DNA from: Arthrobacter sp. MYb214
GTDB taxonomy: Bacteria; Actinomycetota; Actinomycetes; Actinomycetales; Micrococcaceae
NCBI RefSeq assembly: GCF_002979865.1
Contig: NZ_PCPZ01000004.1
Span: 248,001 to 312,000, forward strand
Reading direction: 5' to 3'
Length of the DNA stretch: 64,000 nt
Shown in pieces: positions 1-64,000 of the stretch; position 1 is the first letter of the stretch; each line of letters begins with the position of its first letter. A model generated the notes under the pieces. That model was not told where the DNA came from, ran no database searches, and worked only from the letters and a program-made list of their open reading frames with translations. Position numbers and translations under genes: made by a program.

Positions 1-504
1 CACGGCCAGGTGGTCGCGGTCCAGCAGCATGTAGTCCACCTCGGTGCCGCGCACCGGCGGGCGCAGGATGGCCAGGTCCAGGCGTCCCTCGACCAGTCCC
101 TCGACCATCTGCGGGGTGAGCATTTCGCCCTGCACATTCAGCTGCAGGCCCGGCATCTGCTGGGAGCTGGCTTCGATGAGCTTGGGCATGATGCGCGAGG
201 TGGCGCTGCCGGTGGAACCCAGTCGCAGCACGCCCAGCGCGCCTTGGCCCACGGTGCGCACATCGCGGGAGAGCTGGTCGAGCTCTGCAAGCAGGATGCG
301 CCCGCGGCGCAGCAGCAGCTCACCGGCGTTGGTCAGTTCCACCTTGCGCGTGGTGCGGATCAGCAGCTGGGTATCCAGGGTCTCTTCGAGCTGCTTGATC
401 TGCTGGGAGAGCGGGGGCTGCGCGATATGCAGGCGCGCCGCTGCGCGGCCGAAATGGCGTTCTTCGGCGACGGCGACAAAGTAGCGAAGTAGTCTCGTGT
501 CCAT
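1..504 (-). CDS. LysR-family transcriptional regulator, C-terminus cut by window edge
   Basis: Reading the minus strand from the ATG at 504 gives 168 codons with no stop before the window edge. The N-terminus MDTRLLRYFVAVAEERHFG, then AARLHIAQPPLSQQIKQLEE, is the classic LysR winged helix-turn-helix, followed by the start of the substrate-binding domain. The remainder of the effector domain lies outside the window. It is divergent from the acyl-CoA synthetase at 856, and LysR genes commonly control the divergent neighbour, so this synthetase is the likely target (inference). The effector cannot be told from what is visible. Confidence 0.9.
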   Translation of the reverse strand, partial: MDTRLLRYFVAVAEERHFGRAAARLHIAQPPLSQQIKQLEETLDTQLLIRTTRKVELTNAGELLLRRGRILLAELDQLSRDVRTVGQGALGVLRLGSTGSATSRIMPKLIEASSQQMPGLQLNVQGEMLTPQMVEGLVEGRLDLAILRPPVRGTEVDYMLLDRDHLAV

Positions 505-642
505 GGTGCTCCGATCGTCGGACCGCGCGTCGAATGCGCAGAAGACGCTTGCTGGCAACTCTAACGCGGCGGTCCAAGAGGGTGAAATACTTATTCTGGG
601 TCGATTGAGAGTCTACAAGTATGAATGACTGGGCCGCACTGT

Positions 643-670
643 ATTCAACGATTGATTTCCAGGGTTGAAT
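643..670. promoter_or_regulatory. Inverted repeat in the LysR/acyl-CoA synthetase intergenic region
   Basis: ATTCAAC (643-649) and GTTGAAT (664-670) form a 7-bp dyad with a 14-bp spacer inside the 351-bp divergent intergenic region 505-855. The position suits a LysR recognition element, although LysR boxes usually have a shorter spacer. Nothing else gene-like is visible between 505 and 855. Confidence 0.35.
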
Positions 671-855
671 TATGCCGGGAGGCACTGGACTGCCACGGGC
701 CCCATGTTGCCCCATGCCGCCACTTGGCCACCGGCGCGGCTCCTTCCTGGCGCTTGGCAGCGGGACAGCTCGCGGCTAGGGTGTGAATGTGACGCTGGGC
801 ACATGTTTCGTGTCCCCGCCAATTCCGACGAGGCGATCCATGAAGGGGTACGCAG

Positions 856-2469
856 ATGAAGGCTTATGCCCAGGGCGAGAGCGGACCGCAGCTGATCGAA
901 GAGACGATCGGAGCGAACTTCGAACGCACCACTGCCCGCTTCGGGCCGGCAGAAGCACTGGTCGAAGCGGCCAGCGGACGGCGTTGGTCATGGAGTGAAC
1001 TGGATGCGCAGATCAACTCCCTGGCCAAGGGCCTGCTGGCCGCCGGCCTGGAGGCGGGAGACCGGGTGGGCATCTGGGCACCTAACTGCGCGGAATGGGT
1101 ATTCGCGCAGTACGCCACCGCGAAGATCGGCGTCATCCTGGTCAATGTCAATCCTGCCTACCGCACCCACGAATACGCCTACGCGGTCAACCACTCCGGG
1201 GTGCGCCTGCTGCTGGCGGTCTCCGAATTCAAGACCAGCAACTACCGTTCGATGGTGGAGGCGACCCGCGCCGACACCCCGAGCCTCGAACGCGTGGTCT
1301 ACGTGGACACCGGGGACTTCGCCCAATTGCTGGGCGAGGGCGAGCAGGTCAGCGACGAGGAGCTGGCCCGGCATCTGGCGGCCACCAAGCCCGGGGACCC
1401 GATCAACATCCAGTACACCTCGGGCACCACCGGCTACCCCAAGGGCGCGGTGCTCAGCCACCGCAACATCCTGAATAACGGCTACCAGGTCACCGGCATG
1501 ATCGATCTGGACGAGCATGACCGGCTGTGCATCCCGGTACCGTTCTACCACTGCTTCGGCATGGTGATGGGCAACCTGGGCTGCACCTCCCGGGGCGCGA
1601 CCATCGTCATCCCGGCCCCGGGCTTCGACGCCGAAACCACGCTGCGGGTGGTGGCGGAGGAGAAATGCACGGGCCTGTACGGGGTGCCCACGATGTTCAT
1701 CGCCATGCAGAACCTCTCCAATTTCAAGGACTACGACCTTTCGTCGCTGCGCACCGGCATCATGGCCGGATCCATCTGCCCGGTCGAGGTGATGCGCCGC
1801 TGCATCGACGAGATGGGCATGGACGGGGTGTCCATCGCCTACGGCATGACCGAGACCTCGCCGGTCTCCTGCCAGACCCGCAGCGACGACGATATCGAGC
1901 GCCGCACCTCCACCATCGGCCGGGTGCACCCGCATGTGGAAATCAAGGTGGTGGACCCGGTGAGCGGCGAAACCCTGCAGCGCGGGGAAACCGGCGAATA
2001 CTGCACCCGCGGCTACTCGGTGATGCTCGGCTACTGGAACGACGAAGACAAGACCCGGGCGGCCATCGACGACGAAGGCTGGATGCACACCGGCGACTTG
2101 GCGGTGATGCGCGAGGACGGGTGCTGCACCATCGTGGGCCGCATCAAGGACATGGTGATCCGTGGCGGGGAGAACATCTACCCGGCGGAAATCGAGGAAT
2201 TCCTCTACAAGCATCCGGATATCGAGGACGTGCAGGTGGTCGGGGTGCCCGATGAGAAGTACGGCGAGGCGATCTGCGCCTGCATCCGCATGAGGGACGG
2301 CCGCGAACCCCTGGACGTTGCGGCCATCGGCGAATATTGCACCGGGCATCTGGCGCATTACAAGATCCCCGCCTACGTGCAGATCCTGCAGGATTTCCCG
2401 ACCACCGTCACCGGGAAGATCCGCAAGAACCAGCTGCGCGAGGATGCGGCGAAAGTGCTCGAACTGTAG
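856..2469 (+). CDS. Fatty-acyl-CoA synthetase (AMP-binding, FadD-like)
   Basis: A 537-residue ANL-superfamily adenylating enzyme that would activate a carboxylic acid, probably medium or long chain, to its CoA thioester in the cytoplasm via an acyl-AMP. Visible motifs in order: P-loop YTSGTTGYPKG at 187-197, the A5 motif YGMTETSP at 329-336, GWMHTGDLA at 408-416, and the C-terminal catalytic lysine in TGKIRKNQL (K521). Length is normal for the family. The start follows a GAAGGGG stretch. It stands alone, divergent from a LysR gene. Substrate chain length cannot be decided; aryl-CoA ligase activity is a less likely alternative given the GMVMGN/FYHCFG segment typical of FadD-type enzymes. Confidence 0.85.
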   Translation: MKAYAQGESGPQLIEETIGANFERTTARFGPAEALVEAASGRRWSWSELDAQINSLAKGLLAAGLEAGDRVGIWAPNCAEWVFAQYATAKIGVILVNVNPAYRTHEYAYAVNHSGVRLLLAVSEFKTSNYRSMVEATRADTPSLERVVYVDTGDFAQLLGEGEQVSDEELARHLAATKPGDPINIQYTSGTTGYPKGAVLSHRNILNNGYQVTGMIDLDEHDRLCIPVPFYHCFGMVMGNLGCTSRGATIVIPAPGFDAETTLRVVAEEKCTGLYGVPTMFIAMQNLSNFKDYDLSSLRTGIMAGSICPVEVMRRCIDEMGMDGVSIAYGMTETSPVSCQTRSDDDIERRTSTIGRVHPHVEIKVVDPVSGETLQRGETGEYCTRGYSVMLGYWNDEDKTRAAIDDEGWMHTGDLAVMREDGCCTIVGRIKDMVIRGGENIYPAEIEEFLYKHPDIEDVQVVGVPDEKYGEAICACIRMRDGREPLDVAAIGEYCTGHLAHYKIPAYVQILQDFPTTVTGKIRKNQLREDAAKVLEL

Positions 2470-2576
2470 CCAAATGCCACCAGGCAGGGCGCAAGGCACA
2501 GCGTTGCTTTGGGTGGAGGTGACCTTGGACATAAATACTGCGTCGATGATTTTTCCGACTGCTAGTTTTCCAAGTA

Positions 2577-2593
2577 GCTTGCCTTGGGCAAGC
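2577..2593 (+). terminator. Short hairpin after the acyl-CoA synthetase
   Basis: GCTTGCC and GGCAAGC form a perfect 7-bp stem around a 3-nt loop, about 110 bp after the acyl-CoA synthetase stop and just before the glycosyltransferase. No T-tract follows, so termination is only a possibility. Confidence 0.3.
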
Positions 2594-2603
2594 CTGGCAT
2601 GAT

Positions 2604-4109
2604 TTGCTGATCCAGATCAGGTCCAGGCCAGGGGTTGCCAAGGAATCCGAACGTGAATGGGGCGCGTACTTGCAGAAACATTTCAGCCGCTTAGTGGGCA
2701 TCGCTGTCATTTTGATCGTCGTTCTCGCGGCCTCGCTCTTGGCCTGGGCGTTAAGCATGAGCGGGAAGCCTGCGCTGATGTGGAACCCGATCGAGGTCCA
2801 TATCGGAAAACTCTGGACTACTTTCTACAGCACCGAGCTGCCGGATCTGTCCATCCTCGCTTTCGCCGTCGCCGCAGCGGTCATCCTGGTGCTGCTGGTG
2901 GTCCTGGGCGAACGCTTTGTCACCTGGCGCTATCGCCGGACGCCGATCCAGAAATCGAGCCGGCCGCTGGCGCCCAAGGCGGTGATGGCCCGGACGCGGG
3001 GCATCTACGCCGGGCCGGTGACCGTGACCGTGCTGATCCCGGCGCACAATGAAGAAGCCTCCCTGCCGTACACCCTGAAAGCACTGGAAGAGCAGAGCTT
3101 TGCTCCCTCGCGCATCATCGTGGTTGCCGACAACTGCACCGACCGGACCGTGCAAGTTGCCCGCGAGCACGGGGTCGAGGTGTTCGAATCGGTGGAGAAC
3201 AAGCACAAGAAGGGCGGCGCGCTGAACCAGGCGCTGCACTCGATCCTGCCCGGGATGGGCGATAACGACTGCGTCATGGTGATGGATGCCGACAGCCAGA
3301 TCGGCGCGGACTTCCTGGCAACCGCCCGGGACCGCTTCACCTGGGACCGCGCGCTGATGTCCGTGGGCGGGCTGTTCCACGGAGAAGAGGGCCATGGGCT
3401 GATCGGCCAGTTCCAGCGCAATGAGTACACCCGCTACCAACGCGAAATCGGCCGTCGCGACGGCCGGGTCTTCGTGCTGACCGGAACGGCCTCGGTGTTC
3501 CGCGCGACGGCCCTGCGCGAAGTGGCTGCGGCACGCGGGAGCATGCTGCCGGGCACCTTCGGCGAGGTCTACGACACGGCGGCTTTGACCGAAGACAACG
3601 AACTGACCATTGCGCTGAAAACCCTCGGCGCGCTGACCACATCGCCGCAGGACTGCACGGTGGTCACCGAGCTGATGCCCAACTGGAAGATGCTGTGGGC
3701 GCAGCGGCTGCGCTGGCAGCGCGGCGCCTTGGAGAATCTGGGCGCGTACGGAGTCACCCCGCAGACCACGCGGTACTGGGCCCAGCAGATCGGCATCGGC
3801 TACGGCGTGATCGCGCTGTTCAGCTATTTCGCGCTGATGATCATCATGCTGGTCTCCATGGACAACTGGGTGTGGTTCCCCTTCTGGATGCTGCTTGGAG
3901 CGCTCTTCGCTGTCGAGCGCGTGGTCACGGTCTGGCACGGCGGCTGGAAAGCCAGGATCATCGCCGCGCTGGTGATTCCGGAATTGGTCTATGACGCCTT
4001 CCTGGACCTTGCGTTCCTCAAGGGCGTAGGGGATATCGCGTTTGCCCGGAGCGCGGATTGGAAGCACGTCGACCACGCGGGCGCCGCACGTAAGGAAAGC
4101 ACCTCATGA
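2604..4109 (+). CDS. Membrane glycosyltransferase family 2 (exopolysaccharide synthase-like)
   Basis: About 501 residues from a TTG start; a second in-frame TTG at 2670 is equally possible because neither has a strong Shine-Dalgarno. Two N-terminal membrane helices (about 29-50 and 82-101) precede a cytoplasmic GT2 domain: VLIPAHNEE near 143-151, the DxD-type DADS at 228-231, TEDNE at 329-333, and the acceptor/translocation motif QRLRW at 367-371. At least two more membrane segments follow. This is the architecture of processive enzymes such as cellulose or poly-N-acetylglucosamine synthases; a PilZ domain is not seen. The gene overlaps the next one by ATGA, and c-di-GMP genes lie just downstream, suggesting regulated polysaccharide production (inference). 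The polymer is unknown. Confidence 0.82.
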   Translation: MLIQIRSRPGVAKESEREWGAYLQKHFSRLVGIAVILIVVLAASLLAWALSMSGKPALMWNPIEVHIGKLWTTFYSTELPDLSILAFAVAAAVILVLLVVLGERFVTWRYRRTPIQKSSRPLAPKAVMARTRGIYAGPVTVTVLIPAHNEEASLPYTLKALEEQSFAPSRIIVVADNCTDRTVQVAREHGVEVFESVENKHKKGGALNQALHSILPGMGDNDCVMVMDADSQIGADFLATARDRFTWDRALMSVGGLFHGEEGHGLIGQFQRNEYTRYQREIGRRDGRVFVLTGTASVFRATALREVAAARGSMLPGTFGEVYDTAALTEDNELTIALKTLGALTTSPQDCTVVTELMPNWKMLWAQRLRWQRGALENLGAYGVTPQTTRYWAQQIGIGYGVIALFSYFALMIIMLVSMDNWVWFPFWMLLGALFAVERVVTVWHGGWKARIIAALVIPELVYDAFLDLAFLKGVGDIAFARSADWKHVDHAGAARKESTS

Positions 4110-4327
4110 TGAATCACCTCGTCCAGATTCCACATGGAATCATTCTTCCCGAGAGCGTTCTGCTCAGTGATTGGTTCGCGGTGCTCGCTTCGTTCGTCGC
4201 GATCAACACCGTGCTCTATCTGGTCCTGGGACTGGCCAAGCTGCTGCCGGTGATCCGGATCCGCAGCTCGCGGGGACGGGAACGGCGCTCAGAAACCCGG
4301 AATATCGATCCCGAGGCGTCCGTGTAG
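4106..4327 (+). CDS. Small single-span membrane protein, glycosyltransferase partner
   Basis: 73 residues, starting within the ATGA overlap at the end of the glycosyltransferase, so almost certainly co-translated with it. One hydrophobic segment (about residues 25-48, WFAVLASFVAINTVLYLVLG) is followed by a basic tail rich in R and S. I recognise no family. Small membrane subunits often accompany processive glycosyltransferases (PgaD is an example), so an accessory role is inferred from position only. Its last 39 bp overlap the 3' end of the convergent EAL gene. Confidence 0.6.
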   Translation: MMNHLVQIPHGIILPESVLLSDWFAVLASFVAINTVLYLVLGLAKLLPVIRIRSSRGRERRSETRNIDPEASV

Positions 4328-4984
4328 CTCATGCATCGCAGCTGGCAACCCCGCAAGCTCTATGCCCGGGCTGAAATAGAAGCCCTGCGCATAGTCGAAG
4401 TCCAGCTTCCGGGCCAGATCCAGATGTTCACCGGTTTCGATCCCCTCGACCAGAGTTCTGGCACCGATCTCGCGGGCAGCGGCCAGCAGGATGTCAACGT
4501 GTTCGCGAGCCTGCGTCGATGCCAGGTAGCGGATGAAAAGCGAACGGTCCAGCTTCACAATGTGCGGCTTCAGCCGGAGGATGCGCCCCCGCGTTGCATA
4601 GCCGATGCCGGCATCGTCAACCAGCAGCAGGCAGCCGAGCTCATCTGCATGGATGCGGGCGGCATCGCAAACTTCCGGCGCGGACTGCTCGTGCAGTTCC
4701 AGGCCCCAGAGCAGCCGGGGATCGAGTGCCGGCTCTGAGTGCGCGAACGCCCTGATCGCTGGACCCGAAGCATTCATGGTGAGCAGCAGCCCGTCGGGCA
4801 GGCCTTGGCTGGATTCGACAATGCGCTCCAGAGCGCGAAGCTCAAGTTCTACCAGGTTGCCTTCGGTCCGGGCCGCGGAGAAATGCTCGTCAGGGCTGCG
4901 CCCGTCGCTGAAGCGCGCCAGTGCCTCGAAACCCAGCAGCGTTGTGGAACGCAGGTTGATCAATGGCTGGAATACGAACTTCAT
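4289..4984 (-). CDS. EAL-domain protein (c-di-GMP phosphodiesterase-like)
   Basis: 231 residues made of a single EAL domain without a visible sensor. Positions matching the catalytic set are present: E20 in the EAL motif, N71, E96, D123-D124, K144, E180 and Q200. The loop-6 motif, normally DDFGTG, reads DDAGIG (123-128), which may weaken dimerisation or activity. If active it would hydrolyse c-di-GMP to pGpG; if not, it would be a c-di-GMP receptor. It is divergent from the GGDEF gene and convergent with the glycosyltransferase unit. Confidence 0.85.
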   Translation of the reverse strand: MKFVFQPLINLRSTTLLGFEALARFSDGRSPDEHFSAARTEGNLVELELRALERIVESSQGLPDGLLLTMNASGPAIRAFAHSEPALDPRLLWGLELHEQSAPEVCDAARIHADELGCLLLVDDAGIGYATRGRILRLKPHIVKLDRSLFIRYLASTQAREHVDILLAAAREIGARTLVEGIETGEHLDLARKLDFDYAQGFYFSPGIELAGLPAAMHELHGRLGIDIPGF

Positions 4985-5115
4985 GGACTACCTAACCTGG
5001 CGGTATGGGCTGGCAACTTGATTGCTGATTAGGCTGTTGCTACGAATGAGATCTTACCGCGCCACTGGCCGGGATCACGCGGTTAAGATGAATTAAAGAG
5101 AAAGCGGGTGATGGC

Positions 5116-6156
5116 ATGCCGAGGACAATGGATCGGCGGTCAAACGACGACGGAATTTGGTGGAGCCGGTTCCTGCCAGCCAGGCTCCGCCGCATCAAGC
5201 GATTGGAAGTGGCTGTCACAGGGATGGTGGCAGTTTTCCTGCTGCTTTTCTATGTGGTCAACCTGGGCAATGATTTCAGCTCTCCGCTCTTCCAGAAGCT
5301 GGCGGTAGCCAGGGTTGCCGGGGCGCTGGGGCTGGTGATCGCCGTGTGGTGGATGCTGGATCGTTTTCCGTTGTGGATCGCCTATCTCGGGGCCCTGGCC
5401 GAACTGTCGGCCTTCGTGGTCTTCGTGGGTTTTTCGCTAAACCATGAGCAGATCGTCTTCAGGCTCCAGGAATTTCCGCTCATCGCACTGTACATGTCGT
5501 GGCTCTTTCCCCCGGCCGTCACCCGGTGGACCATCTACCCGATCATGGCTTTCACGATTCCCTACTCGGTGTTCTTCGGCCCTGCTGTGGGCACCGAGCA
5601 CCAAAGCGGGCTGTTGAACGTGCTGAGCTTGGTCTTCTTCACCGTCGCCGGGATGTTCGTCGGCCTCTACGTCAAGCGCCGGTTCCGCCAGCAAACCCAG
5701 ATCGACGCATTGACCGGGGCCTTGAACCGCGTCGGGCTGGCCGTGCGCGGCGATGCCGCCTTGCTCTCCTCCCGGAAATACCGCAGGCCCCTGGCTGTGG
5801 CGCTGCTGGACCTGGACGGATTCAAGGAGATCAACGACCAAGGCGGCCACGAAGCCGGGGATCTTGCCTTGAAGCAACTGGTGCGGCATCTGCGCAGTGC
5901 CACGCGGGCCGGGGACCTGGTCAGCCGCTTGGGCGGCGATGAATTCGTGCTGGTTTTCCCTAATACGACCCGTGGCCAGGCTCAGGTGCTGATGGAGCGC
6001 ATCGAGCTTACATCGCCGCTGGCGTGGAGCTTCGGAACGGCAGAAGCCCGCACGGATGACAACTTGAGCACGATGATTCTCCGTGCCGACCGGGACATGT
6101 ACTCCTCCAAGCGCCTGCGGACGGCCGAACGCGGAAAGAGCGCGGAGGGAAGCTGA
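5116..6156 (+). CDS. Membrane diguanylate cyclase (GGDEF)
   Basis: 346 residues. The N-terminal half (about 30-185) carries five or six hydrophobic helices, probably a membrane sensor; residues about 190-335 form a GGDEF domain. The active-site GGDEF is intact at 273-277. RAGD at 264-267, five residues before it, matches the RxxD inhibitory site, so product feedback is expected. The enzyme would make c-di-GMP from two GTP. It is divergent from the EAL gene with 131 bp between them, and lies beside the glycosyltransferase. ATG at 5131 is an alternative start. Confidence 0.9.
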   Translation: MPRTMDRRSNDDGIWWSRFLPARLRRIKRLEVAVTGMVAVFLLLFYVVNLGNDFSSPLFQKLAVARVAGALGLVIAVWWMLDRFPLWIAYLGALAELSAFVVFVGFSLNHEQIVFRLQEFPLIALYMSWLFPPAVTRWTIYPIMAFTIPYSVFFGPAVGTEHQSGLLNVLSLVFFTVAGMFVGLYVKRRFRQQTQIDALTGALNRVGLAVRGDAALLSSRKYRRPLAVALLDLDGFKEINDQGGHEAGDLALKQLVRHLRSATRAGDLVSRLGGDEFVLVFPNTTRGQAQVLMERIELTSPLAWSFGTAEARTDDNLSTMILRADRDMYSSKRLRTAERGKSAEGS

Positions 6157-6166
6157 GCTCCGTGCC

Positions 6167-7657
6167 CTAGTTCAGCTTCCCGCCCAGGCGGTCCTGCATC
6201 TTCTGGCTGGCCTCGTTCAGGCCGCGGATTTCCACGGTTTTCCCGTAGTTCTGGTACTTGGTGCGGATCGAGTCCAGGGCGGCGATGGTCGAGGCGTCCC
6301 ACAGGTGCGAATCGGACATGTCGATGATGACCTTCTCGGGGTCCTGCGCGTAGTCGAACTGGGTGTACAGGTCGTTCGAGGAGGCGAAGAACAGTTCGCC
6401 GTTAACCTTGTACACGGCGGCATCCGGGGTTGCGCTGCGATCCACGGTGACCATATGCGCCACGCGATTGGCGAAAAGCACCATCGCCGAGAGGATGCCC
6501 GCCCCCACGCCGATGGCCAGGTTGCTGGTGATCACGGTGAGCGCCACGGTGATGGCCATGACGAAGGTTTCGCTCTTGGGCATCATCTTCAGCGTGCTCG
6601 GTCGGATGGAATGCCAGTCGAAGGTGGTCGCCGAAACCACGATCATCACCGCCACCAGGGCCGCCATCGGAATCTGCGCGACAATGTCGCCGAGCAGCAC
6701 CGCGAGCAGCAGCATGAAGATGCCGGCGAAGGCGGTGGAGATGCGGGTGCGCCCGCCGGAGACCTTCACGCCCACCATGGTCTGGCCGATCATCGCGCAG
6801 CCGCAGATGCCGCCGAAGAAGCCGGTGACGATATTCGCGGTGCCCTGTGCCCAGGACTCGCGGGTCTTGCTTGACGGGGTATCGGTGATGTCATCGACCA
6901 GCTTGGCGGTCAGCAGCGATTCGAGCAGCCCCACGAAGGCCACCGCGATCGCGTAGGGCGCGATGATCTGCAGGGTCTCCAGGTCCAGCGGCACCCCGGG
7001 CAGGTGGAAGATCGGCAGCGAATCAGGCAGTTCGCCCTTGCCGCCCACGGTCGGAACGGCGACCTTGGCAAAGATGGTGATCGCGGTGAGCACCACGATG
7101 GCGATCAGCGGAGCCGGAACCGCCTTGGTGATCTTCGGGAAGAAGCACACGATGGCCACGCCCAGGATCACCAGCGGGTAGACCATCCACGGGACATTGC
7201 GCAGCTCGGGCATCTGCGCCCAGAAAATCGAGATGGCCAGGCCGTTGACGAAGCCGATCATCACCTGGCGCGGGATGAAGCGCAGCAGCTTGGCCACGCC
7301 CAGCAGCGCCAGTGATACCTGGATGATGCCGGCCAGGACCACCGTGGCGAAGAGATACTCCACCCCGTGGGTGCGCACCAGCGGTGCGACCACCAGAGCC
7401 ACCGCGCCGGCAGCTGCCGAAATCATCGCCGGGCGCCCGCCGGTGATCGCGATGACCACCGACATCGTGAAGGACGCGAAGATGCCCACGCGCGGGTCGA
7501 CTCCGGCGATCACGGTGAAGGCGATGACCTCGGGGATCAGTGCCAGGGAGACTACCAGGCCGGCGAGCAGCTCTGTCTTGAGCAATCGCGGGGACTTCAG
7601 GGTGCGCAGCACCGACTGTCGTTGCAGGGGCGTCAGTTCAGCGGTCGCGGTACTCAC
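6167..7657 (-). CDS. SulP-family anion transporter with STAS domain
   Basis: 496 residues. A multi-helix SLC26/SulP transmembrane region spans about 25-400. It contains LALIPEVIAFTVIAGVDP near residue 38 and the TNIVTGFFGG-type segment, here TANIVTGFFGGICGC. A C-terminal STAS domain follows (about 405-496, with IIDMSDSHLWDASTIAALD). Family members move sulfate, bicarbonate or dicarboxylates coupled to Na+ or H+; the substrate is not assignable here. The gene ends 10 bp from the convergent GGDEF gene. Co-occurrence with sulfur-scavenging genes elsewhere in the window makes sulfate tempting, but STAS-containing bicarbonate transporters are just as common. Confidence 0.87.
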   Translation of the reverse strand: MSTATAELTPLQRQSVLRTLKSPRLLKTELLAGLVVSLALIPEVIAFTVIAGVDPRVGIFASFTMSVVIAITGGRPAMISAAAGAVALVVAPLVRTHGVEYLFATVVLAGIIQVSLALLGVAKLLRFIPRQVMIGFVNGLAISIFWAQMPELRNVPWMVYPLVILGVAIVCFFPKITKAVPAPLIAIVVLTAITIFAKVAVPTVGGKGELPDSLPIFHLPGVPLDLETLQIIAPYAIAVAFVGLLESLLTAKLVDDITDTPSSKTRESWAQGTANIVTGFFGGICGCAMIGQTMVGVKVSGGRTRISTAFAGIFMLLLAVLLGDIVAQIPMAALVAVMIVVSATTFDWHSIRPSTLKMMPKSETFVMAITVALTVITSNLAIGVGAGILSAMVLFANRVAHMVTVDRSATPDAAVYKVNGELFFASSNDLYTQFDYAQDPEKVIIDMSDSHLWDASTIAALDSIRTKYQNYGKTVEIRGLNEASQKMQDRLGGKLN

Positions 7658-8455
7658 CGGGGCTCCGTTTCGTCAGATGTCCCAGGGAAGGGAAATTGGG
7701 AACCCGTCTACGTTATCGCACCTATGCCCGATTGGGCTCAGGGCTGCAGATCGGACGCAGGCGCTGACCGTCATTCGGGAGGTACGCGCTCGCCGGTTGG
7801 GAGAATGAACAGATTGCTCAACAGTCAGAGCCCAGGCCTGGTACTCTCCACGAGGTCTTTACTGAGAAAGCACCGTTTCCTGCCAAATTACGCTGCGGAG
7901 CCAATCAATCCACGGTGGGTTGTGGTTACGACTACTGAATGTTCCTATCGACGAGATTTCCATTCCGCTGTCGAAGTTTCGTGGTGACGAGCGGTGCATG
8001 CTCGAATCCACATGGAGGAAGGTCGGTACTTTGTTCGCACGGATTTCATCAGTGCTGCGCGGTCCTGCGAATCGTTACTTTGGTGCCGGTGAGGGGTGAA
8101 TATCAAAATTGCCGTCACAACCCTGCTGTGGGTCTAAGTCGGAGAAATTGAAGCGCACGGTAGGCACAGCCGACTTTTTTAACTGCTGAACCAGATCGTA
8201 TGGCCTCCATCGGCATGCCACATGACCGGAGGCCAAATGCAGTGTCTGAATCACAATATTGAATTGTAGGCTCGATGGCTCGTCTGCTGGTCTGACAGTC
8301 GGTTGCATGAGCAATGCTGAAAATTTCAGCGATGTTCGGTACGGGTCAACCTGTCTCCTTTGGTGCGGCCATCATCACGCTGAGAAGCCACGCCTGGTTT
8401 GCCCCCTTTTCACGTTCGGCAACTTCACATACTGGCGTAAGGAACTGGATGCTTA
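7658..8455. other. About 800 bp without a convincing gene
   Basis: Between the SulP start and the small ORF ending at 8456 only short ORFs with improbable composition are present. Base composition falls toward the right end, marking entry into a lower-GC accessory stretch. The left end should contain the SulP promoter. I could not identify RNA genes or remnants with confidence. Confidence 0.5.
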
Positions 8456-8845
8456 TCACAAAAGCTCGCCGACACCGCGAAGGTTTGTTTCACCGAGGCT
8501 GACTCTGTGCAGATATTGACCCGGTGCTTCTTGCTCAGCGGTGTCCCGACTGCAATATAGGCCTGTAGGCTGTGGGGACTCCATGATTCCGAAGATTGGA
8601 TTCCCATCGCCATCCTCGTCGTACGGCAATAAAGTAGTATGCGTGAGATACAGAATGCCGCCCCCTGTCAGTTCCATGCCTTCAGTATTCTGGACCTTCC
8701 GAGCTTCCCAGCTGACTTGAGTTTCTGGGTACTTTTCCTGAATCTCATAGCATTCACGCTCACTGGCCACGATCGCAATTATTGGCTCTATGTGTTCTAG
8801 ATCTGGAAACGGGCTGGGTTGTTTACCGTAGACAACGAAAACCAT
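8456..8845 (-). CDS. Small hypothetical protein
   Basis: 129 residues when started at the ATG at 8845, which is preceded by AGAGGA at normal spacing and lies 22 bp after the stop of the secreted-protein gene. A longer reading from 8974 would overlap that gene and is less likely. It has no signal peptide or membrane helix and is acidic. Segments such as YDEDGDGNPIFGIME resemble a substrate or metal loop, but I recognise no family. It probably forms an operon with the secreted protein. Codon use is less GC-biased than in neighbouring metabolic genes. Confidence 0.6.
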   Translation of the reverse strand: MVFVVYGKQPSPFPDLEHIEPIIAIVASERECYEIQEKYPETQVSWEARKVQNTEGMELTGGGILYLTHTTLLPYDEDGDGNPIFGIMESPQPTGLYCSRDTAEQEAPGQYLHRVSLGETNLRGVGELL

Positions 8846-8867
8846 CAGTTCCTCTGAATATTTCGAT

Positions 8868-9563
8868 CTAAGACGATTCTTGATTTTTGTCAGGATATTG
8901 CTTAGAGGCGCATCGAACCCCCTTCTGCACAGGAGCATAAGCATCAGCATAGTAAGTCTTGCCATTGTAGACAATTGTTCCGAGGGTGCGACCTGACCAA
9001 GTGGTCGTTTTTGCAGATTTACATGTCAGCGCGTGATTTGTCTGCTGGAAGACAGTCGGGTAGTAGGTGCCATTATGTTTACCAGCTTTTATCTTTTGGG
9101 CTGGCTGGCCAATCGCGCGACCACCCTTGACCCACCACGCAAGCCGCTTAAAACGTGCCTGGGAAGAATGGTGGATCGCAGTGACTTTCTTGGTGCAATA
9201 GGTAGTGGATTTGAAGCCACCCGTCTCGTACTTCCCGGATTTTCTGGTGTGAAAACCTTCGGCCACGATCTTGCAAGGCCCATAGTTAACCTTTGCCATG
9301 GTCCCCACGTTGAATCCCGCTTGACGCAGTTCATCCATCATGTTCATTTTGGCTACTGCTTCGGCAGGTGATGCCGCTTCAATGTAGTTGGATTCTGCAG
9401 AGGTCTTTTCGGAGAAAAAATCTTTCGTTGAAAGGGCGTATTCCGAGGACTGCTGCAACGTGTAGGTTTCGCCAACCGGAGTTTCAACAGCTTGCGCCGT
9501 CCCTGGCGATACAGTCACCAAATACAATGCAAGGGGTAATGCGACAAAGGAAAATTTCATCAT
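8868..9563 (-). CDS. Secreted protein of unknown function
   Basis: 231 residues with a clear Sec signal peptide: MMKFS, a hydrophobic core, and a likely cleavage after TAQA near residue 25. The mature part has four cysteines (in the GPCKI, TYCTK, LTCKS and VRCAS contexts), suggesting two disulfides, and is basic and rich in K, T, Y and G. No catalytic motif or known family is apparent. The Shine-Dalgarno is weak. Lower-GC composition and position in a gene-poor segment suggest accessory or acquired DNA. It is followed 22 bp later by a small ORF, likely co-transcribed. A toxin, inhibitor or surface role is possible, but nothing in the sequence decides it. Confidence 0.65.
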   Translation of the reverse strand: MMKFSFVALPLALYLVTVSPGTAQAVETPVGETYTLQQSSEYALSTKDFFSEKTSAESNYIEAASPAEAVAKMNMMDELRQAGFNVGTMAKVNYGPCKIVAEGFHTRKSGKYETGGFKSTTYCTKKVTAIHHSSQARFKRLAWWVKGGRAIGQPAQKIKAGKHNGTYYPTVFQQTNHALTCKSAKTTTWSGRTLGTIVYNGKTYYADAYAPVQKGVRCASKQYPDKNQESS

Positions 9564-9705
9564 TATGGTCTAAGTTGAATATTAAACATTTAGATATGAA
9601 TGGGACGTTTTTATTATCGATAGTAGTGTAACCGATTTTCGAGAATCTACCATTGGTCCAAGTCCGCACATGGAATTTAGGTTCCACGGCCGCGGGGTGC
9701 GGTTA

Positions 9706-9930
9706 TTAGGAACTTTGGCCATTCTGATACCCCTGGTAGCCCTGATCGCAGCTCTCCTTCCATGCCGTAATCATGATGCCCAAATTCTCCTTCGCACGGT
9801 CGATGCCGTTGGTTACGAGATCTTGGGCCGCGCCTTCGTATTTCTCGATGGTTAGACATAAGGTTCTGCTTACAAGGAGCCCATAACCGTCAGCCGGAGC
9901 TGCGATATAGGAGTCAAGCGAAATTAATAG
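9706..9930 (-). pseudogene. Open remnant without a start codon
   Basis: On the minus strand a 74-codon open stretch between an in-frame TGA (9931-9933) and a TAA (9706-9708) reads like real protein. It contains SYIAAPADGYGLLVSRTLC, then LTIEKYEGAAQDLVTNGID, RAKENLGIMITAWKESC and DQGYQGYQNGQSS. No plausible ATG/GTG/TTG with a ribosome-binding site opens it, so it looks like the 3' part of a decayed or truncated gene. I recognise no family. It lies just upstream of the secreted-protein gene on the same strand. Confidence 0.35.
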
Positions 9931-10460
9931 TCACAATTCAGTCACTCCGGATGTTTTAAGCCCGACGTTAATGCATATAGGACAGGCTCGACTTAGCCCC
10001 TCAGCCGACCGATTCACATCGGGGTCACTAAATCAGGTCGCAGATGGCACCTAGATCGTAAGACTTGTGGACGGACCAGGCTGTTGCCGAGGACCGCGGA
10101 TAAAAGTATTGAGAAATTCAGGACATGATAGCCCCGGGGGGCGAATCGGGGTTAGATTCACGAACGACTTTCAATGCCAAAATGTATACCCTTTTCGATA
10201 TGTCCATCCATGAAAGCGTGTGTGAGCGGAGCCAAAAGTTGCAGGTGAGCGAGCTGCGATCGACCGGAACAAGTGTTTGCCGAACGTGGGGTATCGTCAT
10301 GGTAAGTAGTGCCTCCGAGGTGGAACAAGGGCAAGGCGCTATTGAGGCCAGAGGGCGGGTCGTTGATCCAATCTGTTCAATAAAGGGCGAGTAGCTCTGT
10401 AGGGCAGCTCACTTAAAGTGGGCACCCAACTACCCGACTATCCGCCGGCCGGTTAAAATC

Positions 10461-10540
10461 GTAACCCCGGCGAATTGCTTTGCCGGGGTTACTCGATCAT
10501 CACTCGCACCTTCATGAGGTATTTACCACTGTAGGGTGCA
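10461..10540 (+). repeat. Hairpin-tail repeat, copy 1
   Basis: An 11-bp perfect stem (GTAACCCCGGC 10461-10471 with GCCGGGGTTAC 10482-10492) is followed directly by the conserved tail TCATCACTCGCACCTTCATG (10497-10516), then AGGTATTTACCACTGTAG. Copies 2 and 3 carry the same tail after unrelated stems. CGGTTAAA precedes this copy and also copy 3. It could be a terminator with a conserved trailer, or a mobile or recombination element; unresolved. Confidence 0.7.
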
Positions 10541-10653
10541 AAGCTATGCCGGCGCTGAGCGCCAACTGCAGGTTTGGGGAATTGCTTCAACTCCATGAGG
10601 GCGGGCCGCAGGGCCGGCGGACTGCTGGACACGAGCAAAAAGGTTTTGGATAC

Positions 10654-10738
10654 AGAAACTGGCACTGTCGCAAGACCGACAGTGCCAGTTTCTACGTCAT
10701 CACTCGCACCTTCATGAGGTACTTAATACTCTAAGTTG
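10654..10738 (+). repeat. Hairpin-tail repeat, copy 2
   Basis: A perfect 17-bp stem (AGAAACTGGCACTGTCG 10654-10670 with its complement 10677-10693, 6-nt loop) is followed by TCATCACTCGCACCTTCATG (10697-10716) and AGGTACTTAATACTCTAAG. It lies 201 bp after copy 1 in the same orientation and immediately beyond the 3' end of the MFS gene. The stem sequence differs entirely from those of copies 1 and 3 while the tail is conserved. Confidence 0.7.
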
Positions 10739-10797
10739 GCATTCTGTGGATGCGGTAAGCATGCACTGCGCGTAGGCCATGGATCCCTGGAGGTGAA

Positions 10798-12216
10798 CTA
10801 GATCTTCTCCGGGGCGGGCTTGGCCAGTGCCGGGATGCACAGGGCGATCAACCCCGCCAGCAAGGAGAGTCCCGCACCGAGCCACAGGGTCATGTGGAAC
10901 CCGGCTTCGGAGGGCAGCACCGTGCCGTGGAAGTCGGTGGTCATCTGGGCCAAAACCAGGCCAATCACTGCCGCACCCGAGGTGGTACCCAGCGAACGCA
11001 TCAGGGTGTTGAAGCCGTTGGCGGCACCGGTTTCGCTGCGTGGCACTGCGCCCATGATGATGGCTGGCATTGCGCCGTAGGCCAGGGCCACGCCAGAGTT
11101 GATGACCAGGCTGGTGATCAGCAGGCCCCAGAGGCTGCCCATGCCAATCTGGCCCACCGCGTAGCCAGCGGACATGATGAAAATACCCAGCACCAGGGTG
11201 AACTTTGGGCCCTTGGCGCTGGTCAGTCGACCGCCCACAGGGGAGAGGAAGAGCATCATCAGGCCGGCTGGAGCCATCCAGAGGCCGGCGGCCAGTACGC
11301 CCTGCCCCAGTCCGTAGCCTGCCTCGGTAGGCATCTGCAGGATCTGCGGCATCACCAGCGAGCTGGAATACATGCCGAAGCCCACGAAGATCGAGGCGAT
11401 ATTGGTCAACAGCACCCGGGGTATTGCGGCGGTGCGCAGGTCCACCAGCGGTGCACTGGTGCGTAGTTCCCATACTCCCCACAGCAGGAAGACGATGACC
11501 GCGCCGATCAGCAGGCTCAGTACCAGCGGGGAAGCCCAGCCCCAGGTGGAGCCCTTGGAAACGCCGAGCATCAGGGCGATCAAGCCGATGGCCAGGCCGA
11601 TGGCACCAAGCCAATCGAAGCGGGTTTTCGCGCCGATGGTTGGAATTGCCGGAATGAACTTCAAGATCAGTGCGGCCACCACAACGGTAATCGCCGAACC
11701 GAAGAAGAACAGCACGCGCCAGGAAGAGAACTCGATCAGCGCTGCGGAGAGCGGCAGGCCGATCGCACCGCCCACACCAAGGGTGGCTGAAACCGTGGCG
11801 ATGGCTGCCGGCAGATGCGCCTTATCCACGAGGTCGCGCAACATTGCGATACCCAGAGGGATCATGCCTGAACCAAAGCCTTGCAAGGCCCGGCCGATGA
11901 TCATGACGGTGACATTTGGTGCCAGGGCACAGATGATTCCACCGAGGATCAGCGGGATGGCCAGGATCAGGATCATTCGGCGTTTGCCGAACATATCACC
12001 GAGACGACCGGAAATCGGCATCACTACGGCAGCTGCCAGCAGGGTCGCGGTGATGATCCATGCGGTGTTATCCGGTGAGGTGCTGAAGATTCCAGGCAGC
12101 TGGGGGATCAGTGGGGCAACCATCGTCTGGGTGAGCGATGAGGCGATGCCTGCCGTGGCGAGGATGCCGACGGCGAGTCCGGATTTCGGATGTCCGGTGG
12201 GGGTGGGGTTGGGCAC
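10798..12216 (-). CDS. MFS multidrug efflux transporter, DHA2 (14-TMS) type
   Basis: 472 residues from a GTG start preceded by GGAAGG at good spacing. The multi-helix profile fits 14 segments. The MFS motif A loop (SGRLGDMFGKRRM) and the motif C-like ATLGVGGAIGLPLSAAL are present, placing it with EmrB/QacA-type proton antiporters for hydrophobic compounds or drugs. It is divergent from a MarR gene, and the 67-bp intergenic region is filled by a large palindrome, so MarR repression relieved by a ligand is the expected control. Hairpin-tail repeats lie beyond both ends of the MFS/MarR pair. Confidence 0.85.
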   Translation of the reverse strand: MPNPTPTGHPKSGLAVGILATAGIASSLTQTMVAPLIPQLPGIFSTSPDNTAWIITATLLAAAVVMPISGRLGDMFGKRRMILILAIPLILGGIICALAPNVTVMIIGRALQGFGSGMIPLGIAMLRDLVDKAHLPAAIATVSATLGVGGAIGLPLSAALIEFSSWRVLFFFGSAITVVVAALILKFIPAIPTIGAKTRFDWLGAIGLAIGLIALMLGVSKGSTWGWASPLVLSLLIGAVIVFLLWGVWELRTSAPLVDLRTAAIPRVLLTNIASIFVGFGMYSSSLVMPQILQMPTEAGYGLGQGVLAAGLWMAPAGLMMLFLSPVGGRLTSAKGPKFTLVLGIFIMSAGYAVGQIGMGSLWGLLITSLVINSGVALAYGAMPAIIMGAVPRSETGAANGFNTLMRSLGTTSGAAVIGLVLAQMTTDFHGTVLPSEAGFHMTLWLGAGLSLLAGLIALCIPALAKPAPEKI

Positions 12217-12233
12217 AAGAGCCTTCCGGGATA

Positions 12234-12270
12234 AATGTGTAAGCTACATACTGTATGTATTTTACACATT
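12234..12270. promoter_or_regulatory. Large palindromic operator between MFS and MarR genes
   Basis: AATGTGTAA (12234-12242) is mirrored by TTTACACATT (12261-12270), with TACATAC TG TATGTA at the centre, giving an almost fully palindromic 37-bp element. It lies between the MFS start (12216) and the MarR Shine-Dalgarno (12271), so bound MarR would block both promoters. Confidence 0.75.
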
Positions 12271-12283
12271 GGAGAAGTTCGGA

Positions 12284-12721
12284 ATGAAGCGCCATCTGGA
12301 ACAGATCGAATACGAGCAGCTCATGCTCAGCCGCTACACCATCGCGCAGCAGCGCCAGTTCGGTGGTGTCGATCGCAGCGTGTACCTGCTGATGAGTCGC
12401 ATTCAGGCCCAGGGTCCGCTGAGTATCGCGGAACTAAGCCACGGGCTGAGGTTGGACAACTCCACCCTGCAACGCCAGGTAACCCATGGAATCGACGATG
12501 GCTACCTAGAACGCATCGCAGATCCCGATGGCCATATTGCGCGTAAGATCACGCTGACCGACCTGGGGTTGGCGAAGCTGGAGCATGCCCGCGAAGTAAC
12601 CCTCCATGCCCTGGATCGAATCCTGAATGAGTGGGAGGCTGAGGATGTTGAGCAGTTCGCCGGCTACCTGCAGCGCTTCAACGCTTCCATCGAGGAGTAC
12701 CGCGACTCCCAGCGGGACTAA
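12284..12721 (+). CDS. MarR-family transcriptional repressor
   Basis: 145 residues from the ATG at 12284, preceded by GGAG. The winged helix is visible in LSIAELSHGLRLDNSTLQRQ (about 49-68), then the wing with DPDGHIARKITLTDLG and a C-terminal dimerisation helix. Family members repress divergent efflux genes and let go on binding a phenolic or other ligand. Here it almost certainly controls the divergent DHA2 transporter through the 37-bp palindrome and represses itself. A long in-frame extension upstream (from 11372) runs antisense through the transporter gene and is not real. Confidence 0.88.
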   Translation: MKRHLEQIEYEQLMLSRYTIAQQRQFGGVDRSVYLLMSRIQAQGPLSIAELSHGLRLDNSTLQRQVTHGIDDGYLERIADPDGHIARKITLTDLGLAKLEHAREVTLHALDRILNEWEAEDVEQFAGYLQRFNASIEEYRDSQRD

Positions 12722-12742
12722 TCACGAACTCGGTTAAAGAAA

Positions 12743-12820
12743 GATTCCCGCCGGGCAATATCCGACGGGAATCCTTACGATCATCACTCGCACCTTCAAG
12801 AGGTGTTCTAAACTCTAATG
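12743..12820 (+). repeat. Hairpin-tail repeat, copy 3
   Basis: A stem with one mismatch (GATTCCCGCCGG 12743-12754, CCGACGGGAATC 12762-12773) is followed by the tail TCATCACTCGCACCTTCAAG (12781-12800) and AGGTGTTCTAAACTCTAATG. It starts 22 bp after the MarR stop and could terminate that gene. It has the same orientation as copies 1 and 2, and CGGTTAAA precedes it as in copy 1. Confidence 0.7.
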
Positions 12821-12974
12821 CCGCTTTCTGTGCCATTCCTTTGGCAGAGCTAGCTATTAGCGATGCACGTGAAAAGCATCTGCGAGCCAGACAAATGCAC
12901 ATAAGCAGGCCCCGAACTTCGCTCGAACTACAGTCAAAAGACCATAGGTGCAGGTCTCAAGAGTGCCTAGGCTG

Positions 12975-14144
12975 ATGGGTATGACTTCAACCCAGCATTC
13001 GATGCCCTGCAAGGTGGCCATTGTGCCCGACTCCTTCAAGGGAAGTGCCCGCGCCAGCGGGGTAGCCGCGGCCTTGGCACGAGGCTTCAGCAAGGGTGCG
13101 GCTAGCCGGTCGCGGGCGGTCGAGATTACCGCGGTGCCCTTCGCCGACGGCGGCGAGGGAACCCTTGAAGCGCTGATCGACACCTGGGGGACCGAGGCGA
13201 TCGCACTGGAGACCACCGACGCCTTGGGGCGCCCGGTCACCTCCCGGCTGGGGCTTTCGGCCGACGGGAAAATCGCGGTGGTGGAAGCGGCCGAAGCAGC
13301 CGGGTTGCCGCAGGTGAGCGACGTGCCACGGCAACCACTGGATGCCACTACCTATGGGTTGGGCACACTGGTATCTCACGCGCTGGACCTAGGGGTCGCC
13401 CGGATCATCCTGTGCCTAGGCGGTTCAGCAACCACCGATGGCGGAACGGGTTTGCTCAGCGCACTGGGCGCAAAATTCTTGGACGCCAACGGGGAGCAGC
13501 TTCCCGCAGGGGGCGGGGCACTGAACCAGCTGTCGCGGATCGACGTTTCGCAGCTGGATGCCCGGGCCGGGCAGGTTAACTGGCAAATCGCCTGCGATGT
13601 CACCAACCCGCTACTGGGCGCCAAGGGTGCGGCTGCGATCTTCGGTCCGCAAAAGGGCGCCAGTGAAAATGATGTCCAGATTCTGGATCAGGGGTTGGCG
13701 CAACTGGCCGATGTTTTGGAAGCCAATACCGGCCGGGCACTGCGTGAGCAGCCGGGCATGGGGGCTGCCGGCGGGATTGCGGTGAGCCTAGGGTCCTACT
13801 TCGAGGTGGAGCTGGTGCCGGGCTGGGATTTGGTGGCCAAGGTACTTGGTGCCCATGAAATTCTGGCCGACGCTGACCTGGTGATCACCGGTGAAGGCCG
13901 GCTGGATGCGCAATCCTTGGACGGCAAGGTAGTTTCCGGGGTGCTGCAGGCTGCCGGTGAACAGGCCGAGGTGATCGTGGTGGCCGGTTCGGTGCAGCTG
14001 TCCGATGAGCAGCTGGAGGCCTCGGGAATCCTGGCCGCGTACTCGATTGCGCCAGGTCCGGCCACGCTGGCAGAACTTTCAGCAAACACCATGGAGCTAG
14101 CCGAGCGCACAGCTTTCAGCGTGGCCCGAACCTTCCTGCGCTAG
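12975..14144 (+). CDS. glxK: Glycerate kinase
   Basis: About 389 residues; ATGs at 12975, 12981 and 13002 and a GTG at 12948 are in frame, and homologues begin close to KVAIVPDSFKGS, so the exact start is uncertain. The glycerate kinase family signature is plain: PDSFKGSARAS at the N-terminus, PFADGGEGTLEAL, LGGSATTDGGTGLLSALG, and GEGRLDAQSLDGKV near the C-terminus. It phosphorylates D-glycerate (most relatives make 2-phosphoglycerate), feeding glyoxylate or glucarate-derived carbon into glycolysis. It stands alone and converges on the GntR gene with 3 bp between them. CdaR, which controls such genes in E. coli, is at 45.0 kb. Confidence 0.88.
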   Translation: MGMTSTQHSMPCKVAIVPDSFKGSARASGVAAALARGFSKGAASRSRAVEITAVPFADGGEGTLEALIDTWGTEAIALETTDALGRPVTSRLGLSADGKIAVVEAAEAAGLPQVSDVPRQPLDATTYGLGTLVSHALDLGVARIILCLGGSATTDGGTGLLSALGAKFLDANGEQLPAGGGALNQLSRIDVSQLDARAGQVNWQIACDVTNPLLGAKGAAAIFGPQKGASENDVQILDQGLAQLADVLEANTGRALREQPGMGAAGGIAVSLGSYFEVELVPGWDLVAKVLGAHEILADADLVITGEGRLDAQSLDGKVVSGVLQAAGEQAEVIVVAGSVQLSDEQLEASGILAAYSIAPGPATLAELSANTMELAERTAFSVARTFLR

Positions 14145-14147
14145 GCG

Positions 14148-14819
14148 CTAGAAAATATCCAGCTTGAGCAGGCCGGCATCCAGAATAATCTTGGCCGAAG
14201 CCTCATAGTGGGTTCGCAAGCGCGCAGCCAAGGCAGGTGCATCCCGATCAAGTGCCGCCTGCAGCATGGCCTCATGCTCGGCCTCAACATTTCGGTGCGT
14301 GGCACCCTGCGAAGCGGCCGCCCAACGCCGGTAGAGCAAGGTGGAATTGGCCAGGTTGGCCGACAGCTCAAGGATCGGCGGGCAGGCGCATGGAGCCAGC
14401 AGCAGCTGATGGAAATCGCGGTGCGCCTTACCCCATTCAGGGGTGAACTGCTCCGGGTTATCTTGTTGCCGGCGCGGTGCCTTGGACAGCCTGTAATGCG
14501 TGGCAATCAGCGCGGACTCCCACTCCAGATCCCCGCGGGTGATGGCCAGATTGACCGCCAATTCCTCGGTGACACAGCGCAGCTCGGTCTGATCCTGCAA
14601 CTGCTGCAGGTTCAGCTCCGGTACGAAAAATCCACGGTTGGGGATCGCCGCCACCAAACCCTCACCGGAAAGCCGGGTGAGGGATTCGCGGATAACGGTG
14701 GTGCTGGTGGAAAAACGCTGGGCCAGATGCGGGGGAGCAAGGCGCTCGCCGGGCATCCACGCGCCATCAAGGATGGCTTCGCGGATGCCGGACAGGGCAG
14801 CTTCTGCTGGCCTAGCCAC
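14148..14819 (-). CDS. GntR/FadR-type regulator (FCD domain)
   Basis: 223 residues if started at the GTG at 14819, which has AAGGA at correct spacing and overlaps the hydroxylase stop by 8 bp. The N-terminal winged helix (AILDGAWMPGERLAPPHLAQ then STTVIRESLTRL) is followed by an FCD effector domain with acidic/histidine metal-site residues (RDFHQLL, LRTHYE). It is the last gene of the dioxygenase operon and is clearly paralogous to the GntR at 21926; the two share STTVIRE, RGFFVPEL/KGFFVPEL and LEWES segments. It probably represses its own operon through the palindrome at 18322. Confidence 0.86.
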   Translation of the reverse strand: MARPAEAALSGIREAILDGAWMPGERLAPPHLAQRFSTSTTVIRESLTRLSGEGLVAAIPNRGFFVPELNLQQLQDQTELRCVTEELAVNLAITRGDLEWESALIATHYRLSKAPRRQQDNPEQFTPEWGKAHRDFHQLLLAPCACPPILELSANLANSTLLYRRWAAASQGATHRNVEAEHEAMLQAALDRDAPALAARLRTHYEASAKIILDAGLLKLDIF

Positions 14820-16440
14820 GAGTTCCTTGCTTGGCGGCACCGAAGGTGCGCAGCACGGTGGCCTTGGCGCTGAGCGCTTCCAGAAGTTGGTCGACCTCGC
14901 GTGCTGGTGCAATGCCTGCTACATAGTAGTCTGGACGCACCAGCAGTACGGTACCGGTGGCGGTATCGAAGACCCGGTTGATGTCCTTGGCCCTCACGCT
15001 ATCGCCGTCCTGATTGGTGAAGACCAGCTGGGATCCGGCAGCCACCTCAATGGTGTTCCAGCCGGCCGACAGCAGCTCGTCGAGCATCACAGTGGCGCCA
15101 TTGACCTCAAGGTTTGGCTGCGGAAGCATGCGACCGGCAAAGTTCTGGGCCAGGTGCGGAACCCCGGAAACCGGTGCGGCGACGGTGCCGGTGGTGTAGT
15201 GAGGCTGCTTGAGGAAGCGCATGCCGGTTAGCCAGCGGTTCAGCGGTGGGATGATGCGGGTGCTGGTGACCACGGCATCGCGCACGCGGGTGATCACGGG
15301 GTTGGTGTTCATCACTACCCAGCCGATGCGCTTGGAAAGCTTGACCATTTCCTCGGCATGCGGGCGACGCTCGGTTTCGTAGTCATTGATGAGCACTTCG
15401 CTTGCTTCACCCTTGATGACCGCGGCCAGGCGCCAGGCAGCACCCACGGCGTCGCGGATGCCGGCGTTCAGCCCCTGCCCGGCGAAGGGCGGCATCAGGT
15501 GCGCGGCGTCGCCGGCCAACAGGATGCGTCCCTTGCGGTAGGTGTCGGCGATGCGCTGGTGTGCGGTGTAGACCGCGGCGCGGCGTACGGAGACCACGTT
15601 GGTGTCCTGGAATGATGCGACCAGGGCGGTGATGGATTCGGGGGTGATCATCGCGTCGCCATCTTCGTGATCGAAGAGCATGAATTCATAGCGGCGGCGG
15701 CCACCGACCCCGGGGACCACTACGGCCGGGCGCTGCCCGTTGCAGTGGAAGGACGCGAAAGGTTCGGGGTTGCCGGGCACATCGAGCAGATCCACCACGA
15801 TCCAGCGTTCGGTTTGGGTGGAACCCTGCAGGCCGATGCCCAGTTCGCGGCGGGTGAAGGAGCGACCGCCGTCGCAGGCAAGTACCCATTTGGCTTTGAA
15901 CTCGAGGGCGGTTTCTTCGCCTTCTGCTACTGCGTAGGGGTTCTGCCCGGTGTCTGCTGCCTTGGAGCCGTTGAATCCGGTGGTGGCTTCGCCGGTGCGG
16001 GTGGCGTGCACGATCACGTGGTCGGCATGCTGTTCGATCCTGGTGGCCGCGGTGGCGTAGTGCAGGCCCAGGTTCTGGCGCAGTGTGGCGGCCTCGTAGA
16101 GCAGGCCTTCCATGATTGGCTGGTCGAACTGGCTCTTGCCGGGCTGGCCTAGGCGGGGTGTGCCGGGGCGAACGTCGGCAATGACCTTGCCGCCCAGGCC
16201 GAAGTAGCGGGCACCGGTGTCCATGAGCATCTGCGGTCCCAGCTCATCCATGATTCCCAGGTGCGCCATGACGCGCAGGGTTTCATCGGTGGCGCTGATG
16301 GCACGTGGCTCATCGCCACTGCCCGGGTTCTTCTCGATCAATGCAACCTGCAGGCCGGTATCTGCCAGCAGGTTGGCGGCGGTCAGGCCGGTGGGACCCG
16401 AGCCGATGACCAGGACGTCGATTTCATGAGACTGTGCCAC
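14812..16440 (-). CDS. Class A FAD aromatic hydroxylase (MhpA/TfdB-like)
   Basis: 542 residues. FAD-binding GxGxxG at 13-18 (GSGPTG), the DG motif ACDGGRS at 188-194, and GDAAHLMPP at 310-318 followed by GQGLN are those of phenol and 3-(3-hydroxyphenyl)propionate hydroxylases. A C-terminal thioredoxin-like region ends with the VLLVRPDYYVAG segment typical of the group. It would add an ortho hydroxyl to a phenol using NAD(P)H and O2. It sits between the FAH hydrolase (50 bp upstream) and the GntR gene (8-bp overlap), and would supply the catecholic or hydroquinone-type substrate for the extradiol dioxygenase. The true substrate is not determined. Confidence 0.85.
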   Translation of the reverse strand: MAQSHEIDVLVIGSGPTGLTAANLLADTGLQVALIEKNPGSGDEPRAISATDETLRVMAHLGIMDELGPQMLMDTGARYFGLGGKVIADVRPGTPRLGQPGKSQFDQPIMEGLLYEAATLRQNLGLHYATAATRIEQHADHVIVHATRTGEATTGFNGSKAADTGQNPYAVAEGEETALEFKAKWVLACDGGRSFTRRELGIGLQGSTQTERWIVVDLLDVPGNPEPFASFHCNGQRPAVVVPGVGGRRRYEFMLFDHEDGDAMITPESITALVASFQDTNVVSVRRAAVYTAHQRIADTYRKGRILLAGDAAHLMPPFAGQGLNAGIRDAVGAAWRLAAVIKGEASEVLINDYETERRPHAEEMVKLSKRIGWVVMNTNPVITRVRDAVVTSTRIIPPLNRWLTGMRFLKQPHYTTGTVAAPVSGVPHLAQNFAGRMLPQPNLEVNGATVMLDELLSAGWNTIEVAAGSQLVFTNQDGDSVRAKDINRVFDTATGTVLLVRPDYYVAGIAPAREVDQLLEALSAKATVLRTFGAAKQGTRG

Positions 16441-16490
16441 TGCCCGCTACTTCCTTTGTGCTTCGTGTATTAACAGTGCGCGGCTGCGCG

Positions 16491-17381
16491 TCAGGCGGTG
16501 GCGCCGGCGGTGGCCTGTGCGCCGGCCAGCAGCGTAGCCTCGTCGGCCACGGTGTTGCGCAGGATGCCCAGGCCGGTGATCTCGACCTCGACGACGTCGC
16601 CGTGGTTGATTAGGCCCTCTGGACCGTAGAACAGGCCCACTCCGCCCGGGGTGCCGGTGACGATCACGTCGCCCGGGTTCAGCTGGGTGAAGCCGGTGAC
16701 GTAGTTGATCAGGGTGGGGATGTCGAAGACCAGGTTGGATACCGGGGCGTTCTGGCGCACTTCGCCGTTTACGCGGGTTTCCAGTACGGCGGTGGTGATG
16801 TCGCCCAGATCGGCTGCGGGAACCAGGTACGGTCCGAAGCCGCCGGTGCCCGGGAAGTTCTTGCCCGGGATCCACTGGCTGGCGGCCTTCTGCCAGTCGC
16901 GCACCGAGAAGTCGTTGTAGCAGGCGTAGCCGGCGATGTGGTCCCAGGCGTCTTCCTTCTCCACGTGGAAGGCTTCCTTGGAGATGACCAGGGCCATTTC
17001 GCCCTCGTAGTCGAACTTGGTGGTGGAAGTCGGCTTGACCGCAGGAGCCAGGTGGCCCATCTGCGAGTCGGCGAAGCGGGTGAAGACGGTCGGTGCGGTC
17101 TGCCCGGTCTTGCCCGACTCTTCCTGGTGGGCCAGGTAGTTCACGCCGATGCAGATGATCTTGCCCGGGTTGGTCACCGAGGGCAGGAAGTCGATCTCGG
17201 CCTCGGCAATGGTTGGGGCGCCGGACAGGTCCAGCTGGGTGCCGAAGATGCCCTTTTCGATCGCGTCGCGGGTGTTGGCGGCCAGGTTCTTGCCGGTGGG
17301 GCCCAGGTCGTAGACGGTGCCGTCGATGGACACGCCCCAGGTTTCGGTGCCGTCAGCTGCCTTGAAGGATACGTACTGCAT
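16491..17381 (-). CDS. Fumarylacetoacetate hydrolase-family protein
   Basis: 296 residues from the ATG at 17381, with GAAAGG upstream; a longer in-frame reading extends into the dioxygenase 3' end and is unlikely. The FAH core is visible: GKIICIGVNYLAHQEES, FDYEGEMALVISKEAF (metal-binding acidic residues), and NPGDVIVTGTPGGVGLFYGP near the C-terminus. Members hydrolyse acylpyruvates or decarboxylate/hydrate ring-cleavage products. Position 20 bp after the dioxygenase indicates that it processes the ring-fission product. Alternatives within the family (2-oxohept-3-enedioate hydratase, 5-oxopent-3-ene decarboxylase) cannot be excluded. Confidence 0.87.
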   Translation of the reverse strand: MQYVSFKAADGTETWGVSIDGTVYDLGPTGKNLAANTRDAIEKGIFGTQLDLSGAPTIAEAEIDFLPSVTNPGKIICIGVNYLAHQEESGKTGQTAPTVFTRFADSQMGHLAPAVKPTSTTKFDYEGEMALVISKEAFHVEKEDAWDHIAGYACYNDFSVRDWQKAASQWIPGKNFPGTGGFGPYLVPAADLGDITTAVLETRVNGEVRQNAPVSNLVFDIPTLINYVTGFTQLNPGDVIVTGTPGGVGLFYGPEGLINHGDVVEVEITGLGILRNTVADEATLLAGAQATAGATA

Positions 17382-17401
17382 GGTGGTGCCTTTCGGGTGT
17401 T

Positions 17402-18286
17402 CTAGATGAAGGTTTTCAGTTCGGTGACAGTGGGAATGCCGAAGGTGCGGAAGTCCTCGGTGCGGCGGTTGGACCACATGTTCCACCAGTTCTCGTCTTC
17501 GCCCCAGACAATGGGATCGCGCTCATCGTCGTAGATCTGCTCCAAATCGGTGTAGAGCTCCACGACCGCGCCGGAGGTTTCCACGTAGTAGGCGGCGATA
17601 TTGTGGCCGGCGCCGTGGCGGACCGGGCCCCAGATCAGTTCGCGGCCGGCCGCGCCCAGGCGGTCGCCGAGCTTGGCGAGGTCGCCGATCGACTGGACCT
17701 GCCAGGCATGGTGGTGGAAGGTGCCCTGGCCCTTGATCAGCGCGATGCCGTGGTGATCCGGGTTGCAGCGCATGAAGTAGGCGAAGTCATCCCCGATGAC
17801 ATCCGAGAGGCGGAAGTCGAAGATCCGGCGCAAAAATTCCATCATGCCGCGCACGTCGCGCGGGTGGAAGTTGATGTGGCCGTAGCGGTCCGGGCCGAAG
17901 GAAAGCAGGCCGCGGTCGTTGTGCTGCATGCCGGTGTAGACCTCGAAGATCCAGCCTTCGGGGCCGATGAACGAGAAGCCGTCCTGAACGCCGGCGGAGA
18001 CCGGGGTTTCGGAGACGATTCTGAAGTTCTCGTTGGCTACGCGCTTGCGGATCTCGCGCAGCGCGTCGCCGTTCTGCGCGATCAGGCCCAGGGAGTGGAT
18101 GCCGTTGACTTCGGACTCGACGTAGGTCAGCTCGTGGTGCACTGAGTTCGCTGCGAGGTAGGCCTCGTTGCCGGTGCGTTCGGTGACGCGCAGGCCGAGC
18201 AGCTGCGTGGCGTCGAAGATGGATCCTTCGATGTCATTGGTCTGGATGGACACGTGGCCCATTTCCCTGATTAATCCCCAAGCCAT
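17402..18286 (-). CDS. Extradiol ring-cleavage dioxygenase (VOC, type I)
   Basis: 294 residues, two vicinal-oxygen-chelate domains. The C-terminal domain carries the 2-His-1-carboxylate site: H137 in GHINFH, a histidine in 191-193 (FHHHAWQV) and E243 in VVELYTD. It would cleave a catechol or hydroxyquinol-type ring next to the hydroxyls using Fe(II) and O2. It is the first gene of the operon dioxygenase-FAH-hydroxylase-GntR. The C-terminal WSNRRTEDFRTFGIPT tail is longer than in minimal BphC-type enzymes. The ring substrate is inferred from neighbours as the product of the class A hydroxylase. Confidence 0.85.
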   Translation of the reverse strand: MAWGLIREMGHVSIQTNDIEGSIFDATQLLGLRVTERTGNEAYLAANSVHHELTYVESEVNGIHSLGLIAQNGDALREIRKRVANENFRIVSETPVSAGVQDGFSFIGPEGWIFEVYTGMQHNDRGLLSFGPDRYGHINFHPRDVRGMMEFLRRIFDFRLSDVIGDDFAYFMRCNPDHHGIALIKGQGTFHHHAWQVQSIGDLAKLGDRLGAAGRELIWGPVRHGAGHNIAAYYVETSGAVVELYTDLEQIYDDERDPIVWGEDENWWNMWSNRRTEDFRTFGIPTVTELKTFI

Positions 18287-18321
18287 GGTGGATCCCTTCT
18301 GTAGCCGATAAAAATATTGTG

Positions 18322-18337
18322 ATCTAAATAATTAGAT
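18322..18337. promoter_or_regulatory. Palindrome upstream of the dioxygenase operon
   Basis: ATCTAA-ATAA-TTAGAT is a perfect 6-bp dyad 36 bp upstream of the dioxygenase start, in a very AT-rich promoter region; a further TTAGAT half-site follows at 18351. Spacing and position suit a GntR/FCD operator, with the operon-encoded GntR as the likely binder. Confidence 0.55.
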
Positions 18338-18433
18338 TATTTGCATTAAGTTAGATTGTCTAGTGTTTTCGGAAAAAGACTCGCGCGCCTGCCCGAGCAG
18401 ACCTGCTGGTCCGCAAGAATAGGCGCGCAAAGA

Positions 18434-19804
18434 CTAGGCCAAAACCGGTCGCCTGGTGCTGAACGGACGCTGAATTTCTCGCTTGATCAGGCCTGTTTCA
18501 TCCAGTGCTGTCAGCGATTGAGCACCCGTCTGGTGCACCGCAAGAGCGTTATTATCGCTGGTAGCTGCGGTTCCCAGGCGGATAAATGACCCTAGGGCAT
18601 CACCCAGAACCTTCGCCGTTTGCTCGAAGAGCTCATCGGCCACGCCATCGAGCATCGGGGCATCCTGCCAGCGCTCACGGTTGCCAAAGAGGAACGGCAG
18701 CTCTAAGCAGTGGGCCGAACCAGCGTGAGGCAACGGGGAGCGAACCTCGAAGCCCAGGAGCTGCACCTGGATGCCGGCAGCGGCTGCCGCATCGGCCAAT
18801 TCCACGGCATAGAGTTGAATCTGGTTCAGGCTCATCGCCCTAACCATGAGTGACTTGGCCGTTGCTTGCGGTTCTGCGGCAATCAGTGCGTCGAAGACTT
18901 CTTGCGGTTCATTGAAGTTCCCTGCAATAAACCCGCGCACACTATCGAGGGTGAATGCCTGCTCGGGGGCCATGCCAATGAAGGCACTTGCCTCATCGGC
19001 GGTGTAGGACAGCAATAGCTGCTTCACATGCAGGCGTTCGACTGCCCGCGCGGTATCAAAAAGATCCGCCGGAACGGACTCATCGGCACTCGGGTAGAGG
19101 CCCAAGCCGCGCCCGGCCCAAGCCTGGGCCAGTGCTGTGCCGGCAGCCAATAGCTGCTCGGAGCTGGCCTCGGCCAAGGCGGTGCCATTAAGCGCTTGGG
19201 CCATCACCGCATTGCGTTCCTGCGCCTGGGTTTCACCCATCGGGGGCTGGAAGGACAGCGAACCAACGTAGAGCCTGTCGAGCAGTCCACGGGCTGCCTC
19301 AAGCTGGGCCAATGCGAAGGCCCAGAAGGCACCTGCGGACTGGCCTGCCAGGGTGACTTCCTGCGGGTTGCCACCGAGCTCAGCAATATTGCGCTGTACC
19401 CATTCGAGCGCCAAGAGCAGTTCTTCGGGCGGCGTATTCCCGCCGCCCACCTGCTGGTTGTGGGCCAGCAATCCGATGCGGTAGTTGACCACGGCAACAA
19501 CGCAGTTCTGCTTCTCGGCAAAGTCCTGCGCGTCGTACCAGCGCACGGTGCCGGCGCCGGAAACGAATCCGCCGCCGGGAAGGAAAACCATCACCGGAAG
19601 CCCTTCGGCATCAGCGGGTGCGAACACCGCAACCTGGAAAGCATCCTCGGACTGGGGCAGTTCCTGCAGTGCAGGACCTAGCAACCAATCCAGGGAACCT
19701 GGGGCCTGCGGGAAAATTGCCGGCTGCGCTGCGGTGAGTCCGGTTGCTTCACTGAGCTTGCCGAAGCGCCCGGCGCTGCGCTGCGCGTAGCTGTAAACCC
19801 CCAT
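18434..19804 (-). CDS. Carboxylesterase (type B family)
   Basis: 456 residues starting at the ATG at 19804, 2 bp after the Baeyer-Villiger monooxygenase stop, so translationally coupled. The nucleophile elbow GQSAG is at 154-158 (Ser156). The oxyanion loop is PGGG (76-79) in place of HGGG. The acid lies in the TADEAS segment, and the catalytic His is in GSAHCLELPFLFG. It is shorter than animal or fungal type B enzymes but normal for bacterial ones. In context it would hydrolyse the aryl ester produced by the monooxygenase, as 4-hydroxyphenyl acetate hydrolase does in the 4-hydroxyacetophenone pathway. A longer 651-codon open frame upstream is antisense-type readthrough of the BVMO region. Confidence 0.84.
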   Translation of the reverse strand: MGVYSYAQRSAGRFGKLSEATGLTAAQPAIFPQAPGSLDWLLGPALQELPQSEDAFQVAVFAPADAEGLPVMVFLPGGGFVSGAGTVRWYDAQDFAEKQNCVVAVVNYRIGLLAHNQQVGGGNTPPEELLLALEWVQRNIAELGGNPQEVTLAGQSAGAFWAFALAQLEAARGLLDRLYVGSLSFQPPMGETQAQERNAVMAQALNGTALAEASSEQLLAAGTALAQAWAGRGLGLYPSADESVPADLFDTARAVERLHVKQLLLSYTADEASAFIGMAPEQAFTLDSVRGFIAGNFNEPQEVFDALIAAEPQATAKSLMVRAMSLNQIQLYAVELADAAAAAGIQVQLLGFEVRSPLPHAGSAHCLELPFLFGNRERWQDAPMLDGVADELFEQTAKVLGDALGSFIRLGTAATSDNNALAVHQTGAQSLTALDETGLIKREIQRPFSTRRPVLA

Positions 19805-19806
19805 GC

Positions 19807-21789
19807 CTAGCGGATTTCCGTGTACTGCGACCGGTCGACCGCGCGGGTGATGTTCCAGTACTCGACGATCGGGTAAGGCCAGATCTGCGAGACGCGGCCG
19901 AACTTGTTCTTGTACCAGGTGTGCACCTCGGGGTGGCCCCAGGCCTTCTGCGCGTTGGCGGCATCGAGATCCGCCACGAACGCATCGAGCACCTCCTGCT
20001 TCAGGTCCAGTGCCTTGATGTCCTTGTCGAGCACGATGTTCAGTGCGTCCAGGATGTAGGTCAGGCCGTACTCGATCATCGAGAACAGCGAGCCGTTGAC
20101 CACATGCCCGGTATTCGGCCCGGAAACGATGAACAGGTTCGGGAAGCCGGGCACTGTGGCCCCGGCATAGGCGGTGGCGTTGCCGCCCCAGTATTCGTGG
20201 ATGTCCTTGCCCTCGCGGCCGGTGATGCGCAGCGGCTCGAGGAACTCGGAAGCCTGGAAGCCGGTGGCGTAGATGATGACGTCCAGCTCGTGCAGGGTGC
20301 CGTCGCCATCGATGATCCCGGCCTCGGTCATTTCGCTCATGCCCGAGGTGACCAGGGTGGTCTGCGGCTTCTTCAGGCTCTTGGCCCACACGCCGTTATC
20401 GCGCAGCATGCGCTTGCCGCCCACGATGTAGTCCGGGGTGACCTTGGCCAGCAAGTCCGGGCGATCGGCGTACTGCTCCTTGAGCATCTCGGTCAGCTGT
20501 TGGCGCACGCGCTCGTTGACCGCGGACACTGAACCGTCCTTGGTCCAGTTAGGATCCGCGGCGGTGGTGTGCTGGCGGCCCTCGACGCCCAGCCAGTGCT
20601 GCCAGAAGCGCAGCCACTGGCCGTACTGCGGCAGGTGCTCGACAAGCCAGGTCACCGATTCGGGCATGTCCTCGTAGTAGAACGGGGTAGGCAGCATCCA
20701 AGGGGAGGAGCGCTGGAAGATCTTGAGCTCTTCGACCTCATCCACGATGGCTGGGACGATCTGGTAGGCGCTGGCGCCGGTGCCGATGACGGCAACCTTC
20801 TTGCCCTTCAAATCGATGCCCGGCTTCCATTCGGCCGAATGCACGTGGACGCCGGCGAACGTGTCGTGGCCCGGGGTATCGGGGAACTTCGGGCGGTCCA
20901 GCTGGCCGACGGCGGTCAGGACGGCATTGAAGCGGCGTTCCTGGACTTCGCCGCCGTCCACGATCATGGACAGCACCCAGCGTCCGTCTTCTTCATCCCA
21001 GGTAGCCGAAAGCACCTCGGTGCCCATCTGGATGTTCTGCGTGATGCCGCCGCGTTCCGCGACGTCGCGGGTGTATTTGTGGATCTCGGGGCCTTCGGAG
21101 AACTGCTGGGGCCAGTCATCGCGCTGCGCGAAGGAAAATGAATAGGCGTAGTTGGGGGTATCGAGGCGCACGCCCGGGTAGGTGTTCTTCCACCAGGTAC
21201 CGCCGACTTCGTGGCCCTTCTCGAAGACGGTGTAGTCCAGGCCGGCCTGCTTCAGCCGGTAAGCGGCGGCCATGCCGGCCACGCCCGAGCCGATGACTGC
21301 CACGGTGAAGTCGCGGGTGGGAGCAACCTGTTCCTTGGTGAAGGCCGGTGCGCCGCTCACTTCGGGAACCAATGCCATGTCGTGCTTGAGCATCTGGTGG
21401 TAATCGGTGGTGGCCTGGTTGGTGATCCAGTCCAGGATCGTGGTGGCCTGCTCGTCGTCCAGGGTCTCCACCGAGGTGATTTTTTCATCGCGGATCCGGC
21501 GCAGTGCTTGGAAGGCCAATTCGCGGGCCGCTTCCTGAGCTGCGGCGTCCATGCCACCGTGCGGCTGGCCCACGGTGTCAACCGGCGGCTGCGGTGGACG
21601 CAGCTCATCACGAAGGATCGAGTAATCGCCGGTTGCCGCGGCCAGGGCCACCATCAGTGGCGGCAGGTCGGTGCTTGCAACGATCTTGCGCAGCTGCTCG
21701 TCGCTTTCGGTGATAGCAGAGTAGTTTGCGCGCCAGTACAGGTCATCTACCTGTTTGGTGGCGGCGGTCTCGATCAGTGATTCGCTCAT
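19807..21789 (-). CDS. Baeyer-Villiger monooxygenase, HAPMO-like
   Basis: 660 residues. A helical N-terminal extension of about 150 residues precedes the first Rossmann motif (GSGVAG, 167-172). The BVMO fingerprint FxGxxxHxxxW is intact as FAGVHVHSAEW (311-321), followed by a second nucleotide motif GTGASA (336-341). The long N-terminal extension is typical of 4-hydroxyacetophenone monooxygenase rather than cyclohexanone monooxygenase. The reaction would be NADPH- and O2-dependent conversion of an aryl methyl ketone to an aryl ester. The esterase follows after 2 bp, and a GntR gene is divergent upstream. The precise ketone is inferred, not shown. Confidence 0.87.
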   Translation of the reverse strand: MSESLIETAATKQVDDLYWRANYSAITESDEQLRKIVASTDLPPLMVALAAATGDYSILRDELRPPQPPVDTVGQPHGGMDAAAQEAARELAFQALRRIRDEKITSVETLDDEQATTILDWITNQATTDYHQMLKHDMALVPEVSGAPAFTKEQVAPTRDFTVAVIGSGVAGMAAAYRLKQAGLDYTVFEKGHEVGGTWWKNTYPGVRLDTPNYAYSFSFAQRDDWPQQFSEGPEIHKYTRDVAERGGITQNIQMGTEVLSATWDEEDGRWVLSMIVDGGEVQERRFNAVLTAVGQLDRPKFPDTPGHDTFAGVHVHSAEWKPGIDLKGKKVAVIGTGASAYQIVPAIVDEVEELKIFQRSSPWMLPTPFYYEDMPESVTWLVEHLPQYGQWLRFWQHWLGVEGRQHTTAADPNWTKDGSVSAVNERVRQQLTEMLKEQYADRPDLLAKVTPDYIVGGKRMLRDNGVWAKSLKKPQTTLVTSGMSEMTEAGIIDGDGTLHELDVIIYATGFQASEFLEPLRITGREGKDIHEYWGGNATAYAGATVPGFPNLFIVSGPNTGHVVNGSLFSMIEYGLTYILDALNIVLDKDIKALDLKQEVLDAFVADLDAANAQKAWGHPEVHTWYKNKFGRVSQIWPYPIVEYWNITRAVDRSQYTEIR

Positions 21790-21849
21790 TGGTTACTCCT
21801 AGCAAGTCTTTTCGGGCCGTGCGCGACAGGGTCTGGCAGGCGCGTGATG

Positions 21850-21872
21850 TAACCAGTGTCACCTCTTGGTTA
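21850..21872. promoter_or_regulatory. Inverted repeat between BVMO and GntR genes
   Basis: TAACCA (21850-21855) and TGGTTA (21867-21872) form a dyad with 11-bp spacer in the divergent region between the BVMO (start 21789) and GntR (start 21926). It is a candidate operator for that GntR controlling the BVMO-esterase unit. Confidence 0.45.
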
Positions 21873-21925
21873 TGCATAAGTCAACTAAAAATGTATTCTT
21901 TGCCGACTTTGGTATGATTTGTGTC

Positions 21926-22636
21926 ATGGCGAAACGCACCGATTCAGAGACGATGTCAAAGCACATCCGCGACACCCTGCGCACCGATATCCTGGATGGG
22001 CGCTGGGAACCAGGTGCCCGGCTGCAGCTCACGCATCTTTCTGAGCATTACGAAACCTCCAGTACGGTCATTCGCGAAGCGTTGACCCGGCTGGTGGGGG
22101 ACAAGCTCGTCACCCTTCGCCCCAACAAGGGCTTCTTTGTCCCGGAACTGTCGTTGGCCGACTTGAGCGACATCGTGGAGATGCGCTGCGTCAACGAGCA
22201 GCTGGCAATTTCGCTGGGCTTCGAACGTGCGCCATTGGAGTGGGAGAGCGAGCTGATGGCAGCGCACCACACCCTGGAGCGCACGCCGCGCCGTTCGGAC
22301 GAAGACCCGGATAACCACACCCCGGCATGGAATCACGCGCATCAGAACTTCCATGACAAGCTCGTTGAGGCCTGTGGTGTTCCGCTGCTGACCGAGGTGA
22401 CTCGCACCCTGTCTGACCTGATCCAGCTCTATGGACGCTGGGCCGGCCCGGCCACCCGTGACGCCAAGCGGGACCTGGACAAGGAGCATCGCGATATCCT
22501 CAACGCCGCCCTGGACCGCAATGCGGAACTGGCTGGCCAGCTATTGCGCGCGCACTACGAAACCACGCTCAGTGCGGTGAAAAACGGTGGCGAGGTCGGG
22601 CTAGCCTGCTTGCCGCACGTGAAGCTGCTCAAGTAG
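21926..22636 (+). CDS. GntR/FadR-type regulator (FCD domain), paralogue of the 14.1-kb GntR
   Basis: 236 residues from the ATG at 21926. The winged helix (ILDGRWEPGARLQLTHLSEH, STVIREALTRL) and FCD domain (HQNFHDKL, EHRDILNAALDRNAE, LLRAHYE) are clear. TATGAT (21913-21918) ends 7 bp before the ATG and no Shine-Dalgarno is seen, so the message may be leaderless. It shares many segments with the GntR at 14148, and the two bracket the aromatic cluster. It is likely to regulate the divergent BVMO-esterase genes in response to an aromatic acid or ketone metabolite (inference). Confidence 0.87.
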   Translation: MAKRTDSETMSKHIRDTLRTDILDGRWEPGARLQLTHLSEHYETSSTVIREALTRLVGDKLVTLRPNKGFFVPELSLADLSDIVEMRCVNEQLAISLGFERAPLEWESELMAAHHTLERTPRRSDEDPDNHTPAWNHAHQNFHDKLVEACGVPLLTEVTRTLSDLIQLYGRWAGPATRDAKRDLDKEHRDILNAALDRNAELAGQLLRAHYETTLSAVKNGGEVGLACLPHVKLLK

Positions 22637-22829
22637 CCAGAACCTTCGTGGGCATTCCCACGCCCAGGCCCTGACCCGGATTGCTGCAGCGGGAACATCC
22701 CCGACTGGTTCCGGAGCCGGCGCAAGCGCAGTTTCCATCATGATGCTGCACGCATCCGGCCTCTCTCCCGGCAGTGTTTGGGCAACGCGGATGGCCGGCA
22801 AGCCTGTTTTGCGGCGCTATCAAGGCAAG

Positions 22830-22862
22830 AGCTGGGTCGCCGCTTTTCGCAGTGACCCAGCT
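22830..22862 (+). terminator. Hairpin between GntR and SDR remnant
   Basis: AGCTGGGTC (22830-22838) pairs with GACCCAGCT (22854-22862), giving a 9-bp stem with a 15-nt loop, about 195 bp after the GntR stop. The following TAAGAAG is only weakly T-rich. The rest of 22637-22916 holds no recognisable gene. Confidence 0.45.
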
Positions 22863-22916
22863 TAAGAAGCCAGAATGGGAGTTCAGTAGCGTGAATGCTT
22901 TCGTTCAAGGAACTGA

Positions 22917-23192
22917 TTGCGCAAGGAATTGATAGCCTGGAGTGCCTGGCCCTCGCCGGTGTACACCGATGAATACGGGCCCAAGGGCATACGCATGAAT
23001 AACGTGCTTCCCGGCTTCACCAAGGAAGACCCGAGCGCGGTCCCTGAAGCATGGGTCCAGAAGATTCCATTGCGCCGTGCTGCCAGCGCCACCGAGATTG
23101 CCAAGGCCGTGCGCTTCTTGGCCAGCGACGAGTCAAGCTACATGACCGGACAGAACGTTCGCGTTGACGGTGGTTTTGCGCGCGGTCTCTAG
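22917..23192 (+). pseudogene. C-terminal remnant of a short-chain dehydrogenase/reductase
   Basis: The open frame encodes the last third of an SDR. DEYGPKGIRMNNVLPGFT corresponds to the region after the catalytic YxxxK helix, and RAASATEIAKAVRFLASDES plus YMTGQNVRVDGGFARGL are the classic C-terminal SDR segments. The Rossmann fold (TGxxxGxG), catalytic Ser-Tyr-Lys and NAG motif are missing, and no upstream frame supplies them. The first 15-20 codons do not look like SDR. It is therefore a decayed gene. Its place between the BVMO cluster and a 4-alkylphenol-type oxidase is where a secondary-alcohol dehydrogenase would be expected. Confidence 0.75.
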
Positions 23193-23244
23193 CAGCGGCG
23201 TGGATGCGGATGCTGGCGGGAACGAAACTAGTGCCAGCAGGAGA

Positions 23245-23508
23245 TTATTTCTTTTTGCCCGATGCCAGAGCCCGCTTTTTCAGTTGGCGGCGTTCGCGTG
23301 CATCTTCGATGAATAGCTCGCATACAAGGAGAACTGCGCCAGCGCCGACCATGATGAAAAATACTCGGATGCCTTCTGCCGGTGAATCAAAGATACTGCT
23401 CAGAAGTCCTGACATCAGAGCTGTTGGCACTGCGATCAGAATCAGAACCACGATAGCGATGAGGATCGCAAATGCACGCTTGGACAGGGACTGGAAGAAG
23501 TCTTTCAC
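23245..23508 (-). CDS. Small two-span membrane protein
   Basis: 87 residues with hydrophobic helices at about 12-37 and 47-66 and a highly basic C-terminus (ARERRQLKKRALASGKKK). I recognise no family. It is convergent with the SDR remnant and downstream of nothing obvious on its own strand. The composition is normal for a real small membrane protein, but function cannot be inferred. Confidence 0.5.
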   Translation of the reverse strand: MKDFFQSLSKRAFAILIAIVVLILIAVPTALMSGLLSSIFDSPAEGIRVFFIMVGAGAVLLVCELFIEDARERRQLKKRALASGKKK

Positions 23509-23742
23509 TTAACTGCTCCTCTGGCGCTCATGCGGGATTCGTCGGTTTGCATATGCTCAATACCAGTGTGATCACGATTGCGCGTTGTGCCCGATCTTCT
23601 CCACTTTATATCAATGGTTCATTAAATCAACGCATGTAAAAAATGTAATGTGCTGTACTTTCCTAGCATCTTCCGAGCTGGCGGGGGCGTATGCCCAATT
23701 CTCTGCCGATGCTAATTCCGGGGAAGAGCCATATGAAAATCC

Positions 23743-23770
23743 CCCCCCACTGCCTATTGCGGTGAGGGGA
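23743..23770 (-). terminator. Rho-independent-type terminator of the phenol oxidase gene
   Basis: On the minus strand, CCCCTCAC pairs with GTGGGGGG (one G-T wobble) about 30 bp beyond the oxidase stop, followed by ATTTTCAT. Stem and T-rich trailer agree with intrinsic termination. Confidence 0.6.
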
Positions 23771-23800
23771 TCATGCGTGGCTCAAGGAGCGGGCTTGGGG

Positions 23801-25360
23801 CTAGACGCTGGAGCGCTGATCGCGGAAGCGCGCAGGCCAGACGCCCTGTTTGCCAGGGGCCAGGATCCCCGCCGGATCCAGTGCATCCTTGATCTTCTCC
23901 TGCAGGCGGCGTGCTGCGTTGTCGTTGAAGTCGAAGCCGTCGGCAATGCGGTCCATGTAGTCCACGTGGCTGCGGTACGGTGCGTAGCCGCGGGCGCGGG
24001 CCGCATCGAGCAGCTCGGAGTACAGGGCGCGCGCACGGGCGAGCATCTCCTGGTTGCCGCGCTCGAAGAAGATCATGGTCACGTGAACCATATGCCGGGG
24101 GTACAGGTGGTACCCGATGTACAGGTCGAAGCCGTGCTTCGCGTAGAGCTTCTTGGCTTCCTGGTAGAACTCGGCCACGAGTTCGCCGCGGGCCGGGATG
24201 ATCGGCGCCGCGTCGATGTGTCCGCCGTTTTCAGCGGCCCAGCCCACGGTGGACAGCGGCTTCAAGGTCGGGACGCCGGCCATCTGGGTGCGGTCCTGGG
24301 CGGCGATGTCCTCATGCTGCAAGGCCAAGCCTTCTTCTCCCGAGTAGAACCGGGCGTCAACGCGGGCACCGGGGATCACGCTGATCCTGTCCTTGACGAT
24401 TTGCAGGCGGCGTTCGCACAGTTCGCGGTCGCCGTAGAAGGCGAACTTGCAGTTCCACTGGCCAATGCCGAATTCCTGGCGCATTTCTTCCAGGCGCCAG
24501 TCGGGAATGGAACCTTCGCCATCCCAGAAGTCGGCGCGCGATCCGCGCATGGTTGCCGCGCGCACCACATTGCCGCAGAGGGCATTGTTCTGGATGATTT
24601 CCTCGCGGCGCAAGGTGGTGAGGATGTCGATCAGTTGCGGCAGGTGCGCCTCGTCGTCGACGAAAATATCGCCATTGACGTAGGTGTGCGGTGCCGGCAT
24701 CAGCCACAGTCCGACCTGGGTAACCACGCCGTAGTTGGACTGGGTGAACAGTCCGTCCAAGGTCGGGCCGAAGCCGCCCTGGAAGATCGGGCCCAGCTCG
24801 GTGCCGTCCATCGCGCCCATGCCGGTGCGGACCAGATCGCCGTCGGGCATGACCACTTCCATGCCGCACAAGGACTTCACGTGGTCGCCCAGCGGGGTCA
24901 TGCCGTAGCCGCGGTCGAGCATATTGCCCATGACCGAGCCCCAGCCCAAGGCCGGAACCGACATCCAGACCTTCAGGCCGCGTTCCTTGATGTATTCGAA
25001 GAGATCGAAGAAGGTGACGCCGGGCTCCACCACGGCGTAGCACAGCCGGTCATCGACCGCGATGATGCGGTTCATGCGGCTCAAATCCAGCGCCACCATC
25101 CCGGTATCGCGTGGTTCGGGGCCGCCATAGCCCAGGTTCTTGCCGCAGGAGAAGGTCCACAACGGTACCTCGTGCTCGGTGGCCAGCTTGACGATGGCCT
25201 GCACTTCCTCGGTGCTGGCCGGGCGGATGCCGGGCCAAGGGGTACGGCCCGGGTTCAGCGGGTAGGGATCCAAGTAGCCCTCGGAATCTCCCAAGGAAAC
25301 AACGTTTTCTGCGCCAACGATTTCCTTGGCTGCCTCAAGAAATTCTTCACGACGATCCAT
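23801..25360 (-). CDS. VAO-family 4-phenol oxidase (eugenol/vanillyl-alcohol oxidase-like)
   Basis: 519 residues, close to eugenol oxidase in length. The PCMH-type FAD-binding domain occupies about 30-230, followed by the cap domain. Residues matching known functional ones: D149 in NMLDRG (the catalytic Asp near FAD), H381 in GGHIDAAP (the covalent 8-alpha-histidyl-FAD position in VAO), and Y462-R463 in PYRSH (phenolate binding). It would oxidise para-substituted phenols such as vanillyl alcohol, eugenol or 4-alkylphenols, with O2 as acceptor; a cytochrome-coupled dehydrogenase is less likely because the flavin-linking residue is His, not Tyr. A divergent LysR gene probably regulates it. It may feed the BVMO pathway. 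Confidence 0.87.
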   Translation of the reverse strand: MDRREEFLEAAKEIVGAENVVSLGDSEGYLDPYPLNPGRTPWPGIRPASTEEVQAIVKLATEHEVPLWTFSCGKNLGYGGPEPRDTGMVALDLSRMNRIIAVDDRLCYAVVEPGVTFFDLFEYIKERGLKVWMSVPALGWGSVMGNMLDRGYGMTPLGDHVKSLCGMEVVMPDGDLVRTGMGAMDGTELGPIFQGGFGPTLDGLFTQSNYGVVTQVGLWLMPAPHTYVNGDIFVDDEAHLPQLIDILTTLRREEIIQNNALCGNVVRAATMRGSRADFWDGEGSIPDWRLEEMRQEFGIGQWNCKFAFYGDRELCERRLQIVKDRISVIPGARVDARFYSGEEGLALQHEDIAAQDRTQMAGVPTLKPLSTVGWAAENGGHIDAAPIIPARGELVAEFYQEAKKLYAKHGFDLYIGYHLYPRHMVHVTMIFFERGNQEMLARARALYSELLDAARARGYAPYRSHVDYMDRIADGFDFNDNAARRLQEKIKDALDPAGILAPGKQGVWPARFRDQRSSV

Positions 25361-25447
25361 GATTCACCCTTCCACTGGCCATCGGCGAACGCCGCGGCCC
25401 CACTGTCTTAATCTAAAAAACTTGCTTTGTTTCGTGCCGTCATCAAT

Positions 25448-26398
25448 ATGCTTGATGACATGAATCTTGTGTCCCACCCGCAACTGACCTTGCGCCAGCT
25501 TTGGCACTTCGTTGTCGCGGCCGAGGCTGGAACCATGGCCGAAGCTGCCCGCCGGCTGCATCTGGCGCCTTCGGCAATTTCCATGTCCATCGCGGAACTC
25601 GAACGCATCGTCGGTGCCGAGCTGGCGATCAAGCGCCGGGCCAAGGGGCTGACGTTGACCGCGACCGGCAAGACCGTGCTGCTCCAGGCCCGGGAACTGC
25701 TGGAGCGGGCCCATGATCTGGAAACCATGGGCCAGGGAACCCGCGAAGAGCTTGCCGGCCCGTTAACCGTTGGCTGCTTCATGCCCCTGGGCCCGATCAT
25801 CATTCCGCCTATGCTCAGTGCCTTTGCCCAGCAATGCCCGAAGGTGGAGGTCGATTTCCTGGAGGGGTTCCACCAGGAAATGCAGCATGCGCTGCTCGAT
25901 GGTTCCATCGATGTCGCCTTCCTCTACGGATCGGAGATCTCACCAGCCTTGCGTTCGGCCACCGTGGCGATGGCCGAGGCCCAGATACTGCTGCCTTCCG
26001 GGCATCCGCTGGCCGCCAGCCCCTCGGTGTCATTGCGTGAAATCGCGAAGGAGCCGTTGGTCCTCTTCGAATCCGAGCCGATCACCCAGCGCATCCTCGG
26101 CCTGTACCAGGGCAGCGGGCTGGAACCGATGATCCGGCACCGCTCGCGTTCCTATGCGACCGTGCGCTCGCTGGTCAGTACCGGCCGCGGGGTGGCTGTG
26201 CTGTTCCAGCAGCCGGCCCTGGAAGCACCCTACGAAGAGCTGAACGTGGTGCTCAAGCCGCTGAAACTCGATGACGAAAATATCGCAGTGGTTCCGGTTT
26301 CGGTGGCTTGGCCCCGCAGTTCGCGGCTGAACTCCCGTGCCCAAGCCTGGGTGGAAGTCGCCGCGGAACTCTTCGAGAATGCGGGCCGGCGCAGCTAG
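25448..26398 (+). CDS. LysR-family transcriptional regulator
   Basis: About 316 residues; the ATGs at 25448 and 25460 are both reasonable starts. The N-terminal winged helix reads LTLRQLWHFVVAAEAGTMAEAARRL then LAPSAISMSIAELE, and the periplasmic-binding-like effector domain follows (about 95-310). It is divergent from the phenol oxidase with about 90 bp between them, the usual arrangement for a LysR activator of that gene, perhaps sensing a phenolic compound. It ends 3 bp before the convergent LLM monooxygenase stop. Confidence 0.87.
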   Translation: MLDDMNLVSHPQLTLRQLWHFVVAAEAGTMAEAARRLHLAPSAISMSIAELERIVGAELAIKRRAKGLTLTATGKTVLLQARELLERAHDLETMGQGTREELAGPLTVGCFMPLGPIIIPPMLSAFAQQCPKVEVDFLEGFHQEMQHALLDGSIDVAFLYGSEISPALRSATVAMAEAQILLPSGHPLAASPSVSLREIAKEPLVLFESEPITQRILGLYQGSGLEPMIRHRSRSYATVRSLVSTGRGVAVLFQQPALEAPYEELNVVLKPLKLDDENIAVVPVSVAWPRSSRLNSRAQAWVEVAAELFENAGRRS

Positions 26399-26401
26399 CG
26401 G

Positions 26402-27730
26402 CTAGACGCGCGTGCGGATCGAGGAGGGGTAGGACAATCCGAAGTTATCCCGCAGGGTGGTGCCCTCGTATTCGGTGCGGAAGTAGCCGCGATTCTGCAA
26501 TTCAGGGATCAGCTTGTCGCAGATGAGCTTGAAGCCGCCTGGGTTGAACGGGGCGTTCAGGTTGAAGCCGTCGCAGGCCTTGGAATCGAACCAGTCGATC
26601 ATGCGGTCTGCCACTGCCGAGGCGGTGCCGGCCATCCACTGGTGTCCGGTGGAGCGGGCCAGGTCAACGATCAGCTCGCGCAGGGTCATGCCCTGGTCCA
26701 CCGACTTGCGGCGGTAGATCTGGTAGCGCGAACCCAGGGCCGGGTCATCGGAGAACCACTCGGCGGGAATCTTCTCGTTGAAGTCCAGCGAGGACAGATC
26801 CATCTTCAGATCGGCACCCACCTGCACGCGGCCGTTTTCCAGGTGGATGTGGTTGGCCAGTTCCTCGGCCAGCTCATCTGCTTCGGCCTGGGTGTCGCCG
26901 AGGATCGGCAGGATGCCCGGGATGATCTTGATGTCGTTGGGGTTGCGGCCCTTGGCAGCCGCCATCGCCTTGAACTTGGCGTAAAACTCCACCGATGGTT
27001 CCTTCAGCGGCTGCGCGGTGTAGATGCCATCGGCCACCGAGGAGCCCAGTTCCATGCCTGGTCCCGAGGAGCCGGCCTGCACCAGCACCGGGCGGCCTTG
27101 CGGGCTGCGCGGCATGTTGATCGGGCCCTGCACCTTGAAGAATTCGCCCTCATGGTTGATCGGGTGGATCTTGTCGGTGTCCACGTACCATGCCGACTCC
27201 TTGTCGTTGGTGACGGCGTCGTCTTCCCACGAATCCCACAACTGGTTGGCTACCTCGACGAACTCGGTAGCGCGGCGGTAGCGGGTGGCCGGATCCGGCG
27301 CGCAGTCCATGCCGAAGTTCTGGAAACCATCGGAGCTGGTCACGATGTTCCACCCGGCGCGGCCACCTGACATGTGGTCCAGGCCGGCCATCTGGCGGGC
27401 CAGGTTGTAAGGCTCCGAGAAGGAAGTGGAAACGGTTCCGATCAGGCCAATGTTCTTGGTGCGTGCTGCCAGTGCGGAAAGTACCGAGATCGGCTCGTAG
27501 AAGCCGTTCATCTTGATATCGCCGCGCATCACGGTGTTGGCATGGACGATGTCGCCGAAGAAGATGGCGTCCAGCTTGGCGTCTTCAGCCATCTTGGTCA
27601 GGTCGTAGACGAATTCCAGGTTGGCCAGCTCCTCGGAGCGCGAGCCGTCCATGCGCCACGAGTCCTTGTGGTAACCAGCGGGGAGCATGAAGGTCGTGAG
27701 CACCATGTGCTGGGGGTTCTTGGGAGTCAT
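26402..27730 (-). CDS. LLM flavin monooxygenase, NtaA/SnaA/DszA family
   Basis: 442 residues, a bacterial luciferase-like TIM barrel. Family segments are clear: DAIFFGDIVHAN near 54-65, GLIGTVSTSFSEPYNLARQMAGLDHMSGGRAGWNIVTS, RYRRATEFVEV and the C-terminal PELQNRGYFRTEYEGTTLRDNFGL. It uses FMNH2 delivered by a separate reductase to oxidise a substrate, with C-N or C-S cleavage in known members. The reductase could be the fusion protein at 32456. It has its own upstream region and is followed by the convergent LysR. The substrate is unknown; aminopolycarboxylate, sulfone and pyrimidine are all precedented in the family. Confidence 0.86.
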   Translation of the reverse strand: MTPKNPQHMVLTTFMLPAGYHKDSWRMDGSRSEELANLEFVYDLTKMAEDAKLDAIFFGDIVHANTVMRGDIKMNGFYEPISVLSALAARTKNIGLIGTVSTSFSEPYNLARQMAGLDHMSGGRAGWNIVTSSDGFQNFGMDCAPDPATRYRRATEFVEVANQLWDSWEDDAVTNDKESAWYVDTDKIHPINHEGEFFKVQGPINMPRSPQGRPVLVQAGSSGPGMELGSSVADGIYTAQPLKEPSVEFYAKFKAMAAAKGRNPNDIKIIPGILPILGDTQAEADELAEELANHIHLENGRVQVGADLKMDLSSLDFNEKIPAEWFSDDPALGSRYQIYRRKSVDQGMTLRELIVDLARSTGHQWMAGTASAVADRMIDWFDSKACDGFNLNAPFNPGGFKLICDKLIPELQNRGYFRTEYEGTTLRDNFGLSYPSSIRTRV

Positions 27731-27857
27731 TGAAACTCATCCTTTCCTGCGGATGTGACGGGAAGCACTGAGTCCATGGTTTCAAGAGTCTCTAAAGTCG
27801 TAAATGGAGAACTTTTGCGCCATAGGGTTCAGAAAAATTGATGTTAGGTGTTAAAAG

Positions 27858-27889
27858 CTGGTCCGCGTATCAACTGATACGCGGACCAG
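27858..27889 (-). terminator. Intrinsic terminator of the MHS transporter gene
   Basis: A perfect 14-bp stem (27858-27871 with 27876-27889, loop AACT) sits 9 bp past the transporter stop on the minus strand and is followed by CTTTTAA. Confidence 0.85.
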
Positions 27890-27898
27890 TGCCGGGGT

Positions 27899-29269
27899 TC
27901 AGGCGTTCAGCTTTGCGTTGGACGGCGCTGACGCGGCTGCCTTGGGAGGCAGGGCGGCGCCTTCCGGGCTGATGCGGATGGCGACCAGCCCGACGATAAG
28001 GATTGCCACCCAGAAGATGCCTACGGCGGTGATGCCGAAGCTGACGGCCAGCGCGGTGCAGATCATCGGGGTGAAGCCGGCCCCAAGGGTCGAGGAGCCC
28101 TGGTAGGCCAGCGAAGCGCCGGTGTAGCGGACATCAGCTGGGAACAGCTCGGAGATGTAGGCGCCGATCGGTCCGGCCAGGATGCCCTGGATGACGCCGT
28201 TGCCGACGATGACTGCAACTGCGAAGCCCCAGCCGGTGCCGTTGCTCATCAGGAAGACTGCCGGGAAGGCCCAGAGGATGCCGGCGGTGCCGCCGATGGT
28301 CAGGATCATCTTCCGGCCGTACTTGTCCGAGAGCTTGGCGGCCAGCAGGCAGACCACGATGGTGACCATGGCCGCGTAGCCCTTGGTGTTCAGCACAAAG
28401 GAGCGGTCCACGCCCTGGGCCGCGGCTTCGGAAACGCCCCACGAAGTCAGCACGCCCTGGCAGGTGTAGAAGCCAAGGGAAGCGATCAGGGTGATGATGA
28501 CGGTGCGCGAATGGTTCTTGAGCACCAGCGAGATAGGAGTCTTGCGCTCCTGCTTGCGCTCGGCGGCCTTGGCATCCAGCTCCTGGAAGACCGGAGTTTC
28601 TGCGACCTTCAGGCGGATCACCATGCCGATGATGATCAGGACTGCCGAGAAGATGAACGGAATGCGCCAGCCCCATTCCAGGAACGCATCACCGGTGGAG
28701 AAGGAGATGAAGGAAACCAGGAAGGTGGCCAGCAAGCCACCGGCCGGTGCGCCGGCGTTAGCGAAGGATGCTGCGAAACCGCGCTTGGAAGCGGGTGCAT
28801 GTTCCAGGGCCATCAGGGTGGCGCCGCCCCATTCGCCGCCAACTGCGACTCCCTGGACCACGCGGAGCAAGACCAGGATGACCGGGGCAGCTGCGCCAAT
28901 GGTTGCGGTAGTCGGCAATAGGCCAATGGCAACGGTGGCTACGCCCATCATCATCATGGAAAGCACCAGCATCTTCTTGCGGCCAAGGCGGTCGCCGAAG
29001 TGGCCGAAGACGATGCCGCCCAGCGGGCGGGCAATGTACCCGACGGCCAAGGTGCCGAAGGAGGCGAAGAGTGCCAAGCCCGGGCTCAGGTTGCCGAAGA
29101 AGACCTTGTCGAAAATCAGCGACGCCGCAGTGGCGTACAAGATGAAGTCGTAATACTCGATGACGCTGCCCAAGAAGCTGGATCCGAGAATGCGGCGCAA
29201 ATCCTTGGTGTTGAGGGAGTCGCTTGGCTCCATTGCCGGCACTGGCTGGTTCTGTTGCGAGTCGGACAC
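27899..29269 (-). CDS. MFS transporter, metabolite:H+ symporter (MHS) family
   Basis: 456 residues with 12 predicted membrane helices. Family signature segments are present: SSFLGSVIEYYDFILYATAASLIF at the N-terminus, GYIARPLGGIVFGHFGDRLGRKKML, RVVQGVAVGGEWGGATLMALEHAP. The family imports organic acids and similar solutes (shikimate, alpha-ketoglutarate, proline/betaine, aromatic acids) with protons. It is divergent from the HpaB operon with a 247-bp shared region, so uptake of the aromatic substrate of that operon is the natural guess. It is paralogous to the MHS transporter at 59.7 kb. Confidence 0.88.
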   Translation of the reverse strand: MSDSQQNQPVPAMEPSDSLNTKDLRRILGSSFLGSVIEYYDFILYATAASLIFDKVFFGNLSPGLALFASFGTLAVGYIARPLGGIVFGHFGDRLGRKKMLVLSMMMMGVATVAIGLLPTTATIGAAAPVILVLLRVVQGVAVGGEWGGATLMALEHAPASKRGFAASFANAGAPAGGLLATFLVSFISFSTGDAFLEWGWRIPFIFSAVLIIIGMVIRLKVAETPVFQELDAKAAERKQERKTPISLVLKNHSRTVIITLIASLGFYTCQGVLTSWGVSEAAAQGVDRSFVLNTKGYAAMVTIVVCLLAAKLSDKYGRKMILTIGGTAGILWAFPAVFLMSNGTGWGFAVAVIVGNGVIQGILAGPIGAYISELFPADVRYTGASLAYQGSSTLGAGFTPMICTALAVSFGITAVGIFWVAILIVGLVAIRISPEGAALPPKAAASAPSNAKLNA

Positions 29270-29427
29270 GACGAGAACCCTTCCTGATCGCTGATGTGAC
29301 TTAAGCCATAGTGGCCCATTTCACTAAACTTGTCCACTTTTTACGCATTTTAAGACAGATAATATTTTCTTCAGCCCTTGAAAACCGCGTGATCCTGCGG
29401 GTTTGAAAAAATTCTTCGACTCAGAGC

Positions 29428-29461
29428 TTGATCTGGGTCACATCAGTTATATAAACTGATG
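29428..29461 (+). promoter_or_regulatory. Promoter with overlapping operator for the hydroxylase operon
   Basis: TTGATC (29428-29433) and TATAAA (29450-29455) are a plausible -35/-10 pair with 16-bp spacing. A perfect dyad CATCAGTT-ATATA-AACTGATG (29441-29461) covers the -10, so a bound dimer would block transcription. The regulator may be the GntR/FCD-containing fusion protein encoded by the third gene. Confidence 0.6.
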
Positions 29462-29516
29462 CACAGAATATATTTTTCAACCCGCTCAGCGGGACGCCCG
29501 ATAAGGAGCAGCGAAG

Positions 29517-31013
29517 ATGAGTGCACGCACTGGAGAGCAGTACCTGGCAGGGCTCAAGGATTCCCGCGAGGTCTGGCTGGGCGATCAGCGCATTGACGTC
29601 ACCGAGCACCCGGCATTTGCCGGCTCGATCAACGGCATGGCCGCCTACTTCGACTACCAGCACAAGTACGCCGATGACTGCCTGATGAACGACGAGCAGA
29701 CCGGCGAACAGCACAACGTCTCCCTGCTGCGTCCCAAGAACGCAGAAGACATCGCCCGCCGCCACCGCGCGTTCGACCGCCTGGCCCGCTACTCCAATGG
29801 CATGCTCGGCCGCACCCCCGACTACGTCAACGTGGTGCTCGCCGGCCACGCCTCGCGCCCGGACATCTTCGCCAAATCCGGCGACCCGGTCTACTACGAG
29901 CGCCTGGAGAACTACTGGCGCCATGTGCAGGAAAACGACCTGGCGCTGACCCACACCATCGTGCACGCGGCCATCGACAAGTCGGTCGGCGAACTGCAGG
30001 GCATCAATGAAGAGCTGACCTTGCGCGTGGTGGACCGCACCGCTGAAGGCCTGATCGTGCGCGGCGCGAAGATGCTCGCCACCCTGGGCCCGATCGCCGA
30101 CGAGCTCTATGTCTACCCGGCGGTGCCCATCCAGAAGGGCTACGAGGAATACGCGCTGTCCTTCGCGATCCCGGTCGCCACCAGCGGCGTGGTCTCGGTC
30201 TGCCGCGACCACTACGGCGTGGACCAGCCGGTAGTGGACAAGCCGTTCTCCTCGCGCTTCGACGAGCAGGATGCGGTCATCATCTTCGACGACGTGCTGG
30301 TCCCTTGGGATCGCGTGTTCATCGACGGCCAGCTCGATGTCTACAATTCCCTGAACGCCGGCACCGCCACCGGCAACACCCAGCAGCAGACCGCCATCCG
30401 CGCCTCGGTGAAGTTGGAGTTCGCCTACGACCTGTGCGTGCAGATGGCCAAGGTCACCGCCACCGACAACAAGCCGGACACCGCATCGATGCTCGGCGAG
30501 ATCTATTCCTACCTGCGCATCGCCCGCGCCGTGATCCACTCGGCCGAGGTCAACGCGTCGGAATGGGGCGGCGGGGCGTTCTTCTGCCACGACGACATCT
30601 CCGCGCTGCGCACCATGATGCCCATCTGGATGGCCCGCGTGAACGACATCATCAAGTCCATGGGCAGCCACAACCTGCTGGCCACCCCGACCGCGGCCTC
30701 CTTCGAGGACCCGCGCCTGGGCCCACTGCTCAAGAAGTACCTGCCGGGAGCCAACAGCATCGCGCCAGAGGAACGCGCCAAGATCTTCCGCACCGCTTGG
30801 GACTTCGCCGGATCCGCCCTGGGCAGCCGCATCGAACTGTACGAGCGCTTCTACCTGGGGTCGGTCAGCCGTGCCCGCGGGCTGGATCACCGCAAGGCGC
30901 AGATGAAGGGCGAGACCGGTGCCTTCGAGGCGATGTTCGCCGAGGTGGGGATCAGTCCGGTCATCGCCGAGCAGGCCGCGCTGGACCTGGACGCCGCGGC
31001 AACGCGCGCCTAG
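29517..31013 (+). CDS. FADH2-dependent 4-hydroxyphenylacetate 3-monooxygenase-type hydroxylase (HpaB family)
   Basis: 498 residues, start preceded by AAGGAG. HpaB/PvcC/phenol-hydroxylase segments run throughout: N-terminal MSARTGEQYLAGLKDSREVW, DYVNVVLAG, GLIVRGAKMLATLGPIADE, FDDVLVPWDRVFIDG, and the helical C-terminal half. It is the large component of a two-component system that ortho-hydroxylates a phenol with reduced FAD. The reductase partner is the third gene of the operon. The substrate could be 4-hydroxyphenylacetate, a chlorophenol or another phenol; the absence of hpa ring-cleavage genes nearby leaves this open. The operator overlapping its promoter suggests repression. Confidence 0.87.
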   Translation: MSARTGEQYLAGLKDSREVWLGDQRIDVTEHPAFAGSINGMAAYFDYQHKYADDCLMNDEQTGEQHNVSLLRPKNAEDIARRHRAFDRLARYSNGMLGRTPDYVNVVLAGHASRPDIFAKSGDPVYYERLENYWRHVQENDLALTHTIVHAAIDKSVGELQGINEELTLRVVDRTAEGLIVRGAKMLATLGPIADELYVYPAVPIQKGYEEYALSFAIPVATSGVVSVCRDHYGVDQPVVDKPFSSRFDEQDAVIIFDDVLVPWDRVFIDGQLDVYNSLNAGTATGNTQQQTAIRASVKLEFAYDLCVQMAKVTATDNKPDTASMLGEIYSYLRIARAVIHSAEVNASEWGGGAFFCHDDISALRTMMPIWMARVNDIIKSMGSHNLLATPTAASFEDPRLGPLLKKYLPGANSIAPEERAKIFRTAWDFAGSALGSRIELYERFYLGSVSRARGLDHRKAQMKGETGAFEAMFAEVGISPVIAEQAALDLDAAATRA

Positions 31014-31028
31014 GGAAGCAGGAAAATC

Positions 31029-32459
31029 ATGGCTAACCCGACGCCCGATGTGCTCGATGCGCTGCTCGAGCACCTGCTGGAAACCCAGTACGGCCAGCTG
31101 CCGACGGCCACGATCCAGCGCGTGAACCAGCGCCTGCTGGATTCGGTTGGCGTTGGGCTGGCAGGGCACCGCGCCGACGACATTGCCGGACTCATCGAAG
31201 CGGCGCAGGCCTGGGGCCACGGCGATGAAGCAACCGTGCTGGGTACCGGAATCAAGCTTCCGGCCACCTCCGCGGCCTTCGTCAACGCGGCCCTGATCCG
31301 CTCCTTCGACTTCGAGCCGGTGGAAGCCGAAGGCCCGGCCGGCAAGCAGGTCGCCGCCCACATCTCCGGAACCACCGTGGCCGTCGTGCTGGCCCTGGCC
31401 GAAGCCACCGGCGCCACCGGAGAAGAAGCACTGGCCGCGCTGGCGCTGGGCGATGACCTGGCAGCCCGCCTGGCCATCGCCGGCGGCTTCGACGTGTACT
31501 CGGGGCAGGATAATACCGGCACCTTGAATGCCCTGGCCGCCGCTGGAATCGCCAGCCGGATGCTGGGCCTGGACAAGGCGCAGGCACGCCATGCCATCGG
31601 CATTGCGGTCAACCAGGCTTCGGGCAATGTGGCGGCGATCTTCGATGGGGCCAACGGCTTCAAGCTGCCCATGGCCTTCGCCGCCCGCTCCGGAATTTCC
31701 GCCGCGCAGCTGGCCAAAGCCGGCATGAAGGCGGCGGATGATCCGCTGACCGGCAAGCACGGCTACTTCCAGCTGTTCGGCATCGACGCGCAGCCGGAAC
31801 TGGCGGTGGCGGATCTTGGCGTGAGCTTCCATGGGGACTGCACGATCAAGCCCTTTGCCAGTTGCCGGGCCGCGCAGCCTTCGCTGCAGGCCTGCGCTGA
31901 ACTGGTGGCCGACGGCACGGTGGGCTACAAGGACATCGAATGCCTCACCGTCCACCTGAGCGAGCGGACCCTGAACGGATTCGTCGGGGCGCGCTTCGAA
32001 GCGGGGGACACCCGCACCGTGGCAGCCCTGTTCTCGGTGCACGCCACCGCGGCGATCGCCTTGATCCACGGAACGGTTCGCCCCGAGCACCTGACCGCCA
32101 GCGCGCTGGCGGACCCGGAGCTGGCGCAGATGCTCGGGCGCATCGAGCTAGCCGGCACCCTGCCCAACAGCCAGCGGCTGACGGCGGAGATCACTGCACG
32201 GCTGCGCAGCGGCGAGGTGCGCCACGTGCGCGTGGAGCACCCGGACGGAAACATCTTGCGCACACCCCTGGAGCATGACCAGGTAGTTGAGAAGTTCTCG
32301 AAGAATCTCGAGTTCTCGCATCCAGAACTGGCAGCACGCAAGGACGCGTTGCAGCACCAGCTCGAACACCTCGCCAGCGCACCGGATCTGACTGATCTGA
32401 TGGCGGCGCTGGACCCCGCTAGAAACTTCACCCCGAATTACCAGGAGCAACTCCCATGA
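31029..32459 (+). CDS. MmgE/PrpD-family protein
   Basis: 476 residues, 15 bp after the hydroxylase and overlapping the next gene by ATGA. The all-helical MmgE/PrpD domain is recognised by RVNQRLLDSVGVGLAGHRAD, GHGDEATVLGTGIKLPATSAAFVNAAL, FKLPMAFAARSGISAAQLAKAGM and IKPFASCRAAQPSLQACAEL. Characterised relatives are 2-methylcitrate dehydratase, cis-aconitate decarboxylase and iminodisuccinate epimerase. None of these is an obvious partner for an aromatic hydroxylase, so the reaction here is unknown; dehydration or isomerisation of a carboxylic intermediate is likely. Note that iminodisuccinate epimerase belongs to aminopolycarboxylate pathways that also use NtaA-type LLM enzymes, like the one at 26.4 kb. 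Confidence 0.83.
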   Translation: MANPTPDVLDALLEHLLETQYGQLPTATIQRVNQRLLDSVGVGLAGHRADDIAGLIEAAQAWGHGDEATVLGTGIKLPATSAAFVNAALIRSFDFEPVEAEGPAGKQVAAHISGTTVAVVLALAEATGATGEEALAALALGDDLAARLAIAGGFDVYSGQDNTGTLNALAAAGIASRMLGLDKAQARHAIGIAVNQASGNVAAIFDGANGFKLPMAFAARSGISAAQLAKAGMKAADDPLTGKHGYFQLFGIDAQPELAVADLGVSFHGDCTIKPFASCRAAQPSLQACAELVADGTVGYKDIECLTVHLSERTLNGFVGARFEAGDTRTVAALFSVHATAAIALIHGTVRPEHLTASALADPELAQMLGRIELAGTLPNSQRLTAEITARLRSGEVRHVRVEHPDGNILRTPLEHDQVVEKFSKNLEFSHPELAARKDALQHQLEHLASAPDLTDLMAALDPARNFTPNYQEQLP

Positions 32460-33601
32460 GCATCACCAACCTTGAATCGGTCACCCCAGTAGACATGAAC
32501 ACCTTCCGCAACGTCGTCGGCCACTTCGCCTCCGGCGTCACGGTGATCACCACGGCCGTGGACGGCCAGCTCTACGGCACCACCGCTTCGGCAGTGTCCT
32601 CCCTGTCGATGGAACCGCCAATGATGCTCGCTTGCCTGAACCGCTCCAGCTCCACCCATGACCGGGTAGTTGAAGCAGGCGTCTTCGGCATCAACATCCT
32701 GGCCGAGGACCAGGGCGCGCTGGCCTTCCACTTCGGCCGCAAGGGCGAGGACAAGTTCGCCACCGTGCCGCATACCCTCTCCGCGGAGGGCATCCCGCTG
32801 ATTGACGGCGCATTGGCCACGATCGTATGCCATGTGGCCGAAACCCCGACCGGCGGTACCCACACCGTCTTCCTGGGACTGGTCAGCCACGCTGAAGCCC
32901 ATGACCGCGAACCGCTGGCCTACTACCGCGGAACCATGGGCCGCCTCGAGCCCACCAAGGAGTTGGCTGCCTACCAGGCCACCCGCACCTGGGTGCTGCT
33001 GCGCACCAGTCCACTGGGCGAAGACCTCGACGTGGATGCCATCGCCGCGGCTTCCCGGGCCGACGCTGATCATGTAGCCAACGCGCTGGTGAAGCTGGAA
33101 AGCGAGCACCTGGTCTTCCGCACCGAAACCGGAAAATACCAGCCAAAGCCGATTACCGCAGAATTGACCGATTCGGCCTACGACTCGCGCGCCACCATCG
33201 AGTCCGGGGTGATCGCCTCGCACCTGGGCAAGATTTCCGAAGAGACCATTTCCAGCCTGCGCGAGATCACCGCGAAGCTGGCTGACCTGCGTGAGACTTC
33301 GGAATCCGACCTGGAAGAGTTCTTGGCCCTGAATGTCGCCTACCACGATGCTCTGGTTGGCGTTGCCGGCTCCAGCCAGCTGGTGGATTCCTTCCGCCGT
33401 TTGGGAATTGGCACCGTCTGGCGCCAAGCGCTGACCGCAGAGCAGTGGTCGCGCCAGCTGGACCACCGCCACGTTGCCGAATTGACTGAAGCGCTGGCTG
33501 CCGGTGACGCGCCAGCGGCCCAGGCGGCGCTTGCCGCGCACACCGAGTTCGGCAAGGCGCTGGCTCGTGAAGCAGTGGCCCGCCATGGCGGCCAGGTCTA
33601 G
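32456..33601 (+). CDS. Flavin reductase fused to a GntR/FCD-type regulatory domain
   Basis: 381 residues, about twice a normal HpaC. Residues 13-160 are a flavin reductase-like FMN-binding domain (FRNVVGHFASGVTVITTAVDG, GTTASAVSSLSMEPPMMLAC, FGINILAEDQGALA). About 172-235 fit a GntR winged helix (LGEDLDVDAIAAASRADADH, VANALVKLESEHLV, TGKYQPKP). About 240-372 fit an FCD effector domain, including the NVAYHDALVGVAG and HRHVAELTEALAAGD helices with histidines at metal-site positions. The reductase would supply FADH2 to the HpaB-type hydroxylase; the C-terminal half could bind DNA, perhaps the dyad at 29441. ATGA overlap with the preceding gene. The frame is continuous, so this is a true fusion unless the sequence is in error. 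Confidence 0.82.
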   Translation: MSITNLESVTPVDMNTFRNVVGHFASGVTVITTAVDGQLYGTTASAVSSLSMEPPMMLACLNRSSSTHDRVVEAGVFGINILAEDQGALAFHFGRKGEDKFATVPHTLSAEGIPLIDGALATIVCHVAETPTGGTHTVFLGLVSHAEAHDREPLAYYRGTMGRLEPTKELAAYQATRTWVLLRTSPLGEDLDVDAIAAASRADADHVANALVKLESEHLVFRTETGKYQPKPITAELTDSAYDSRATIESGVIASHLGKISEETISSLREITAKLADLRETSESDLEEFLALNVAYHDALVGVAGSSQLVDSFRRLGIGTVWRQALTAEQWSRQLDHRHVAELTEALAAGDAPAAQAALAAHTEFGKALAREAVARHGGQV

Positions 33602-33628
33602 GCGTTGAGGCGATAGCCACTGTGGAAA

Positions 33629-33659
33629 GGCGGCAGGTTGGAAGATCCAGCCTGCCGCC
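33629..33659 (+). terminator. Intrinsic terminator of the HpaB operon
   Basis: A 13-bp stem (33629-33641 with 33647-33659, one G-T wobble) 27 bp after the fusion gene stop, followed by GTGGCTTTTAA. Confidence 0.75.
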
Positions 33660-33687
33660 GTGGCTTTTAAAGCGTCGAAGTGCGGGC

Positions 33688-34074
33688 CTATTGCGCTGTG
33701 GCCCCGACAAAGAGGCGCAGCTTCCACTGGCCGCCGGTATTGGCCCACACCGTGCGGTTGGCAGTTGCCAGATGCTTTTCGACGCCTCCGGAAATCAGAT
33801 GCATCTTCATGCTGCCTTCGACGACCACCACGTTGCCCTCCTGGGTAACGGACTCGAAGTCGTGGCTGAGCGCCAAATATTCGACGGCCCCGGAACCGAG
33901 CAGTTCCAGCAATGAGTCGCGGTCATCGACACGACCGGTGGAGTGGGTGTACTGCAAATCCGGCTCAAGCAGGTTCCCCAAGGTTTCGAGGTCACGGGCG
34001 AGCATGGCCGAAAGGCGCCGTTCTTCTGCGATGCGCAGTTCCGATTCAAGTGCCGCAGGGTCAATAGTCGTCAA
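33688..34074 (-). CDS. NTF2-like/SnoaL-type protein (DUF4440-like)
   Basis: 128 residues. The pattern EERRLSAMLARDLETLGNLLEPDLQYTHSTGRVDDRDSLLELL and the closing TGGQWKLRLFVGATAQ are typical of the NTF2-like alpha+beta cone fold used by SnoaL-like and ketosteroid-isomerase-like proteins. Such proteins bind small hydrophobic ligands, often without a conserved catalytic set. No catalytic residue can be named. It is convergent with the HpaB operon, which ends 86 bp away, and may belong to the same metabolic setting. Confidence 0.72.
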   Translation of the reverse strand: MTTIDPAALESELRIAEERRLSAMLARDLETLGNLLEPDLQYTHSTGRVDDRDSLLELLGSGAVEYLALSHDFESVTQEGNVVVVEGSMKMHLISGGVEKHLATANRTVWANTGGQWKLRLFVGATAQ

Positions 34075-34287
34075 CGGTGATGGCTCCTAAGTAGCGTTTG
34101 GTTCGTAGGCAATCTACCAATAAGCAGTGGCGATGTGCGGATATTAGCGAGTGCTTTTACTGGGTGAGATGGAGTTTCAGGGTTGATCCCAGAAGTGGAA
34201 ACTATCAGCCGAGGGTATGAGCCGGGCACGGGATAGTTACCTCGCATCGCTGATTCCCCGGGCCGCGGAAATTTCTACGATGGAATC

Positions 34288-34833
34288 ATGCTCAAGAAAA
34301 AGTACCTCGCCACTGGCGCGCTCGCCCTTCCCTTCGCTCTCCTGCTCACCGGCTGCAGCGGTTCTGATCTCTTCGTCGACAAGTACGATGAATCCACCAC
34401 TCGAACTGCCAAAACTTCAGAGAAGGCCGTGGCCGATGGTGTGCTGCCCGACTGGGTTCCGTCCGGCGGCACCGACGTTCAGCTGGTCCAGCGCAATACC
34501 GGCGCTGAACGCATCTTCATGCTGAACTACGACGGCAAGCTGGACAGCGAACAGTGCAAGGCTCTGGAAACCGTTGGGAATCCGACCGAAGCAGAACTGG
34601 CCAAGGCCTACGCTTCTGACCCGCGCACCAAGAACCTCGAGCCTGACGAGATCTCAGCTACCCGCACCTTGGATGCCGACTGGTGGCCAGCCGATGGCCA
34701 AAGCGAGACGACTGATCTGTGCGGGCGCTTCTGGGTCCATCAGTCAGAGGGCAAGCTCTATGCCTTTGCTCCGGACATGGTTGCCCAGGTCCAAGCCATC
34801 GAGAAGGAGCGGGCCGCCAAGGAAGGCAAATAG
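34288..34833 (+). CDS. Predicted lipoprotein
   Basis: 181 residues with a lipoprotein signal: MLKKKYLATGALALPFALLL then the lipobox LTGC, with the lipidated Cys at residue 23. The mature part is soluble and acidic, contains VLPDWVPSGGTDVQLVQRNTG and two further cysteines (EQCKA, DLCGR) that may form a disulfide. I recognise no named family. The cell-surface location follows from the lipobox; function is unknown. A strong terminator follows. Confidence 0.78.
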   Translation: MLKKKYLATGALALPFALLLTGCSGSDLFVDKYDESTTRTAKTSEKAVADGVLPDWVPSGGTDVQLVQRNTGAERIFMLNYDGKLDSEQCKALETVGNPTEAELAKAYASDPRTKNLEPDEISATRTLDADWWPADGQSETTDLCGRFWVHQSEGKLYAFAPDMVAQVQAIEKERAAKEGK

Positions 34834-34854
34834 AGGCTGGCCGCCACTAGCTGG

Positions 34855-34896
34855 GCTGCAGGCCGCGAACCAGGAAACTGGTTCGCGGCCTGCAGC
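34855..34896. terminator. Bidirectional intrinsic terminator
   Basis: A perfect 19-bp stem (34855-34873 with 34878-34896) with a GAAA tetraloop, followed by TTGTTGCT. It separates the lipoprotein gene from the convergent alcohol dehydrogenase and can serve both. Confidence 0.88.
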
Positions 34897-34912
34897 TTGT
34901 TGCTCATGCGGA

Positions 34913-35995
34913 TCAGAAGCGGATCACGCTGCGGGCGATGGACCCGGTTTCCTGCTTTGCATAGGCTTCGTTGATCTCGTCGAGCTGGATCTCCTGCGCC
35001 ACCAGGTCATCGAGATTCAACCGGCCCTGCAGATAGAGCTCGGCGTAGTAGGGAATGTCATTGCGGACCGTGGAGGAGCCCATGTAGATGCCGTGGAGAT
35101 TGCGCTGCGGGATCAGCAGGTCCAGCATGATATTCATTTCCAGCGGCTTGCCCTGGGGAATGCCGATGAAATACACGTGTCCGCCGGTTTTGGCGACTTC
35201 CAGGGCCTGGCGCTGCGTGGGGGCAATGCCGATGGCTTCGAAGGAATGGTGGACTCCGCGGCCGGTGATGGCGCGGATGGCGCTGACCACGTCTTCGGTG
35301 CCGCCGTTGATGACATGGGTGGCTCCGAATTTCTTGGCCAGCTCCAGCTTCTCTGGCTGCAGGTCAATGCCGATGATGGTCTTGGCGCCGGCCAGCTTGG
35401 CTCCCTGGATGACATTCAGGCCGATGCCGCCCAAGCCGATGACCGCGACGGTTTCCCCGGGAGAAACCTTGGCGGCGTTGAGCACCGCGCCCACGCCGGT
35501 GGCTGTCGCGCAGCCAAGCACAGCAGCCTGCGCGAATGGGATTTCCTTGGGCACCCTGACCAGCTTGTTCTGGTGCAGGACCGTGTACTCGGCGAAACCG
35601 GCCACGCCGAAGCCTTCTACGCGCTCGCCGTTGCGCGTCAAGCGTGCCGGGGTATCCGGTCCGCGCAGCGCATGCTGGGGATTCAAGCAGCGGTAGGTCG
35701 CTCCGTTGACGCATTCTTCGCAGCTCCCGCAGAAGCTGATTTCCGTGGCGATGACATGGTCTCCCACTTCGAAGTCGGTGGCTTCGGGGCCTAGCGCGAC
35801 GACGGTGCCAGCCATTTCGTGGCCGACCACCATCGGCAAGGGGCGCCCGCGGTCTACGGTGGCAACTATGTGGTCCGAGTGGCACAGGCCTGCGGCTTCG
35901 ACCTTCACCAGAACTTCTTGCCCCCGCGGCTCGTCGACTTCGAGTTCCTCGATGCTGAAACCTTCGCCGATGGAGTTGATGACCGCTGCGCGCAT
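34913..35995 (-). CDS. Zinc-dependent alcohol dehydrogenase (MDR), copy 1
   Basis: 360 residues, medium-chain dehydrogenase/reductase. Catalytic zinc ligands are indicated by GLCHSD (Cys near 38) and GHEMAGTV (His near 60); structural zinc cysteines by CGSCEECVNGATYRC; the nucleotide fold by GLGGIGLNV followed by IGIDLQPEKL, where the acidic residue suggests NAD(H). It would interconvert an alcohol and an aldehyde or ketone. It is divergent from a second close paralogue, with 108 AT-rich bp between them, and a third lies at 38.6 kb. Their shared LQGRLNLDDLV/LQGRFKLDELV/LAGRLKLDALV segments show duplication. The substrate is unknown. Confidence 0.86.
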   Translation of the reverse strand: MRAAVINSIGEGFSIEELEVDEPRGQEVLVKVEAAGLCHSDHIVATVDRGRPLPMVVGHEMAGTVVALGPEATDFEVGDHVIATEISFCGSCEECVNGATYRCLNPQHALRGPDTPARLTRNGERVEGFGVAGFAEYTVLHQNKLVRVPKEIPFAQAAVLGCATATGVGAVLNAAKVSPGETVAVIGLGGIGLNVIQGAKLAGAKTIIGIDLQPEKLELAKKFGATHVINGGTEDVVSAIRAITGRGVHHSFEAIGIAPTQRQALEVAKTGGHVYFIGIPQGKPLEMNIMLDLLIPQRNLHGIYMGSSTVRNDIPYYAELYLQGRLNLDDLVAQEIQLDEINEAYAKQETGSIARSVIRF

Positions 35996-36103
35996 TGCAG
36001 ATCCTTCGTTAGATTCTTCTTCTAAAAATGCATTATTTCTAATAGTATATTTTCATTAGTGTTCTGCGTCACCCCCTTTGCGCGACTATTTTCCGGAGGA
36101 AGC

Positions 36104-37192
36104 ATGAAAGCAGCAGTCGTTTCTGAAGTTGCCGGCTCTTTTGATGTCCTGGACATCAGCATTGACAACCCCGAAGCCCATGAAGTCCTCATTGACGTGA
36201 AGGCCAGCGGCCTGTGCCACTCGGATTTGCACGTGGCGACGTCGGACATCGGCTTCCCCATGCCAGCGGTGCTCGGCCACGAAGTCTCGGGTCTGGTCGT
36301 GGGCGTCGGTTCGGCTGTCACCTCGCTCTCGGTGGGGGACCGCGTGGTGACTTCTCCAGTGCACAGCTGCGGGGTCTGCAAGGGATGCCGCACCGGCAAA
36401 CCCTACCAGTGCCGCGTGCCCTCGCACACCGACCGCACCGCGCAGCAGAATCCGCGATTGTCCCTGGGTGGGCAGCGGCTCACCCAGTTCATCGGTGTTG
36501 GCGGCTTCGCGGAACAGGTGCTGGTGCATGAGAACACCGTCGTAAGGGTTCCGGACGCTATCCCGTTCGACCGCGCGGCGCTGCTTGGCTGTGGAGTGGT
36601 CACGGGTGCTGGCGCGGCTATTAATACCGCGCGCATCCGTCCAGGCGATACCGTTGCCGTGATCGGCGCCGGTGGTGTCGGGCTGAACGTCATCCAGGGC
36701 GCGAAACTGGCTGGCGCGACCCGCATCATCGCTATCGACCTGCAGCCGGCCAAGCTGGAGCTGGCCAAGGTCTTCGGTGCCACCGACGTCATCAACGGCG
36801 GGGAGGGCGATGCGGTGGAAACCGTCAAGCGGATTGCTGGCGGGGGAGTGACGCATGCCTTCGAGGTCATCGGCCTGCAAGCCACCAGCGAGCAGGCGGT
36901 GGCCATGCTGGAAATCGGCGGCACCGCGTACCTGATTGGCGTTCACAAGCCCGGCGCGCAGATCAGCATCACCCCATTTGGAGACCTGATGGGACGCCAG
37001 AAGGGCATCCGTGGCGTGGCCATGGGGTCGAGCAACATCCAGGTGGACATCCCCATGTACGCCGAGTTGTATCTGCAGGGCCGTTTCAAGCTCGACGAAC
37101 TGGTGTCAGCGCATATCAGCTTGGATGAAATCGACAAGGGATACGAGCAGCTGCGTGGCGGTGCGGTGGCCCGAAGCGTGATTACCTTCTAG
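36104..37192 (+). CDS. Zinc-dependent alcohol dehydrogenase (MDR), copy 2
   Basis: 362 residues from the ATG at 36104, with GGAGGA in front; the longer reading from 36059 is unnecessary. Catalytic zinc motifs GLCHSD and GHEVSGLV, structural zinc CGVCKGCRTGKPYQC, and GAGGVGLNV with IAIDLQPAKL for NAD binding. Very similar to copy 1 and to the copy at 38.6 kb, with which it also shares the HKPGAQ segment. Divergent from copy 1; a clear terminator follows. Probably an alcohol oxidiser for the transported or aromatic substrates handled in this region (inference). Confidence 0.86.
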   Translation: MKAAVVSEVAGSFDVLDISIDNPEAHEVLIDVKASGLCHSDLHVATSDIGFPMPAVLGHEVSGLVVGVGSAVTSLSVGDRVVTSPVHSCGVCKGCRTGKPYQCRVPSHTDRTAQQNPRLSLGGQRLTQFIGVGGFAEQVLVHENTVVRVPDAIPFDRAALLGCGVVTGAGAAINTARIRPGDTVAVIGAGGVGLNVIQGAKLAGATRIIAIDLQPAKLELAKVFGATDVINGGEGDAVETVKRIAGGGVTHAFEVIGLQATSEQAVAMLEIGGTAYLIGVHKPGAQISITPFGDLMGRQKGIRGVAMGSSNIQVDIPMYAELYLQGRFKLDELVSAHISLDEIDKGYEQLRGGAVARSVITF

Positions 37193-37220
37193 ATTTATCG
37201 ACGCCGGTCGCTGAACGAAG

Positions 37221-37253
37221 CAAGGCCAGCAGTTCACTGATCTGCTGGCCTTG
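37221..37253 (+). terminator. Intrinsic terminator after alcohol dehydrogenase copy 2
   Basis: A 12-bp perfect stem (37221-37232 with 37242-37253, 9-nt loop), 28 bp after the stop, followed by TTTCATG. Confidence 0.75.
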
Positions 37254-37275
37254 TTTCATGTTCTGGGGGGTGCTG

Positions 37276-37464
37276 CTACTCTCCGGTCTGCGCGCGGCGC
37301 TGTATGCGCGTGGCGTACAAGACGCAGCCCAGCAACCCGATGAAGCTGAGCGCAACCGCCACGGACCCGGTGATGCCGGGCAGGTGCTGGTTCCAGGTCA
37401 TGTTCAGGGTGACAAGCAGAGACACCAGAAATCCTCCGGTGAGGTAACTGATTGCCGAACTCAT
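37276..37464 (-). CDS. Small two-span membrane protein
   Basis: 62 residues from the ATG at 37464, with GGAAGG six bases upstream. Two hydrophobic helices (about 7-22 and 32-50) are joined by a short loop, and the C-terminus is basic. I recognise no family. It lies between two convergent or tail-to-head units and has no clear functional link. Confidence 0.5.
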
Positions 37465-37544
37465 GGTGAACCTTCCGTGGGCAGAACGTGCTCCCGTGAG
37501 CCTAGCATCGCGCCAGTCCCTGTCCAAGGATTTGCCGGTGCTGG

Positions 37545-38534
37545 TTATTTGCGAGACGCGTGCTCCCAGAGCACTTCATCCACTGTTACGGGCTTGTCAA
37601 TGAGCTCGAAGCGTGCCATTGTATCCAGGCCTGACTGGAAAGCCTCTGCATCGAACGCCGTGCCTGCCAAGGCGAACCGCGTTGGAGCTTTTTCCACCGG
37701 AATCTGGTTGACCTCGGCGTGTATCTTCTGCACTTCCTCGAGGTTTGCTGCATCGGAGTAGAACTCCACTGCCTCTTTCATGGCCGATACGAAGGCCTTG
37801 GCAGTATCTGGATTCGCACCGGCCCACTGGGAAGTGCTTAGCCACAAAGTGCCCGGCTGATTCCCCTGGTACTCGCGGACCGGGTTGCCCAAGGAGGGGA
37901 AGCCGGCCGCAATCATCTGGTGGTAGAAGACGTCGCTGGGGACGACCGCGTCAACGGTCCCGGTCTCCACCGCGGCCTGCATCCCGGCGTAGGGCATGCC
38001 CACTTCGCTGAACTCCTCGGCGCCCACCCCTGCGTCTTCCAGGGCTTGGAAGACCGGCAGATCGCTGCCGGTCTTCACGCCGATGACACCGATGGTCTTG
38101 CCCTTGAGATCGGCAAGCCTCGCAATCCCAGAGTCCTTGGCGACGAGCACTCCGGAGTTATCGACGTTCGGGTCGACCACGCCATTCGAAGCCAGCGCTT
38201 CGATCGGCAGGCCCTTTGACACGGAGGTGGCGACGTTGACCCAGGAACCGGTGGCGATGTCCACCTCGCCGGAGATAGCAGAAGCAATCTGGGCGGCGGG
38301 GTCTGCGCCATTGATGATTTCAACCTCCAAGCCATGGTCTTCGAAGAAGCCTTGGGATTCGGCGAGGTAAGCCGGCTCGAACTGGATGCCGGCCACCGAG
38401 ACCTTCAGCGGGATCAAGCCGCCCGGTGTTTCGGCGCCTTGCCCAGCGTTGCCGCAAGAGGCCAAGGCCATGGTGGAAACGAGCAGGACCGCGGACAGGG
38501 GCAGGGCCCGGCGCGCGGAAGATGGAGTTCTCAA
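37545..38534 (-). CDS. ABC transporter substrate-binding lipoprotein (SsuA/TauA/NMT1-like), second copy
   Basis: About 329 residues if started at the TTG at 38534, which has GAGG upstream and gives a standard lipoprotein signal ([17 protein letters not shown], lipobox ALASC); an ATG at 38609 would overlap the alcohol dehydrogenase. The binding-protein fold of the sulfonate/nitrate/thiamine-precursor type is shown by [41 protein letters not shown] and [15 protein letters not shown]. It is clearly homologous to the operon's first binding protein (42239). It lies last in the operon, after an alcohol dehydrogenase, so the single permease may use two receptors. Confidence 0.83.
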
Positions 38535-38577
38535 GATGGCCTCGTCGAGCTTGAAGGGGATATGAAGTGGCAGGCAA

Positions 38578-39687
38578 TCAGCTGAAATCTGTGATGACCG
38601 AACGGGCAACGCCCTGCCCGGCCTTCATCGCTGCGAAGCCCTCGTTGATCTGCGAGATATGAAGTTCCCGGGCAACGAGCGCGTCGAGCTTGAGGCGCCC
38701 GGCAAGATAGTGCTCGGTGTATTTGGGGACATCACGTTGCGGGCTGGAAGAGCCCATATAGATCCCGTGCAGGCTGCGCTGCGGCCCAATGATGTCGGAC
38801 ATGGCATCCAGCGGCAGTTGCGCGCCGGGCTTATGCAACCCGACCAGATAGGCATCCCCGCCTACACGGGTCATGCGCACCGCCTGCAAGCTGGTGGCCT
38901 GCAGGCCGATCATCTCGAAGGAATGATCCACCCCGCCGCCGGTGATTTCCTGGACCTTGGCGACAGCGTCTCCACTGCCGCCATTGATCGTGTGCGTTGC
39001 CCCGAATTCGCGGGCCAGTTCCAGCTTCTCATCGCTCAGATCCACTGCGATGATCTTCGAAGCGCCGGCGATCTGGGCGGCATTGATCGCGTTCAACCCG
39101 ATGCCTCCAGCGCCAATGACTGCGACGGATTGCCCCTGGGCCACCTGGGCGGAGTTGAACACTGCCCCGGCACCGGTCAGCGTGGAGCAGGCCATCACCG
39201 CGGCTTGGGCGAAGGGCAACTCCTCGGGAATCCTTACTGCCTGGTTGGCATGCACCAAGGTGTACTGGGAAAATCCGCCGGTGCCGAACATCTGCATCAC
39301 CGGCTGATCCTTGCAGCTGGCGCGCGGTGCTTGGCCGGCCGTGCGCAGCGTGCTGGGGCGGTTGGCGCAACGGTATTCCTGGCCCGAAAGGCACAGGGCG
39401 CACTGCGCGCAGTATTGGATCAAGCTGGCCAGCACGTGGTCTCCCGCAGTGAAACCGCAGGCTTGGTTGCCGGTGCTGAGCACCACCCCGGCAACTTCAT
39501 GGCCCAGCAGCAGCGGGGCAGGAAGGCCCAGATCCATGCCCGCCAGGTGGGCATCGGACTGGCACAGTCCAACTGCTTTGACTTCGATCAGCAATTCCGC
39601 GCCCAGCGGAGCATCAACGTGGATGTCCTCAATGCTGAAGCTGCCATCGCCGTGCCTTGCCAGTGCTGCCCGTGCGCTGAGTGCCAT
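38578..39687 (-). CDS. Zinc-dependent alcohol dehydrogenase (MDR), copy 3, inside the ABC operon
   Basis: 369 residues. Motifs: GLCQSD (catalytic Cys, with Gln replacing the His of copies 1 and 2), GHEVAGVV, CAQCALCLSGQEYRC for structural zinc, GAGGIGLNA and IAVDLSDEKL for NAD. It starts 5 bp after the ABC ATPase stop and is followed by the second binding protein, so it is an operon member rather than a neighbour. This implies that the imported compound is an alcohol or is converted to one. It is the most diverged of the three paralogues. Confidence 0.86.
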   Translation of the reverse strand: MALSARAALARHGDGSFSIEDIHVDAPLGAELLIEVKAVGLCQSDAHLAGMDLGLPAPLLLGHEVAGVVLSTGNQACGFTAGDHVLASLIQYCAQCALCLSGQEYRCANRPSTLRTAGQAPRASCKDQPVMQMFGTGGFSQYTLVHANQAVRIPEELPFAQAAVMACSTLTGAGAVFNSAQVAQGQSVAVIGAGGIGLNAINAAQIAGASKIIAVDLSDEKLELAREFGATHTINGGSGDAVAKVQEITGGGVDHSFEMIGLQATSLQAVRMTRVGGDAYLVGLHKPGAQLPLDAMSDIIGPQRSLHGIYMGSSSPQRDVPKYTEHYLAGRLKLDALVARELHISQINEGFAAMKAGQGVARSVITDFS

Positions 39688-39692
39688 GGGGA

Positions 39693-40499
39693 TCAGTCCT
39701 GGCGCAGGCGCACGAGGATCCGTGCGCGGGCCTCGGTGAAGCGCGGGTCAGCCTTGGTGGCCAGCTGGTCGCGGGTCTCGCCGAAACCGGTGACGATCTC
39801 GTCGACTACGGTGGCCGGCTTCTCCGCGATCACGACCACCTTGTCGGCCAGGTACAGCGCTTCGTCGATGTCGTGGGTGACCAGCAGGATCGTCACACCC
39901 AGCTTGTGCTGCAAGTCCAGCACGAGGTCTTCGAGGTCGAAGCGGGTCTGCGCATCAACCGAGGCGAAGGGCTCATCCATGAGCAGCACCTTCGCGTTGT
40001 AGGCCAAGGCGCGGGCAATGGCCACGCGTTGCTGCATGCCTCCTGACATTTCCCAGGGGAACTTGCCGCCTTGGCCTTCAAGGCCCACGGCAGCCAGATG
40101 CTCATCGGCCAGCTTGTTGCGCTCGGCCTTGCCGATGCCCTTGCCCTGCAGCGGGAAGGCCACGTTTTCGCGGGTGGTCATCCACGGCATCAGCGAACGC
40201 GAGTAGTCCTGGAAGACCACGGCGAGATCGGGGTGCGGGCCGTTGATCTTCGTGCCGGAAACCTCGATGGTTCCGGCTTTTGGCTTCAGCAAGCCGGAAA
40301 GGCATCGCAGCAAGGTGGTCTTGCCGACGCCCGACGGGCCGACTATCGAGATGAACTGGCCATACTCCACGTCCAGATCCAAATTCTCCAGGATCTTGTT
40401 TTCGGCCGGGCCGGCGCCATAGCTCATGGACATGCCGCGAACCTTCATGAGCAATGGTTTGGTTTCCATGGTCGTTTCAACGGGTGCTTGGGTGGTCAT
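39693..40499 (-). CDS. ABC transporter ATPase (SsuB/TauB-like)
   Basis: 268 residues from the ATG at 40499, with AAGGAG upstream. One ATP-binding domain: Walker A GPSGVGKT, Q-loop VVFQDYSRSLMPW, signature MSGGMQQRVAIARAL, Walker B VLLMDEPFASVD and H-loop LLVTHDIDEAL. The LMPW/TTRENVAF region is typical of the nitrate/sulfonate/taurine class. It powers import through the two permeases encoded just upstream. A longer frame exists but runs into the permease gene. Confidence 0.9.
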   Translation of the reverse strand: MTTQAPVETTMETKPLLMKVRGMSMSYGAGPAENKILENLDLDVEYGQFISIVGPSGVGKTTLLRCLSGLLKPKAGTIEVSGTKINGPHPDLAVVFQDYSRSLMPWMTTRENVAFPLQGKGIGKAERNKLADEHLAAVGLEGQGGKFPWEMSGGMQQRVAIARALAYNAKVLLMDEPFASVDAQTRFDLEDLVLDLQHKLGVTILLVTHDIDEALYLADKVVVIAEKPATVVDEIVTGFGETRDQLATKADPRFTEARARILVRLRQD

Positions 40500-40545
40500 G
40501 GGATTCTCCTTGGTCAGAAGATGGAAGGTCGGACGGAAACGGAGG

Positions 40546-41379
40546 CTACTGGGCGCCGGAGGCGTGGTACCAGCGCAGGATCCGTTTTTCGACGAGCACG
40601 AAGAGGATCGAGATGATGTAGCCGATGACACCGACCAGCAGTGCGCCGGCCCATGTCTCCGGAACCTTGAAGGTGGCCGAGGAATTCAGGATGTAGAAGC
40701 CCAGGCCTTCAATGGAGGCGAACATTTCCGAAACCACCATCACGGTGATGCCGATCGGCAATGCGACGCGGATACCGGCCACGATCTGCGGGGTGGCACC
40801 GGGCAGGATCACGCGGCGGAAGTGCAGGCCCCGGGGAATGCGGTAGACCTTGGAGAACTTGCGCACCGTTGGCTCGATGCCCAAGATGCCGTCGATGGTG
40901 TTCAGCAGGATCGGCCACATGCAGGCGAAGGCGATGGTGCCCATCTTCGGGCCCTGCCCCATGCCGAAGACGCCGATGATCATCGGAACCAGTGCTGCCT
41001 GCGGGACAGCGCGGAAGAAGTGGATGATCGGGTCAACGATCTTCAGCAGCAACGGGACTTCGCCCAGCAGCAGTCCGCCGCAGATGCCGAAGAAGGCAGC
41101 CAGGGCCAAGCCGACAAAGAGATTGGACAGCGAGTACCAGGCGCCGGAAATAATCACGCCGTTGCCCAGGTCGCGGACCAAGGCTTCGAGGATGGACTCC
41201 AGCGAGGGGATGAAGAAGTTCGTGGAGTTTGCCGAGCCGAACCACCAAGCCGCAACCACGGCAACGATGAGCCATGAAGAAACCAGTATCTTGCGTCCGG
41301 CGGCCGCCGAGGAACTCGGAGCCTTGGCTTTCGAAGCGCGTGATGGCACTGCGGGGGCGTTCAAAGTTGCGTTAGTCAT
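40546..41379 (-). CDS. ABC transporter permease (SsuC/TauC-like), second
   Basis: 277 residues with about six membrane helices and the BPD_transp_1 domain. The cytoplasmic coupling (EAA-type) region is visible in FSKVYRIPRGLHFRRVILPGATPQIVAGIRVALP. A variable N-terminal cytoplasmic segment of about 35 residues precedes the first helix. Its ATG overlaps the end of the preceding permease by 8 bp. With that permease it forms a heterodimeric channel (inference), because two different permeases and one ATPase are encoded together. Confidence 0.88.
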   Translation of the reverse strand: MTNATLNAPAVPSRASKAKAPSSSAAAGRKILVSSWLIVAVVAAWWFGSANSTNFFIPSLESILEALVRDLGNGVIISGAWYSLSNLFVGLALAAFFGICGGLLLGEVPLLLKIVDPIIHFFRAVPQAALVPMIIGVFGMGQGPKMGTIAFACMWPILLNTIDGILGIEPTVRKFSKVYRIPRGLHFRRVILPGATPQIVAGIRVALPIGITVMVVSEMFASIEGLGFYILNSSATFKVPETWAGALLVGVIGYIISILFVLVEKRILRWYHASGAQ

Positions 41380-42148
41380 CGTTCTGCCTCTTCCACTTCA
41401 GCAAACGGTTTTCGGCCTGTTGCAAGAGCAGGGCGATGGCCCATCCGGTCAGGCCGGCGAAGAACAGGTAGGCGAAGGCCAGATCCCAACGCTGCGCCTG
41501 CTGCATCAGCGTGATCTGGCGTCCAATGCCTGGTGCCTGGGAGATCACTTCAACGCCCACCGCCACCAGGATGGCGATGGCCGAGGAAATGCGCACACCG
41601 GTCGCGATCAGCGGCAGGGCAGAAGGCAGCAGGACCTTGGTGAAGCGCAGCATCGGCGGGATGCGGAAGACGGCGACGGTGTCGGCAACCGCGGCTTCCT
41701 GGCGGCGTGCACCGTAGATGGTCTGGATCAGCACTGGCCACAGGCAGGACAGCGCGACGACGACGATTTCCATCATGGTGTTCGAGCCGAGCAGCATGAT
41801 CACTACCGGCATCAGGGCCAGTACCGGGAACGAACGGCCGAAATCGATCAGAATCGAGGTGGAGTTGTCGAGGAAGCGAACTGATCCAATGACCAGGCCC
41901 AGGACGACACCCACGACCGAAGCAATGAGCCAGCCGGTGAGGGCTGCGAGCAGGGTCTTGCCTAGCCCGCCCCAGAAGGCCGCTTGGCCCAGGGCTTCGG
42001 AGATGGCAGAGAAGATCTTTTCCACGCCGGGGAGCATGGAGGGCATGGTTCCTGAGGCGATCACCAGTTGCCAGATGCCCAGCGGGGCGGCGATGGCCAC
42101 GATGCGCAGGGTCCAGAGCAGACCCGGTGAAATCGTTGACTCTTTCAT
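41372..42148 (-). CDS. ABC transporter permease (SsuC/TauC-like), first
   Basis: 258 residues with six predicted helices and the BPD_transp_1 domain. The coupling segment VFRIPPMLRFTKVLLPSALPLIATGVRISSA is clear. It is located 90 bp after the first binding protein and overlaps the second permease. The C-terminus LLQQAENRLLKWKRQ is typical of SsuC-type proteins. Confidence 0.88.
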   Translation of the reverse strand: MKESTISPGLLWTLRIVAIAAPLGIWQLVIASGTMPSMLPGVEKIFSAISEALGQAAFWGGLGKTLLAALTGWLIASVVGVVLGLVIGSVRFLDNSTSILIDFGRSFPVLALMPVVIMLLGSNTMMEIVVVALSCLWPVLIQTIYGARRQEAAVADTVAVFRIPPMLRFTKVLLPSALPLIATGVRISSAIAILVAVGVEVISQAPGIGRQITLMQQAQRWDLAFAYLFFAGLTGWAIALLLQQAENRLLKWKRQNDD

Positions 42149-42238
42149 GGGAATCCTTGAGTAAGCAGTTGCAAGCTAGGGGTGCTGGTGGCGCCAGCGC
42201 AGGGGATGGCGCCACCGGTGGGGCGAAGAGGACGTGGG

Positions 42239-43243
42239 CTACTTGGCGTCTGCCGAAGCCCGGGTAGGGGCTTCGTCCCAGAGCACATCTTCGACGATGA
42301 CCTTGTTCTCGACCAGGCCGAAGTGGACCATGGCATCGATGCCGGATTGGGCTTCAGCCACGTTGAAGGTGACGTCCGCCGGGACGAAGGTCTTGGGCGC
42401 ATCGGCTACATCGATCTGGTTGGCTTCGGCGTGGACCTTGCGGACTTCCTCCAGATTGGCCGGGTCCGAGTAGAACTTCACGGCATCCTGCATAGCTGCG
42501 TCGAACTTCTTGGCGGTCTCGCCATTCTGCTCCAGCCACTGCTTCTGCACGGTCCAAACGGTTACCGGCATGCTGGACTGGAATTCCTGTACCGGGTTGG
42601 AGATGGTCTGGTAGCCCTTCTCCAGCATCTGGTGGTAGAAGGAGTCGGCAGGCACTACTGCATCCACGGTGCCTTGTTCCAAGGCCGCTTCCATGCCCGC
42701 GTAGGGAACAGCAACTTCAGTGACTTCCTTTTCCTTCACGCCGGCCGCTTCCAATGCCTGGAGCACGGGGATGTCGCCACCGGACTTCACGCCAACTACG
42801 CCAATGGTCTTGCCCTTCAGGTCTGCCAGTTCCTTGACCCCGGACTCCTTGGCCACCATGACGCCGGAGTTGTCGGCTTCCGGGTCGACCATGCCGTTGC
42901 CGCCAATGACCTGGATCGGAACACCTTGGGAGAAAGAGGTGGCGACGTTGATCCACGAGCCGATGGCAACGTTCACGTCACCGGAGACCACCTGGGCCAG
43001 CAGGGCGGCGGGGTCGGCGCCATTGACCAATTCAACGTCCAGGCCCTGGTCCTCGAAGTAGCCCTTCTCTTCAGCGATGCGGGCGGTTTCGAACTGGATC
43101 GGAGCAATGGCGACGCGCAGCTTCACCGGGCCGTCGGCGCTGGCCTCCTCGCTGGATCCGCACGCGGCCAGGGTGCCGATTGCGAGGGCAGAGACTGCGA
43201 GGCCGGAGAAGGCCTTCCGTGCAAAACGTCGTTTCGTGACCAT
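42239..43243 (-). CDS. ABC transporter substrate-binding lipoprotein (SsuA/TauA/NMT1-like), first copy
   Basis: 334 residues from the ATG at 43243, with GGAG upstream. Lipoprotein signal with the lipobox TLAAC. The binding fold is shown by [56 protein letters not shown] and [20 protein letters not shown]. First gene of a six-gene unit (binding protein, two permeases, ATPase, alcohol dehydrogenase, second binding protein). It is divergent from an aldehyde dehydrogenase. The substrate is not identifiable from sequence; the class covers sulfonates, nitrate, aromatic acids and pyrimidine precursors. Confidence 0.87.
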   Translation of the reverse strand: MVTKRRFARKAFSGLAVSALAIGTLAACGSSEEASADGPVKLRVAIAPIQFETARIAEEKGYFEDQGLDVELVNGADPAALLAQVVSGDVNVAIGSWINVATSFSQGVPIQVIGGNGMVDPEADNSGVMVAKESGVKELADLKGKTIGVVGVKSGGDIPVLQALEAAGVKEKEVTEVAVPYAGMEAALEQGTVDAVVPADSFYHQMLEKGYQTISNPVQEFQSSMPVTVWTVQKQWLEQNGETAKKFDAAMQDAVKFYSDPANLEEVRKVHAEANQIDVADAPKTFVPADVTFNVAEAQSGIDAMVHFGLVENKVIVEDVLWDEAPTRASADAK

Positions 43244-43350
43244 GGGGATCTCCTTGAAAGCTTGGTGCCTAGGCGAAGGCTGCGAGTTGTCGACCGGGGT
43301 CGGCTCCCGGAAGAAGAAGTACATTGAGCATCAAAATGTATTCCTTGAAT

Positions 43351-43376
43351 CACAATATATCTTTAGTATGATTGTG
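43351..43376. promoter_or_regulatory. Inverted repeat between ABC operon and aldehyde dehydrogenase
   Basis: CACAAT (43351-43356) and ATTGTG (43371-43376) form a dyad with a 14-bp spacer in the AT-rich divergent promoter region 43244-43443. It is a candidate site for a shared regulator of both units. Confidence 0.45.
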
Positions 43377-43443
43377 TGGCAAGACTCACATTCAAAATGA
43401 TGCCAACGACGAAGCGCGCCGGGCAGACCAGGAGATACATTCC

Positions 43444-44952
43444 ATGACAGCAACAGATCTTTCCGCCGTTCCGCTGGCTCAGCAGCTTCGCGCCGCTTTG
43501 GCGGCCACGCCCCTTCCGCTGGTGATCAATGGCCAGGAGGTCGCTGGCTCGGGGGAAAAGCTGCCGGTAACCGATCCCTCCACTGGCCAGCTGCTGACCG
43601 AGACGACGGCTGCCACCGCAGCGGACATCGACCGCGCAGTAGCTGCCGCCCGTGCAGCGTTCGAGTCCGGGCCCTGGGCAGAAATGACCCCGGCAGCACG
43701 CCAGCGGGCGCTGCACCGCTTCGCTGACGCATTGGAAGCGAACCTCGATGAATTGGCTACCCTGGAGTCCCTGAACTGCGGGAAGCCCTTCAACGTCGCC
43801 CGCTTTGGCGAGCTGCCCGCGGGCATCGAAACCTTGCGCTACTTCGCCGGCTGGGCCACCAAGCTCAACGGCGAAACCCGCGAGATTTCCCTGCCAGGAA
43901 CCTGGCACGCCTATACCCAGCGCCAAGCCTTGGGCGTGGCCGCACTGATCGTGCCATGGAATGTCCCCTTCACCATTGCGCTGTCCAAGGTGGCTCCGGC
44001 GCTGGCGTCCGGTTGCACCGTCGTGCTCAAGCCCGCGGAGCTGACCCCGCTGACCGCCGTGCGCATGGCGCAGATTGCGCTTGAAGCAGGCATCCCGGCC
44101 GGTGTGCTGAACGTTGTCCAGGGTTTGGGGCCGGTGGCCGGCCAAGCGCTCGCCGACCATCCGGATGTCGACAAGCTCTCCTTCACCGGATCCACCGCGG
44201 TAGGCAAGAAGCTGCTGGCGTCGGCAGCGGGCAATCTCAAGCGGCTGAGCCTTGAGCTGGGCGGCAAATCCCCGGTGGTGATCTATCCCGACGCGGATCT
44301 GGACAAGGCCATTCCGGCCGCGGCCATGAGCATCTTCGGCAACTCCGGCCAGGTCTGCGCGGCAGGGTCGCGACTGTATGTCCACGAAGACATCGCAGAC
44401 CAGGTCATCGAAGGCATCGCCGGATTCGCGAAGAGCCTCAAGCTGGGCGCTGGCCTGGCAGACGGAACCCAGCTGGGCCCGCTGATCTCCCAGGTGCAGC
44501 GCGAGCGCGTGCTGGGGTACATCGAGGCGGGCATCGCTGATGGCGCGGAACTCGTTGCCGGTGGCTTGGCCGAAGGCGGAGAAGGATTCTTCGTGCAGCC
44601 GACCGTGCTGAAAAATGTCAGTCCGGACATGTCCATCGCCAAGGATGAGATCTTCGGGCCGGTGCTCTCGGTCAGCACCTTCGGCGACGAGGATTCGCTG
44701 GCTGAGGTGCTGCGCCGGGCCAACGACACCGACTACGGCCTCAATTCGGTGATCTTCACGCAGGACATTTCCCGCGCGTTGACCTTCGCCAAGAAAATCC
44801 AGGCCGGCAACGTCAGGGTGAATACCGGTGCCGGCATGGATGCGAACATGCCGTTCGGCGGATTCAAGCAGTCGGGGTGGGGCGCCGAAAATGGCCGTGA
44901 AGGCATCGAGGCCTACACCTCGCTGAAGTCGGTCACCGTCAAGCTCGACTAG
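43444..44952 (+). CDS. NAD(P)-dependent aldehyde dehydrogenase
   Basis: 502 residues from the ATG at 43444, with AGGAGA upstream. Catalytic residues are clear: Glu in LSLELGGKSP and Cys in GNSGQVCAAGSR; the cofactor-binding GSTAVG and the IVPWNVPF segment are also intact, as is the C-terminal PFGGFKQSGWG. It oxidises an aldehyde to a carboxylate. Divergent from the ABC operon that carries an alcohol dehydrogenase, it would complete alcohol to aldehyde to acid conversion of the imported compound (inference). Betaine-aldehyde and aromatic-aldehyde specificities cannot be separated here. Confidence 0.9.
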   Translation: MTATDLSAVPLAQQLRAALAATPLPLVINGQEVAGSGEKLPVTDPSTGQLLTETTAATAADIDRAVAAARAAFESGPWAEMTPAARQRALHRFADALEANLDELATLESLNCGKPFNVARFGELPAGIETLRYFAGWATKLNGETREISLPGTWHAYTQRQALGVAALIVPWNVPFTIALSKVAPALASGCTVVLKPAELTPLTAVRMAQIALEAGIPAGVLNVVQGLGPVAGQALADHPDVDKLSFTGSTAVGKKLLASAAGNLKRLSLELGGKSPVVIYPDADLDKAIPAAAMSIFGNSGQVCAAGSRLYVHEDIADQVIEGIAGFAKSLKLGAGLADGTQLGPLISQVQRERVLGYIEAGIADGAELVAGGLAEGGEGFFVQPTVLKNVSPDMSIAKDEIFGPVLSVSTFGDEDSLAEVLRRANDTDYGLNSVIFTQDISRALTFAKKIQAGNVRVNTGAGMDANMPFGGFKQSGWGAENGREGIEAYTSLKSVTVKLD

Positions 44953-44967
44953 CGGCAATGTTCTATT

Positions 44968-44992
44968 CCGGGACTGCTTTGCGCAGTCCCGG
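44968..44992 (+). terminator. Hairpin after the aldehyde dehydrogenase
   Basis: CCGGGACTGC (44968-44977) pairs with GCAGTCCCGG (44983-44992) around a 5-nt loop, 15 bp after the stop. There is no T-tract, so it may be only a partial terminator before the CdaR gene 17 bp later. Confidence 0.5.
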
Positions 44993-45009
44993 GCCGTTAG
45001 GATGAGCTC

Positions 45010-46071
45010 ATGAGCGAAAAGGAGCAACCCCGGCTGGCTAGCGCGTTGGCGCAGAAAGTCGTCGACACGATTGCGCCGACCATCAACCGCAATGTGAACA
45101 TCATGAATGCTCACGGAGTCATCATTGCTTCTACGGATGCTGCGCGTATCGGTACCCACCACGACGGCAGCGCAGAGGCGATCCGACGCAACGGCATCAT
45201 CCGTGTCAGCCAGGCCGACGGCTCGGCCGGAACCCAGCCAGGGGTCAATGTGCCGCTGGTGCTGAACGACCAGCTCTGCGGCGTTGTGGGCGTGACCGGA
45301 GCTCCCCACGAGGTGGAACCGCTGGCCGGCCTGATTGCATTGACCGTTCAATTGCTCTTTGCCCAAGAACGCGAGCACTCTCGCAGCGCGCGGCGCGAGA
45401 CCGAAGCCCGCGACATTATTTCTGCGTTGATCGCCGGTCGCGTTGCACCTGAAGTGATCGACCGCTCGCTCGCAGCGCATGGTTTGCGCGGGCCGAAATG
45501 CATTGAAGCTTGGCTGCCCCGAAGCGTGGGGGATCCGTCGCTCGAAGAGCCGGCGAAGGATCATCACCGCACGTCATGGATTAGCCTTTCCGGCGCGTAC
45601 TGGAGGCTTTGCGCTGCCAGTGAGACAGCTTTCGCTCCCGAGCGCATGGACCAGGAACGTTTCCTGGTCTCCGCGCCTGTCGAAAAGGCCGAGGATCTCA
45701 TGGCCGAAACCGAAGTGCTGCGCGTATTGGTGGGCTATCCGGCACTCGTGCCATCCCACGCGCGGCGCCGCATGTGGAGCCGGGAAATTGCTGTGGCTAT
45801 CGCCCGCACCCCAGCCCGCAGCCTGGACCATGCAGCTGCTCCAGCGATGCAGCTCAATGAGGAACAAGCCAGAACCCTGCTGGTCGTTGCGACAGCTGCT
45901 TCGATGAGCCAAGCAGCCACGGATCTGCATATTCACCGCAATACCTTGGTTCAAAGACTTGAGCGGATAAGCCAGGTCAGCGGCATCGATATTCGGCGGT
46001 CCAGCGAGTCCCTGAAACTCCAGCATGCCATCTACGCGAGAGTGGCCTTGGGCCAGCTGCATGTTTTCTAG
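45010..46071 (+). CDS. CdaR/PucR-family sugar-diacid regulator
   Basis: 353 residues. The N-terminal diacid-recognition domain is shown by LAQKVVDTIAPTINRNVNIM, GVIIASTDAARIGTHHDGS and GVNVPLVLNDQLCGVVGVTG. The C-terminal PucR-type helix-turn-helix is shown by LLVVATAASMSQAATDLHIH, NTLVQRLERISQVSG. E. coli CdaR senses D-glycerate or sugar diacids and activates garD, gudP and garPLRK. Here it lies directly upstream of a GntP-family permease, so that gene is the likely target; the glycerate kinase at 13 kb may be another. Confidence 0.87.
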   Translation: MSEKEQPRLASALAQKVVDTIAPTINRNVNIMNAHGVIIASTDAARIGTHHDGSAEAIRRNGIIRVSQADGSAGTQPGVNVPLVLNDQLCGVVGVTGAPHEVEPLAGLIALTVQLLFAQEREHSRSARRETEARDIISALIAGRVAPEVIDRSLAAHGLRGPKCIEAWLPRSVGDPSLEEPAKDHHRTSWISLSGAYWRLCAASETAFAPERMDQERFLVSAPVEKAEDLMAETEVLRVLVGYPALVPSHARRRMWSREIAVAIARTPARSLDHAAAPAMQLNEEQARTLLVVATAASMSQAATDLHIHRNTLVQRLERISQVSGIDIRRSSESLKLQHAIYARVALGQLHVF

Positions 46072-46363
46072 GCCCTGGAAACTAGGGGAGCTGGCGCCGG
46101 GGCTGGGAAGGGTGGGATGTTTGCACACATTGGCTCTTTCGAACCCAGGCAAATGTGGTCGTGTGCCCATAGGTATTCGGGGTCACTTTTCCTAGTATTG
46201 GCAGGATGATCGATCTTTGCGCCCGAAACCCGGGGTGGCACGGTGGCATCTAGCCCAACGGGCAAAGCCTTGAGCGGCTTTGCCGATAGGGCTGGTCCAC
46301 CCGTTGAGCCATTGCGGGCTGGGCGCATTGAACTACCGATATTGGCAAAGGAGCCAACCCGCC

Positions 46364-47725
46364 GTGTACGAACTGCTAGTTCTGCTGATCCTTGTTGTGG
46401 CCATCGTGATGGTCACAGCACGCTTGAAGATCAGCCCATTTCTCGCCCTCGTTGGCGCCGCTATCCTGGCGGCCTTCGCCTACCGGATTCCGCTGGCCGA
46501 CGTGGCTTCGACGGTCACCACGGCTTTCGGCAGCACCATGGGAAATATCGGACTGGTGATCCTGTTCGGAACAATGATCGGTGTCATCCTGGAGAAATCC
46601 GGCGCCGCGATCTCCATGGCAGATGCGCTGATCAAGGTCCTGGGTACCCGGTTCCCCAACCTGACGCTATCGATTATCGGCTACATCGTTTCCATTCCGG
46701 TCTTCTGCGACTCGGGATACGTGGTGCTCAACTCGCTGCGCAAAGCGATCACCCTGCGTACCGGGATCTCTGGGCTGGCAACTTCCATCGCCCTGATGAC
46801 CGGCCTGTACGCGACCCACACCATGGTGCCTCCAACTCCGGGCCCGCTGGCCGCAGCCGAAAGCATCGGCATTGCCGATAACTTGGGCTTGATCATCGCT
46901 GTCGGATTGCCCGTTGCGGCCATCTCGGCCCTTGCCGGCTTGGCCTACGCCAGCCGCTTCAACAAGTCCAAATGGACCCCGTTGCCAAGCGACGACCACA
47001 ATGACATCTCCGAACTCGACTATGAGCAGCTGCGTGCAAGCTTCGGAAAATTGCCCAGCCCGGCGCTGGCCTTCATGCCGATCCTGGTTCCGCTGGTGCT
47101 GATCTGTGCCGCATCCATTGCGAAGCTGCCCTCGCACCCGATGGGCGAAGGCGCTGCCCTGGAAATCCTTTCCTTCCTGGGGACGCCAGTTATTGCGCTG
47201 ATCTTCGGCTTGATCTCATCGACTTTTCTTTTGAGCGGTGGCAACAAGCTGGCGGTCTTCAATGAGCAGATGAACGAAGCTGTACGCACCGCTGCTCCGA
47301 TCTTGCTGATCACCGGTGCCGGCGCCGGCTTCGGGGCGGTCCTGGCCGCGTCGGATCTGACCACGATTCTTTCGGATTCACTCAGCGGACTGGGCTTGGG
47401 CCTGGCTGTGCCATTCCTGATCGCCGCTGCACTGAAGTCCGCCCAGGGCTCGTCCACCGTCTCAATGGTGACCACTTCCGCGCTGGTCGCACCGATGCTC
47501 GGCTCCCTGGGCTTGGGTTCGGAGCTGGGCATGGTGCTATCCGTATTGGCAGTAGGCGCCGGTGCGATGGTTGTCTCGCACGCCAACGACTCCTACTTCT
47601 GGGTCGTCTCGCAGCTCAGCCGCATTCCGGTGATCACCGCCTACAAGACCCTGAGCGTGGCTACCGCCATCCAGGGCACCGCGGGGTTCCTGACTGTACT
47701 GGTCCTGGGAGCCGTACTGCGTTAG
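46364..47725 (+). CDS. GntP-family gluconate/glycerate-type permease
   Basis: 453 residues from the GTG at 46364, preceded by AAAGGAG; a longer frame from 46280 adds unlikely sequence. About 12-14 hydrophobic helices, with family landmarks IPVFCDSGYVVLNSLRKAI, YATHTMVPPTPGPLAAAE, AAALKSAQGSSTVSMVTT and SHANDSYFWVVSQLS. Members import gluconate, fructuronate, D-serine or glycerate with protons. Pairing with CdaR favours glycerate or a sugar acid. The 292-bp leader 46072-46363 holds imperfect TTGCACACATT/GTGGTCGTGTGC half-sites that could be CdaR targets. Confidence 0.88.
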   Translation: MYELLVLLILVVAIVMVTARLKISPFLALVGAAILAAFAYRIPLADVASTVTTAFGSTMGNIGLVILFGTMIGVILEKSGAAISMADALIKVLGTRFPNLTLSIIGYIVSIPVFCDSGYVVLNSLRKAITLRTGISGLATSIALMTGLYATHTMVPPTPGPLAAAESIGIADNLGLIIAVGLPVAAISALAGLAYASRFNKSKWTPLPSDDHNDISELDYEQLRASFGKLPSPALAFMPILVPLVLICAASIAKLPSHPMGEGAALEILSFLGTPVIALIFGLISSTFLLSGGNKLAVFNEQMNEAVRTAAPILLITGAGAGFGAVLAASDLTTILSDSLSGLGLGLAVPFLIAAALKSAQGSSTVSMVTTSALVAPMLGSLGLGSELGMVLSVLAVGAGAMVVSHANDSYFWVVSQLSRIPVITAYKTLSVATAIQGTAGFLTVLVLGAVLR

Positions 47726-47741
47726 CAGCACGCCTTCCAAG

Positions 47742-47787
47742 AAAGCAACGGATCGCGCCATCGGCAGATGGCGCGATCCGTTGCTTT
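47742..47787. terminator. Strong bidirectional intrinsic terminator
   Basis: A perfect 20-bp stem (47742-47761 with 47768-47787), with AAA on the left side and TTT on the right, between the permease gene and the convergent SdpI-like gene. Confidence 0.9.
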
Positions 47788-47800
47788 AAGCAGTGCTGGA

Positions 47801-48175
47801 TTAGCCCAGGCCTGCCGCCGGGAAGCTCCGCGCGGCCTTATTCGCTGTGGCAGTCGAGATCACCAGCAACGCGATGGCGGCCAGGTAGCCGGTTCCGGTC
47901 GCGGCGAAGGCGAAACCGAATTGGCCCAGCAGGCAGAGAACTGCTGCGCTGGCCAATGCCGCCCAACCGGCCCAGGAAGCCGCGGCAAGCAGGGGCGCAG
48001 CCTGCTGATGCCCGGCGAACCAGGCGTCATCGCTGGCCAAGGTGTGGCGCGTCTTGATGCCGATCGCCGCATTGCGAGCGAGCTTCCGGTCCCGTGCCAT
48101 CGGGGCGAGGAACGCTGCGACCAGCGTTATGCTCAGCAACCCGAACATGAAGGCAATCACGCCTGCTGGATCCAC
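47801..48175 (-). CDS. SdpI-family small membrane protein
   Basis: 124 residues from the GTG at 48175, with GAGG upstream. Three hydrophobic helices, and between the first two the family-typical ARNAAIGIKTRHTLASDDAWFAGHQQAAPL (compare the YGIRTPWTLSSDEVW type segment of SdpI). B. subtilis SdpI gives immunity to the SdpC toxin, but most homologues are orphans without a toxin, as seems to be so here. A longer 234-codon frame extends upstream through the riboswitch region and is not credible. Confidence 0.7.
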   Translation of the reverse strand: MDPAGVIAFMFGLLSITLVAAFLAPMARDRKLARNAAIGIKTRHTLASDDAWFAGHQQAAPLLAAASWAGWAALASAAVLCLLGQFGFAFAATGTGYLAAIALLVISTATANKAARSFPAAGLG

Positions 48176-48448
48176 TTGCCGCCTCTTCTGCCGATTGATC
48201 TTGAATGGCCATTCTATGCGGTCGCATGGAAGTGCCCTGATCCACGCTGTGTTCCCAATCGATGCCTGCGGGAACGTTCTTGAGATCCAGTTCCGGCATG
48301 CCAATTGCGTCATGCGAAGGTCATATGACGTCTTATCTGCCCGTTTTCCGGCAGGGCGAAGGCGCGAAGATGACGTATTTTGTCCTGCTGTTCCTCCGCA
48401 TGACAGCGCCCTTCCCGAGGGCCTGCCAGTAATGCTTGACTCGGAGCA

Positions 48449-48540
48449 CAACCCATCCAGAGCGGCTGAGAGACCTGGCTCCGAGACGCCGCAGCAAGCC
48501 TGCACCAGCAGGTAGTGCTAACGCCAGGTTCGATGGAACT
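48449..48540 (+). ncRNA. SAM riboswitch (S-box, SAM-I-like), copy 1
   Basis: The P1 arms CCATC (48453-48457) and GATGG (48532-48536) enclose the S-box core: AGAGCGGCTGAGAGACCTGGC, then GCCGCAGCAAGCC, then GGTAGTGCTAACGCCAG. This order and spacing match the SAM-I aptamer. It lies 67 bp upstream of the binding-protein gene at 48607, on the same strand. Family knowledge: SAM binding turns such genes off, so expression is expected when SAM/methionine, hence usable sulfur, is scarce. The element is nearly identical to the one at 54830. Confidence 0.9.
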
Positions 48541-48606
48541 CCCGGGTCTAGAAGCATGAACTTCTGTTCGGGATCCCTCGTTCAATTTGTCTAAGAGAGG
48601 GACGAC
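48541..48606 (+). promoter_or_regulatory. Putative expression platform of riboswitch copy 1
   Basis: A hairpin CCCG...AGAAG/CTTCT...CGGG (48541-48573) is followed by TCCCTC (48574-48579), which is complementary to the Shine-Dalgarno GAGGGA (48597-48602) of the binding-protein gene. Sequestration of the ribosome-binding site, that is translational control, is therefore plausible; no T-tract terminator is seen. Confidence 0.55.
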
Positions 48607-49647
48607 ATGACTCGTACTCGTCCGAACGCCTTGAAAGTTCTGGCTTCAGCGATGGCGGCAGCAACACTGCTGACTGGCTGCTCGCTGAAAGAACCACGGC
48701 CGGAAATAGCGCCGGTTGTGGCGCAAAGCAGTAATCCGCAAGCCGAGCATAAGCTCGACAACGTTCCTTCACTCAAAGGCAAAAAGGTCGGCATCGCGGC
48801 CAAGGATATCCTGCACGACTACTCGCGCGTGGTCTACCAGCAGATCCAAGAGCGCATCAAAGAGCTCGGCGGCGAGGTCATCGCTACCCAAGCCGAAGCC
48901 AAAGACGAGAAGCACGTCTCTGACGTAGAAAACCTGATCACCCAGTCGCCCGATGCCATCGTGGTGATCCTGGGCGATGCCCAAACGCTCACTCCTGCCT
49001 TGGCCAAGGTGGACGCCGCCGGGATCCCGCTGTTCACCATCGATTTCCAAAGCGAATACTCGAAGAACAACGTCACCAGCGACAACTGGAACGTCGGCAC
49101 CACGCTGGCTCGCACCATGGCTGAAGACCTCCACGGCAAGGGGAAGATTCTGGTCTTCAACGGCTTCCCCGGTGTGACTCCCTGCCGGATCCGCTACAAC
49201 AGCCTGAACCTGGTGCTGGAAGACTACCCAAATATCGAGAAGATCACCCCGGAACTCCAGGACAAATACGAAGGCACCATCGAGGATGCCAAAAACCAGA
49301 TCCAGGACCAACTGCGCAGGCTGCCCGAGGGCGAAGTTGACGCGATTTGGTCCTGCTGGGACATGCCGCTGATCGGTGCCGCGCAGGCCATCGATCCCAC
49401 TGGTGGCGACATCAAGCTGTATGGAGTGGACGCAGAGCCCGGGGCCCTGGATTTGATAGCGAACCCGGACAGTTCATACCAGTTCACCGTCGCTCAGCCC
49501 ACCAAGCAGATTGCCGCTGCCTCGGCCACTAATATCGCCCTATTCCTCGATGGGCAAACCGATCTGGTTCCGAGCACCAGCTATGCCGAGCCGATTTTTG
49601 TCGACAAGGACAACGTGAATCAGGTGCGCCATGACAACGGAATCTAA
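48607..49647 (+). CDS. Ribose-type ABC substrate-binding lipoprotein under SAM riboswitch
   Basis: 346 residues. Lipoprotein signal (VLASAMAAATLLTGC, Cys at about 25) followed by a periplasmic-binding-protein-like fold of the RbsB class (KKVGIAAKDILHDYSRVVYQ, VENLITQSPDAIVVILGDAQ, AGIPLFTIDFQS, KILVFNGFPG, IKLYGVDAEPGALDLI). Sugar and autoinducer-2 receptors belong to this class. A SAM riboswitch directly upstream and a DszA-like gene in the same unit make a sulfur-containing ligand likely; a thio-sugar such as methylthioribose would reconcile both facts (inference). The stop overlaps the next gene by 17 bp. Confidence 0.86.
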   Translation: MTRTRPNALKVLASAMAAATLLTGCSLKEPRPEIAPVVAQSSNPQAEHKLDNVPSLKGKKVGIAAKDILHDYSRVVYQQIQERIKELGGEVIATQAEAKDEKHVSDVENLITQSPDAIVVILGDAQTLTPALAKVDAAGIPLFTIDFQSEYSKNNVTSDNWNVGTTLARTMAEDLHGKGKILVFNGFPGVTPCRIRYNSLNLVLEDYPNIEKITPELQDKYEGTIEDAKNQIQDQLRRLPEGEVDAIWSCWDMPLIGAAQAIDPTGGDIKLYGVDAEPGALDLIANPDSSYQFTVAQPTKQIAAASATNIALFLDGQTDLVPSTSYAEPIFVDKDNVNQVRHDNGI

Positions 49648-51169
49648 GGAACTGCTGAGCATGGCCGCCATCAACAAGTCCTTTGGCACGGTCGCCGTGC
49701 TCGACCATGTGCACCTGCAGCTTCGGGCCGGAGAGGTTCTGGGCCTAGTGGGCGAAAACGGAGCTGGAAAATCCACCCTGATCAAGATACTCACCGGGCT
49801 GTACACCCTGGACTCGGGGCAGATCGAACTTGCCGGCCAGCCGGTGCAAATTCGCCGGCCTGCCGATGCCGAAGCGCTAGGCATTGAAGTGATTCACCAG
49901 GACCGCCATCTGGCCGGCCGCTTGACCGTCGCCGAACAGCTGTATCTGGGCACCGCGAAGAGTCGTGGGCTCTGGCGCCACGAGCGCACCGCGCAGGCAG
50001 CAGCCCGGGCGGATATTTTGCGAACCACCGGCCAGGAGCTGGACACCGGTGCCTTCGTTGATGAGCTCAGCGTTGCCCAGCAGCAGCTGATCCAGATTGC
50101 CCGTGCCGTACTGGCCGAACCCAAGGTGCTGATTCTCGATGAGCCGACCGCACCGTTGGCCAATGATGAAGTTGAACAGCTCTTCGGCACGATCCGGCAT
50201 CTGCGGGACCGCGGGGTAGGGATCATTTTCATCTCGCATTATCTCCAGGAACTGCGGCAGATCACCGACCGGATTACGGTGCTGCGCAACGGCAGAAATG
50301 CCGGTGACGCCAGTTTCGCGGACGGTGACAGTATCGAAGATGTCATCGGCTTGATGCTGGGCAACCAGGTTAACGAGTTCTCGCACCAGAGGCGCGAGCC
50401 GCCCGCCGTTCAGGGCGAGCCTGCCCTTGAACTGGTGGACCTCTCGGTGGCCGGAACATTGAGCGGCATCAATATCTCGGTGGCGCCCGGAGAAATCGTG
50501 GCCGTCACCGGATTGGTGGGATCGGGGATTGAGGTGCTCGCCGACGCGGCCACCGGCAATCGTGCGCATACCGGCTCGGCGCTGCTGCACGGCCGGCCGG
50601 TGGCATCTGCGGCGGACTTTGCCGCCCGGGCAGGCGCCTACGTCCCGTCGAACCGGCATTCAGATGGCATCTTCCTGCGCAACACCGTGCGCGAAAATAT
50701 TGCAGCGGCCAGCCTGCGAAAGCTTGGCCGCCGCCTGGGCTTGTTGAATGCGCGCAAAGAGCGGGACACAGCCAGCGAACTGGTGCAGCGCCTGGATATC
50801 CGTCCTGCGAATCCAGAAGCCGTGGCTTCGGGTTTGTCCGGCGGCAACCAGCAGAAAGCGGTATTGGCCCGCTGGTTGGCCAAGGGATCGGACGCGCTCG
50901 TCTTGGACCAACCCACCTCGGGCGTCGACGTGGGAAGCCGTGCGCATATCTACGCGCAGATTTCCCAGTTGGTCCAGCAGGGAGCCGCCGCGCTGTTGGT
51001 CAGCGTTGACCTGGAAGAAGTAGTGGGACTGGCCGATCGAGTGCTGGTGCTCTATCGCGGTCGGATCATCGCCGAACTGCCGTCGAGCGAGGCGAGTACG
51101 GAAAGAATTCTGCACTTGGCATCCAGCGGCCAAACCGCCGGAACATCACGCGAAGAGGTCAAAGCATGA
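49631..51169 (+). CDS. Ribose-type ABC ATPase with two nucleotide-binding domains
   Basis: 512 residues, RbsA/XylG class. The first domain has Walker A GENGAGKS (41-48), signature LSVAQQQLIQIARA and Walker B VLILDEPTA. The second has a degenerate Walker A, GLVGSGIE, as usual for this class, but an intact LSGGNQQK signature and VLDQPTSGVDVG. It energises uptake of the ligand bound by the preceding lipoprotein. It starts 17 bp inside the binding-protein gene; a second ATG at 49661 is possible. It overlaps the permease by 4 bp. Confidence 0.9.
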   Translation: MTTESKELLSMAAINKSFGTVAVLDHVHLQLRAGEVLGLVGENGAGKSTLIKILTGLYTLDSGQIELAGQPVQIRRPADAEALGIEVIHQDRHLAGRLTVAEQLYLGTAKSRGLWRHERTAQAAARADILRTTGQELDTGAFVDELSVAQQQLIQIARAVLAEPKVLILDEPTAPLANDEVEQLFGTIRHLRDRGVGIIFISHYLQELRQITDRITVLRNGRNAGDASFADGDSIEDVIGLMLGNQVNEFSHQRREPPAVQGEPALELVDLSVAGTLSGINISVAPGEIVAVTGLVGSGIEVLADAATGNRAHTGSALLHGRPVASAADFAARAGAYVPSNRHSDGIFLRNTVRENIAAASLRKLGRRLGLLNARKERDTASELVQRLDIRPANPEAVASGLSGGNQQKAVLARWLAKGSDALVLDQPTSGVDVGSRAHIYAQISQLVQQGAAALLVSVDLEEVVGLADRVLVLYRGRIIAELPSSEASTERILHLASSGQTAGTSREEVKA

Positions 51170-52167
51170 GCGCCACCCTTGTTCCGGTCGACGAAGCACC
51201 TGCGCCTGGCGCGTCCCGCACGAAGCCGAGATTGGCGGCCTGGATCGGCTACGCCGGCATCACCGCGGTGCTGCTGCTCTTTGCCTTCGGTTCCCCATTT
51301 TTCTTGACGGCTTCGAATATCGCCACCATCCTGACCCAAGCGTCGGTCTTCGGCATTGCCGGGGTGGGGCTGGCCATTGTGATCATCGCTGGCGGCGACG
51401 ACGTGCTCAACGGAGGCATCGACCTGTCCACCGGCGCGGTGGCAGGACTAGCCGGAACGGTGACCGCGCTGGCCGCGGCTGCCGGAACCCCGGGCATGGT
51501 CGCGGTGCTCTACGGGGTCCTCGTTGCCACCGCGATCGGCGTCGTCAATGGCCTCTCGGTCACCTTGGGCCTGCGTCCGCTGCTGGCCACCTTGGCCACC
51601 ATGGGGGTGGCCGCTTCGCTGGAACTGGTCTTCAGCCAGAACTTGAAGATCGCCGTTACCGGTGGCTTCTTCGAAGCGGCGCGGGGCAGCGTGCTCTTCG
51701 GCATCCCATTGGTGGCCTGGCTTATGGCGCTCATCGGGGCAGCGGTGTGGTGGGTATATGGCAAAACCAGCTGGGGAGTGAATTCCTATGCGGTTGGCCA
51801 GAATCCGACCGCCGCGCAGGTGGCGGGACTTGACCCGCGCCGATACCGGCTAGCTAGCTATGTGCTCAGCTCGGCGTTGGCTGGCCTGGCCGGAACGCTG
51901 CTGGTGGCAAGGCTTTCGGCCGCCGTTCCAGGCATCGGAACCCAAATTCTCCTGGACATCATCCTGGTGGCCTACATGTCCATGATCTTTTCGCGCAGGC
52001 GGCTGGTCAGTGTGGTCGGCACCGTTCTGGCCGCGGTATTTGTGGCCGCCCTGGATAACGGATTGACGCTGCTGGGCGTGGCCAGCCAGTGGGTGGGTGC
52101 TGCCAAGGGCCTGCTGATCCTGCTGGTCTTGGCCAGCGTGACCCTGCGCGGAAGGAAGAACCGATGA
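51166..52167 (+). CDS. Ribose-type ABC permease, first
   Basis: 333 residues, BPD_transp_2 family, with 8-10 predicted helices. The hallmark GGIDLSTGAVAGLAG is present, as is GVNSYAVGQNPTAAQVAGLDPRR in the cytoplasmic coupling loop. It begins in the ATGA overlap with the ATPase gene and overlaps the second permease by ATGA. An unusual GGDDVLN precedes GGIDLS. Confidence 0.88.
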   Translation: MSATLVPVDEAPAPGASRTKPRLAAWIGYAGITAVLLLFAFGSPFFLTASNIATILTQASVFGIAGVGLAIVIIAGGDDVLNGGIDLSTGAVAGLAGTVTALAAAAGTPGMVAVLYGVLVATAIGVVNGLSVTLGLRPLLATLATMGVAASLELVFSQNLKIAVTGGFFEAARGSVLFGIPLVAWLMALIGAAVWWVYGKTSWGVNSYAVGQNPTAAQVAGLDPRRYRLASYVLSSALAGLAGTLLVARLSAAVPGIGTQILLDIILVAYMSMIFSRRRLVSVVGTVLAAVFVAALDNGLTLLGVASQWVGAAKGLLILLVLASVTLRGRKNR

Positions 52168-53267
52168 GCACCATTGAAACCCTGGCCGCACCCGTGGAGC
52201 CGAGCCCCGGACCGGTCGCAGCCTACAGCGGAAAGAAACGCGGCACGCTTCAAGCATCGAGGCTGGTGGCTCCGGGTACGTTGGCCCTGATCCTCATCGT
52301 GTTCTCGGTGCTCAGCCCGGTGATTTTCACCGTGGGAAACCTCTTCGGAATCCTGGGGCAGGTGGCTTTGCTCGCCTTGGCCGCCATCGGGTTGACCCTG
52401 GTGGTGCGCGCCGGAGGCATCGACCTGTCGATTGGCGTGGCCCTGGACCTGGGAGCCTTGGCCAGCGCTTGGCTGATCCATGACGGCTACCGTGCGTGGG
52501 TGGCCGTGGCCGGCGGGCTGCTTTGCGCCTTGGCGGTGGGAGCGGTGAATGCGCTGCTGATCGTGATCCTGCGAATCCCGGCTTTCCTGGCTACGCTGAG
52601 CGTGTGGTTTGCCGGCACCAGCGTGCAGCAGCTGCTCACCGGCGGCGGCGCACCGATCTACCTGTCGGCGCCCCTGGTGCCGGACGGTTTTGCCGTGATC
52701 GGGCGCGGATACTTCCTGGGCATTGACGCCGCCATCGTCAACGCGGTCTCCATCTCCCTGGTGGTGGCCCTGCTGCTTGGCATCACCCGCTACGGGCGGA
52801 AGCTGACCATGGCAGGCGAACAGCCGAGCGCCGCAAGAATATCTGGCCTGCGGACCAATGCGCTGATCGCCAGCGCCTACCTGTTGTGCGCGGTGATCGC
52901 CGGATTCGCCGGAGTGGTGCTGGCAGCACGCTCCAACGGATATGTCCCGGGCAGCGGACAGGCCTATCTGATGGATGCCATTGGCGCGGTCTTCATCGGG
53001 GCAACCATCAGCCGCTACGGGCGAGTGTCCGTGGGCGGAACGCTGATCGGCGTGGTGATTTTTGGCCTGCTGGATAACGGGCTGAACCTGATTGGCCTGT
53101 CCTTCTTCTGGCAAGACCTGGCCCGAGGGCTGGTTCTCCTGTCCATCCTGCTCGCCGCCGTGGTGCTCGGGAGGGCCAAGAGTCGGCCGGCCACCGGCAT
53201 CTTCGCGCTATTGCGCACGACCAAGCATCAGGCACTGACGAACACCGCGAAGGGAAACAGAAAATAA
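52164..53267 (+). CDS. Ribose-type ABC permease, second
   Basis: 367 residues from the ATG at 52164, in the ATGA overlap; a longer frame from 52089 lies inside the first permease. BPD_transp_2 family with about nine helices, the signature RAGGIDLSIGVALDLGALAS, and the coupling segment LTMAGEQPSAARISGLRTNA. Two different permeases in one ribose-class system indicate a heterodimer, as in the autoinducer-2 (Lsr) importer, rather than the RbsC homodimer. The stop TAA overlaps the ATG of the monooxygenase by one base. Confidence 0.88.
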   Translation: MSTIETLAAPVEPSPGPVAAYSGKKRGTLQASRLVAPGTLALILIVFSVLSPVIFTVGNLFGILGQVALLALAAIGLTLVVRAGGIDLSIGVALDLGALASAWLIHDGYRAWVAVAGGLLCALAVGAVNALLIVILRIPAFLATLSVWFAGTSVQQLLTGGGAPIYLSAPLVPDGFAVIGRGYFLGIDAAIVNAVSISLVVALLLGITRYGRKLTMAGEQPSAARISGLRTNALIASAYLLCAVIAGFAGVVLAARSNGYVPGSGQAYLMDAIGAVFIGATISRYGRVSVGGTLIGVVIFGLLDNGLNLIGLSFFWQDLARGLVLLSILLAAVVLGRAKSRPATGIFALLRTTKHQALTNTAKGNRK

Positions 53268-54703
53268 TGGGCAAGCGCATCCACCTTAACGCCTTTGACA
53301 TGACCTGCGTCAGCCACCAGAGCCCTGGGCTGTGGCGGCACCCGCAGAATCGAGCCGACGAATACAACACCCTTGAATACTGGGTGGATCTGGCCAAGAC
53401 CCTGGAGCGCGGTGGCTTTGATGCCCTGTTCCTCGCCGATGTACTTGGCATCTATGACGTGTACCAGAATTCCAGCGGTCCAGCCTTGCTCGATGCCGAC
53501 CAGGTGCCACTGAACGATCCCTTCATGCAGGTTTCCGCCATGGCCGTGGCCACGAAGAATCTCGGTTTCGCGGTGACCAGCGCGCTGACCTATGAGCAAC
53601 CCTACGCGCTGGCCCGGAAGTTCTCCTCGCTGGACCACCTCACCCGCGGGCGCATCGGTTGGAACGTGGTGACTAGCTACTTGGAGTCGGCGGCCCGCAA
53701 TCTGGGCATGGCCAGGCAGCTGGATCACGACGCCCGCTACGACATTGCCGATGAATTCATGGACGTGGTCTACAAGCTCTGGGAGGGATCATGGGAGGAA
53801 GACGCGGTTCTCAAGGACCGCGAACGTGGCGTCTACACCGACCCTTCCAAGGTGCATCCGATTAACCATCACGGCCAGTACTTCAACGTGCCGGGCATCC
53901 ATCTTTCCGAGCCTTCCATCCAGCGCACCCCGGCGATCTTCCAAGCGGGCGCTTCTTCGCGCGGCCGGCGCTTTGGCGCGCAGCATGCCGAGGGCATCTT
54001 CCTGAATTCGATCAATACCGCGGTCACCCGCCGCCAGACCGATGCGATCCGCGATGAGTTCGAACTGGTGGGTCGGCCCCGGGACGCCGCCAAAATCTAT
54101 GCGCTGATGACCACTGTGGTGGCTGATTCAGACGCGCAGGCGCAGAAGCTCTACCGCGAATACCAGTCCTATGCCTCGCGCGAAGGTGCCATGGCATTCT
54201 ATGGCGGGTGGTCGGGCTTGGACCTGAGCCAGTACGCGCCGGATGAGGAGCTGCAATATCTGGAAACCAACGCGGCGCGATCGGCGGTATCGATTTTCAC
54301 TACAGCGAATCCGCAGCAGAAGTGGACCCCGAATGCCATCGCCGACTACCTCGGAGTTGGCGGCATCGGACCGGTGCTCGTCGGTTCGCCGGAAACCGTG
54401 GCGGACGAAATCGAGCGTTGGGTGGATGAATCAGGATTGGACGGGATCAACTTGGCCTATGCCATCACCCCAGGTTCCTTCGAGCAGTTCACCGATCTGG
54501 TGGTTCCCGAGTTGCGGAAGCGCGGAAGAACTTGGGCAGGATACGAAGGCAACACCCTGCGCGAATATCTGGCGGGTCCCGGCACGACGCGAGTGGCTGA
54601 CGATCACCCTGCAGCCGCCTATCGCGGGGCTTATGCGGGAAAGGCCTCGGCAGCGGAATCCGAAGCGAGCCAAACACCTGAAGCTGTACTAGGCGCCCGG
54701 TGA
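53267..54703 (+). CDS. DszA-like LLM flavin monooxygenase under SAM riboswitch
   Basis: 478 residues, NtaA/SnaA/DszA branch of the luciferase-like family. Segments resemble DszA: LAKTLERGGFDALFLADVLG, RGRIGWNVVTSYLESAARNLGM, DHDARYDIADEFMDVVYKLW, KVHPINHHGQYFNV, IFQAGASSRGRRFGAQHAEGIF and the C-terminal YEGNTLREYL. DszA cleaves the C-S bond of dibenzothiophene sulfone using FMNH2 and O2. Last gene of the riboswitch-controlled importer operon, so it probably desulfurises the imported compound after oxidation by the DszC-like proteins encoded next. It is longer than the paralogue at 26.4 kb by a C-terminal tail. Confidence 0.87.
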   Translation: MGKRIHLNAFDMTCVSHQSPGLWRHPQNRADEYNTLEYWVDLAKTLERGGFDALFLADVLGIYDVYQNSSGPALLDADQVPLNDPFMQVSAMAVATKNLGFAVTSALTYEQPYALARKFSSLDHLTRGRIGWNVVTSYLESAARNLGMARQLDHDARYDIADEFMDVVYKLWEGSWEEDAVLKDRERGVYTDPSKVHPINHHGQYFNVPGIHLSEPSIQRTPAIFQAGASSRGRRFGAQHAEGIFLNSINTAVTRRQTDAIRDEFELVGRPRDAAKIYALMTTVVADSDAQAQKLYREYQSYASREGAMAFYGGWSGLDLSQYAPDEELQYLETNAARSAVSIFTTANPQQKWTPNAIADYLGVGGIGPVLVGSPETVADEIERWVDESGLDGINLAYAITPGSFEQFTDLVVPELRKRGRTWAGYEGNTLREYLAGPGTTRVADDHPAAAYRGAYAGKASAAESEASQTPEAVLGAR

Positions 54704-54829
54704 CACATGAGGAAATATGACGGCCACTGAGGCCCCTGTGAAGGCCTCGAAAATGTCGATTCATGACGATGTTCCGTCCTATGACATCTTCCCTGCCAAG
54801 CGGAGGCCGTCGGTGCTTCACTGATGGAG

Positions 54830-54922
54830 AACAACCCATCCAGAGCGGCTAAGAGACCTGGCTCCGAGTCGCCGCAGCAAGCCTGCACTCCGCAGGTAGT
54901 GCTAACGCCAGGTTCGATGGAT
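54830..54922 (+). ncRNA. SAM riboswitch (S-box, SAM-I-like), copy 2
   Basis: P1 arms CCATC (54836-54840) and GATGG (54916-54920) enclose AGAGCGGCTAAGAGACCTGGC, GCCGCAGCAAGCC and GGTAGTGCTAACGCCAG, differing from copy 1 at only a handful of loop and stem positions. It lies 51 bp upstream of the DszC-like gene at 54974. The sequence after it differs from copy 1: a GGATCCGCAG/CTGCATCC hairpin, then AAGAGGAG as Shine-Dalgarno. It gives the second transcription unit its own SAM-dependent control. Confidence 0.9.
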
Positions 54923-54973
54923 CCGCAGATTTTCTGCATCCTTCGGAATCCATAGCCCAAGAGGAGAACGAAG

Positions 54974-56200
54974 ATGACTGTACTGGATACCCAATTGCCG
55001 CGCGTGCCCTACACCGGCACTGCTGATGAAGCTGAACTGGCTGATTGGCGCGACGTCGCCCAGCAAGTAGCTGACAAGCTGGCGGCTGACGCGCTCGAAC
55101 GCGACCGAAAGAACGCCCAGCCTTTCGCCGAAGTGCAGCTGCTGCGCGAAGCCGGGTTGCTCAATCTCTTGGTGCCTGCAGAATTCGGCGGAGCCGGAGC
55201 CCATTGGGAAACGGCCTTCGAAGTGGTCCGCATACTGGCCGCAGCTGATGGATCCATCTCGCAGTTGCTGGCTTACCACTACATCAACCAGTCCGGCATT
55301 CCGTTCTACGCCCCAGCAGAAGCGCAAGGGGCATGGTGGCAGCGCACCGTGGAAGGTGGCTGGCTCTGGGGCGATTCGGTGAATCCAGTTGATCCGGATT
55401 TGACGCTGAGCGCCGAAGGGGACGGCTACCGACTGAATGGAGCCAAGCGATTCTCCACGGGTTCCGGTGTTGGCGAGGTCATCGTCATCAACGCGCTGGT
55501 CCAGGGCGGAGAATACGACGGGCAGATTCTCGCGTTGGTTCTGCCACGCGATATCGATGGCTTGGAAATCGTTGACGACTGGGACTACCTGGGACAGCGG
55601 CTGAGCGCGTCGAATTCCTTGAAGTTCCACAACGTGCGGCTCGAAGCAGGGGACTTGCTGGGATTCGTCACCGATGAACCGGTCTCCACCCTGCTTACCC
55701 CCGGTATCCAGCTGGCCTTCGCCAACTTCTATCTGGGCATCGCCCAGGGAGCACTGGAGCGCGGCAAGCAGATCTTGCTGGGCCGCAAGAACGCCTGGCT
55801 GTTCTCGCAGGCAGAGACCTACTCGCAGGACCCGATCTTCCAGCGCACCGTCGGAGAGCTCAAAGCCCGCACCGCAGCAGTGGCGGCGCTGACCGAGAAG
55901 CTGGGCCGGAAATTCGACGCCCTGCTCTCAAAGGCCGGGGAAGTCACCCAGCCCGAACGAGCGGCGTTGGCCGTGGAAATTGCTGAAGCCAAGGTGGTCT
56001 CCACTGAGGTGGGAGTGGATGTGGCGAACCGGATCTTCGAGGTGACCGGTTCATCTTCGACTGCGAACTCGGTGGGCCTGGACCTGTACTGGCGCAATGT
56101 GCGCACCCATTCGCTGCACGACCCAGTGGACTACAAGAAGATCGAGGTCGGCGCCTACTTCCTGCGCGGAGAGTCCCAGCCGCTCTCGCTGTACACCTAA
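54974..56200 (+). CDS. DszC/SfnB-like flavin monooxygenase (acyl-CoA dehydrogenase fold)
   Basis: 408 residues, start preceded by AAGAGGAG. DszC-like features: LREAGLLNLLVPAEFGGAGA near the N-terminus, VVRILAAADGSISQLLAYHY, GYRLNGAKRFSTGSGVGEVI, LAFANFYLGIAQGALERGKQ and the C-terminal RNVRTHSLHDPVDYKKIEVG, which is close to the DszC ending. The acyl-CoA dehydrogenase catalytic Glu region is replaced, consistent with an oxygenase. It would oxidise a thioether to sulfoxide or sulfone with reduced flavin, making the substrate for a DszA-type enzyme. Direct control by riboswitch copy 2. Confidence 0.87.
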   Translation: MTVLDTQLPRVPYTGTADEAELADWRDVAQQVADKLAADALERDRKNAQPFAEVQLLREAGLLNLLVPAEFGGAGAHWETAFEVVRILAAADGSISQLLAYHYINQSGIPFYAPAEAQGAWWQRTVEGGWLWGDSVNPVDPDLTLSAEGDGYRLNGAKRFSTGSGVGEVIVINALVQGGEYDGQILALVLPRDIDGLEIVDDWDYLGQRLSASNSLKFHNVRLEAGDLLGFVTDEPVSTLLTPGIQLAFANFYLGIAQGALERGKQILLGRKNAWLFSQAETYSQDPIFQRTVGELKARTAAVAALTEKLGRKFDALLSKAGEVTQPERAALAVEIAEAKVVSTEVGVDVANRIFEVTGSSSTANSVGLDLYWRNVRTHSLHDPVDYKKIEVGAYFLRGESQPLSLYT

Positions 56201-56228
56201 GAAAACTTCTCCCGGATTGGACTGAACG

Positions 56229-57467
56229 ATGACTGTACTTGCAACTGGCAATCGACTCGCAGGCCTCAAAAACCGCTTCGCACCGCTCTTCGCGCGCATT
56301 GCGCAGGGTGCAGCTGAACGCGACCGCACCGGCGAATTGCCCTACCAGCAGGTCGCGGACCTGGCCGCTGCCGGCTTTGGCGCGGTTCGGGTCCCGGAAT
56401 CGCACGGGGGTGCCGGTGCTACGCTGCCCGAACTCTTCGAGCTCTTCGTGGATCTCGCGGCGGCGGATTCCAATATTGCCCAAGCGCTGCGCGCGCACTT
56501 CGCCTTCGTCGAGGACCGTCTGGTTGCGGCCCCCGGTCCGGGGCGCGACAAGTGGCTGGCCCGCTTCGTGGCGGGAGAATTGGTGGGCAACTCCTGGACC
56601 GAGGTCGGCACCGTCAAGGTCGGGGACGTGATCACCAAGGTCACCCCGGACGGCGAGGGAAGATTCAAGCTCAACGGCACCAAGTACTACTCCACCGGCT
56701 CGATCTTCGCCGACTGGCTCGATACCTACGCAGAGCGCACCGACACCGGAAAGCGCGTGATCGCCGCAGTCAACCGCCACCAGCCCGGCGTCGAGCTGGC
56801 CGATGACTGGGATGGCTTCGGCCAGCGCACCACGGGTACCGGCACCTCCACCTTCACCGATGCGATTGTCGCTGAAGAAGACCTCATCGACTTCGATACG
56901 CGTTTCAAGTACCAGACAGCTTTCTACCAGCAGGTGCTGCTCGCTGTTCTGGCCGGCTCCGCCAAAGCAGCCGAGCGCGACTTCGCCGCCGAGCTGAAGG
57001 CGCGCAAGCGGACCTTCAGCCATGCCGCGGCCAATCTGGCGGCCGAAGACCCGCAGCTGCTGCAGGTGATCGGCGAGGTCTCCGCGGCGGCCTTCGCTGC
57101 CGCGGCAACGGTGGAACGAGTGTCGACGGCATTGCAGGGAGCCTATGAAACTGCGCAGGCGCTGCACACCGGCGAGGTGACCGGGGAAGAGGACGAAGCA
57201 GCCAACGATGCGGCAGAGCTGGCCAGCGCCCAGGCGCAGGTGGTGCTCACGCCATTGGTCCTCAACGCGATCACCCACGCTTTTGATGCGCTGGCCGCCA
57301 GCGCCACGAGCGTTACCAAGAACCTGGACCGGCACTGGCGCAATGCCCGTACCGCCGGCAACCACAACCCCTGGGTGTTCAAGGCGCGGTTGATTGGCGA
57401 CCTGGCGGTTAATGGCACCGAGCTTCCGCGCGTGTGGGCGATTGGTGCATCAAAGACGATTCCTTGA
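56229..57467 (+). CDS. SfnB/DszC-like flavin monooxygenase, second
   Basis: 412 residues, 28 bp after the first DszC-like gene and presumably in the same SAM-controlled unit. The acyl-CoA dehydrogenase fold is shown by VADLAAAGFGAVRVPESHGGAGA, LAAADSNIAQALRAHFAFVE, RFKLNGTKYYSTGSIFADW and the C-terminal LDRHWRNARTAGNHNPWVFKARLIGD. It is more distant from DszC than its neighbour, closer to the SfnB-like group linked to organosulfur use. A role in a second oxidation step or on a different sulfur compound is possible. A terminator hairpin follows. Confidence 0.85.
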   Translation: MTVLATGNRLAGLKNRFAPLFARIAQGAAERDRTGELPYQQVADLAAAGFGAVRVPESHGGAGATLPELFELFVDLAAADSNIAQALRAHFAFVEDRLVAAPGPGRDKWLARFVAGELVGNSWTEVGTVKVGDVITKVTPDGEGRFKLNGTKYYSTGSIFADWLDTYAERTDTGKRVIAAVNRHQPGVELADDWDGFGQRTTGTGTSTFTDAIVAEEDLIDFDTRFKYQTAFYQQVLLAVLAGSAKAAERDFAAELKARKRTFSHAAANLAAEDPQLLQVIGEVSAAAFAAAATVERVSTALQGAYETAQALHTGEVTGEEDEAANDAAELASAQAQVVLTPLVLNAITHAFDALAASATSVTKNLDRHWRNARTAGNHNPWVFKARLIGDLAVNGTELPRVWAIGASKTIP

Positions 57468-57472
57468 TTTTG

Positions 57473-57505
57473 CGGGTCCAGCATTCTTTGCCGATGCTGG
57501 GCCCG
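57473..57505. terminator. Hairpin between the monooxygenase and convergent hydrolase
   Basis: CGGGTCCAGCAT (57473-57484) pairs with ATGCTGGGCCCG (57494-57505) with one wobble, just after the stop. It has no T-tract on the plus strand. Confidence 0.55.
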
Positions 57506-57576
57506 TGGTCGTCGGCCCGGGGGCAATTGATCGACCATGGTTCCAGCCGCCTGACGGATAGCTGCCGGCCTTGGCC

Positions 57577-58617
57577 TTAGCGCACCTGGGTAACCGTGCC
57601 ACTTGCGATATGGAAGATATCCAAGTCGCGGGGCACGAAGAGGCTGCCAGAGAACTGTTTCGAAGCCCGCTGCCAAACTTCCATTCCAGATCCAGCGGGA
57701 ACCAAATGATGCAGCGCCAAGTTCCGTGCTCCAGCCCGCTGGGCGATTCGTCCTGCATCTTCTGCGGTGGTGTGCGCGCGCCGATGATGTCCCATGCTCG
57801 CTTCCAGCTCGGAGGATGAAGCATGCGGGTAGCTACGAGCGATGGCCTCCAGATCAATAGCTTCATGGAACAGCAAGTCGCAGCCTTGGGACAGGCGCGC
57901 AAGATTTGCGCTTGGCGCTGTATCGCCGGAAATCACGACCGATCCATATCTCGAATCAAAGCGGAATGCGAATGCCGGAGCGATAGGTTGGTGCTGGACC
58001 AGGATAGCGCTAATTTTTACATGTCGATCAGCGTATATTTCAAAAGGCTCCATGTCCGGGTGATTATTGTGGTTGGGGTGGAAGCCTGTGCCGGCAGGAA
58101 TCTCGATATCTACGCCATGGAAAATATCCGAAATATCAGGTGTCGCCGAATCCCGTCGGCGATCGTTGAGATCTGTCGCATGGGCGCGCAGCAGCAAGTT
58201 GACCATGGCGTTGGTCCCGGGTGTGGGCGACTGCGGAAATATGGCTTCCGGCTCCTCGGCCGCTGTCTGCATCGAGGGCAGCACTCCTCGATCACCCGGT
58301 CCGAAAACAGGAACCTGCCGACCCTCGGTGCCGCGGAACGCAAGGCCGCCCAGGACCATGACAGAATTCAGGTCAATGACGTGGTCTGAATGCTGATGGG
58401 TAATGAAAATTCCGCGCAGGGCAGTGGGGTGAATCCCGATCTCAGCCAGGCCCAAACCGACGCCTTGGCCGCAATCCACCAAGTAAGCGTGGCCGTCCAC
58501 AACGATTGCGGTAGAAATTCCGCGACGGTGACCGGTTCCTGGATCCGGCCTCAATAGCGGGCCGCCAGCAGTTCCAAGCGCCACTGCATGCATTCCGGTC
58601 TTCATCACTGGCTTCAT
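57577..58617 (-). CDS. Metallo-beta-lactamase-fold hydrolase, copy 1
   Basis: 346 residues. The zinc motif HxHxDH is at 74-79 (HQHSDH); further ligands are likely in SGDTAP and LALHHLVP near the C-terminus. The opening VALGTAGGPLLRPDPGTGHRRGISTAIVVDGHAYLVDCGQGVG matches the tRNase Z/arylsulfatase-like subgroup of the fold. It is a paralogue of the protein encoded at 61071, sharing the FGPGDRG/IGPGDRG, PTPGT, NDR and HQPIAPAFAFRFD segments, but its codons are visibly less GC-rich. Converges on the sulfur operon. Substrate unknown; a sulfate or other ester, or a lactone, are possibilities. Confidence 0.82.
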   Translation of the reverse strand: MKPVMKTGMHAVALGTAGGPLLRPDPGTGHRRGISTAIVVDGHAYLVDCGQGVGLGLAEIGIHPTALRGIFITHQHSDHVIDLNSVMVLGGLAFRGTEGRQVPVFGPGDRGVLPSMQTAAEEPEAIFPQSPTPGTNAMVNLLLRAHATDLNDRRRDSATPDISDIFHGVDIEIPAGTGFHPNHNNHPDMEPFEIYADRHVKISAILVQHQPIAPAFAFRFDSRYGSVVISGDTAPSANLARLSQGCDLLFHEAIDLEAIARSYPHASSSELEASMGHHRRAHTTAEDAGRIAQRAGARNLALHHLVPAGSGMEVWQRASKQFSGSLFVPRDLDIFHIASGTVTQVR

Positions 58618-58762
58618 CTGTCTCCTGTAGACGGGTTACTTCATCGGCAAGCTGATGCCATCATCCGCGGAGGCAATGAAGTAGTCAAGAAATAATAGAT
58701 TATTCGCCTCATAACATTTTCTAGTTGGCAGCGGTCCGCTGCCCGCTGGCTAGACTGGGCGG

Positions 58763-59680
58763 GTGATCAACTACACCCTGCGCCAGCTGCAGTACTTCGT
58801 CGCCGTCGCTGAACTCGGCTCCATCTCCGCCGCAGCGAAGCAGTGCCATATTTCCCAGGCAGCCATGTCCCAGTCCATGGACGAGCTGGAACGCGCCGTC
58901 GGCTCGCAGCTGCTGGTGCGCAGACGTGCCCGCGGCGTGGTGCTCACGGCTGTCGGCACCGACTTCCTGCTGGACTCGCGGGCCCTGGTGCGCCATGCCG
59001 AAGAAGTGCAGGACCAGATTGTCGAACGCCAGACCAAGCTCTCCGGCCCTTTGGTGATCGGCTGCTATTCCTCGCTGGCCGCTTTCTGGATCCCGGTGAT
59101 CTGCGAACGCTTCACCAATGTGCACCCGGACTTGCAGGTCACCCTCGTGGAGGGGGACGGGGCCGACCTGCAGGAGCGCATGCTCAAGGGCCACCTGGAT
59201 GCGGTGCTCACCCATACCCGCCACCTGCTGCCGCAGGTCTCTTCGCGTACGGTGATGTCGGGCCGGCCCTATGTGCTGGTGGGAGGCAATCACCGGCTGG
59301 CCGATCGCACCTCCGTCGCCTTGAGCGAACTGGCCGACGACGACTTCGTCTCCCTGGACATCCCCACGGTGCGCGATAACCAGCTGGTGAATCTTCGCAT
59401 GTCGGGCTTGGACCCCAAGGTGCGGTGGAGTTCGCAGAGCTTCGAGGCGGTGCGCGGGATGGTGGCTCGGGGTTTGGGCTATACCGTTCTGGTGCAGCGC
59501 CCGCCGGTCAACCTGAGCTACGACGGCTTGCCGCTGTCGGTATTGGAGATCGAGGGCGAGGTTGGCGTGAGCGATATCTGCGTGGCCTACACCGCTTCGG
59601 ACCGCCCTAGCTTGCGGCTGCGCGCGTTCTTGGATTTCTGCGAGGAAGCCGGAGCCGAGAAAGAGCGCAAGGCCGGTTAG
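58763..59680 (+). CDS. LysR-family transcriptional regulator
   Basis: 305 residues from a GTG start. TAGACT at 58751-58756 ends six bases before the GTG, so the transcript may be leaderless. Winged helix LRQLQYFVAVAELGSISAAA, CHISQAAMSQSMDELE; a complete effector domain follows, including GPLVIGCYSSLAAFWIPVI. It lies between two paralogous hydrolase genes and beside an MHS transporter and is the obvious candidate regulator of both units. It also resembles the LysR at 25.4 kb in the LVIGCY/LTVGCF segment. Confidence 0.88.
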   Translation: MINYTLRQLQYFVAVAELGSISAAAKQCHISQAAMSQSMDELERAVGSQLLVRRRARGVVLTAVGTDFLLDSRALVRHAEEVQDQIVERQTKLSGPLVIGCYSSLAAFWIPVICERFTNVHPDLQVTLVEGDGADLQERMLKGHLDAVLTHTRHLLPQVSSRTVMSGRPYVLVGGNHRLADRTSVALSELADDDFVSLDIPTVRDNQLVNLRMSGLDPKVRWSSQSFEAVRGMVARGLGYTVLVQRPPVNLSYDGLPLSVLEIEGEVGVSDICVAYTASDRPSLRLRAFLDFCEEAGAEKERKAG

Positions 59681-59707
59681 AACCCGTAGGTTCCAACCGG
59701 CCTGCGC
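59665..59707. terminator. Bidirectional terminator spanning the LysR stop
   Basis: A long imperfect stem pairs 59665-59684 with 59689-59707, with a 4-nt loop, including the LysR stop codon. It lies between convergent LysR and transporter genes. Confidence 0.65.
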
Positions 59708-59724
59708 TCCAGCCAGTCGGGAGG

Positions 59725-61074
59725 CTAGTGGCTCATTTCCTCGGCCTCGAGGTCGGCGTCGCGGCCTTCCTTGATGCCGCGCATGGCCAGGGCGGCGACG
59801 ATGAATGCGGCGGCCCAAACGGCTCCGGCGATCCACAGCGATCCGCCGCCCAGCAGCACCAGGCCTGCAACGATCATCGGGGTGAAACCCGCGCCCACGG
59901 TGGAGGAGAGCTGGTAGACCAGCGAAGCGCCGGTGTAGCGGATGCGGGTTGGGAACAGCTCCGCGGTGAACGCGCCGAACGGCCCGAAGATGAAGGCCTG
60001 GATGATGCCGTTGGCCACGAACAGCGCGATGGCGAACAGCCACAGCTGGCCCAGTTCCAGCATCCACATGATCGGCAGGGCGGCCACGGCGCCGGCGAGG
60101 ATGCCGACCATCATGACCGGGCGGCGGCCCAGCTTGTCTGAATAGCGCGATGAAACCCAGATGCCCACCACGGTCAACGCGGCGCCAATGGCCTTGATGT
60201 TCAGCACCGCAGTGCGGTCCATGCCGACTTCCTCGACCACGTAGGAGATGGCCCAGACGGTCATCAGGCCCTGCACCGTGTAGGAGCTCATGCCCACCAA
60301 GGTTCCGCGGATGACGGACTTCGGGTACTTGGTGATGACCTCCATGAAGGGGGTCTTGCGCTCTTCTGCCTTGTTTTCCAACGCGAGGAACAGCGGGGAC
60401 TCGGTGACCTTCAGCCGGATGACCAGCCCGATGCCCACCAGCGCGATGCTGATCAGGAACGGAATGCGCCAGCCCCAGGCCAGGAACTGCTCATTGGGCA
60501 TGAGCGAGACGGCCGAGACTGCCAACGTGGCCATCACGGCGCCGGCCGGGCCGCCCATGTTCGCGAAGCTCGCCGCGAAGCCGCGGCGCTCCTTCGGCGC
60601 GTGCTCCAGTGCCATCAGCATGGCCCCGCCCCATTCGCCGCCCACGGCCAGGCCCTGGACGATGCGCAAGATGATCAGCGCGATCGGGGCCAGCATGCCG
60701 ATCTGCGCGGTGGGAGGAAGCAGGCCGATCAGTGTCGAGGCACCGCCCATCATCGCCATCGAGGTGATCAGCACGCCCTTGCGGCCGATCTTGTCGCCGA
60801 AGTGGCCGAACACGATGCCGCCCAGCGGTCGGGCCAGATATCCCACGGCCAAGGTGGCAAAGGAAGCGAAGATGGCTACGCCCGGGGTCAGGCCAACGAA
60901 GAAGACCTTGTTGAAGACCAGCGAGGCCGCGGTGGCGTAGAGGATGAAATCGTAGAATTCGATTGCGCTGCCGATGAAGCTGGAAGCCAGGATCCGGCGC
61001 ATCTGCGGGGATTTCAGCGAGGGAACCAACGCTTGTGCCTCCACGCCGTTGCCATTATTCAGGGTGCTGCTCAT
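59725..61074 (-). CDS. MFS transporter, metabolite:H+ symporter (MHS) family
   Basis: 449 residues, 12 predicted helices, with SSFIGSAIEFYDFILYATAASLVF, GYLARPLGGIVFGHFGDKIGRKG and RIVQGLAVGGEWGGAMLMALEHAP. It is strongly similar to the MHS transporter at 27.9 kb. It starts in the ATGA overlap with the metallo-beta-lactamase-fold gene, so the two are co-translated: the transporter would import a substrate that the hydrolase then opens or cleaves. The substrate is probably an organic acid or ester. Confidence 0.88.
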   Translation of the reverse strand: MSSTLNNGNGVEAQALVPSLKSPQMRRILASSFIGSAIEFYDFILYATAASLVFNKVFFVGLTPGVAIFASFATLAVGYLARPLGGIVFGHFGDKIGRKGVLITSMAMMGGASTLIGLLPPTAQIGMLAPIALIILRIVQGLAVGGEWGGAMLMALEHAPKERRGFAASFANMGGPAGAVMATLAVSAVSLMPNEQFLAWGWRIPFLISIALVGIGLVIRLKVTESPLFLALENKAEERKTPFMEVITKYPKSVIRGTLVGMSSYTVQGLMTVWAISYVVEEVGMDRTAVLNIKAIGAALTVVGIWVSSRYSDKLGRRPVMMVGILAGAVAALPIMWMLELGQLWLFAIALFVANGIIQAFIFGPFGAFTAELFPTRIRYTGASLVYQLSSTVGAGFTPMIVAGLVLLGGGSLWIAGAVWAAAFIVAALAMRGIKEGRDADLEAEEMSH

Positions 61075-62117
61075 CGTACTGCCGCCATTTCACTGTTGAC
61101 GCGGGAAAAGGATATCGTGTCCAGATCGTTGGGCACTAGGTAGTTGCCGGAGAATTTCGCGGCGTGGGCTTCCCAGACCTGCAAAGGCGTAGTTCCGGGG
61201 ACCAGATGGTGCAGGGCCAGAGTGCGCGCCCCGGCCTCGTGCGCGATCTCGATCGCCTGCTCCGGCGAGGTGTGCGAGGCGCGGTGGTGGTCCATCGAAG
61301 CCTGGGCTTCCAAGGTGCCAACCGAACCGTAGGCGCGTTGCACCCAGTCGAAGTCGATGGCCTCATGAAGCAGCAGGTCGGTATCCTTCGCCAGGGCCAC
61401 CAGGTTCTGGCAGGGCGCGGTGTCTCCGGAAATGGCCACCGAGCCTTCTGCGGTATCGAAGCGGAAGGCGAAGGCCGGAGCAATCGGCGGGTGCTTGACC
61501 AGTGTTGCGGTCACCGTGACCAGCTCGTCGCGGTAGATCTCGAACGGCGCGAAGCCCTTCGGTGTCGGGTTCTCGTTGGGGTGGTACCCGCTGCCGGCCG
61601 GAATCTCGATATCCGAGGCGATGAAGTGGTCCAGCGGGGAGGGGCGCAGGGCGTCGATCACGCGGTCATTCAGGTCCGTGGCGTAGGCCTGCATCAGATG
61701 CTCGAACATCGAGGCAGTGCCCGGGGTCGGGTTCTGCGCGAAGACCGGCTGCGGGGCGGTCACTGCGCGCGGGGAGGCAGGTGGCAGGGCGCCGCGGTCG
61801 CCGGGGCCGATGATGGAAATCGGAGCCTTGCCCGCTGGCAGGGTGAACATTCCGAAGATGGCCAGCGAAGCCAGGTCGATGGTGTGATCGGAGTGCAAGT
61901 GCGTGAGGAAGATGCCGCGAAGGTTCGCAGGGGTGAAGCCGGCTTTCATCAGCTGGTTGCCCACGCCGGTTCCGGCATCCACCAGGTAGACGCTTTCGCC
62001 CACGACTACGGCGGTGGAAATTCCCGCCCGCTTGCCGGCGTTCTCGCCAGTCCACCAGCGGGGTCCGCCGGCGGTGCCCAGCGTAACGACGTGGGGATTG
62101 AGATTGGTGGAGGCCAT
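61071..62117 (-). CDS. Metallo-beta-lactamase-fold hydrolase, copy 2
   Basis: 348 residues. The zinc motif is LTHLHSDH; VTLGTAGGPRWWTGENAGKRAGISTAVVVGESVYLVDAGTGVG at the N-terminus and ISGDTAPCQNL and LALHHLVPGTTP further on match copy 1. First gene of a two-gene unit with the MHS transporter (4-bp overlap). It belongs to the RNase Z/arylsulfatase-like branch but has no feature that fixes the substrate. Codon use is GC-rich like its neighbours, unlike copy 1, so copy 1 is more likely the incoming or relaxed one. Confidence 0.83.
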   Translation of the reverse strand: MASTNLNPHVVTLGTAGGPRWWTGENAGKRAGISTAVVVGESVYLVDAGTGVGNQLMKAGFTPANLRGIFLTHLHSDHTIDLASLAIFGMFTLPAGKAPISIIGPGDRGALPPASPRAVTAPQPVFAQNPTPGTASMFEHLMQAYATDLNDRVIDALRPSPLDHFIASDIEIPAGSGYHPNENPTPKGFAPFEIYRDELVTVTATLVKHPPIAPAFAFRFDTAEGSVAISGDTAPCQNLVALAKDTDLLLHEAIDFDWVQRAYGSVGTLEAQASMDHHRASHTSPEQAIEIAHEAGARTLALHHLVPGTTPLQVWEAHAAKFSGNYLVPNDLDTISFSRVNSEMAAVR

Positions 62118-62266
62118 GGAATGCGCCCTTTCTTTGGTTCAAGTGCTGCATTCAATTCTTATGCGCTGGATCACATTCGTAAAACTGTTTTTATCAACCA
62201 ACTAAATAGGTTTAGCCGATAATAGGTTGGGTATGCTCATAGCATCGACGCAAACCAAGGAGGGTC

Positions 62267-62650
62267 ATGTCCGAGCAAGATCGCAGCCGGCTTTCACGCT
62301 GGATATTGCCACGGGGCAGTGAGCCTGACCCGCGCTTCACGCTGGCCAACGAGCGCACCTTCTTGGCCTGGATTCGAACTTCGCTAGCCTTCCTCGCGGG
62401 CGGCACAGCGCTGGAGGCCTTCGCCGCAGAGGCCTTCCCGTCGCCAGTTCGCACCTGGCTGGCGGTGCTGGTGATCGGCGTCGGCATCCTGATTGCTGCC
62501 GGTGCAGCCGTGCGCTGGGTCCGCGTGGAACGCAGCATGCGCACCGGCAGGCCGTTGCCGATTCCCGCCATTGTCCCGCTGCTGGCATTCGGTGCCGTGG
62601 TGGCCTCACTGGCGGCGATCGCCATGATTTTCTGGTCCCTCAGCTCGTGA
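62267..62650 (+). CDS. DUF202 (YidH-type) membrane protein
   Basis: 127 residues. The hallmark LANERTFLAWIRTSLAFLAGG occurs at about 26-46, and three hydrophobic helices are predicted. Family function is not established. It overlaps the next DUF202 gene, with which it presumably forms a complex or works in tandem. Confidence 0.82.
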   Translation: MSEQDRSRLSRWILPRGSEPDPRFTLANERTFLAWIRTSLAFLAGGTALEAFAAEAFPSPVRTWLAVLVIGVGILIAAGAAVRWVRVERSMRTGRPLPIPAIVPLLAFGAVVASLAAIAMIFWSLSS

Positions 62651-62976
62651 TGAAAGAGCCCATCGAGATCAGCGACCCGGGGTTGCAGCCAGAGCGCACC
62701 GTCTTCGCGTGGAACCGGACAATGGTTTCATTTCTCGTGGTTTCCGCGGTCTTCCTGCGCTGGCTTCCGCACTATGGCCTGGCCGTGATCCTGCTGATTG
62801 CGATATCTTCCTCGATGGCATTCGGGATTCTGCTCTCGCAGCGTGCCCGGTACCGGAAAATGGCGCAAGGCGTGAAGGCTGAACGCGTCAGCGCGGATGT
62901 TCTCGCCGTGCTGCTGACAACAGCGGTGCTGCTGGCTCTAGGCGCTTGCGCGATCATCCTTGTGCTCGGCGCCTAG
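62647..62976 (+). CDS. DUF202-family membrane protein, second
   Basis: 109 residues; the GTG at 62647 and the ATG at 62650 are both in frame at the end of the preceding gene. LQPERTVFAWNRTMVSFLVV is the short DUF202 variant of the ERTxLAWxRT motif, with three hydrophobic helices. Tandem long and short DUF202 genes are common in actinobacteria; function unknown. Confidence 0.8.
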   Translation: MMKEPIEISDPGLQPERTVFAWNRTMVSFLVVSAVFLRWLPHYGLAVILLIAISSSMAFGILLSQRARYRKMAQGVKAERVSADVLAVLLTTAVLLALGACAIILVLGA

Positions 62977-63145
62977 TTCCGGGTGCTCGCCAGGCGCAGG
63001 TTTATCGAGGCTGCGGCAGTAGCGGCCAGAGGAGTTGCAGGCGCGGCGCGAGTGCTGTTCCGGCCCTATTGCGAATGCCCGGGCCGGTGCAGCCAGTCCA
63101 GGCGCTCTAGCTGTACCGGTGCTGGGACCCGGATTTACCGAAGGG

Positions 63146-63616
63146 TCAGGGCCCATGGAGCTCGAGAATCTCCGCGGAGCTGAATGCTACCGATTCCGCG
63201 AGCTTTTGCACCGCTGCATAACGCTGTGACTCCGCATCGATATCCTTGTGGAACCGGGAATTTCTTTCGTCCCTATCAGCCTCGAACTTCTTTCCGGCGA
63301 GAGCCAGCTCCCGGGCAATTAATGCTGCCAATCCGTCACGCAGTTGTTCCAGGGAGGTGTTGGAAATTTCCAATCTTCGGTTAGCTGCGCTCAGAACGGC
63401 ATCAGGGTAGCCGGCGGCATCGAGTTGGCCGCGCATGAAATCGCTGGTCAAGAACTCTGTTTCCTCGGCTGCGGGCTGGCGGTTGAAAACGGCGGCAACC
63501 CGGTACGCGCCGGGCGCCTTGTCGCTGAGCAAAGTTCCCGGCAGAGAGTTCATGAGCACCGGGCCTATCTTCAGCGGCTGGTGCTTCTTGCCAAGAGTGC
63601 GGGAGAAGTCCATCAT
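63146..63616 (-). CDS. Hypothetical protein
   Basis: About 156 residues from one of two adjacent ATGs (63616, 63613), which follow GGAAAGGAA. Soluble and helical, with LRDGLAALIARELALAGKKFEADRDERN suggesting a coiled coil in the C-terminal half. No family recognised. It is 80 bp downstream of the zinc-ribbon gene on the same strand and may be co-transcribed with it. Confidence 0.55.
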   Translation of the reverse strand: MMDFSRTLGKKHQPLKIGPVLMNSLPGTLLSDKAPGAYRVAAVFNRQPAAEETEFLTSDFMRGQLDAAGYPDAVLSAANRRLEISNTSLEQLRDGLAALIARELALAGKKFEADRDERNSRFHKDIDAESQRYAAVQKLAESVAFSSAEILELHGP

Positions 63617-63695
63617 GGCTTTTCCTTTCCATGTCCGTTCCATGCCGGCGACCAGGGTGCTCTGCCGTGGGCAGCAGCGCCTGGCGCCAGCTCAG

Positions 63696-63983
63696 CTAGG
63701 CTTGCCGTAGGGTTGCTTGGCCCGTAGCAGGCAAGATGTCCACGCGGCGCTCTGGTCCCTGTAGTGGTTCTTGCGAACTGTAGGCAACCTTGCGCCATCC
63801 GCATGAGGTGCAGGTCCAGAGCACTTCACGCATCGTTACCAGCATGTCCTGGCGCTGGCCAGCTTCGTGGCCGCCTTCGTTGTCCCATCTCTTGAGCTGG
63901 TTTTGATCATCGACGAATCGACGGGTTTCTGTTTCAACCAAGGTATTTCTGTAGCACCTCGGACAGCTGTTCGGCTTGTCCAT
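63696..63983 (-). CDS. Small zinc-ribbon protein
   Basis: 95 residues, ATG at 63983 with GGAGGGA upstream. Two CxxC knuckles, CPRC (7-10) and CTSC (58-61), form a likely zinc ribbon around a charged middle segment. Function unknown; such proteins often bind nucleic acid or other proteins. Confidence 0.62.
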   Translation of the reverse strand: MDKPNSCPRCYRNTLVETETRRFVDDQNQLKRWDNEGGHEAGQRQDMLVTMREVLWTCTSCGWRKVAYSSQEPLQGPERRVDILPATGQATLRQA

Positions 63984-64000
63984 GACATTCCCTCCGTTGC

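Follow-up and report, generated by a model that had tools for sequence, protein, structure and literature searches.

A SAM-I riboswitch-led CUT2 importer and monooxygenase cluster in Arthrobacter sp. MYb214: a candidate organosulfur-scavenging unit

This locus raises the question of what a ribose-class ABC importer would bring into the cell when it is encoded, together with monooxygenases related to those of organosulfur metabolism, behind SAM-I (S-box) leaders. We examined the window, meaning the whole analysed stretch of 64,000 nucleotides from Arthrobacter sp. MYb214, and its relevant features are listed below. The seven genes lie at the positions and in the order given in a preliminary description of this DNA.

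48450 to 48539, + strand: SAM-I (S-box) aptamer, leader of the importer-LLM operon (RF00162, above gathering)
48575 to 48601, + strand: predicted hairpin CCCUC/GAGGG, which would mask the Shine-Dalgarno stretch of the binding-protein gene
48607 to 49647, + strand: substrate-binding lipoprotein (SBP), CUT2/ribose class (Peripla_BP_4, PF13407, 163 bits)
49631 to 51169, + strand: CUT2-type double ATPase (PF00005, ABC_tran, two stretches)
51166 to 52167, + strand: CUT2 permease A (PF02653, BPD_transp_2)
52164 to 53267, + strand: CUT2 permease B (PF02653, BPD_transp_2; scanned from the ORF start at 52089)
53267 to 54703, + strand: DmoA-like LLM flavin-dependent monooxygenase of the C-S-cleaving class, activity predicted (Bac_luciferase; TIGR03860)
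54833 to 54923, + strand: second SAM-I aptamer, preceding the DszC-like/SfnB-like pair (RF00162, below gathering)
54974 to 56200, + strand: DszC/MsuC-like monooxygenase of the acyl-CoA dehydrogenase fold (TIGR04022 and DszC model, both below cut-off)
56229 to 57467, + strand: SfnB-like oxidoreductase of the acyl-CoA dehydrogenase fold (TIGR04022, below cut-off)

The S-box leaders and the genes behind them

The first aptamer scored 46.6 bits against RF00162 (gathering 44.4; E 1.6e-7, whole-window search), and the second scored 43.0 bits, 1.4 below gathering (E 3e-7, 10.5 kb search). Because the second is identical to the first at 86 of 91 aligned positions, it was not considered a chance match, and the earlier proposal of two S-box aptamers is retained. 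Comparison of the two leaders indicated that the aptamer alone was duplicated. A whole-genome search returned six S-boxes, five above the cut-off and the sixth being the second window aptamer. No terminators were recorded by a pattern scan of 401 bases around each leader, and no sigma-70-like promoter was found upstream of the first. The hairpin before the SBP gene was obtained both from folds with P1 forced and from the downstream portion alone; it was noted that the Shine-Dalgarno stretch was partly paired in unforced folds too.

In an alignment of 28 of the 35 S-boxes, the motifs GCAA and GUGC, which we take to hold the SAM contacts (with a residue numbering that is likewise presumed), were invariant, and the complement between the P2 loop and J3-4 was nearly so. 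The canonical C-G pairs of P3 that adjoin the SAM pocket are altered in both window aptamers, and the Rfam model score needs no such pairs. Pair 47-56 is purine-G rather than C-G in these two and in loci L007 and L008, while pair 48-55 is C-A in the window aptamers and still pairs, with changed letters, in L007, L008 and L009. All 28 non-importer S-boxes are canonical at these pairs, so that altered P3 was encountered in five of seven importer or DszC leaders versus 0 of 28 others (Fisher p 6.5e-5). Since the five leaders come from four genomes and a single SBP clade (100/99), the difference is no independent evidence on function, and it may represent a single change. These alterations, and the low scores of the importer leaders, would also suit a reading in which both leaders are decayed S-boxes that sense SAM poorly, leaving the cluster nearly constitutive. 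However, the conserved contact motifs and P2-loop complement, the retention of the 48-55 pairing through changed letters and the duplication of the aptamer by itself argue against decay, which we regard as rather unlikely.

Five overlapping genes follow the first aptamer: the binding lipoprotein (lipobox LLTGCS, read in the translation), the ATPase, the two permeases and the LLM monooxygenase. The ATG of permease B overlaps the preceding stop, and the listed ORF start at 52089 sits upstream of it. The ribose-class importer that had been proposed was confirmed by its Pfam content, namely a Peripla_BP_4 SBP, a double ATPase with two ABC_tran stretches and BPD_transp_2 in both permeases. The best NCBIfam model of the ATPase was YtfR (417 bits, under the 850 cut-off), and the Rbs models all fell under their cut-offs (RbsB, 39.6 of 337; RbsA, 358.7 of 745; ribose permease, 113.2 and 154.6 of 398). 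The specific models listed for ribose, xylose and AI-2 binders fell short as well, and the SBP was assigned to none of these. RbsABC, XylFGH and LsrABCD share with the window proteins the transporter class, the subunit make-up and four aligned sugar-contact residues, whereas the window proteins score far under the specific-model cut-offs and no sugar-utilisation gene recurs beside them.

The last gene of this operon had been described as DszA-like, a label that did not survive. The protein is DmoA-like by family, as judged from its sequence, with a predicted activity. It scored 533 bits with TIGR03860 (NtaA/DmoA family; cut-off 279.7) and 621 bits with the DmoA structure 6ak1 (57.3% identity, 464 residues), compared to identities of 49.4% with LadA and 35.6% with BdsA. 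In a tree of 26 rows it fell in the DmoA clade with 6ak1 (13 rows; support 95/93), the order within the clade being weaker (82/77), and BdsA was placed outside on a long branch. From the PDB ranking, the identities and the tree, a DszA-like enzyme was ruled out. The LLM proteins linked to rhizobial importers formed a sister subclade. Scores with the SfnG (76 of 383 bits) and SsuD (60 bits; cut-off 518) models were low.

Behind the second aptamer, both proteins carry acyl-CoA dehydrogenase domains (Pfam), and their description as DszC/SfnB-like holds at the level of sub-cut-off matches. The SfnB model TIGR04022 (cut-off 430.9) was the top model for both, with 270.1 bits for the gene at 54974 and 252.4 for that at 56229; the DszC model NF043015 (cut-off 850) gave 256.7 and 103.2 bits, respectively. 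The nearest solved structures of the 54974 protein were 8cda, MsuC (6u76) and DszC (4doy). PMC8234197 reports dimethylsulfide (DMS), an unoxidised thioether, as a substrate of DmoA and methanesulfinate as one of MsuC. Because of this activity of DmoA, the order first proposed for the locus, oxidation to a sulfone and then cleavage, is not required.

Linkage and S-box regulon in other genomes

Across 14 actinobacterial loci, the importer was found to adjoin a DszC-like gene at 13 and an LLM gene at 11. The exception, L017, has its LLM, DszC-like and SfnB genes together on a separate contig, and two Frigoribacterium loci possess the importer without an adjoining LLM. The gene order recurs on a plasmid of Rhizobium sp. 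T136, where the SBP, ATPase, two permeases and LLM are ordered as in the window and accompanied by DszC-like (40%) and SfnB genes; Agrobacterium leguminum carries the importer, an LLM and two SfnB genes. These plasmid regions are a non-random set, hand-picked from match lists, with T136 chosen for the closeness of its SBP and LLM matches. On plasmids of Paracoccus and Pantoea, the DmoA-like genes had no CUT2 importer as a neighbour, and none was matched around a Rhodococcus DmoA-like gene. Most of the gene set is kept together in related bacteria.

Among 11 loci scanned, neither a sugar-utilisation gene nor any extra enzyme naming the substrate recurred beyond the cluster genes, the exceptions being flanking genes common to a single genus, ABC-type matches at L010 and one L008-L017 pair. 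The ten scanned proteins found at single loci looked incidental. They comprise an aldo/keto reductase (L009), an AGE-family epimerase (L017), RNase J and an MFS protein (L008), ABC parts (L010), an HTH protein (L007) and three without a match.

As in the window, the importer is led by an S-box at five further Micrococcaceae loci, above gathering in L007, L010 and L011 and under it in L008 and L009. No S-box was recorded in the six Microbacteriaceae genomes carrying the cluster, for each of which 150 candidates were scored. In the Arthrobacter genome, the remaining four S-boxes stand before metY, a gene for a sulfonate-type ABC ATPase, an O-acetylhomoserine (OAH)-sulfhydrylase-like gene and a metN-like gene, the last with SfnB-like and LLM genes behind it. 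Five related Micrococcaceae genomes contain 24 non-importer S-boxes, and 18 of their first genes, picked by script, were scanned (E limit 1e-30). These comprised three NtaA/DmoA LLM, two SfnB-like, four SfnG and two methylenetetrahydrofolate reductase genes, one OAH sulfhydrylase, two peptide-type binding proteins, one acetate-CoA ligase and three without a match. Firmicutes S-box regulons cover methionine, cysteine and methylthioribose salvage; the RNA family and the sulfur and methionine genes are shared, while Micrococcaceae S-boxes also lead scavenging genes for sulfones and sulfonates and those linked to the CUT2 importer. With this shared regulon and the linkage to both monooxygenase types, the sulfur-scavenging role first suggested for the locus is well supported.

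The probable ligand and its alternatives

The pocket comparison was made from aligned letters and from the ribose contacts of E. coli RbsB, which we take to be D89, R141, D215 and Q235. At the aligned positions the SBP has D146, R196, D275 and Q297, which are invariant in 12 actinobacterial SBPs; all 12 also possess Ser73 and Tyr221 where the compared relatives, the ribose binder apart, have Asp and Ile or Phe. The nearest solved structures were 3l49 and 4wt7. The latter (42% identity over 297 residues, with several aligned pocket positions differing) is the Agrobacterium vitis Avi_5165 binding protein, titled as allitol-bound in the available text of PMC10318746. In the SBP tree, from which L022 was left out, 4wt7 clusters with the rhizobial SBPs L024, L025 and L033, two of these three being sulfur-linked (100/99). 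The conservation of all four sugar contacts, together with the allitol-bound title of a solved relative, favours a polyhydroxylated ligand. In line with the hydrophilic cargo proposed at the outset, the ligand is probably sugar- or polyol-like.

The substrate could instead be an organosulfur compound outside the sugars, such as DMS, DMSO2, a sulfinate or possibly an aromatic thioether; the CUT2 importer would then have drifted to bind it or be unrelated to it. This would fit the reported substrates of DmoA and MsuC (PMC8234197, as above) and the S-box-led SfnG genes of related genomes. In the available part of PMC11852219, dibenzothiophene is reported to induce an NtaA/DmoA-family monooxygenase, SfnB and acyl-CoA dehydrogenases in Gordonia alkanivorans 135, so such oxygenase sets need not serve sugars; these enzyme kinds are shared with the window, but the substrate there is dibenzothiophene and that part names neither an S-box nor a CUT2 importer. 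However, the four conserved SBP residues align with hydroxyl-binding residues and would be misplaced for ligands of this kind. Since DMS can pass through membranes by itself and requires no importer, the window LLM substrate is probably not DMS. Overall, we judge a non-sugar substrate rather unlikely.

Another reading is that the cargo is sulfur-free, an ordinary sugar or polyol, and that the oxygenase and S-box context is incidental or reflects carbon supply under sulfur stress. Four other relatives of the SBP are encoded in sugar or polyol operons free of sulfur genes, in company with genes for SDR, class II aldolase and kinase proteins, an R. leguminosarum SBP copy has no adjoining sulfur genes, 4wt7 is titled allitol-bound (PMC10318746, available text), and a GlcNAc-epimerase-family (AGE) gene lies downstream of the importer at L017, the only locus where it was seen. 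It is difficult to reconcile this reading with the repeated linkage to DszC-like genes, the two alphaproteobacterial clusters where the importer recurs together with LLM and SfnB genes, the S-boxes before six Micrococcaceae importers and the non-recurrence of sugar-utilisation genes; Ser73 and Tyr221 further set the actinobacterial SBPs apart. We therefore consider sulfur-free cargo unlikely.

S-methyl-5-thioribose, cleaved by the DmoA-like enzyme to methanethiol in a salvage route without mtnK, would suit both a sugar-like pocket and SAM control. Neither the methylthioribose kinase model TIGR01767 nor PF01008 (mtnA family) matched in the Arthrobacter genome (control genomes positive, 2 of 14 and 9 of 14, respectively), and a nucleosidase-like gene is present, with every MTA-nucleosidase model below cut-off. 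However, a lack of mtnK indicates no more than that the cell is without the classical route, and the best purine-nucleoside-phosphorylase-family gene scores as an ordinary PNP and not as an MTA phosphorylase. A distant SBP relative (39%) lies within the mtn region of a Klebsiella genome, but because its operon carries its own ribokinase-like kinase and the region includes unrelated codA and codB, that neighbourhood may be chance. Methylthioribose is a possible but unlikely substrate. A sugar sulfonate such as sulfoquinovose is very unlikely: the importer is sugar-type and the AGE family is presumably that of sulfoquinovose isomerase, but the AGE gene occurs at one locus, the LLM is not SsuD-like and a DszC-like step would be superfluous for sulfonates.

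Comparison with known systems and the proposed route

The window LLM shares its clade and C-S-cleaving class with DmoA, and differs in being encoded in an importer operon behind an S-box. The 4S pathway (DszABC of Rhodococcus, and BdsA) likewise combines a DszC-family enzyme with a C-S-cleaving LLM. In contrast, the window set has its own importer, an LLM distant from BdsA, a DszC-like protein far below the DszC cut-off (257 versus 850 bits) and no DszB among its seven genes. Group C and group D flavin monooxygenases are combined in the Sfn/Msu systems of pseudomonads (SfnG, MsuC, MsuD, SfnB), which are described as handling organosulfur under sulfur limitation (PMC8234197, available text), whereas the window has a CUT2 importer and S-box leaders, and its LLM matches the SfnG model poorly. 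The window shares an importer-plus-monooxygenase design with the Bacillus subtilis ytmI and yxe operons, and differs in importer type and in its S-box leader. Those operons pair an ABC importer of the amino-acid type, for cysteine derivatives, with an NtaA/DmoA-family LLM that releases thioether sulfur, and are controlled by transcription factors. Among the matches listed in a full-text literature search, largely outside subscription papers, no published pathway with this combination was found.

The explanation that we favour, and hold to be reasonably probable, is a SAM-repressed organosulfur-scavenging unit with a CUT2 importer and DmoA-like, DszC-like and SfnB-like enzymes. At low SAM, the first leader would permit expression of the importer and the DmoA-type monooxygenase, likely via translation, and the second would separately permit the DszC-like and SfnB-like monooxygenases. 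The anchored binding protein would catch a polyhydroxylated organosulfur compound for import, and the DmoA-like enzyme would oxidise the carbon adjoining the sulfur, breaking the C-S bond; the product would be a thiol or, after prior oxidation of the sulfur by the DszC-like enzyme, a sulfinate. The released sulfur could reach methionine via O-acetylhomoserine sulfhydrylases, which are also S-box-led in this genome. In this scheme the aptamers, the gene families, the conserved linkage and the common S-box regulon are computed results, and the SAM control, the ligand, the order of the enzymes and the product are inferred. A more specific version is possible, though doubtful. In this pathway, which would be one not yet described, the CUT2 system would import a thio-sugar or thio-polyol whole, the DmoA-type enzyme would cut its C-S bond, and methanethiol or sulfite would pass directly to methionine under SAM-I control, with the altered P3 of one Micrococcaceae clade having shifted SAM affinity.

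The gene set points to a little-known sulfur-scavenging route, perhaps from a sugar-like molecule. If this is true, a sugar-like compound would be identified as a sulfur source of soil and plant-associated bacteria. An importer branch annotated merely as "sugar ABC transporter" would gain a function in sulfur supply, and organosulfur scavenging would join the Micrococcaceae SAM-I regulon.

S-box leaders and the genes they precede

The preliminary description placed SAM-I (S-box) aptamers ahead of a ribose-class (CUT2) importer operon and of a DszC/SfnB-like gene pair. Both were found with the S-box model RF00162, the second below the gathering threshold.

Features of the two leaders and their genes
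48450-48539, SAM-I aptamer 1, 46.6 bits against a gathering threshold of 44.4
48607-49647, substrate-binding lipoprotein (SBP), first gene of a five-gene run
49631-51169, ATPase, second gene of the run
51166-52167, permease A, third gene of the run
52164-53267, permease B, fourth gene of the run
53267-54703, flavin-dependent (LLM) monooxygenase, fifth gene of the run
54833-54923, SAM-I aptamer 2, 43.0 bits, under the curated cut-off (E 3e-7, 10.5 kb searched)
54974-56200, DszC-like gene, behind aptamer 2
56229-57467, SfnB-like gene, directly after the DszC-like gene

The five-gene run, whose reading frames overlap, begins 67 bases past aptamer 1, and the DszC-like gene begins 50 bases past aptamer 2. 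A search of the whole genome (3.72 Mb, 19 contigs) returned six S-boxes, five of them above the cut-off. The two aptamers of the window are identical at 86 of 91 aligned positions, as against 69-75 positions, of 93-103 aligned, between aptamer 1 and this genome's four remaining S-boxes, and the similarity of the two ends at the aptamer borders. The gap between the LLM and DszC-like genes measures 270 bases in the window (gene ends) versus 26-108 bases (tblastn match ends) in five other Micrococcaceae loci with the importer (L007-L011), where the S-box searches reported no S-box in that gap. Because of this near-identity and the short, S-box-free gap in the relatives, aptamer 2 appears to be a duplicate that arose later and divided a single operon in the lineage of the window.

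Several other features were noted nearby. By eye, the stretch between the LLM gene and aptamer 2 contains a frame of 35 codons (54717-54824) that runs from ATG to TGA behind a plausible ribosome site; a gene since lost may have left it there. The near-perfect inverted repeat directly past a GntP-type permease gene (47742-47787), which gave a sub-threshold microRNA match, is more likely a terminator hairpin than a microRNA. On the minus strand, 57577-58617 encodes a protein of the metallo-beta-lactamase fold whose matches are of the RNase Z/GntH type; by eye, the product of 61071-62117 (minus strand) resembles it, and a transporter-like frame (59725-61074) lies between the two.

The leader of the SBP gene was folded with P1 forced as a proxy for the SAM-bound form. 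In that predicted fold, an upstream CCCUC pairs with GAGGG in the gene's ribosome-binding stretch. In the unforced fold, the sequence just past the aptamer pairs with part of the aptamer, and the ribosome-binding stretch is largely paired too (unpaired probability of GAGGGAC 0.03-0.39). The folds alone make no clean switch evident. A pattern scan found no terminator-like site around either leader, so control at translation would be the likelier reading. Among 11 aligned S-boxes, 4 of the 20 predicted pairs showed pair-keeping changes on both sides, and most of the remaining pairs were nearly invariant.

The start of the P3 helix, next to the SAM pocket, had its canonical letters (CC and G) in all 28 S-boxes not ahead of the importer, four from this genome and 24 from five related Micrococcaceae genomes. 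These letters were not kept in both aptamers of the window or in those of L007, L008 and L009, and were present in L010 and L011. In SAM-I numbering, position 47 is a purine opposite G56 in the window's aptamers, L007 and L008; the 48-55 pair is kept through other letters in L007, L008 and L009 and unpaired in the window. Because the four hosts with the altered P3 form one SBP clade (100/99), the alteration may represent one evolutionary change, and it could weaken SAM binding.

Oxygenase identities and the S-box regulon

The LLM enzyme had been described as DszA-like, an assignment rejected on structure scores, sequence identities and the tree position of BdsA. It passes the NtaA/DmoA model (533 bits versus a 279.7 cut-off), and among solved structures DmoA 6ak1 scored best (621 bits, 57.3% identity), followed by LadA (477, 49.4%) and BdsA, the DszA equivalent (252, 35.6%). 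In a 26-row tree, it shared a 13-row clade with DmoA (95/93), with BdsA outside on a long branch. Because the importer-linked LLM of genome G143 branches below DmoA inside this clade (82/77, weak), the importer-linked enzymes appear to form no single group separate from DmoA. The DszC-like protein stayed under cut-off with both the SfnB model (270 bits) and the DszC model (257 bits), and its closest solved relatives were 8cda, MsuC 6u76 and DszC. For the product of 56229-57467, SfnB was the best-scoring model, also under cut-off. Dimethylsulfide is described as the substrate of DmoA and methanesulfinate as that of MsuC (PMC8234197).

Elsewhere in the genome, S-boxes stand ahead of an OAH-sulfhydrylase-like gene (below cut-off) with a cystathionine-gamma-synthase gene; a metY gene (above cut-off); a sulfonate-type ABC ATPase gene (below cut-off); and, at locus L019, a metN-like gene followed by metI/metQ-like transporter genes (by eye) and then SfnB-like and LLM genes. 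In the five related genomes 29 S-boxes were found, 24 above cut-off, and 24 of the 29 were not ahead of the importer. The first genes behind 18 of these 24, picked by script, were scanned at an E limit of 1e-30. They comprised four SfnG (over cut-off), three NtaA/DmoA LLM, two SfnB-like, two methylenetetrahydrofolate reductase, one OAH sulfhydrylase, two TIGR04028-like (peptide-type ABC) binding-protein and one acetate-CoA ligase gene; three had no match at that limit. Together with the S-box genes of this genome, these show that Micrococcaceae S-boxes head organosulfur-scavenging genes besides methionine genes, in a broad organosulfur regulon (L039-L066). At L019 (G000:C15:1-14000), a second SfnB-like/LLM pair was also seen upstream of the metN-like group, and a Pantoea plasmid carries a similar MetQ-MetN-MetI/LLM/SfnB group.

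Linkage of importer and oxygenases

When 84,980 named species genomes were scanned with the SBP, exact peptide words were required, so the counts are lower bounds; at least 11 loci were found in Micrococcaceae and Microbacteriaceae. Within the order, 3 of 297 genomes, this one included, had an SBP match at E 1e-60. Across 14 loci (the window, the 11 scan loci and two further genomes; L076 stops within the ATPase), the importer adjoins a DszC-like gene in 13 and an LLM gene in 11. In two Frigoribacterium loci (L015, L016), DszC-like and SfnB-like genes lie beside the importer without an LLM gene, the best LLM elsewhere being 52-53% identical. Locus L017 has neither LLM nor DszC-like gene beside the importer, and LLM, DszC and SfnB genes are consecutive on another contig of the same genome. 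A GlcNAc-2-epimerase-family gene (14967-16442) was seen downstream of the importer at L017, the sole locus without adjoining oxygenases.

In the window, which the tree places in Micrococcaceae, and in L007-L011, all genes are co-directional and an S-box precedes the SBP gene in six of six. Its score exceeds gathering for the window and for L007, L010 and L011, and falls short of it for L008 and L009. The importer and oxygenases are divergently oriented in the Microbacteriaceae loci L012-L016. No S-box was found when 150 candidates were scored in each of the six Microbacteriaceae genomes of L012-L017.

Beyond Actinomycetota, SBP relatives occurred in 113 plasmid records, all below 60% identity. 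Eight were opened, chosen non-randomly, and in this choice two linked the importer directly to sulfur genes. In Agrobacterium leguminum, the importer has an LLM gene and two copies of SfnB beside it; Rhizobium sp. T136 has the window's order (SBP-ATPase-permease-permease-LLM), with DszC-like (39.6%) and SfnB genes upstream. The importer of R. leguminosarum WSM2304 stands alone, and an LLM/SfnB/DszC-like cluster with another CUT2 ATPase and permease lies about 110 kb off on the same plasmid. In Mesorhizobium, Sulfitobacter, Shinella and R. bangladeshense, the importer sits inside sugar/polyol operons. Klebsiella pneumoniae CP125156 has a 39% SBP relative with its own kinase amid mtnK, mtnA, mtnB, mtnC and mtnD; a second sugar-type SBP (27%) was seen one gene from mtnK. 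Viewed from the LLM side in four plasmid regions, CUT2 parts adjoin the LLM gene in one (R. leguminosarum); no CUT2 parts were annotated in the Paracoccus and Pantoea regions, and no match to the importer turned up in the Rhodococcus region, which is unannotated. Because the rhizobial LLM genes form a sister subclade within the DmoA group, the importer-LLM pairing may have arisen twice.

Candidate ligands and overall reading

In RbsB of E. coli, D89, R141, D215 and Q235 are ribose contacts. Asp, Arg, Asp and Gln occupy the aligned sites in all 17 SBPs compared, the ribose binder included; at N13, R90 and N190 the 16 others carry different residues. Ser73 and Tyr221 occur in 12 of 12 actinobacterial SBPs, with Asp and Ile/Phe in 10 other non-ribose relatives. 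PDB 4wt7, titled as allitol-bound (PMC10318746), is 42% identical to the window's SBP over 297 residues. It forms a group (100/99) with three rhizobial SBPs, from L024, L025 and L033, and two of these three have sulfur genes as neighbours. Given the kept contact letters and this kinship, our best guess for the ligand would be a sugar- or polyol-like sulfur compound.

S-methyl-5-thioribose (MTR) is a possible substrate. Its use by the classical route is excluded, because MTR kinase and the mtnA family had no match in this genome. Two nucleoside-phosphorylase-family genes were found, one an ordinary purine-nucleoside phosphorylase and the other nucleosidase-like, with all MTA-nucleosidase models below cut-off.

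Importers with flavin monooxygenases under sulfur control are an already known kind. In the accessible portions of the literature searched, which included PMC2211319, PMC3766115, PMC8557817, PMC8234197 and PMC11852219, no description was found of the variant seen here, in which SAM-I leaders head a CUT2 importer paired with a DmoA-type enzyme. From sequence comparison, the window would hold a unit for organosulfur scavenging that is headed by S-boxes and whose importer class is unusual, the SAM response and substrate of the unit being predicted.
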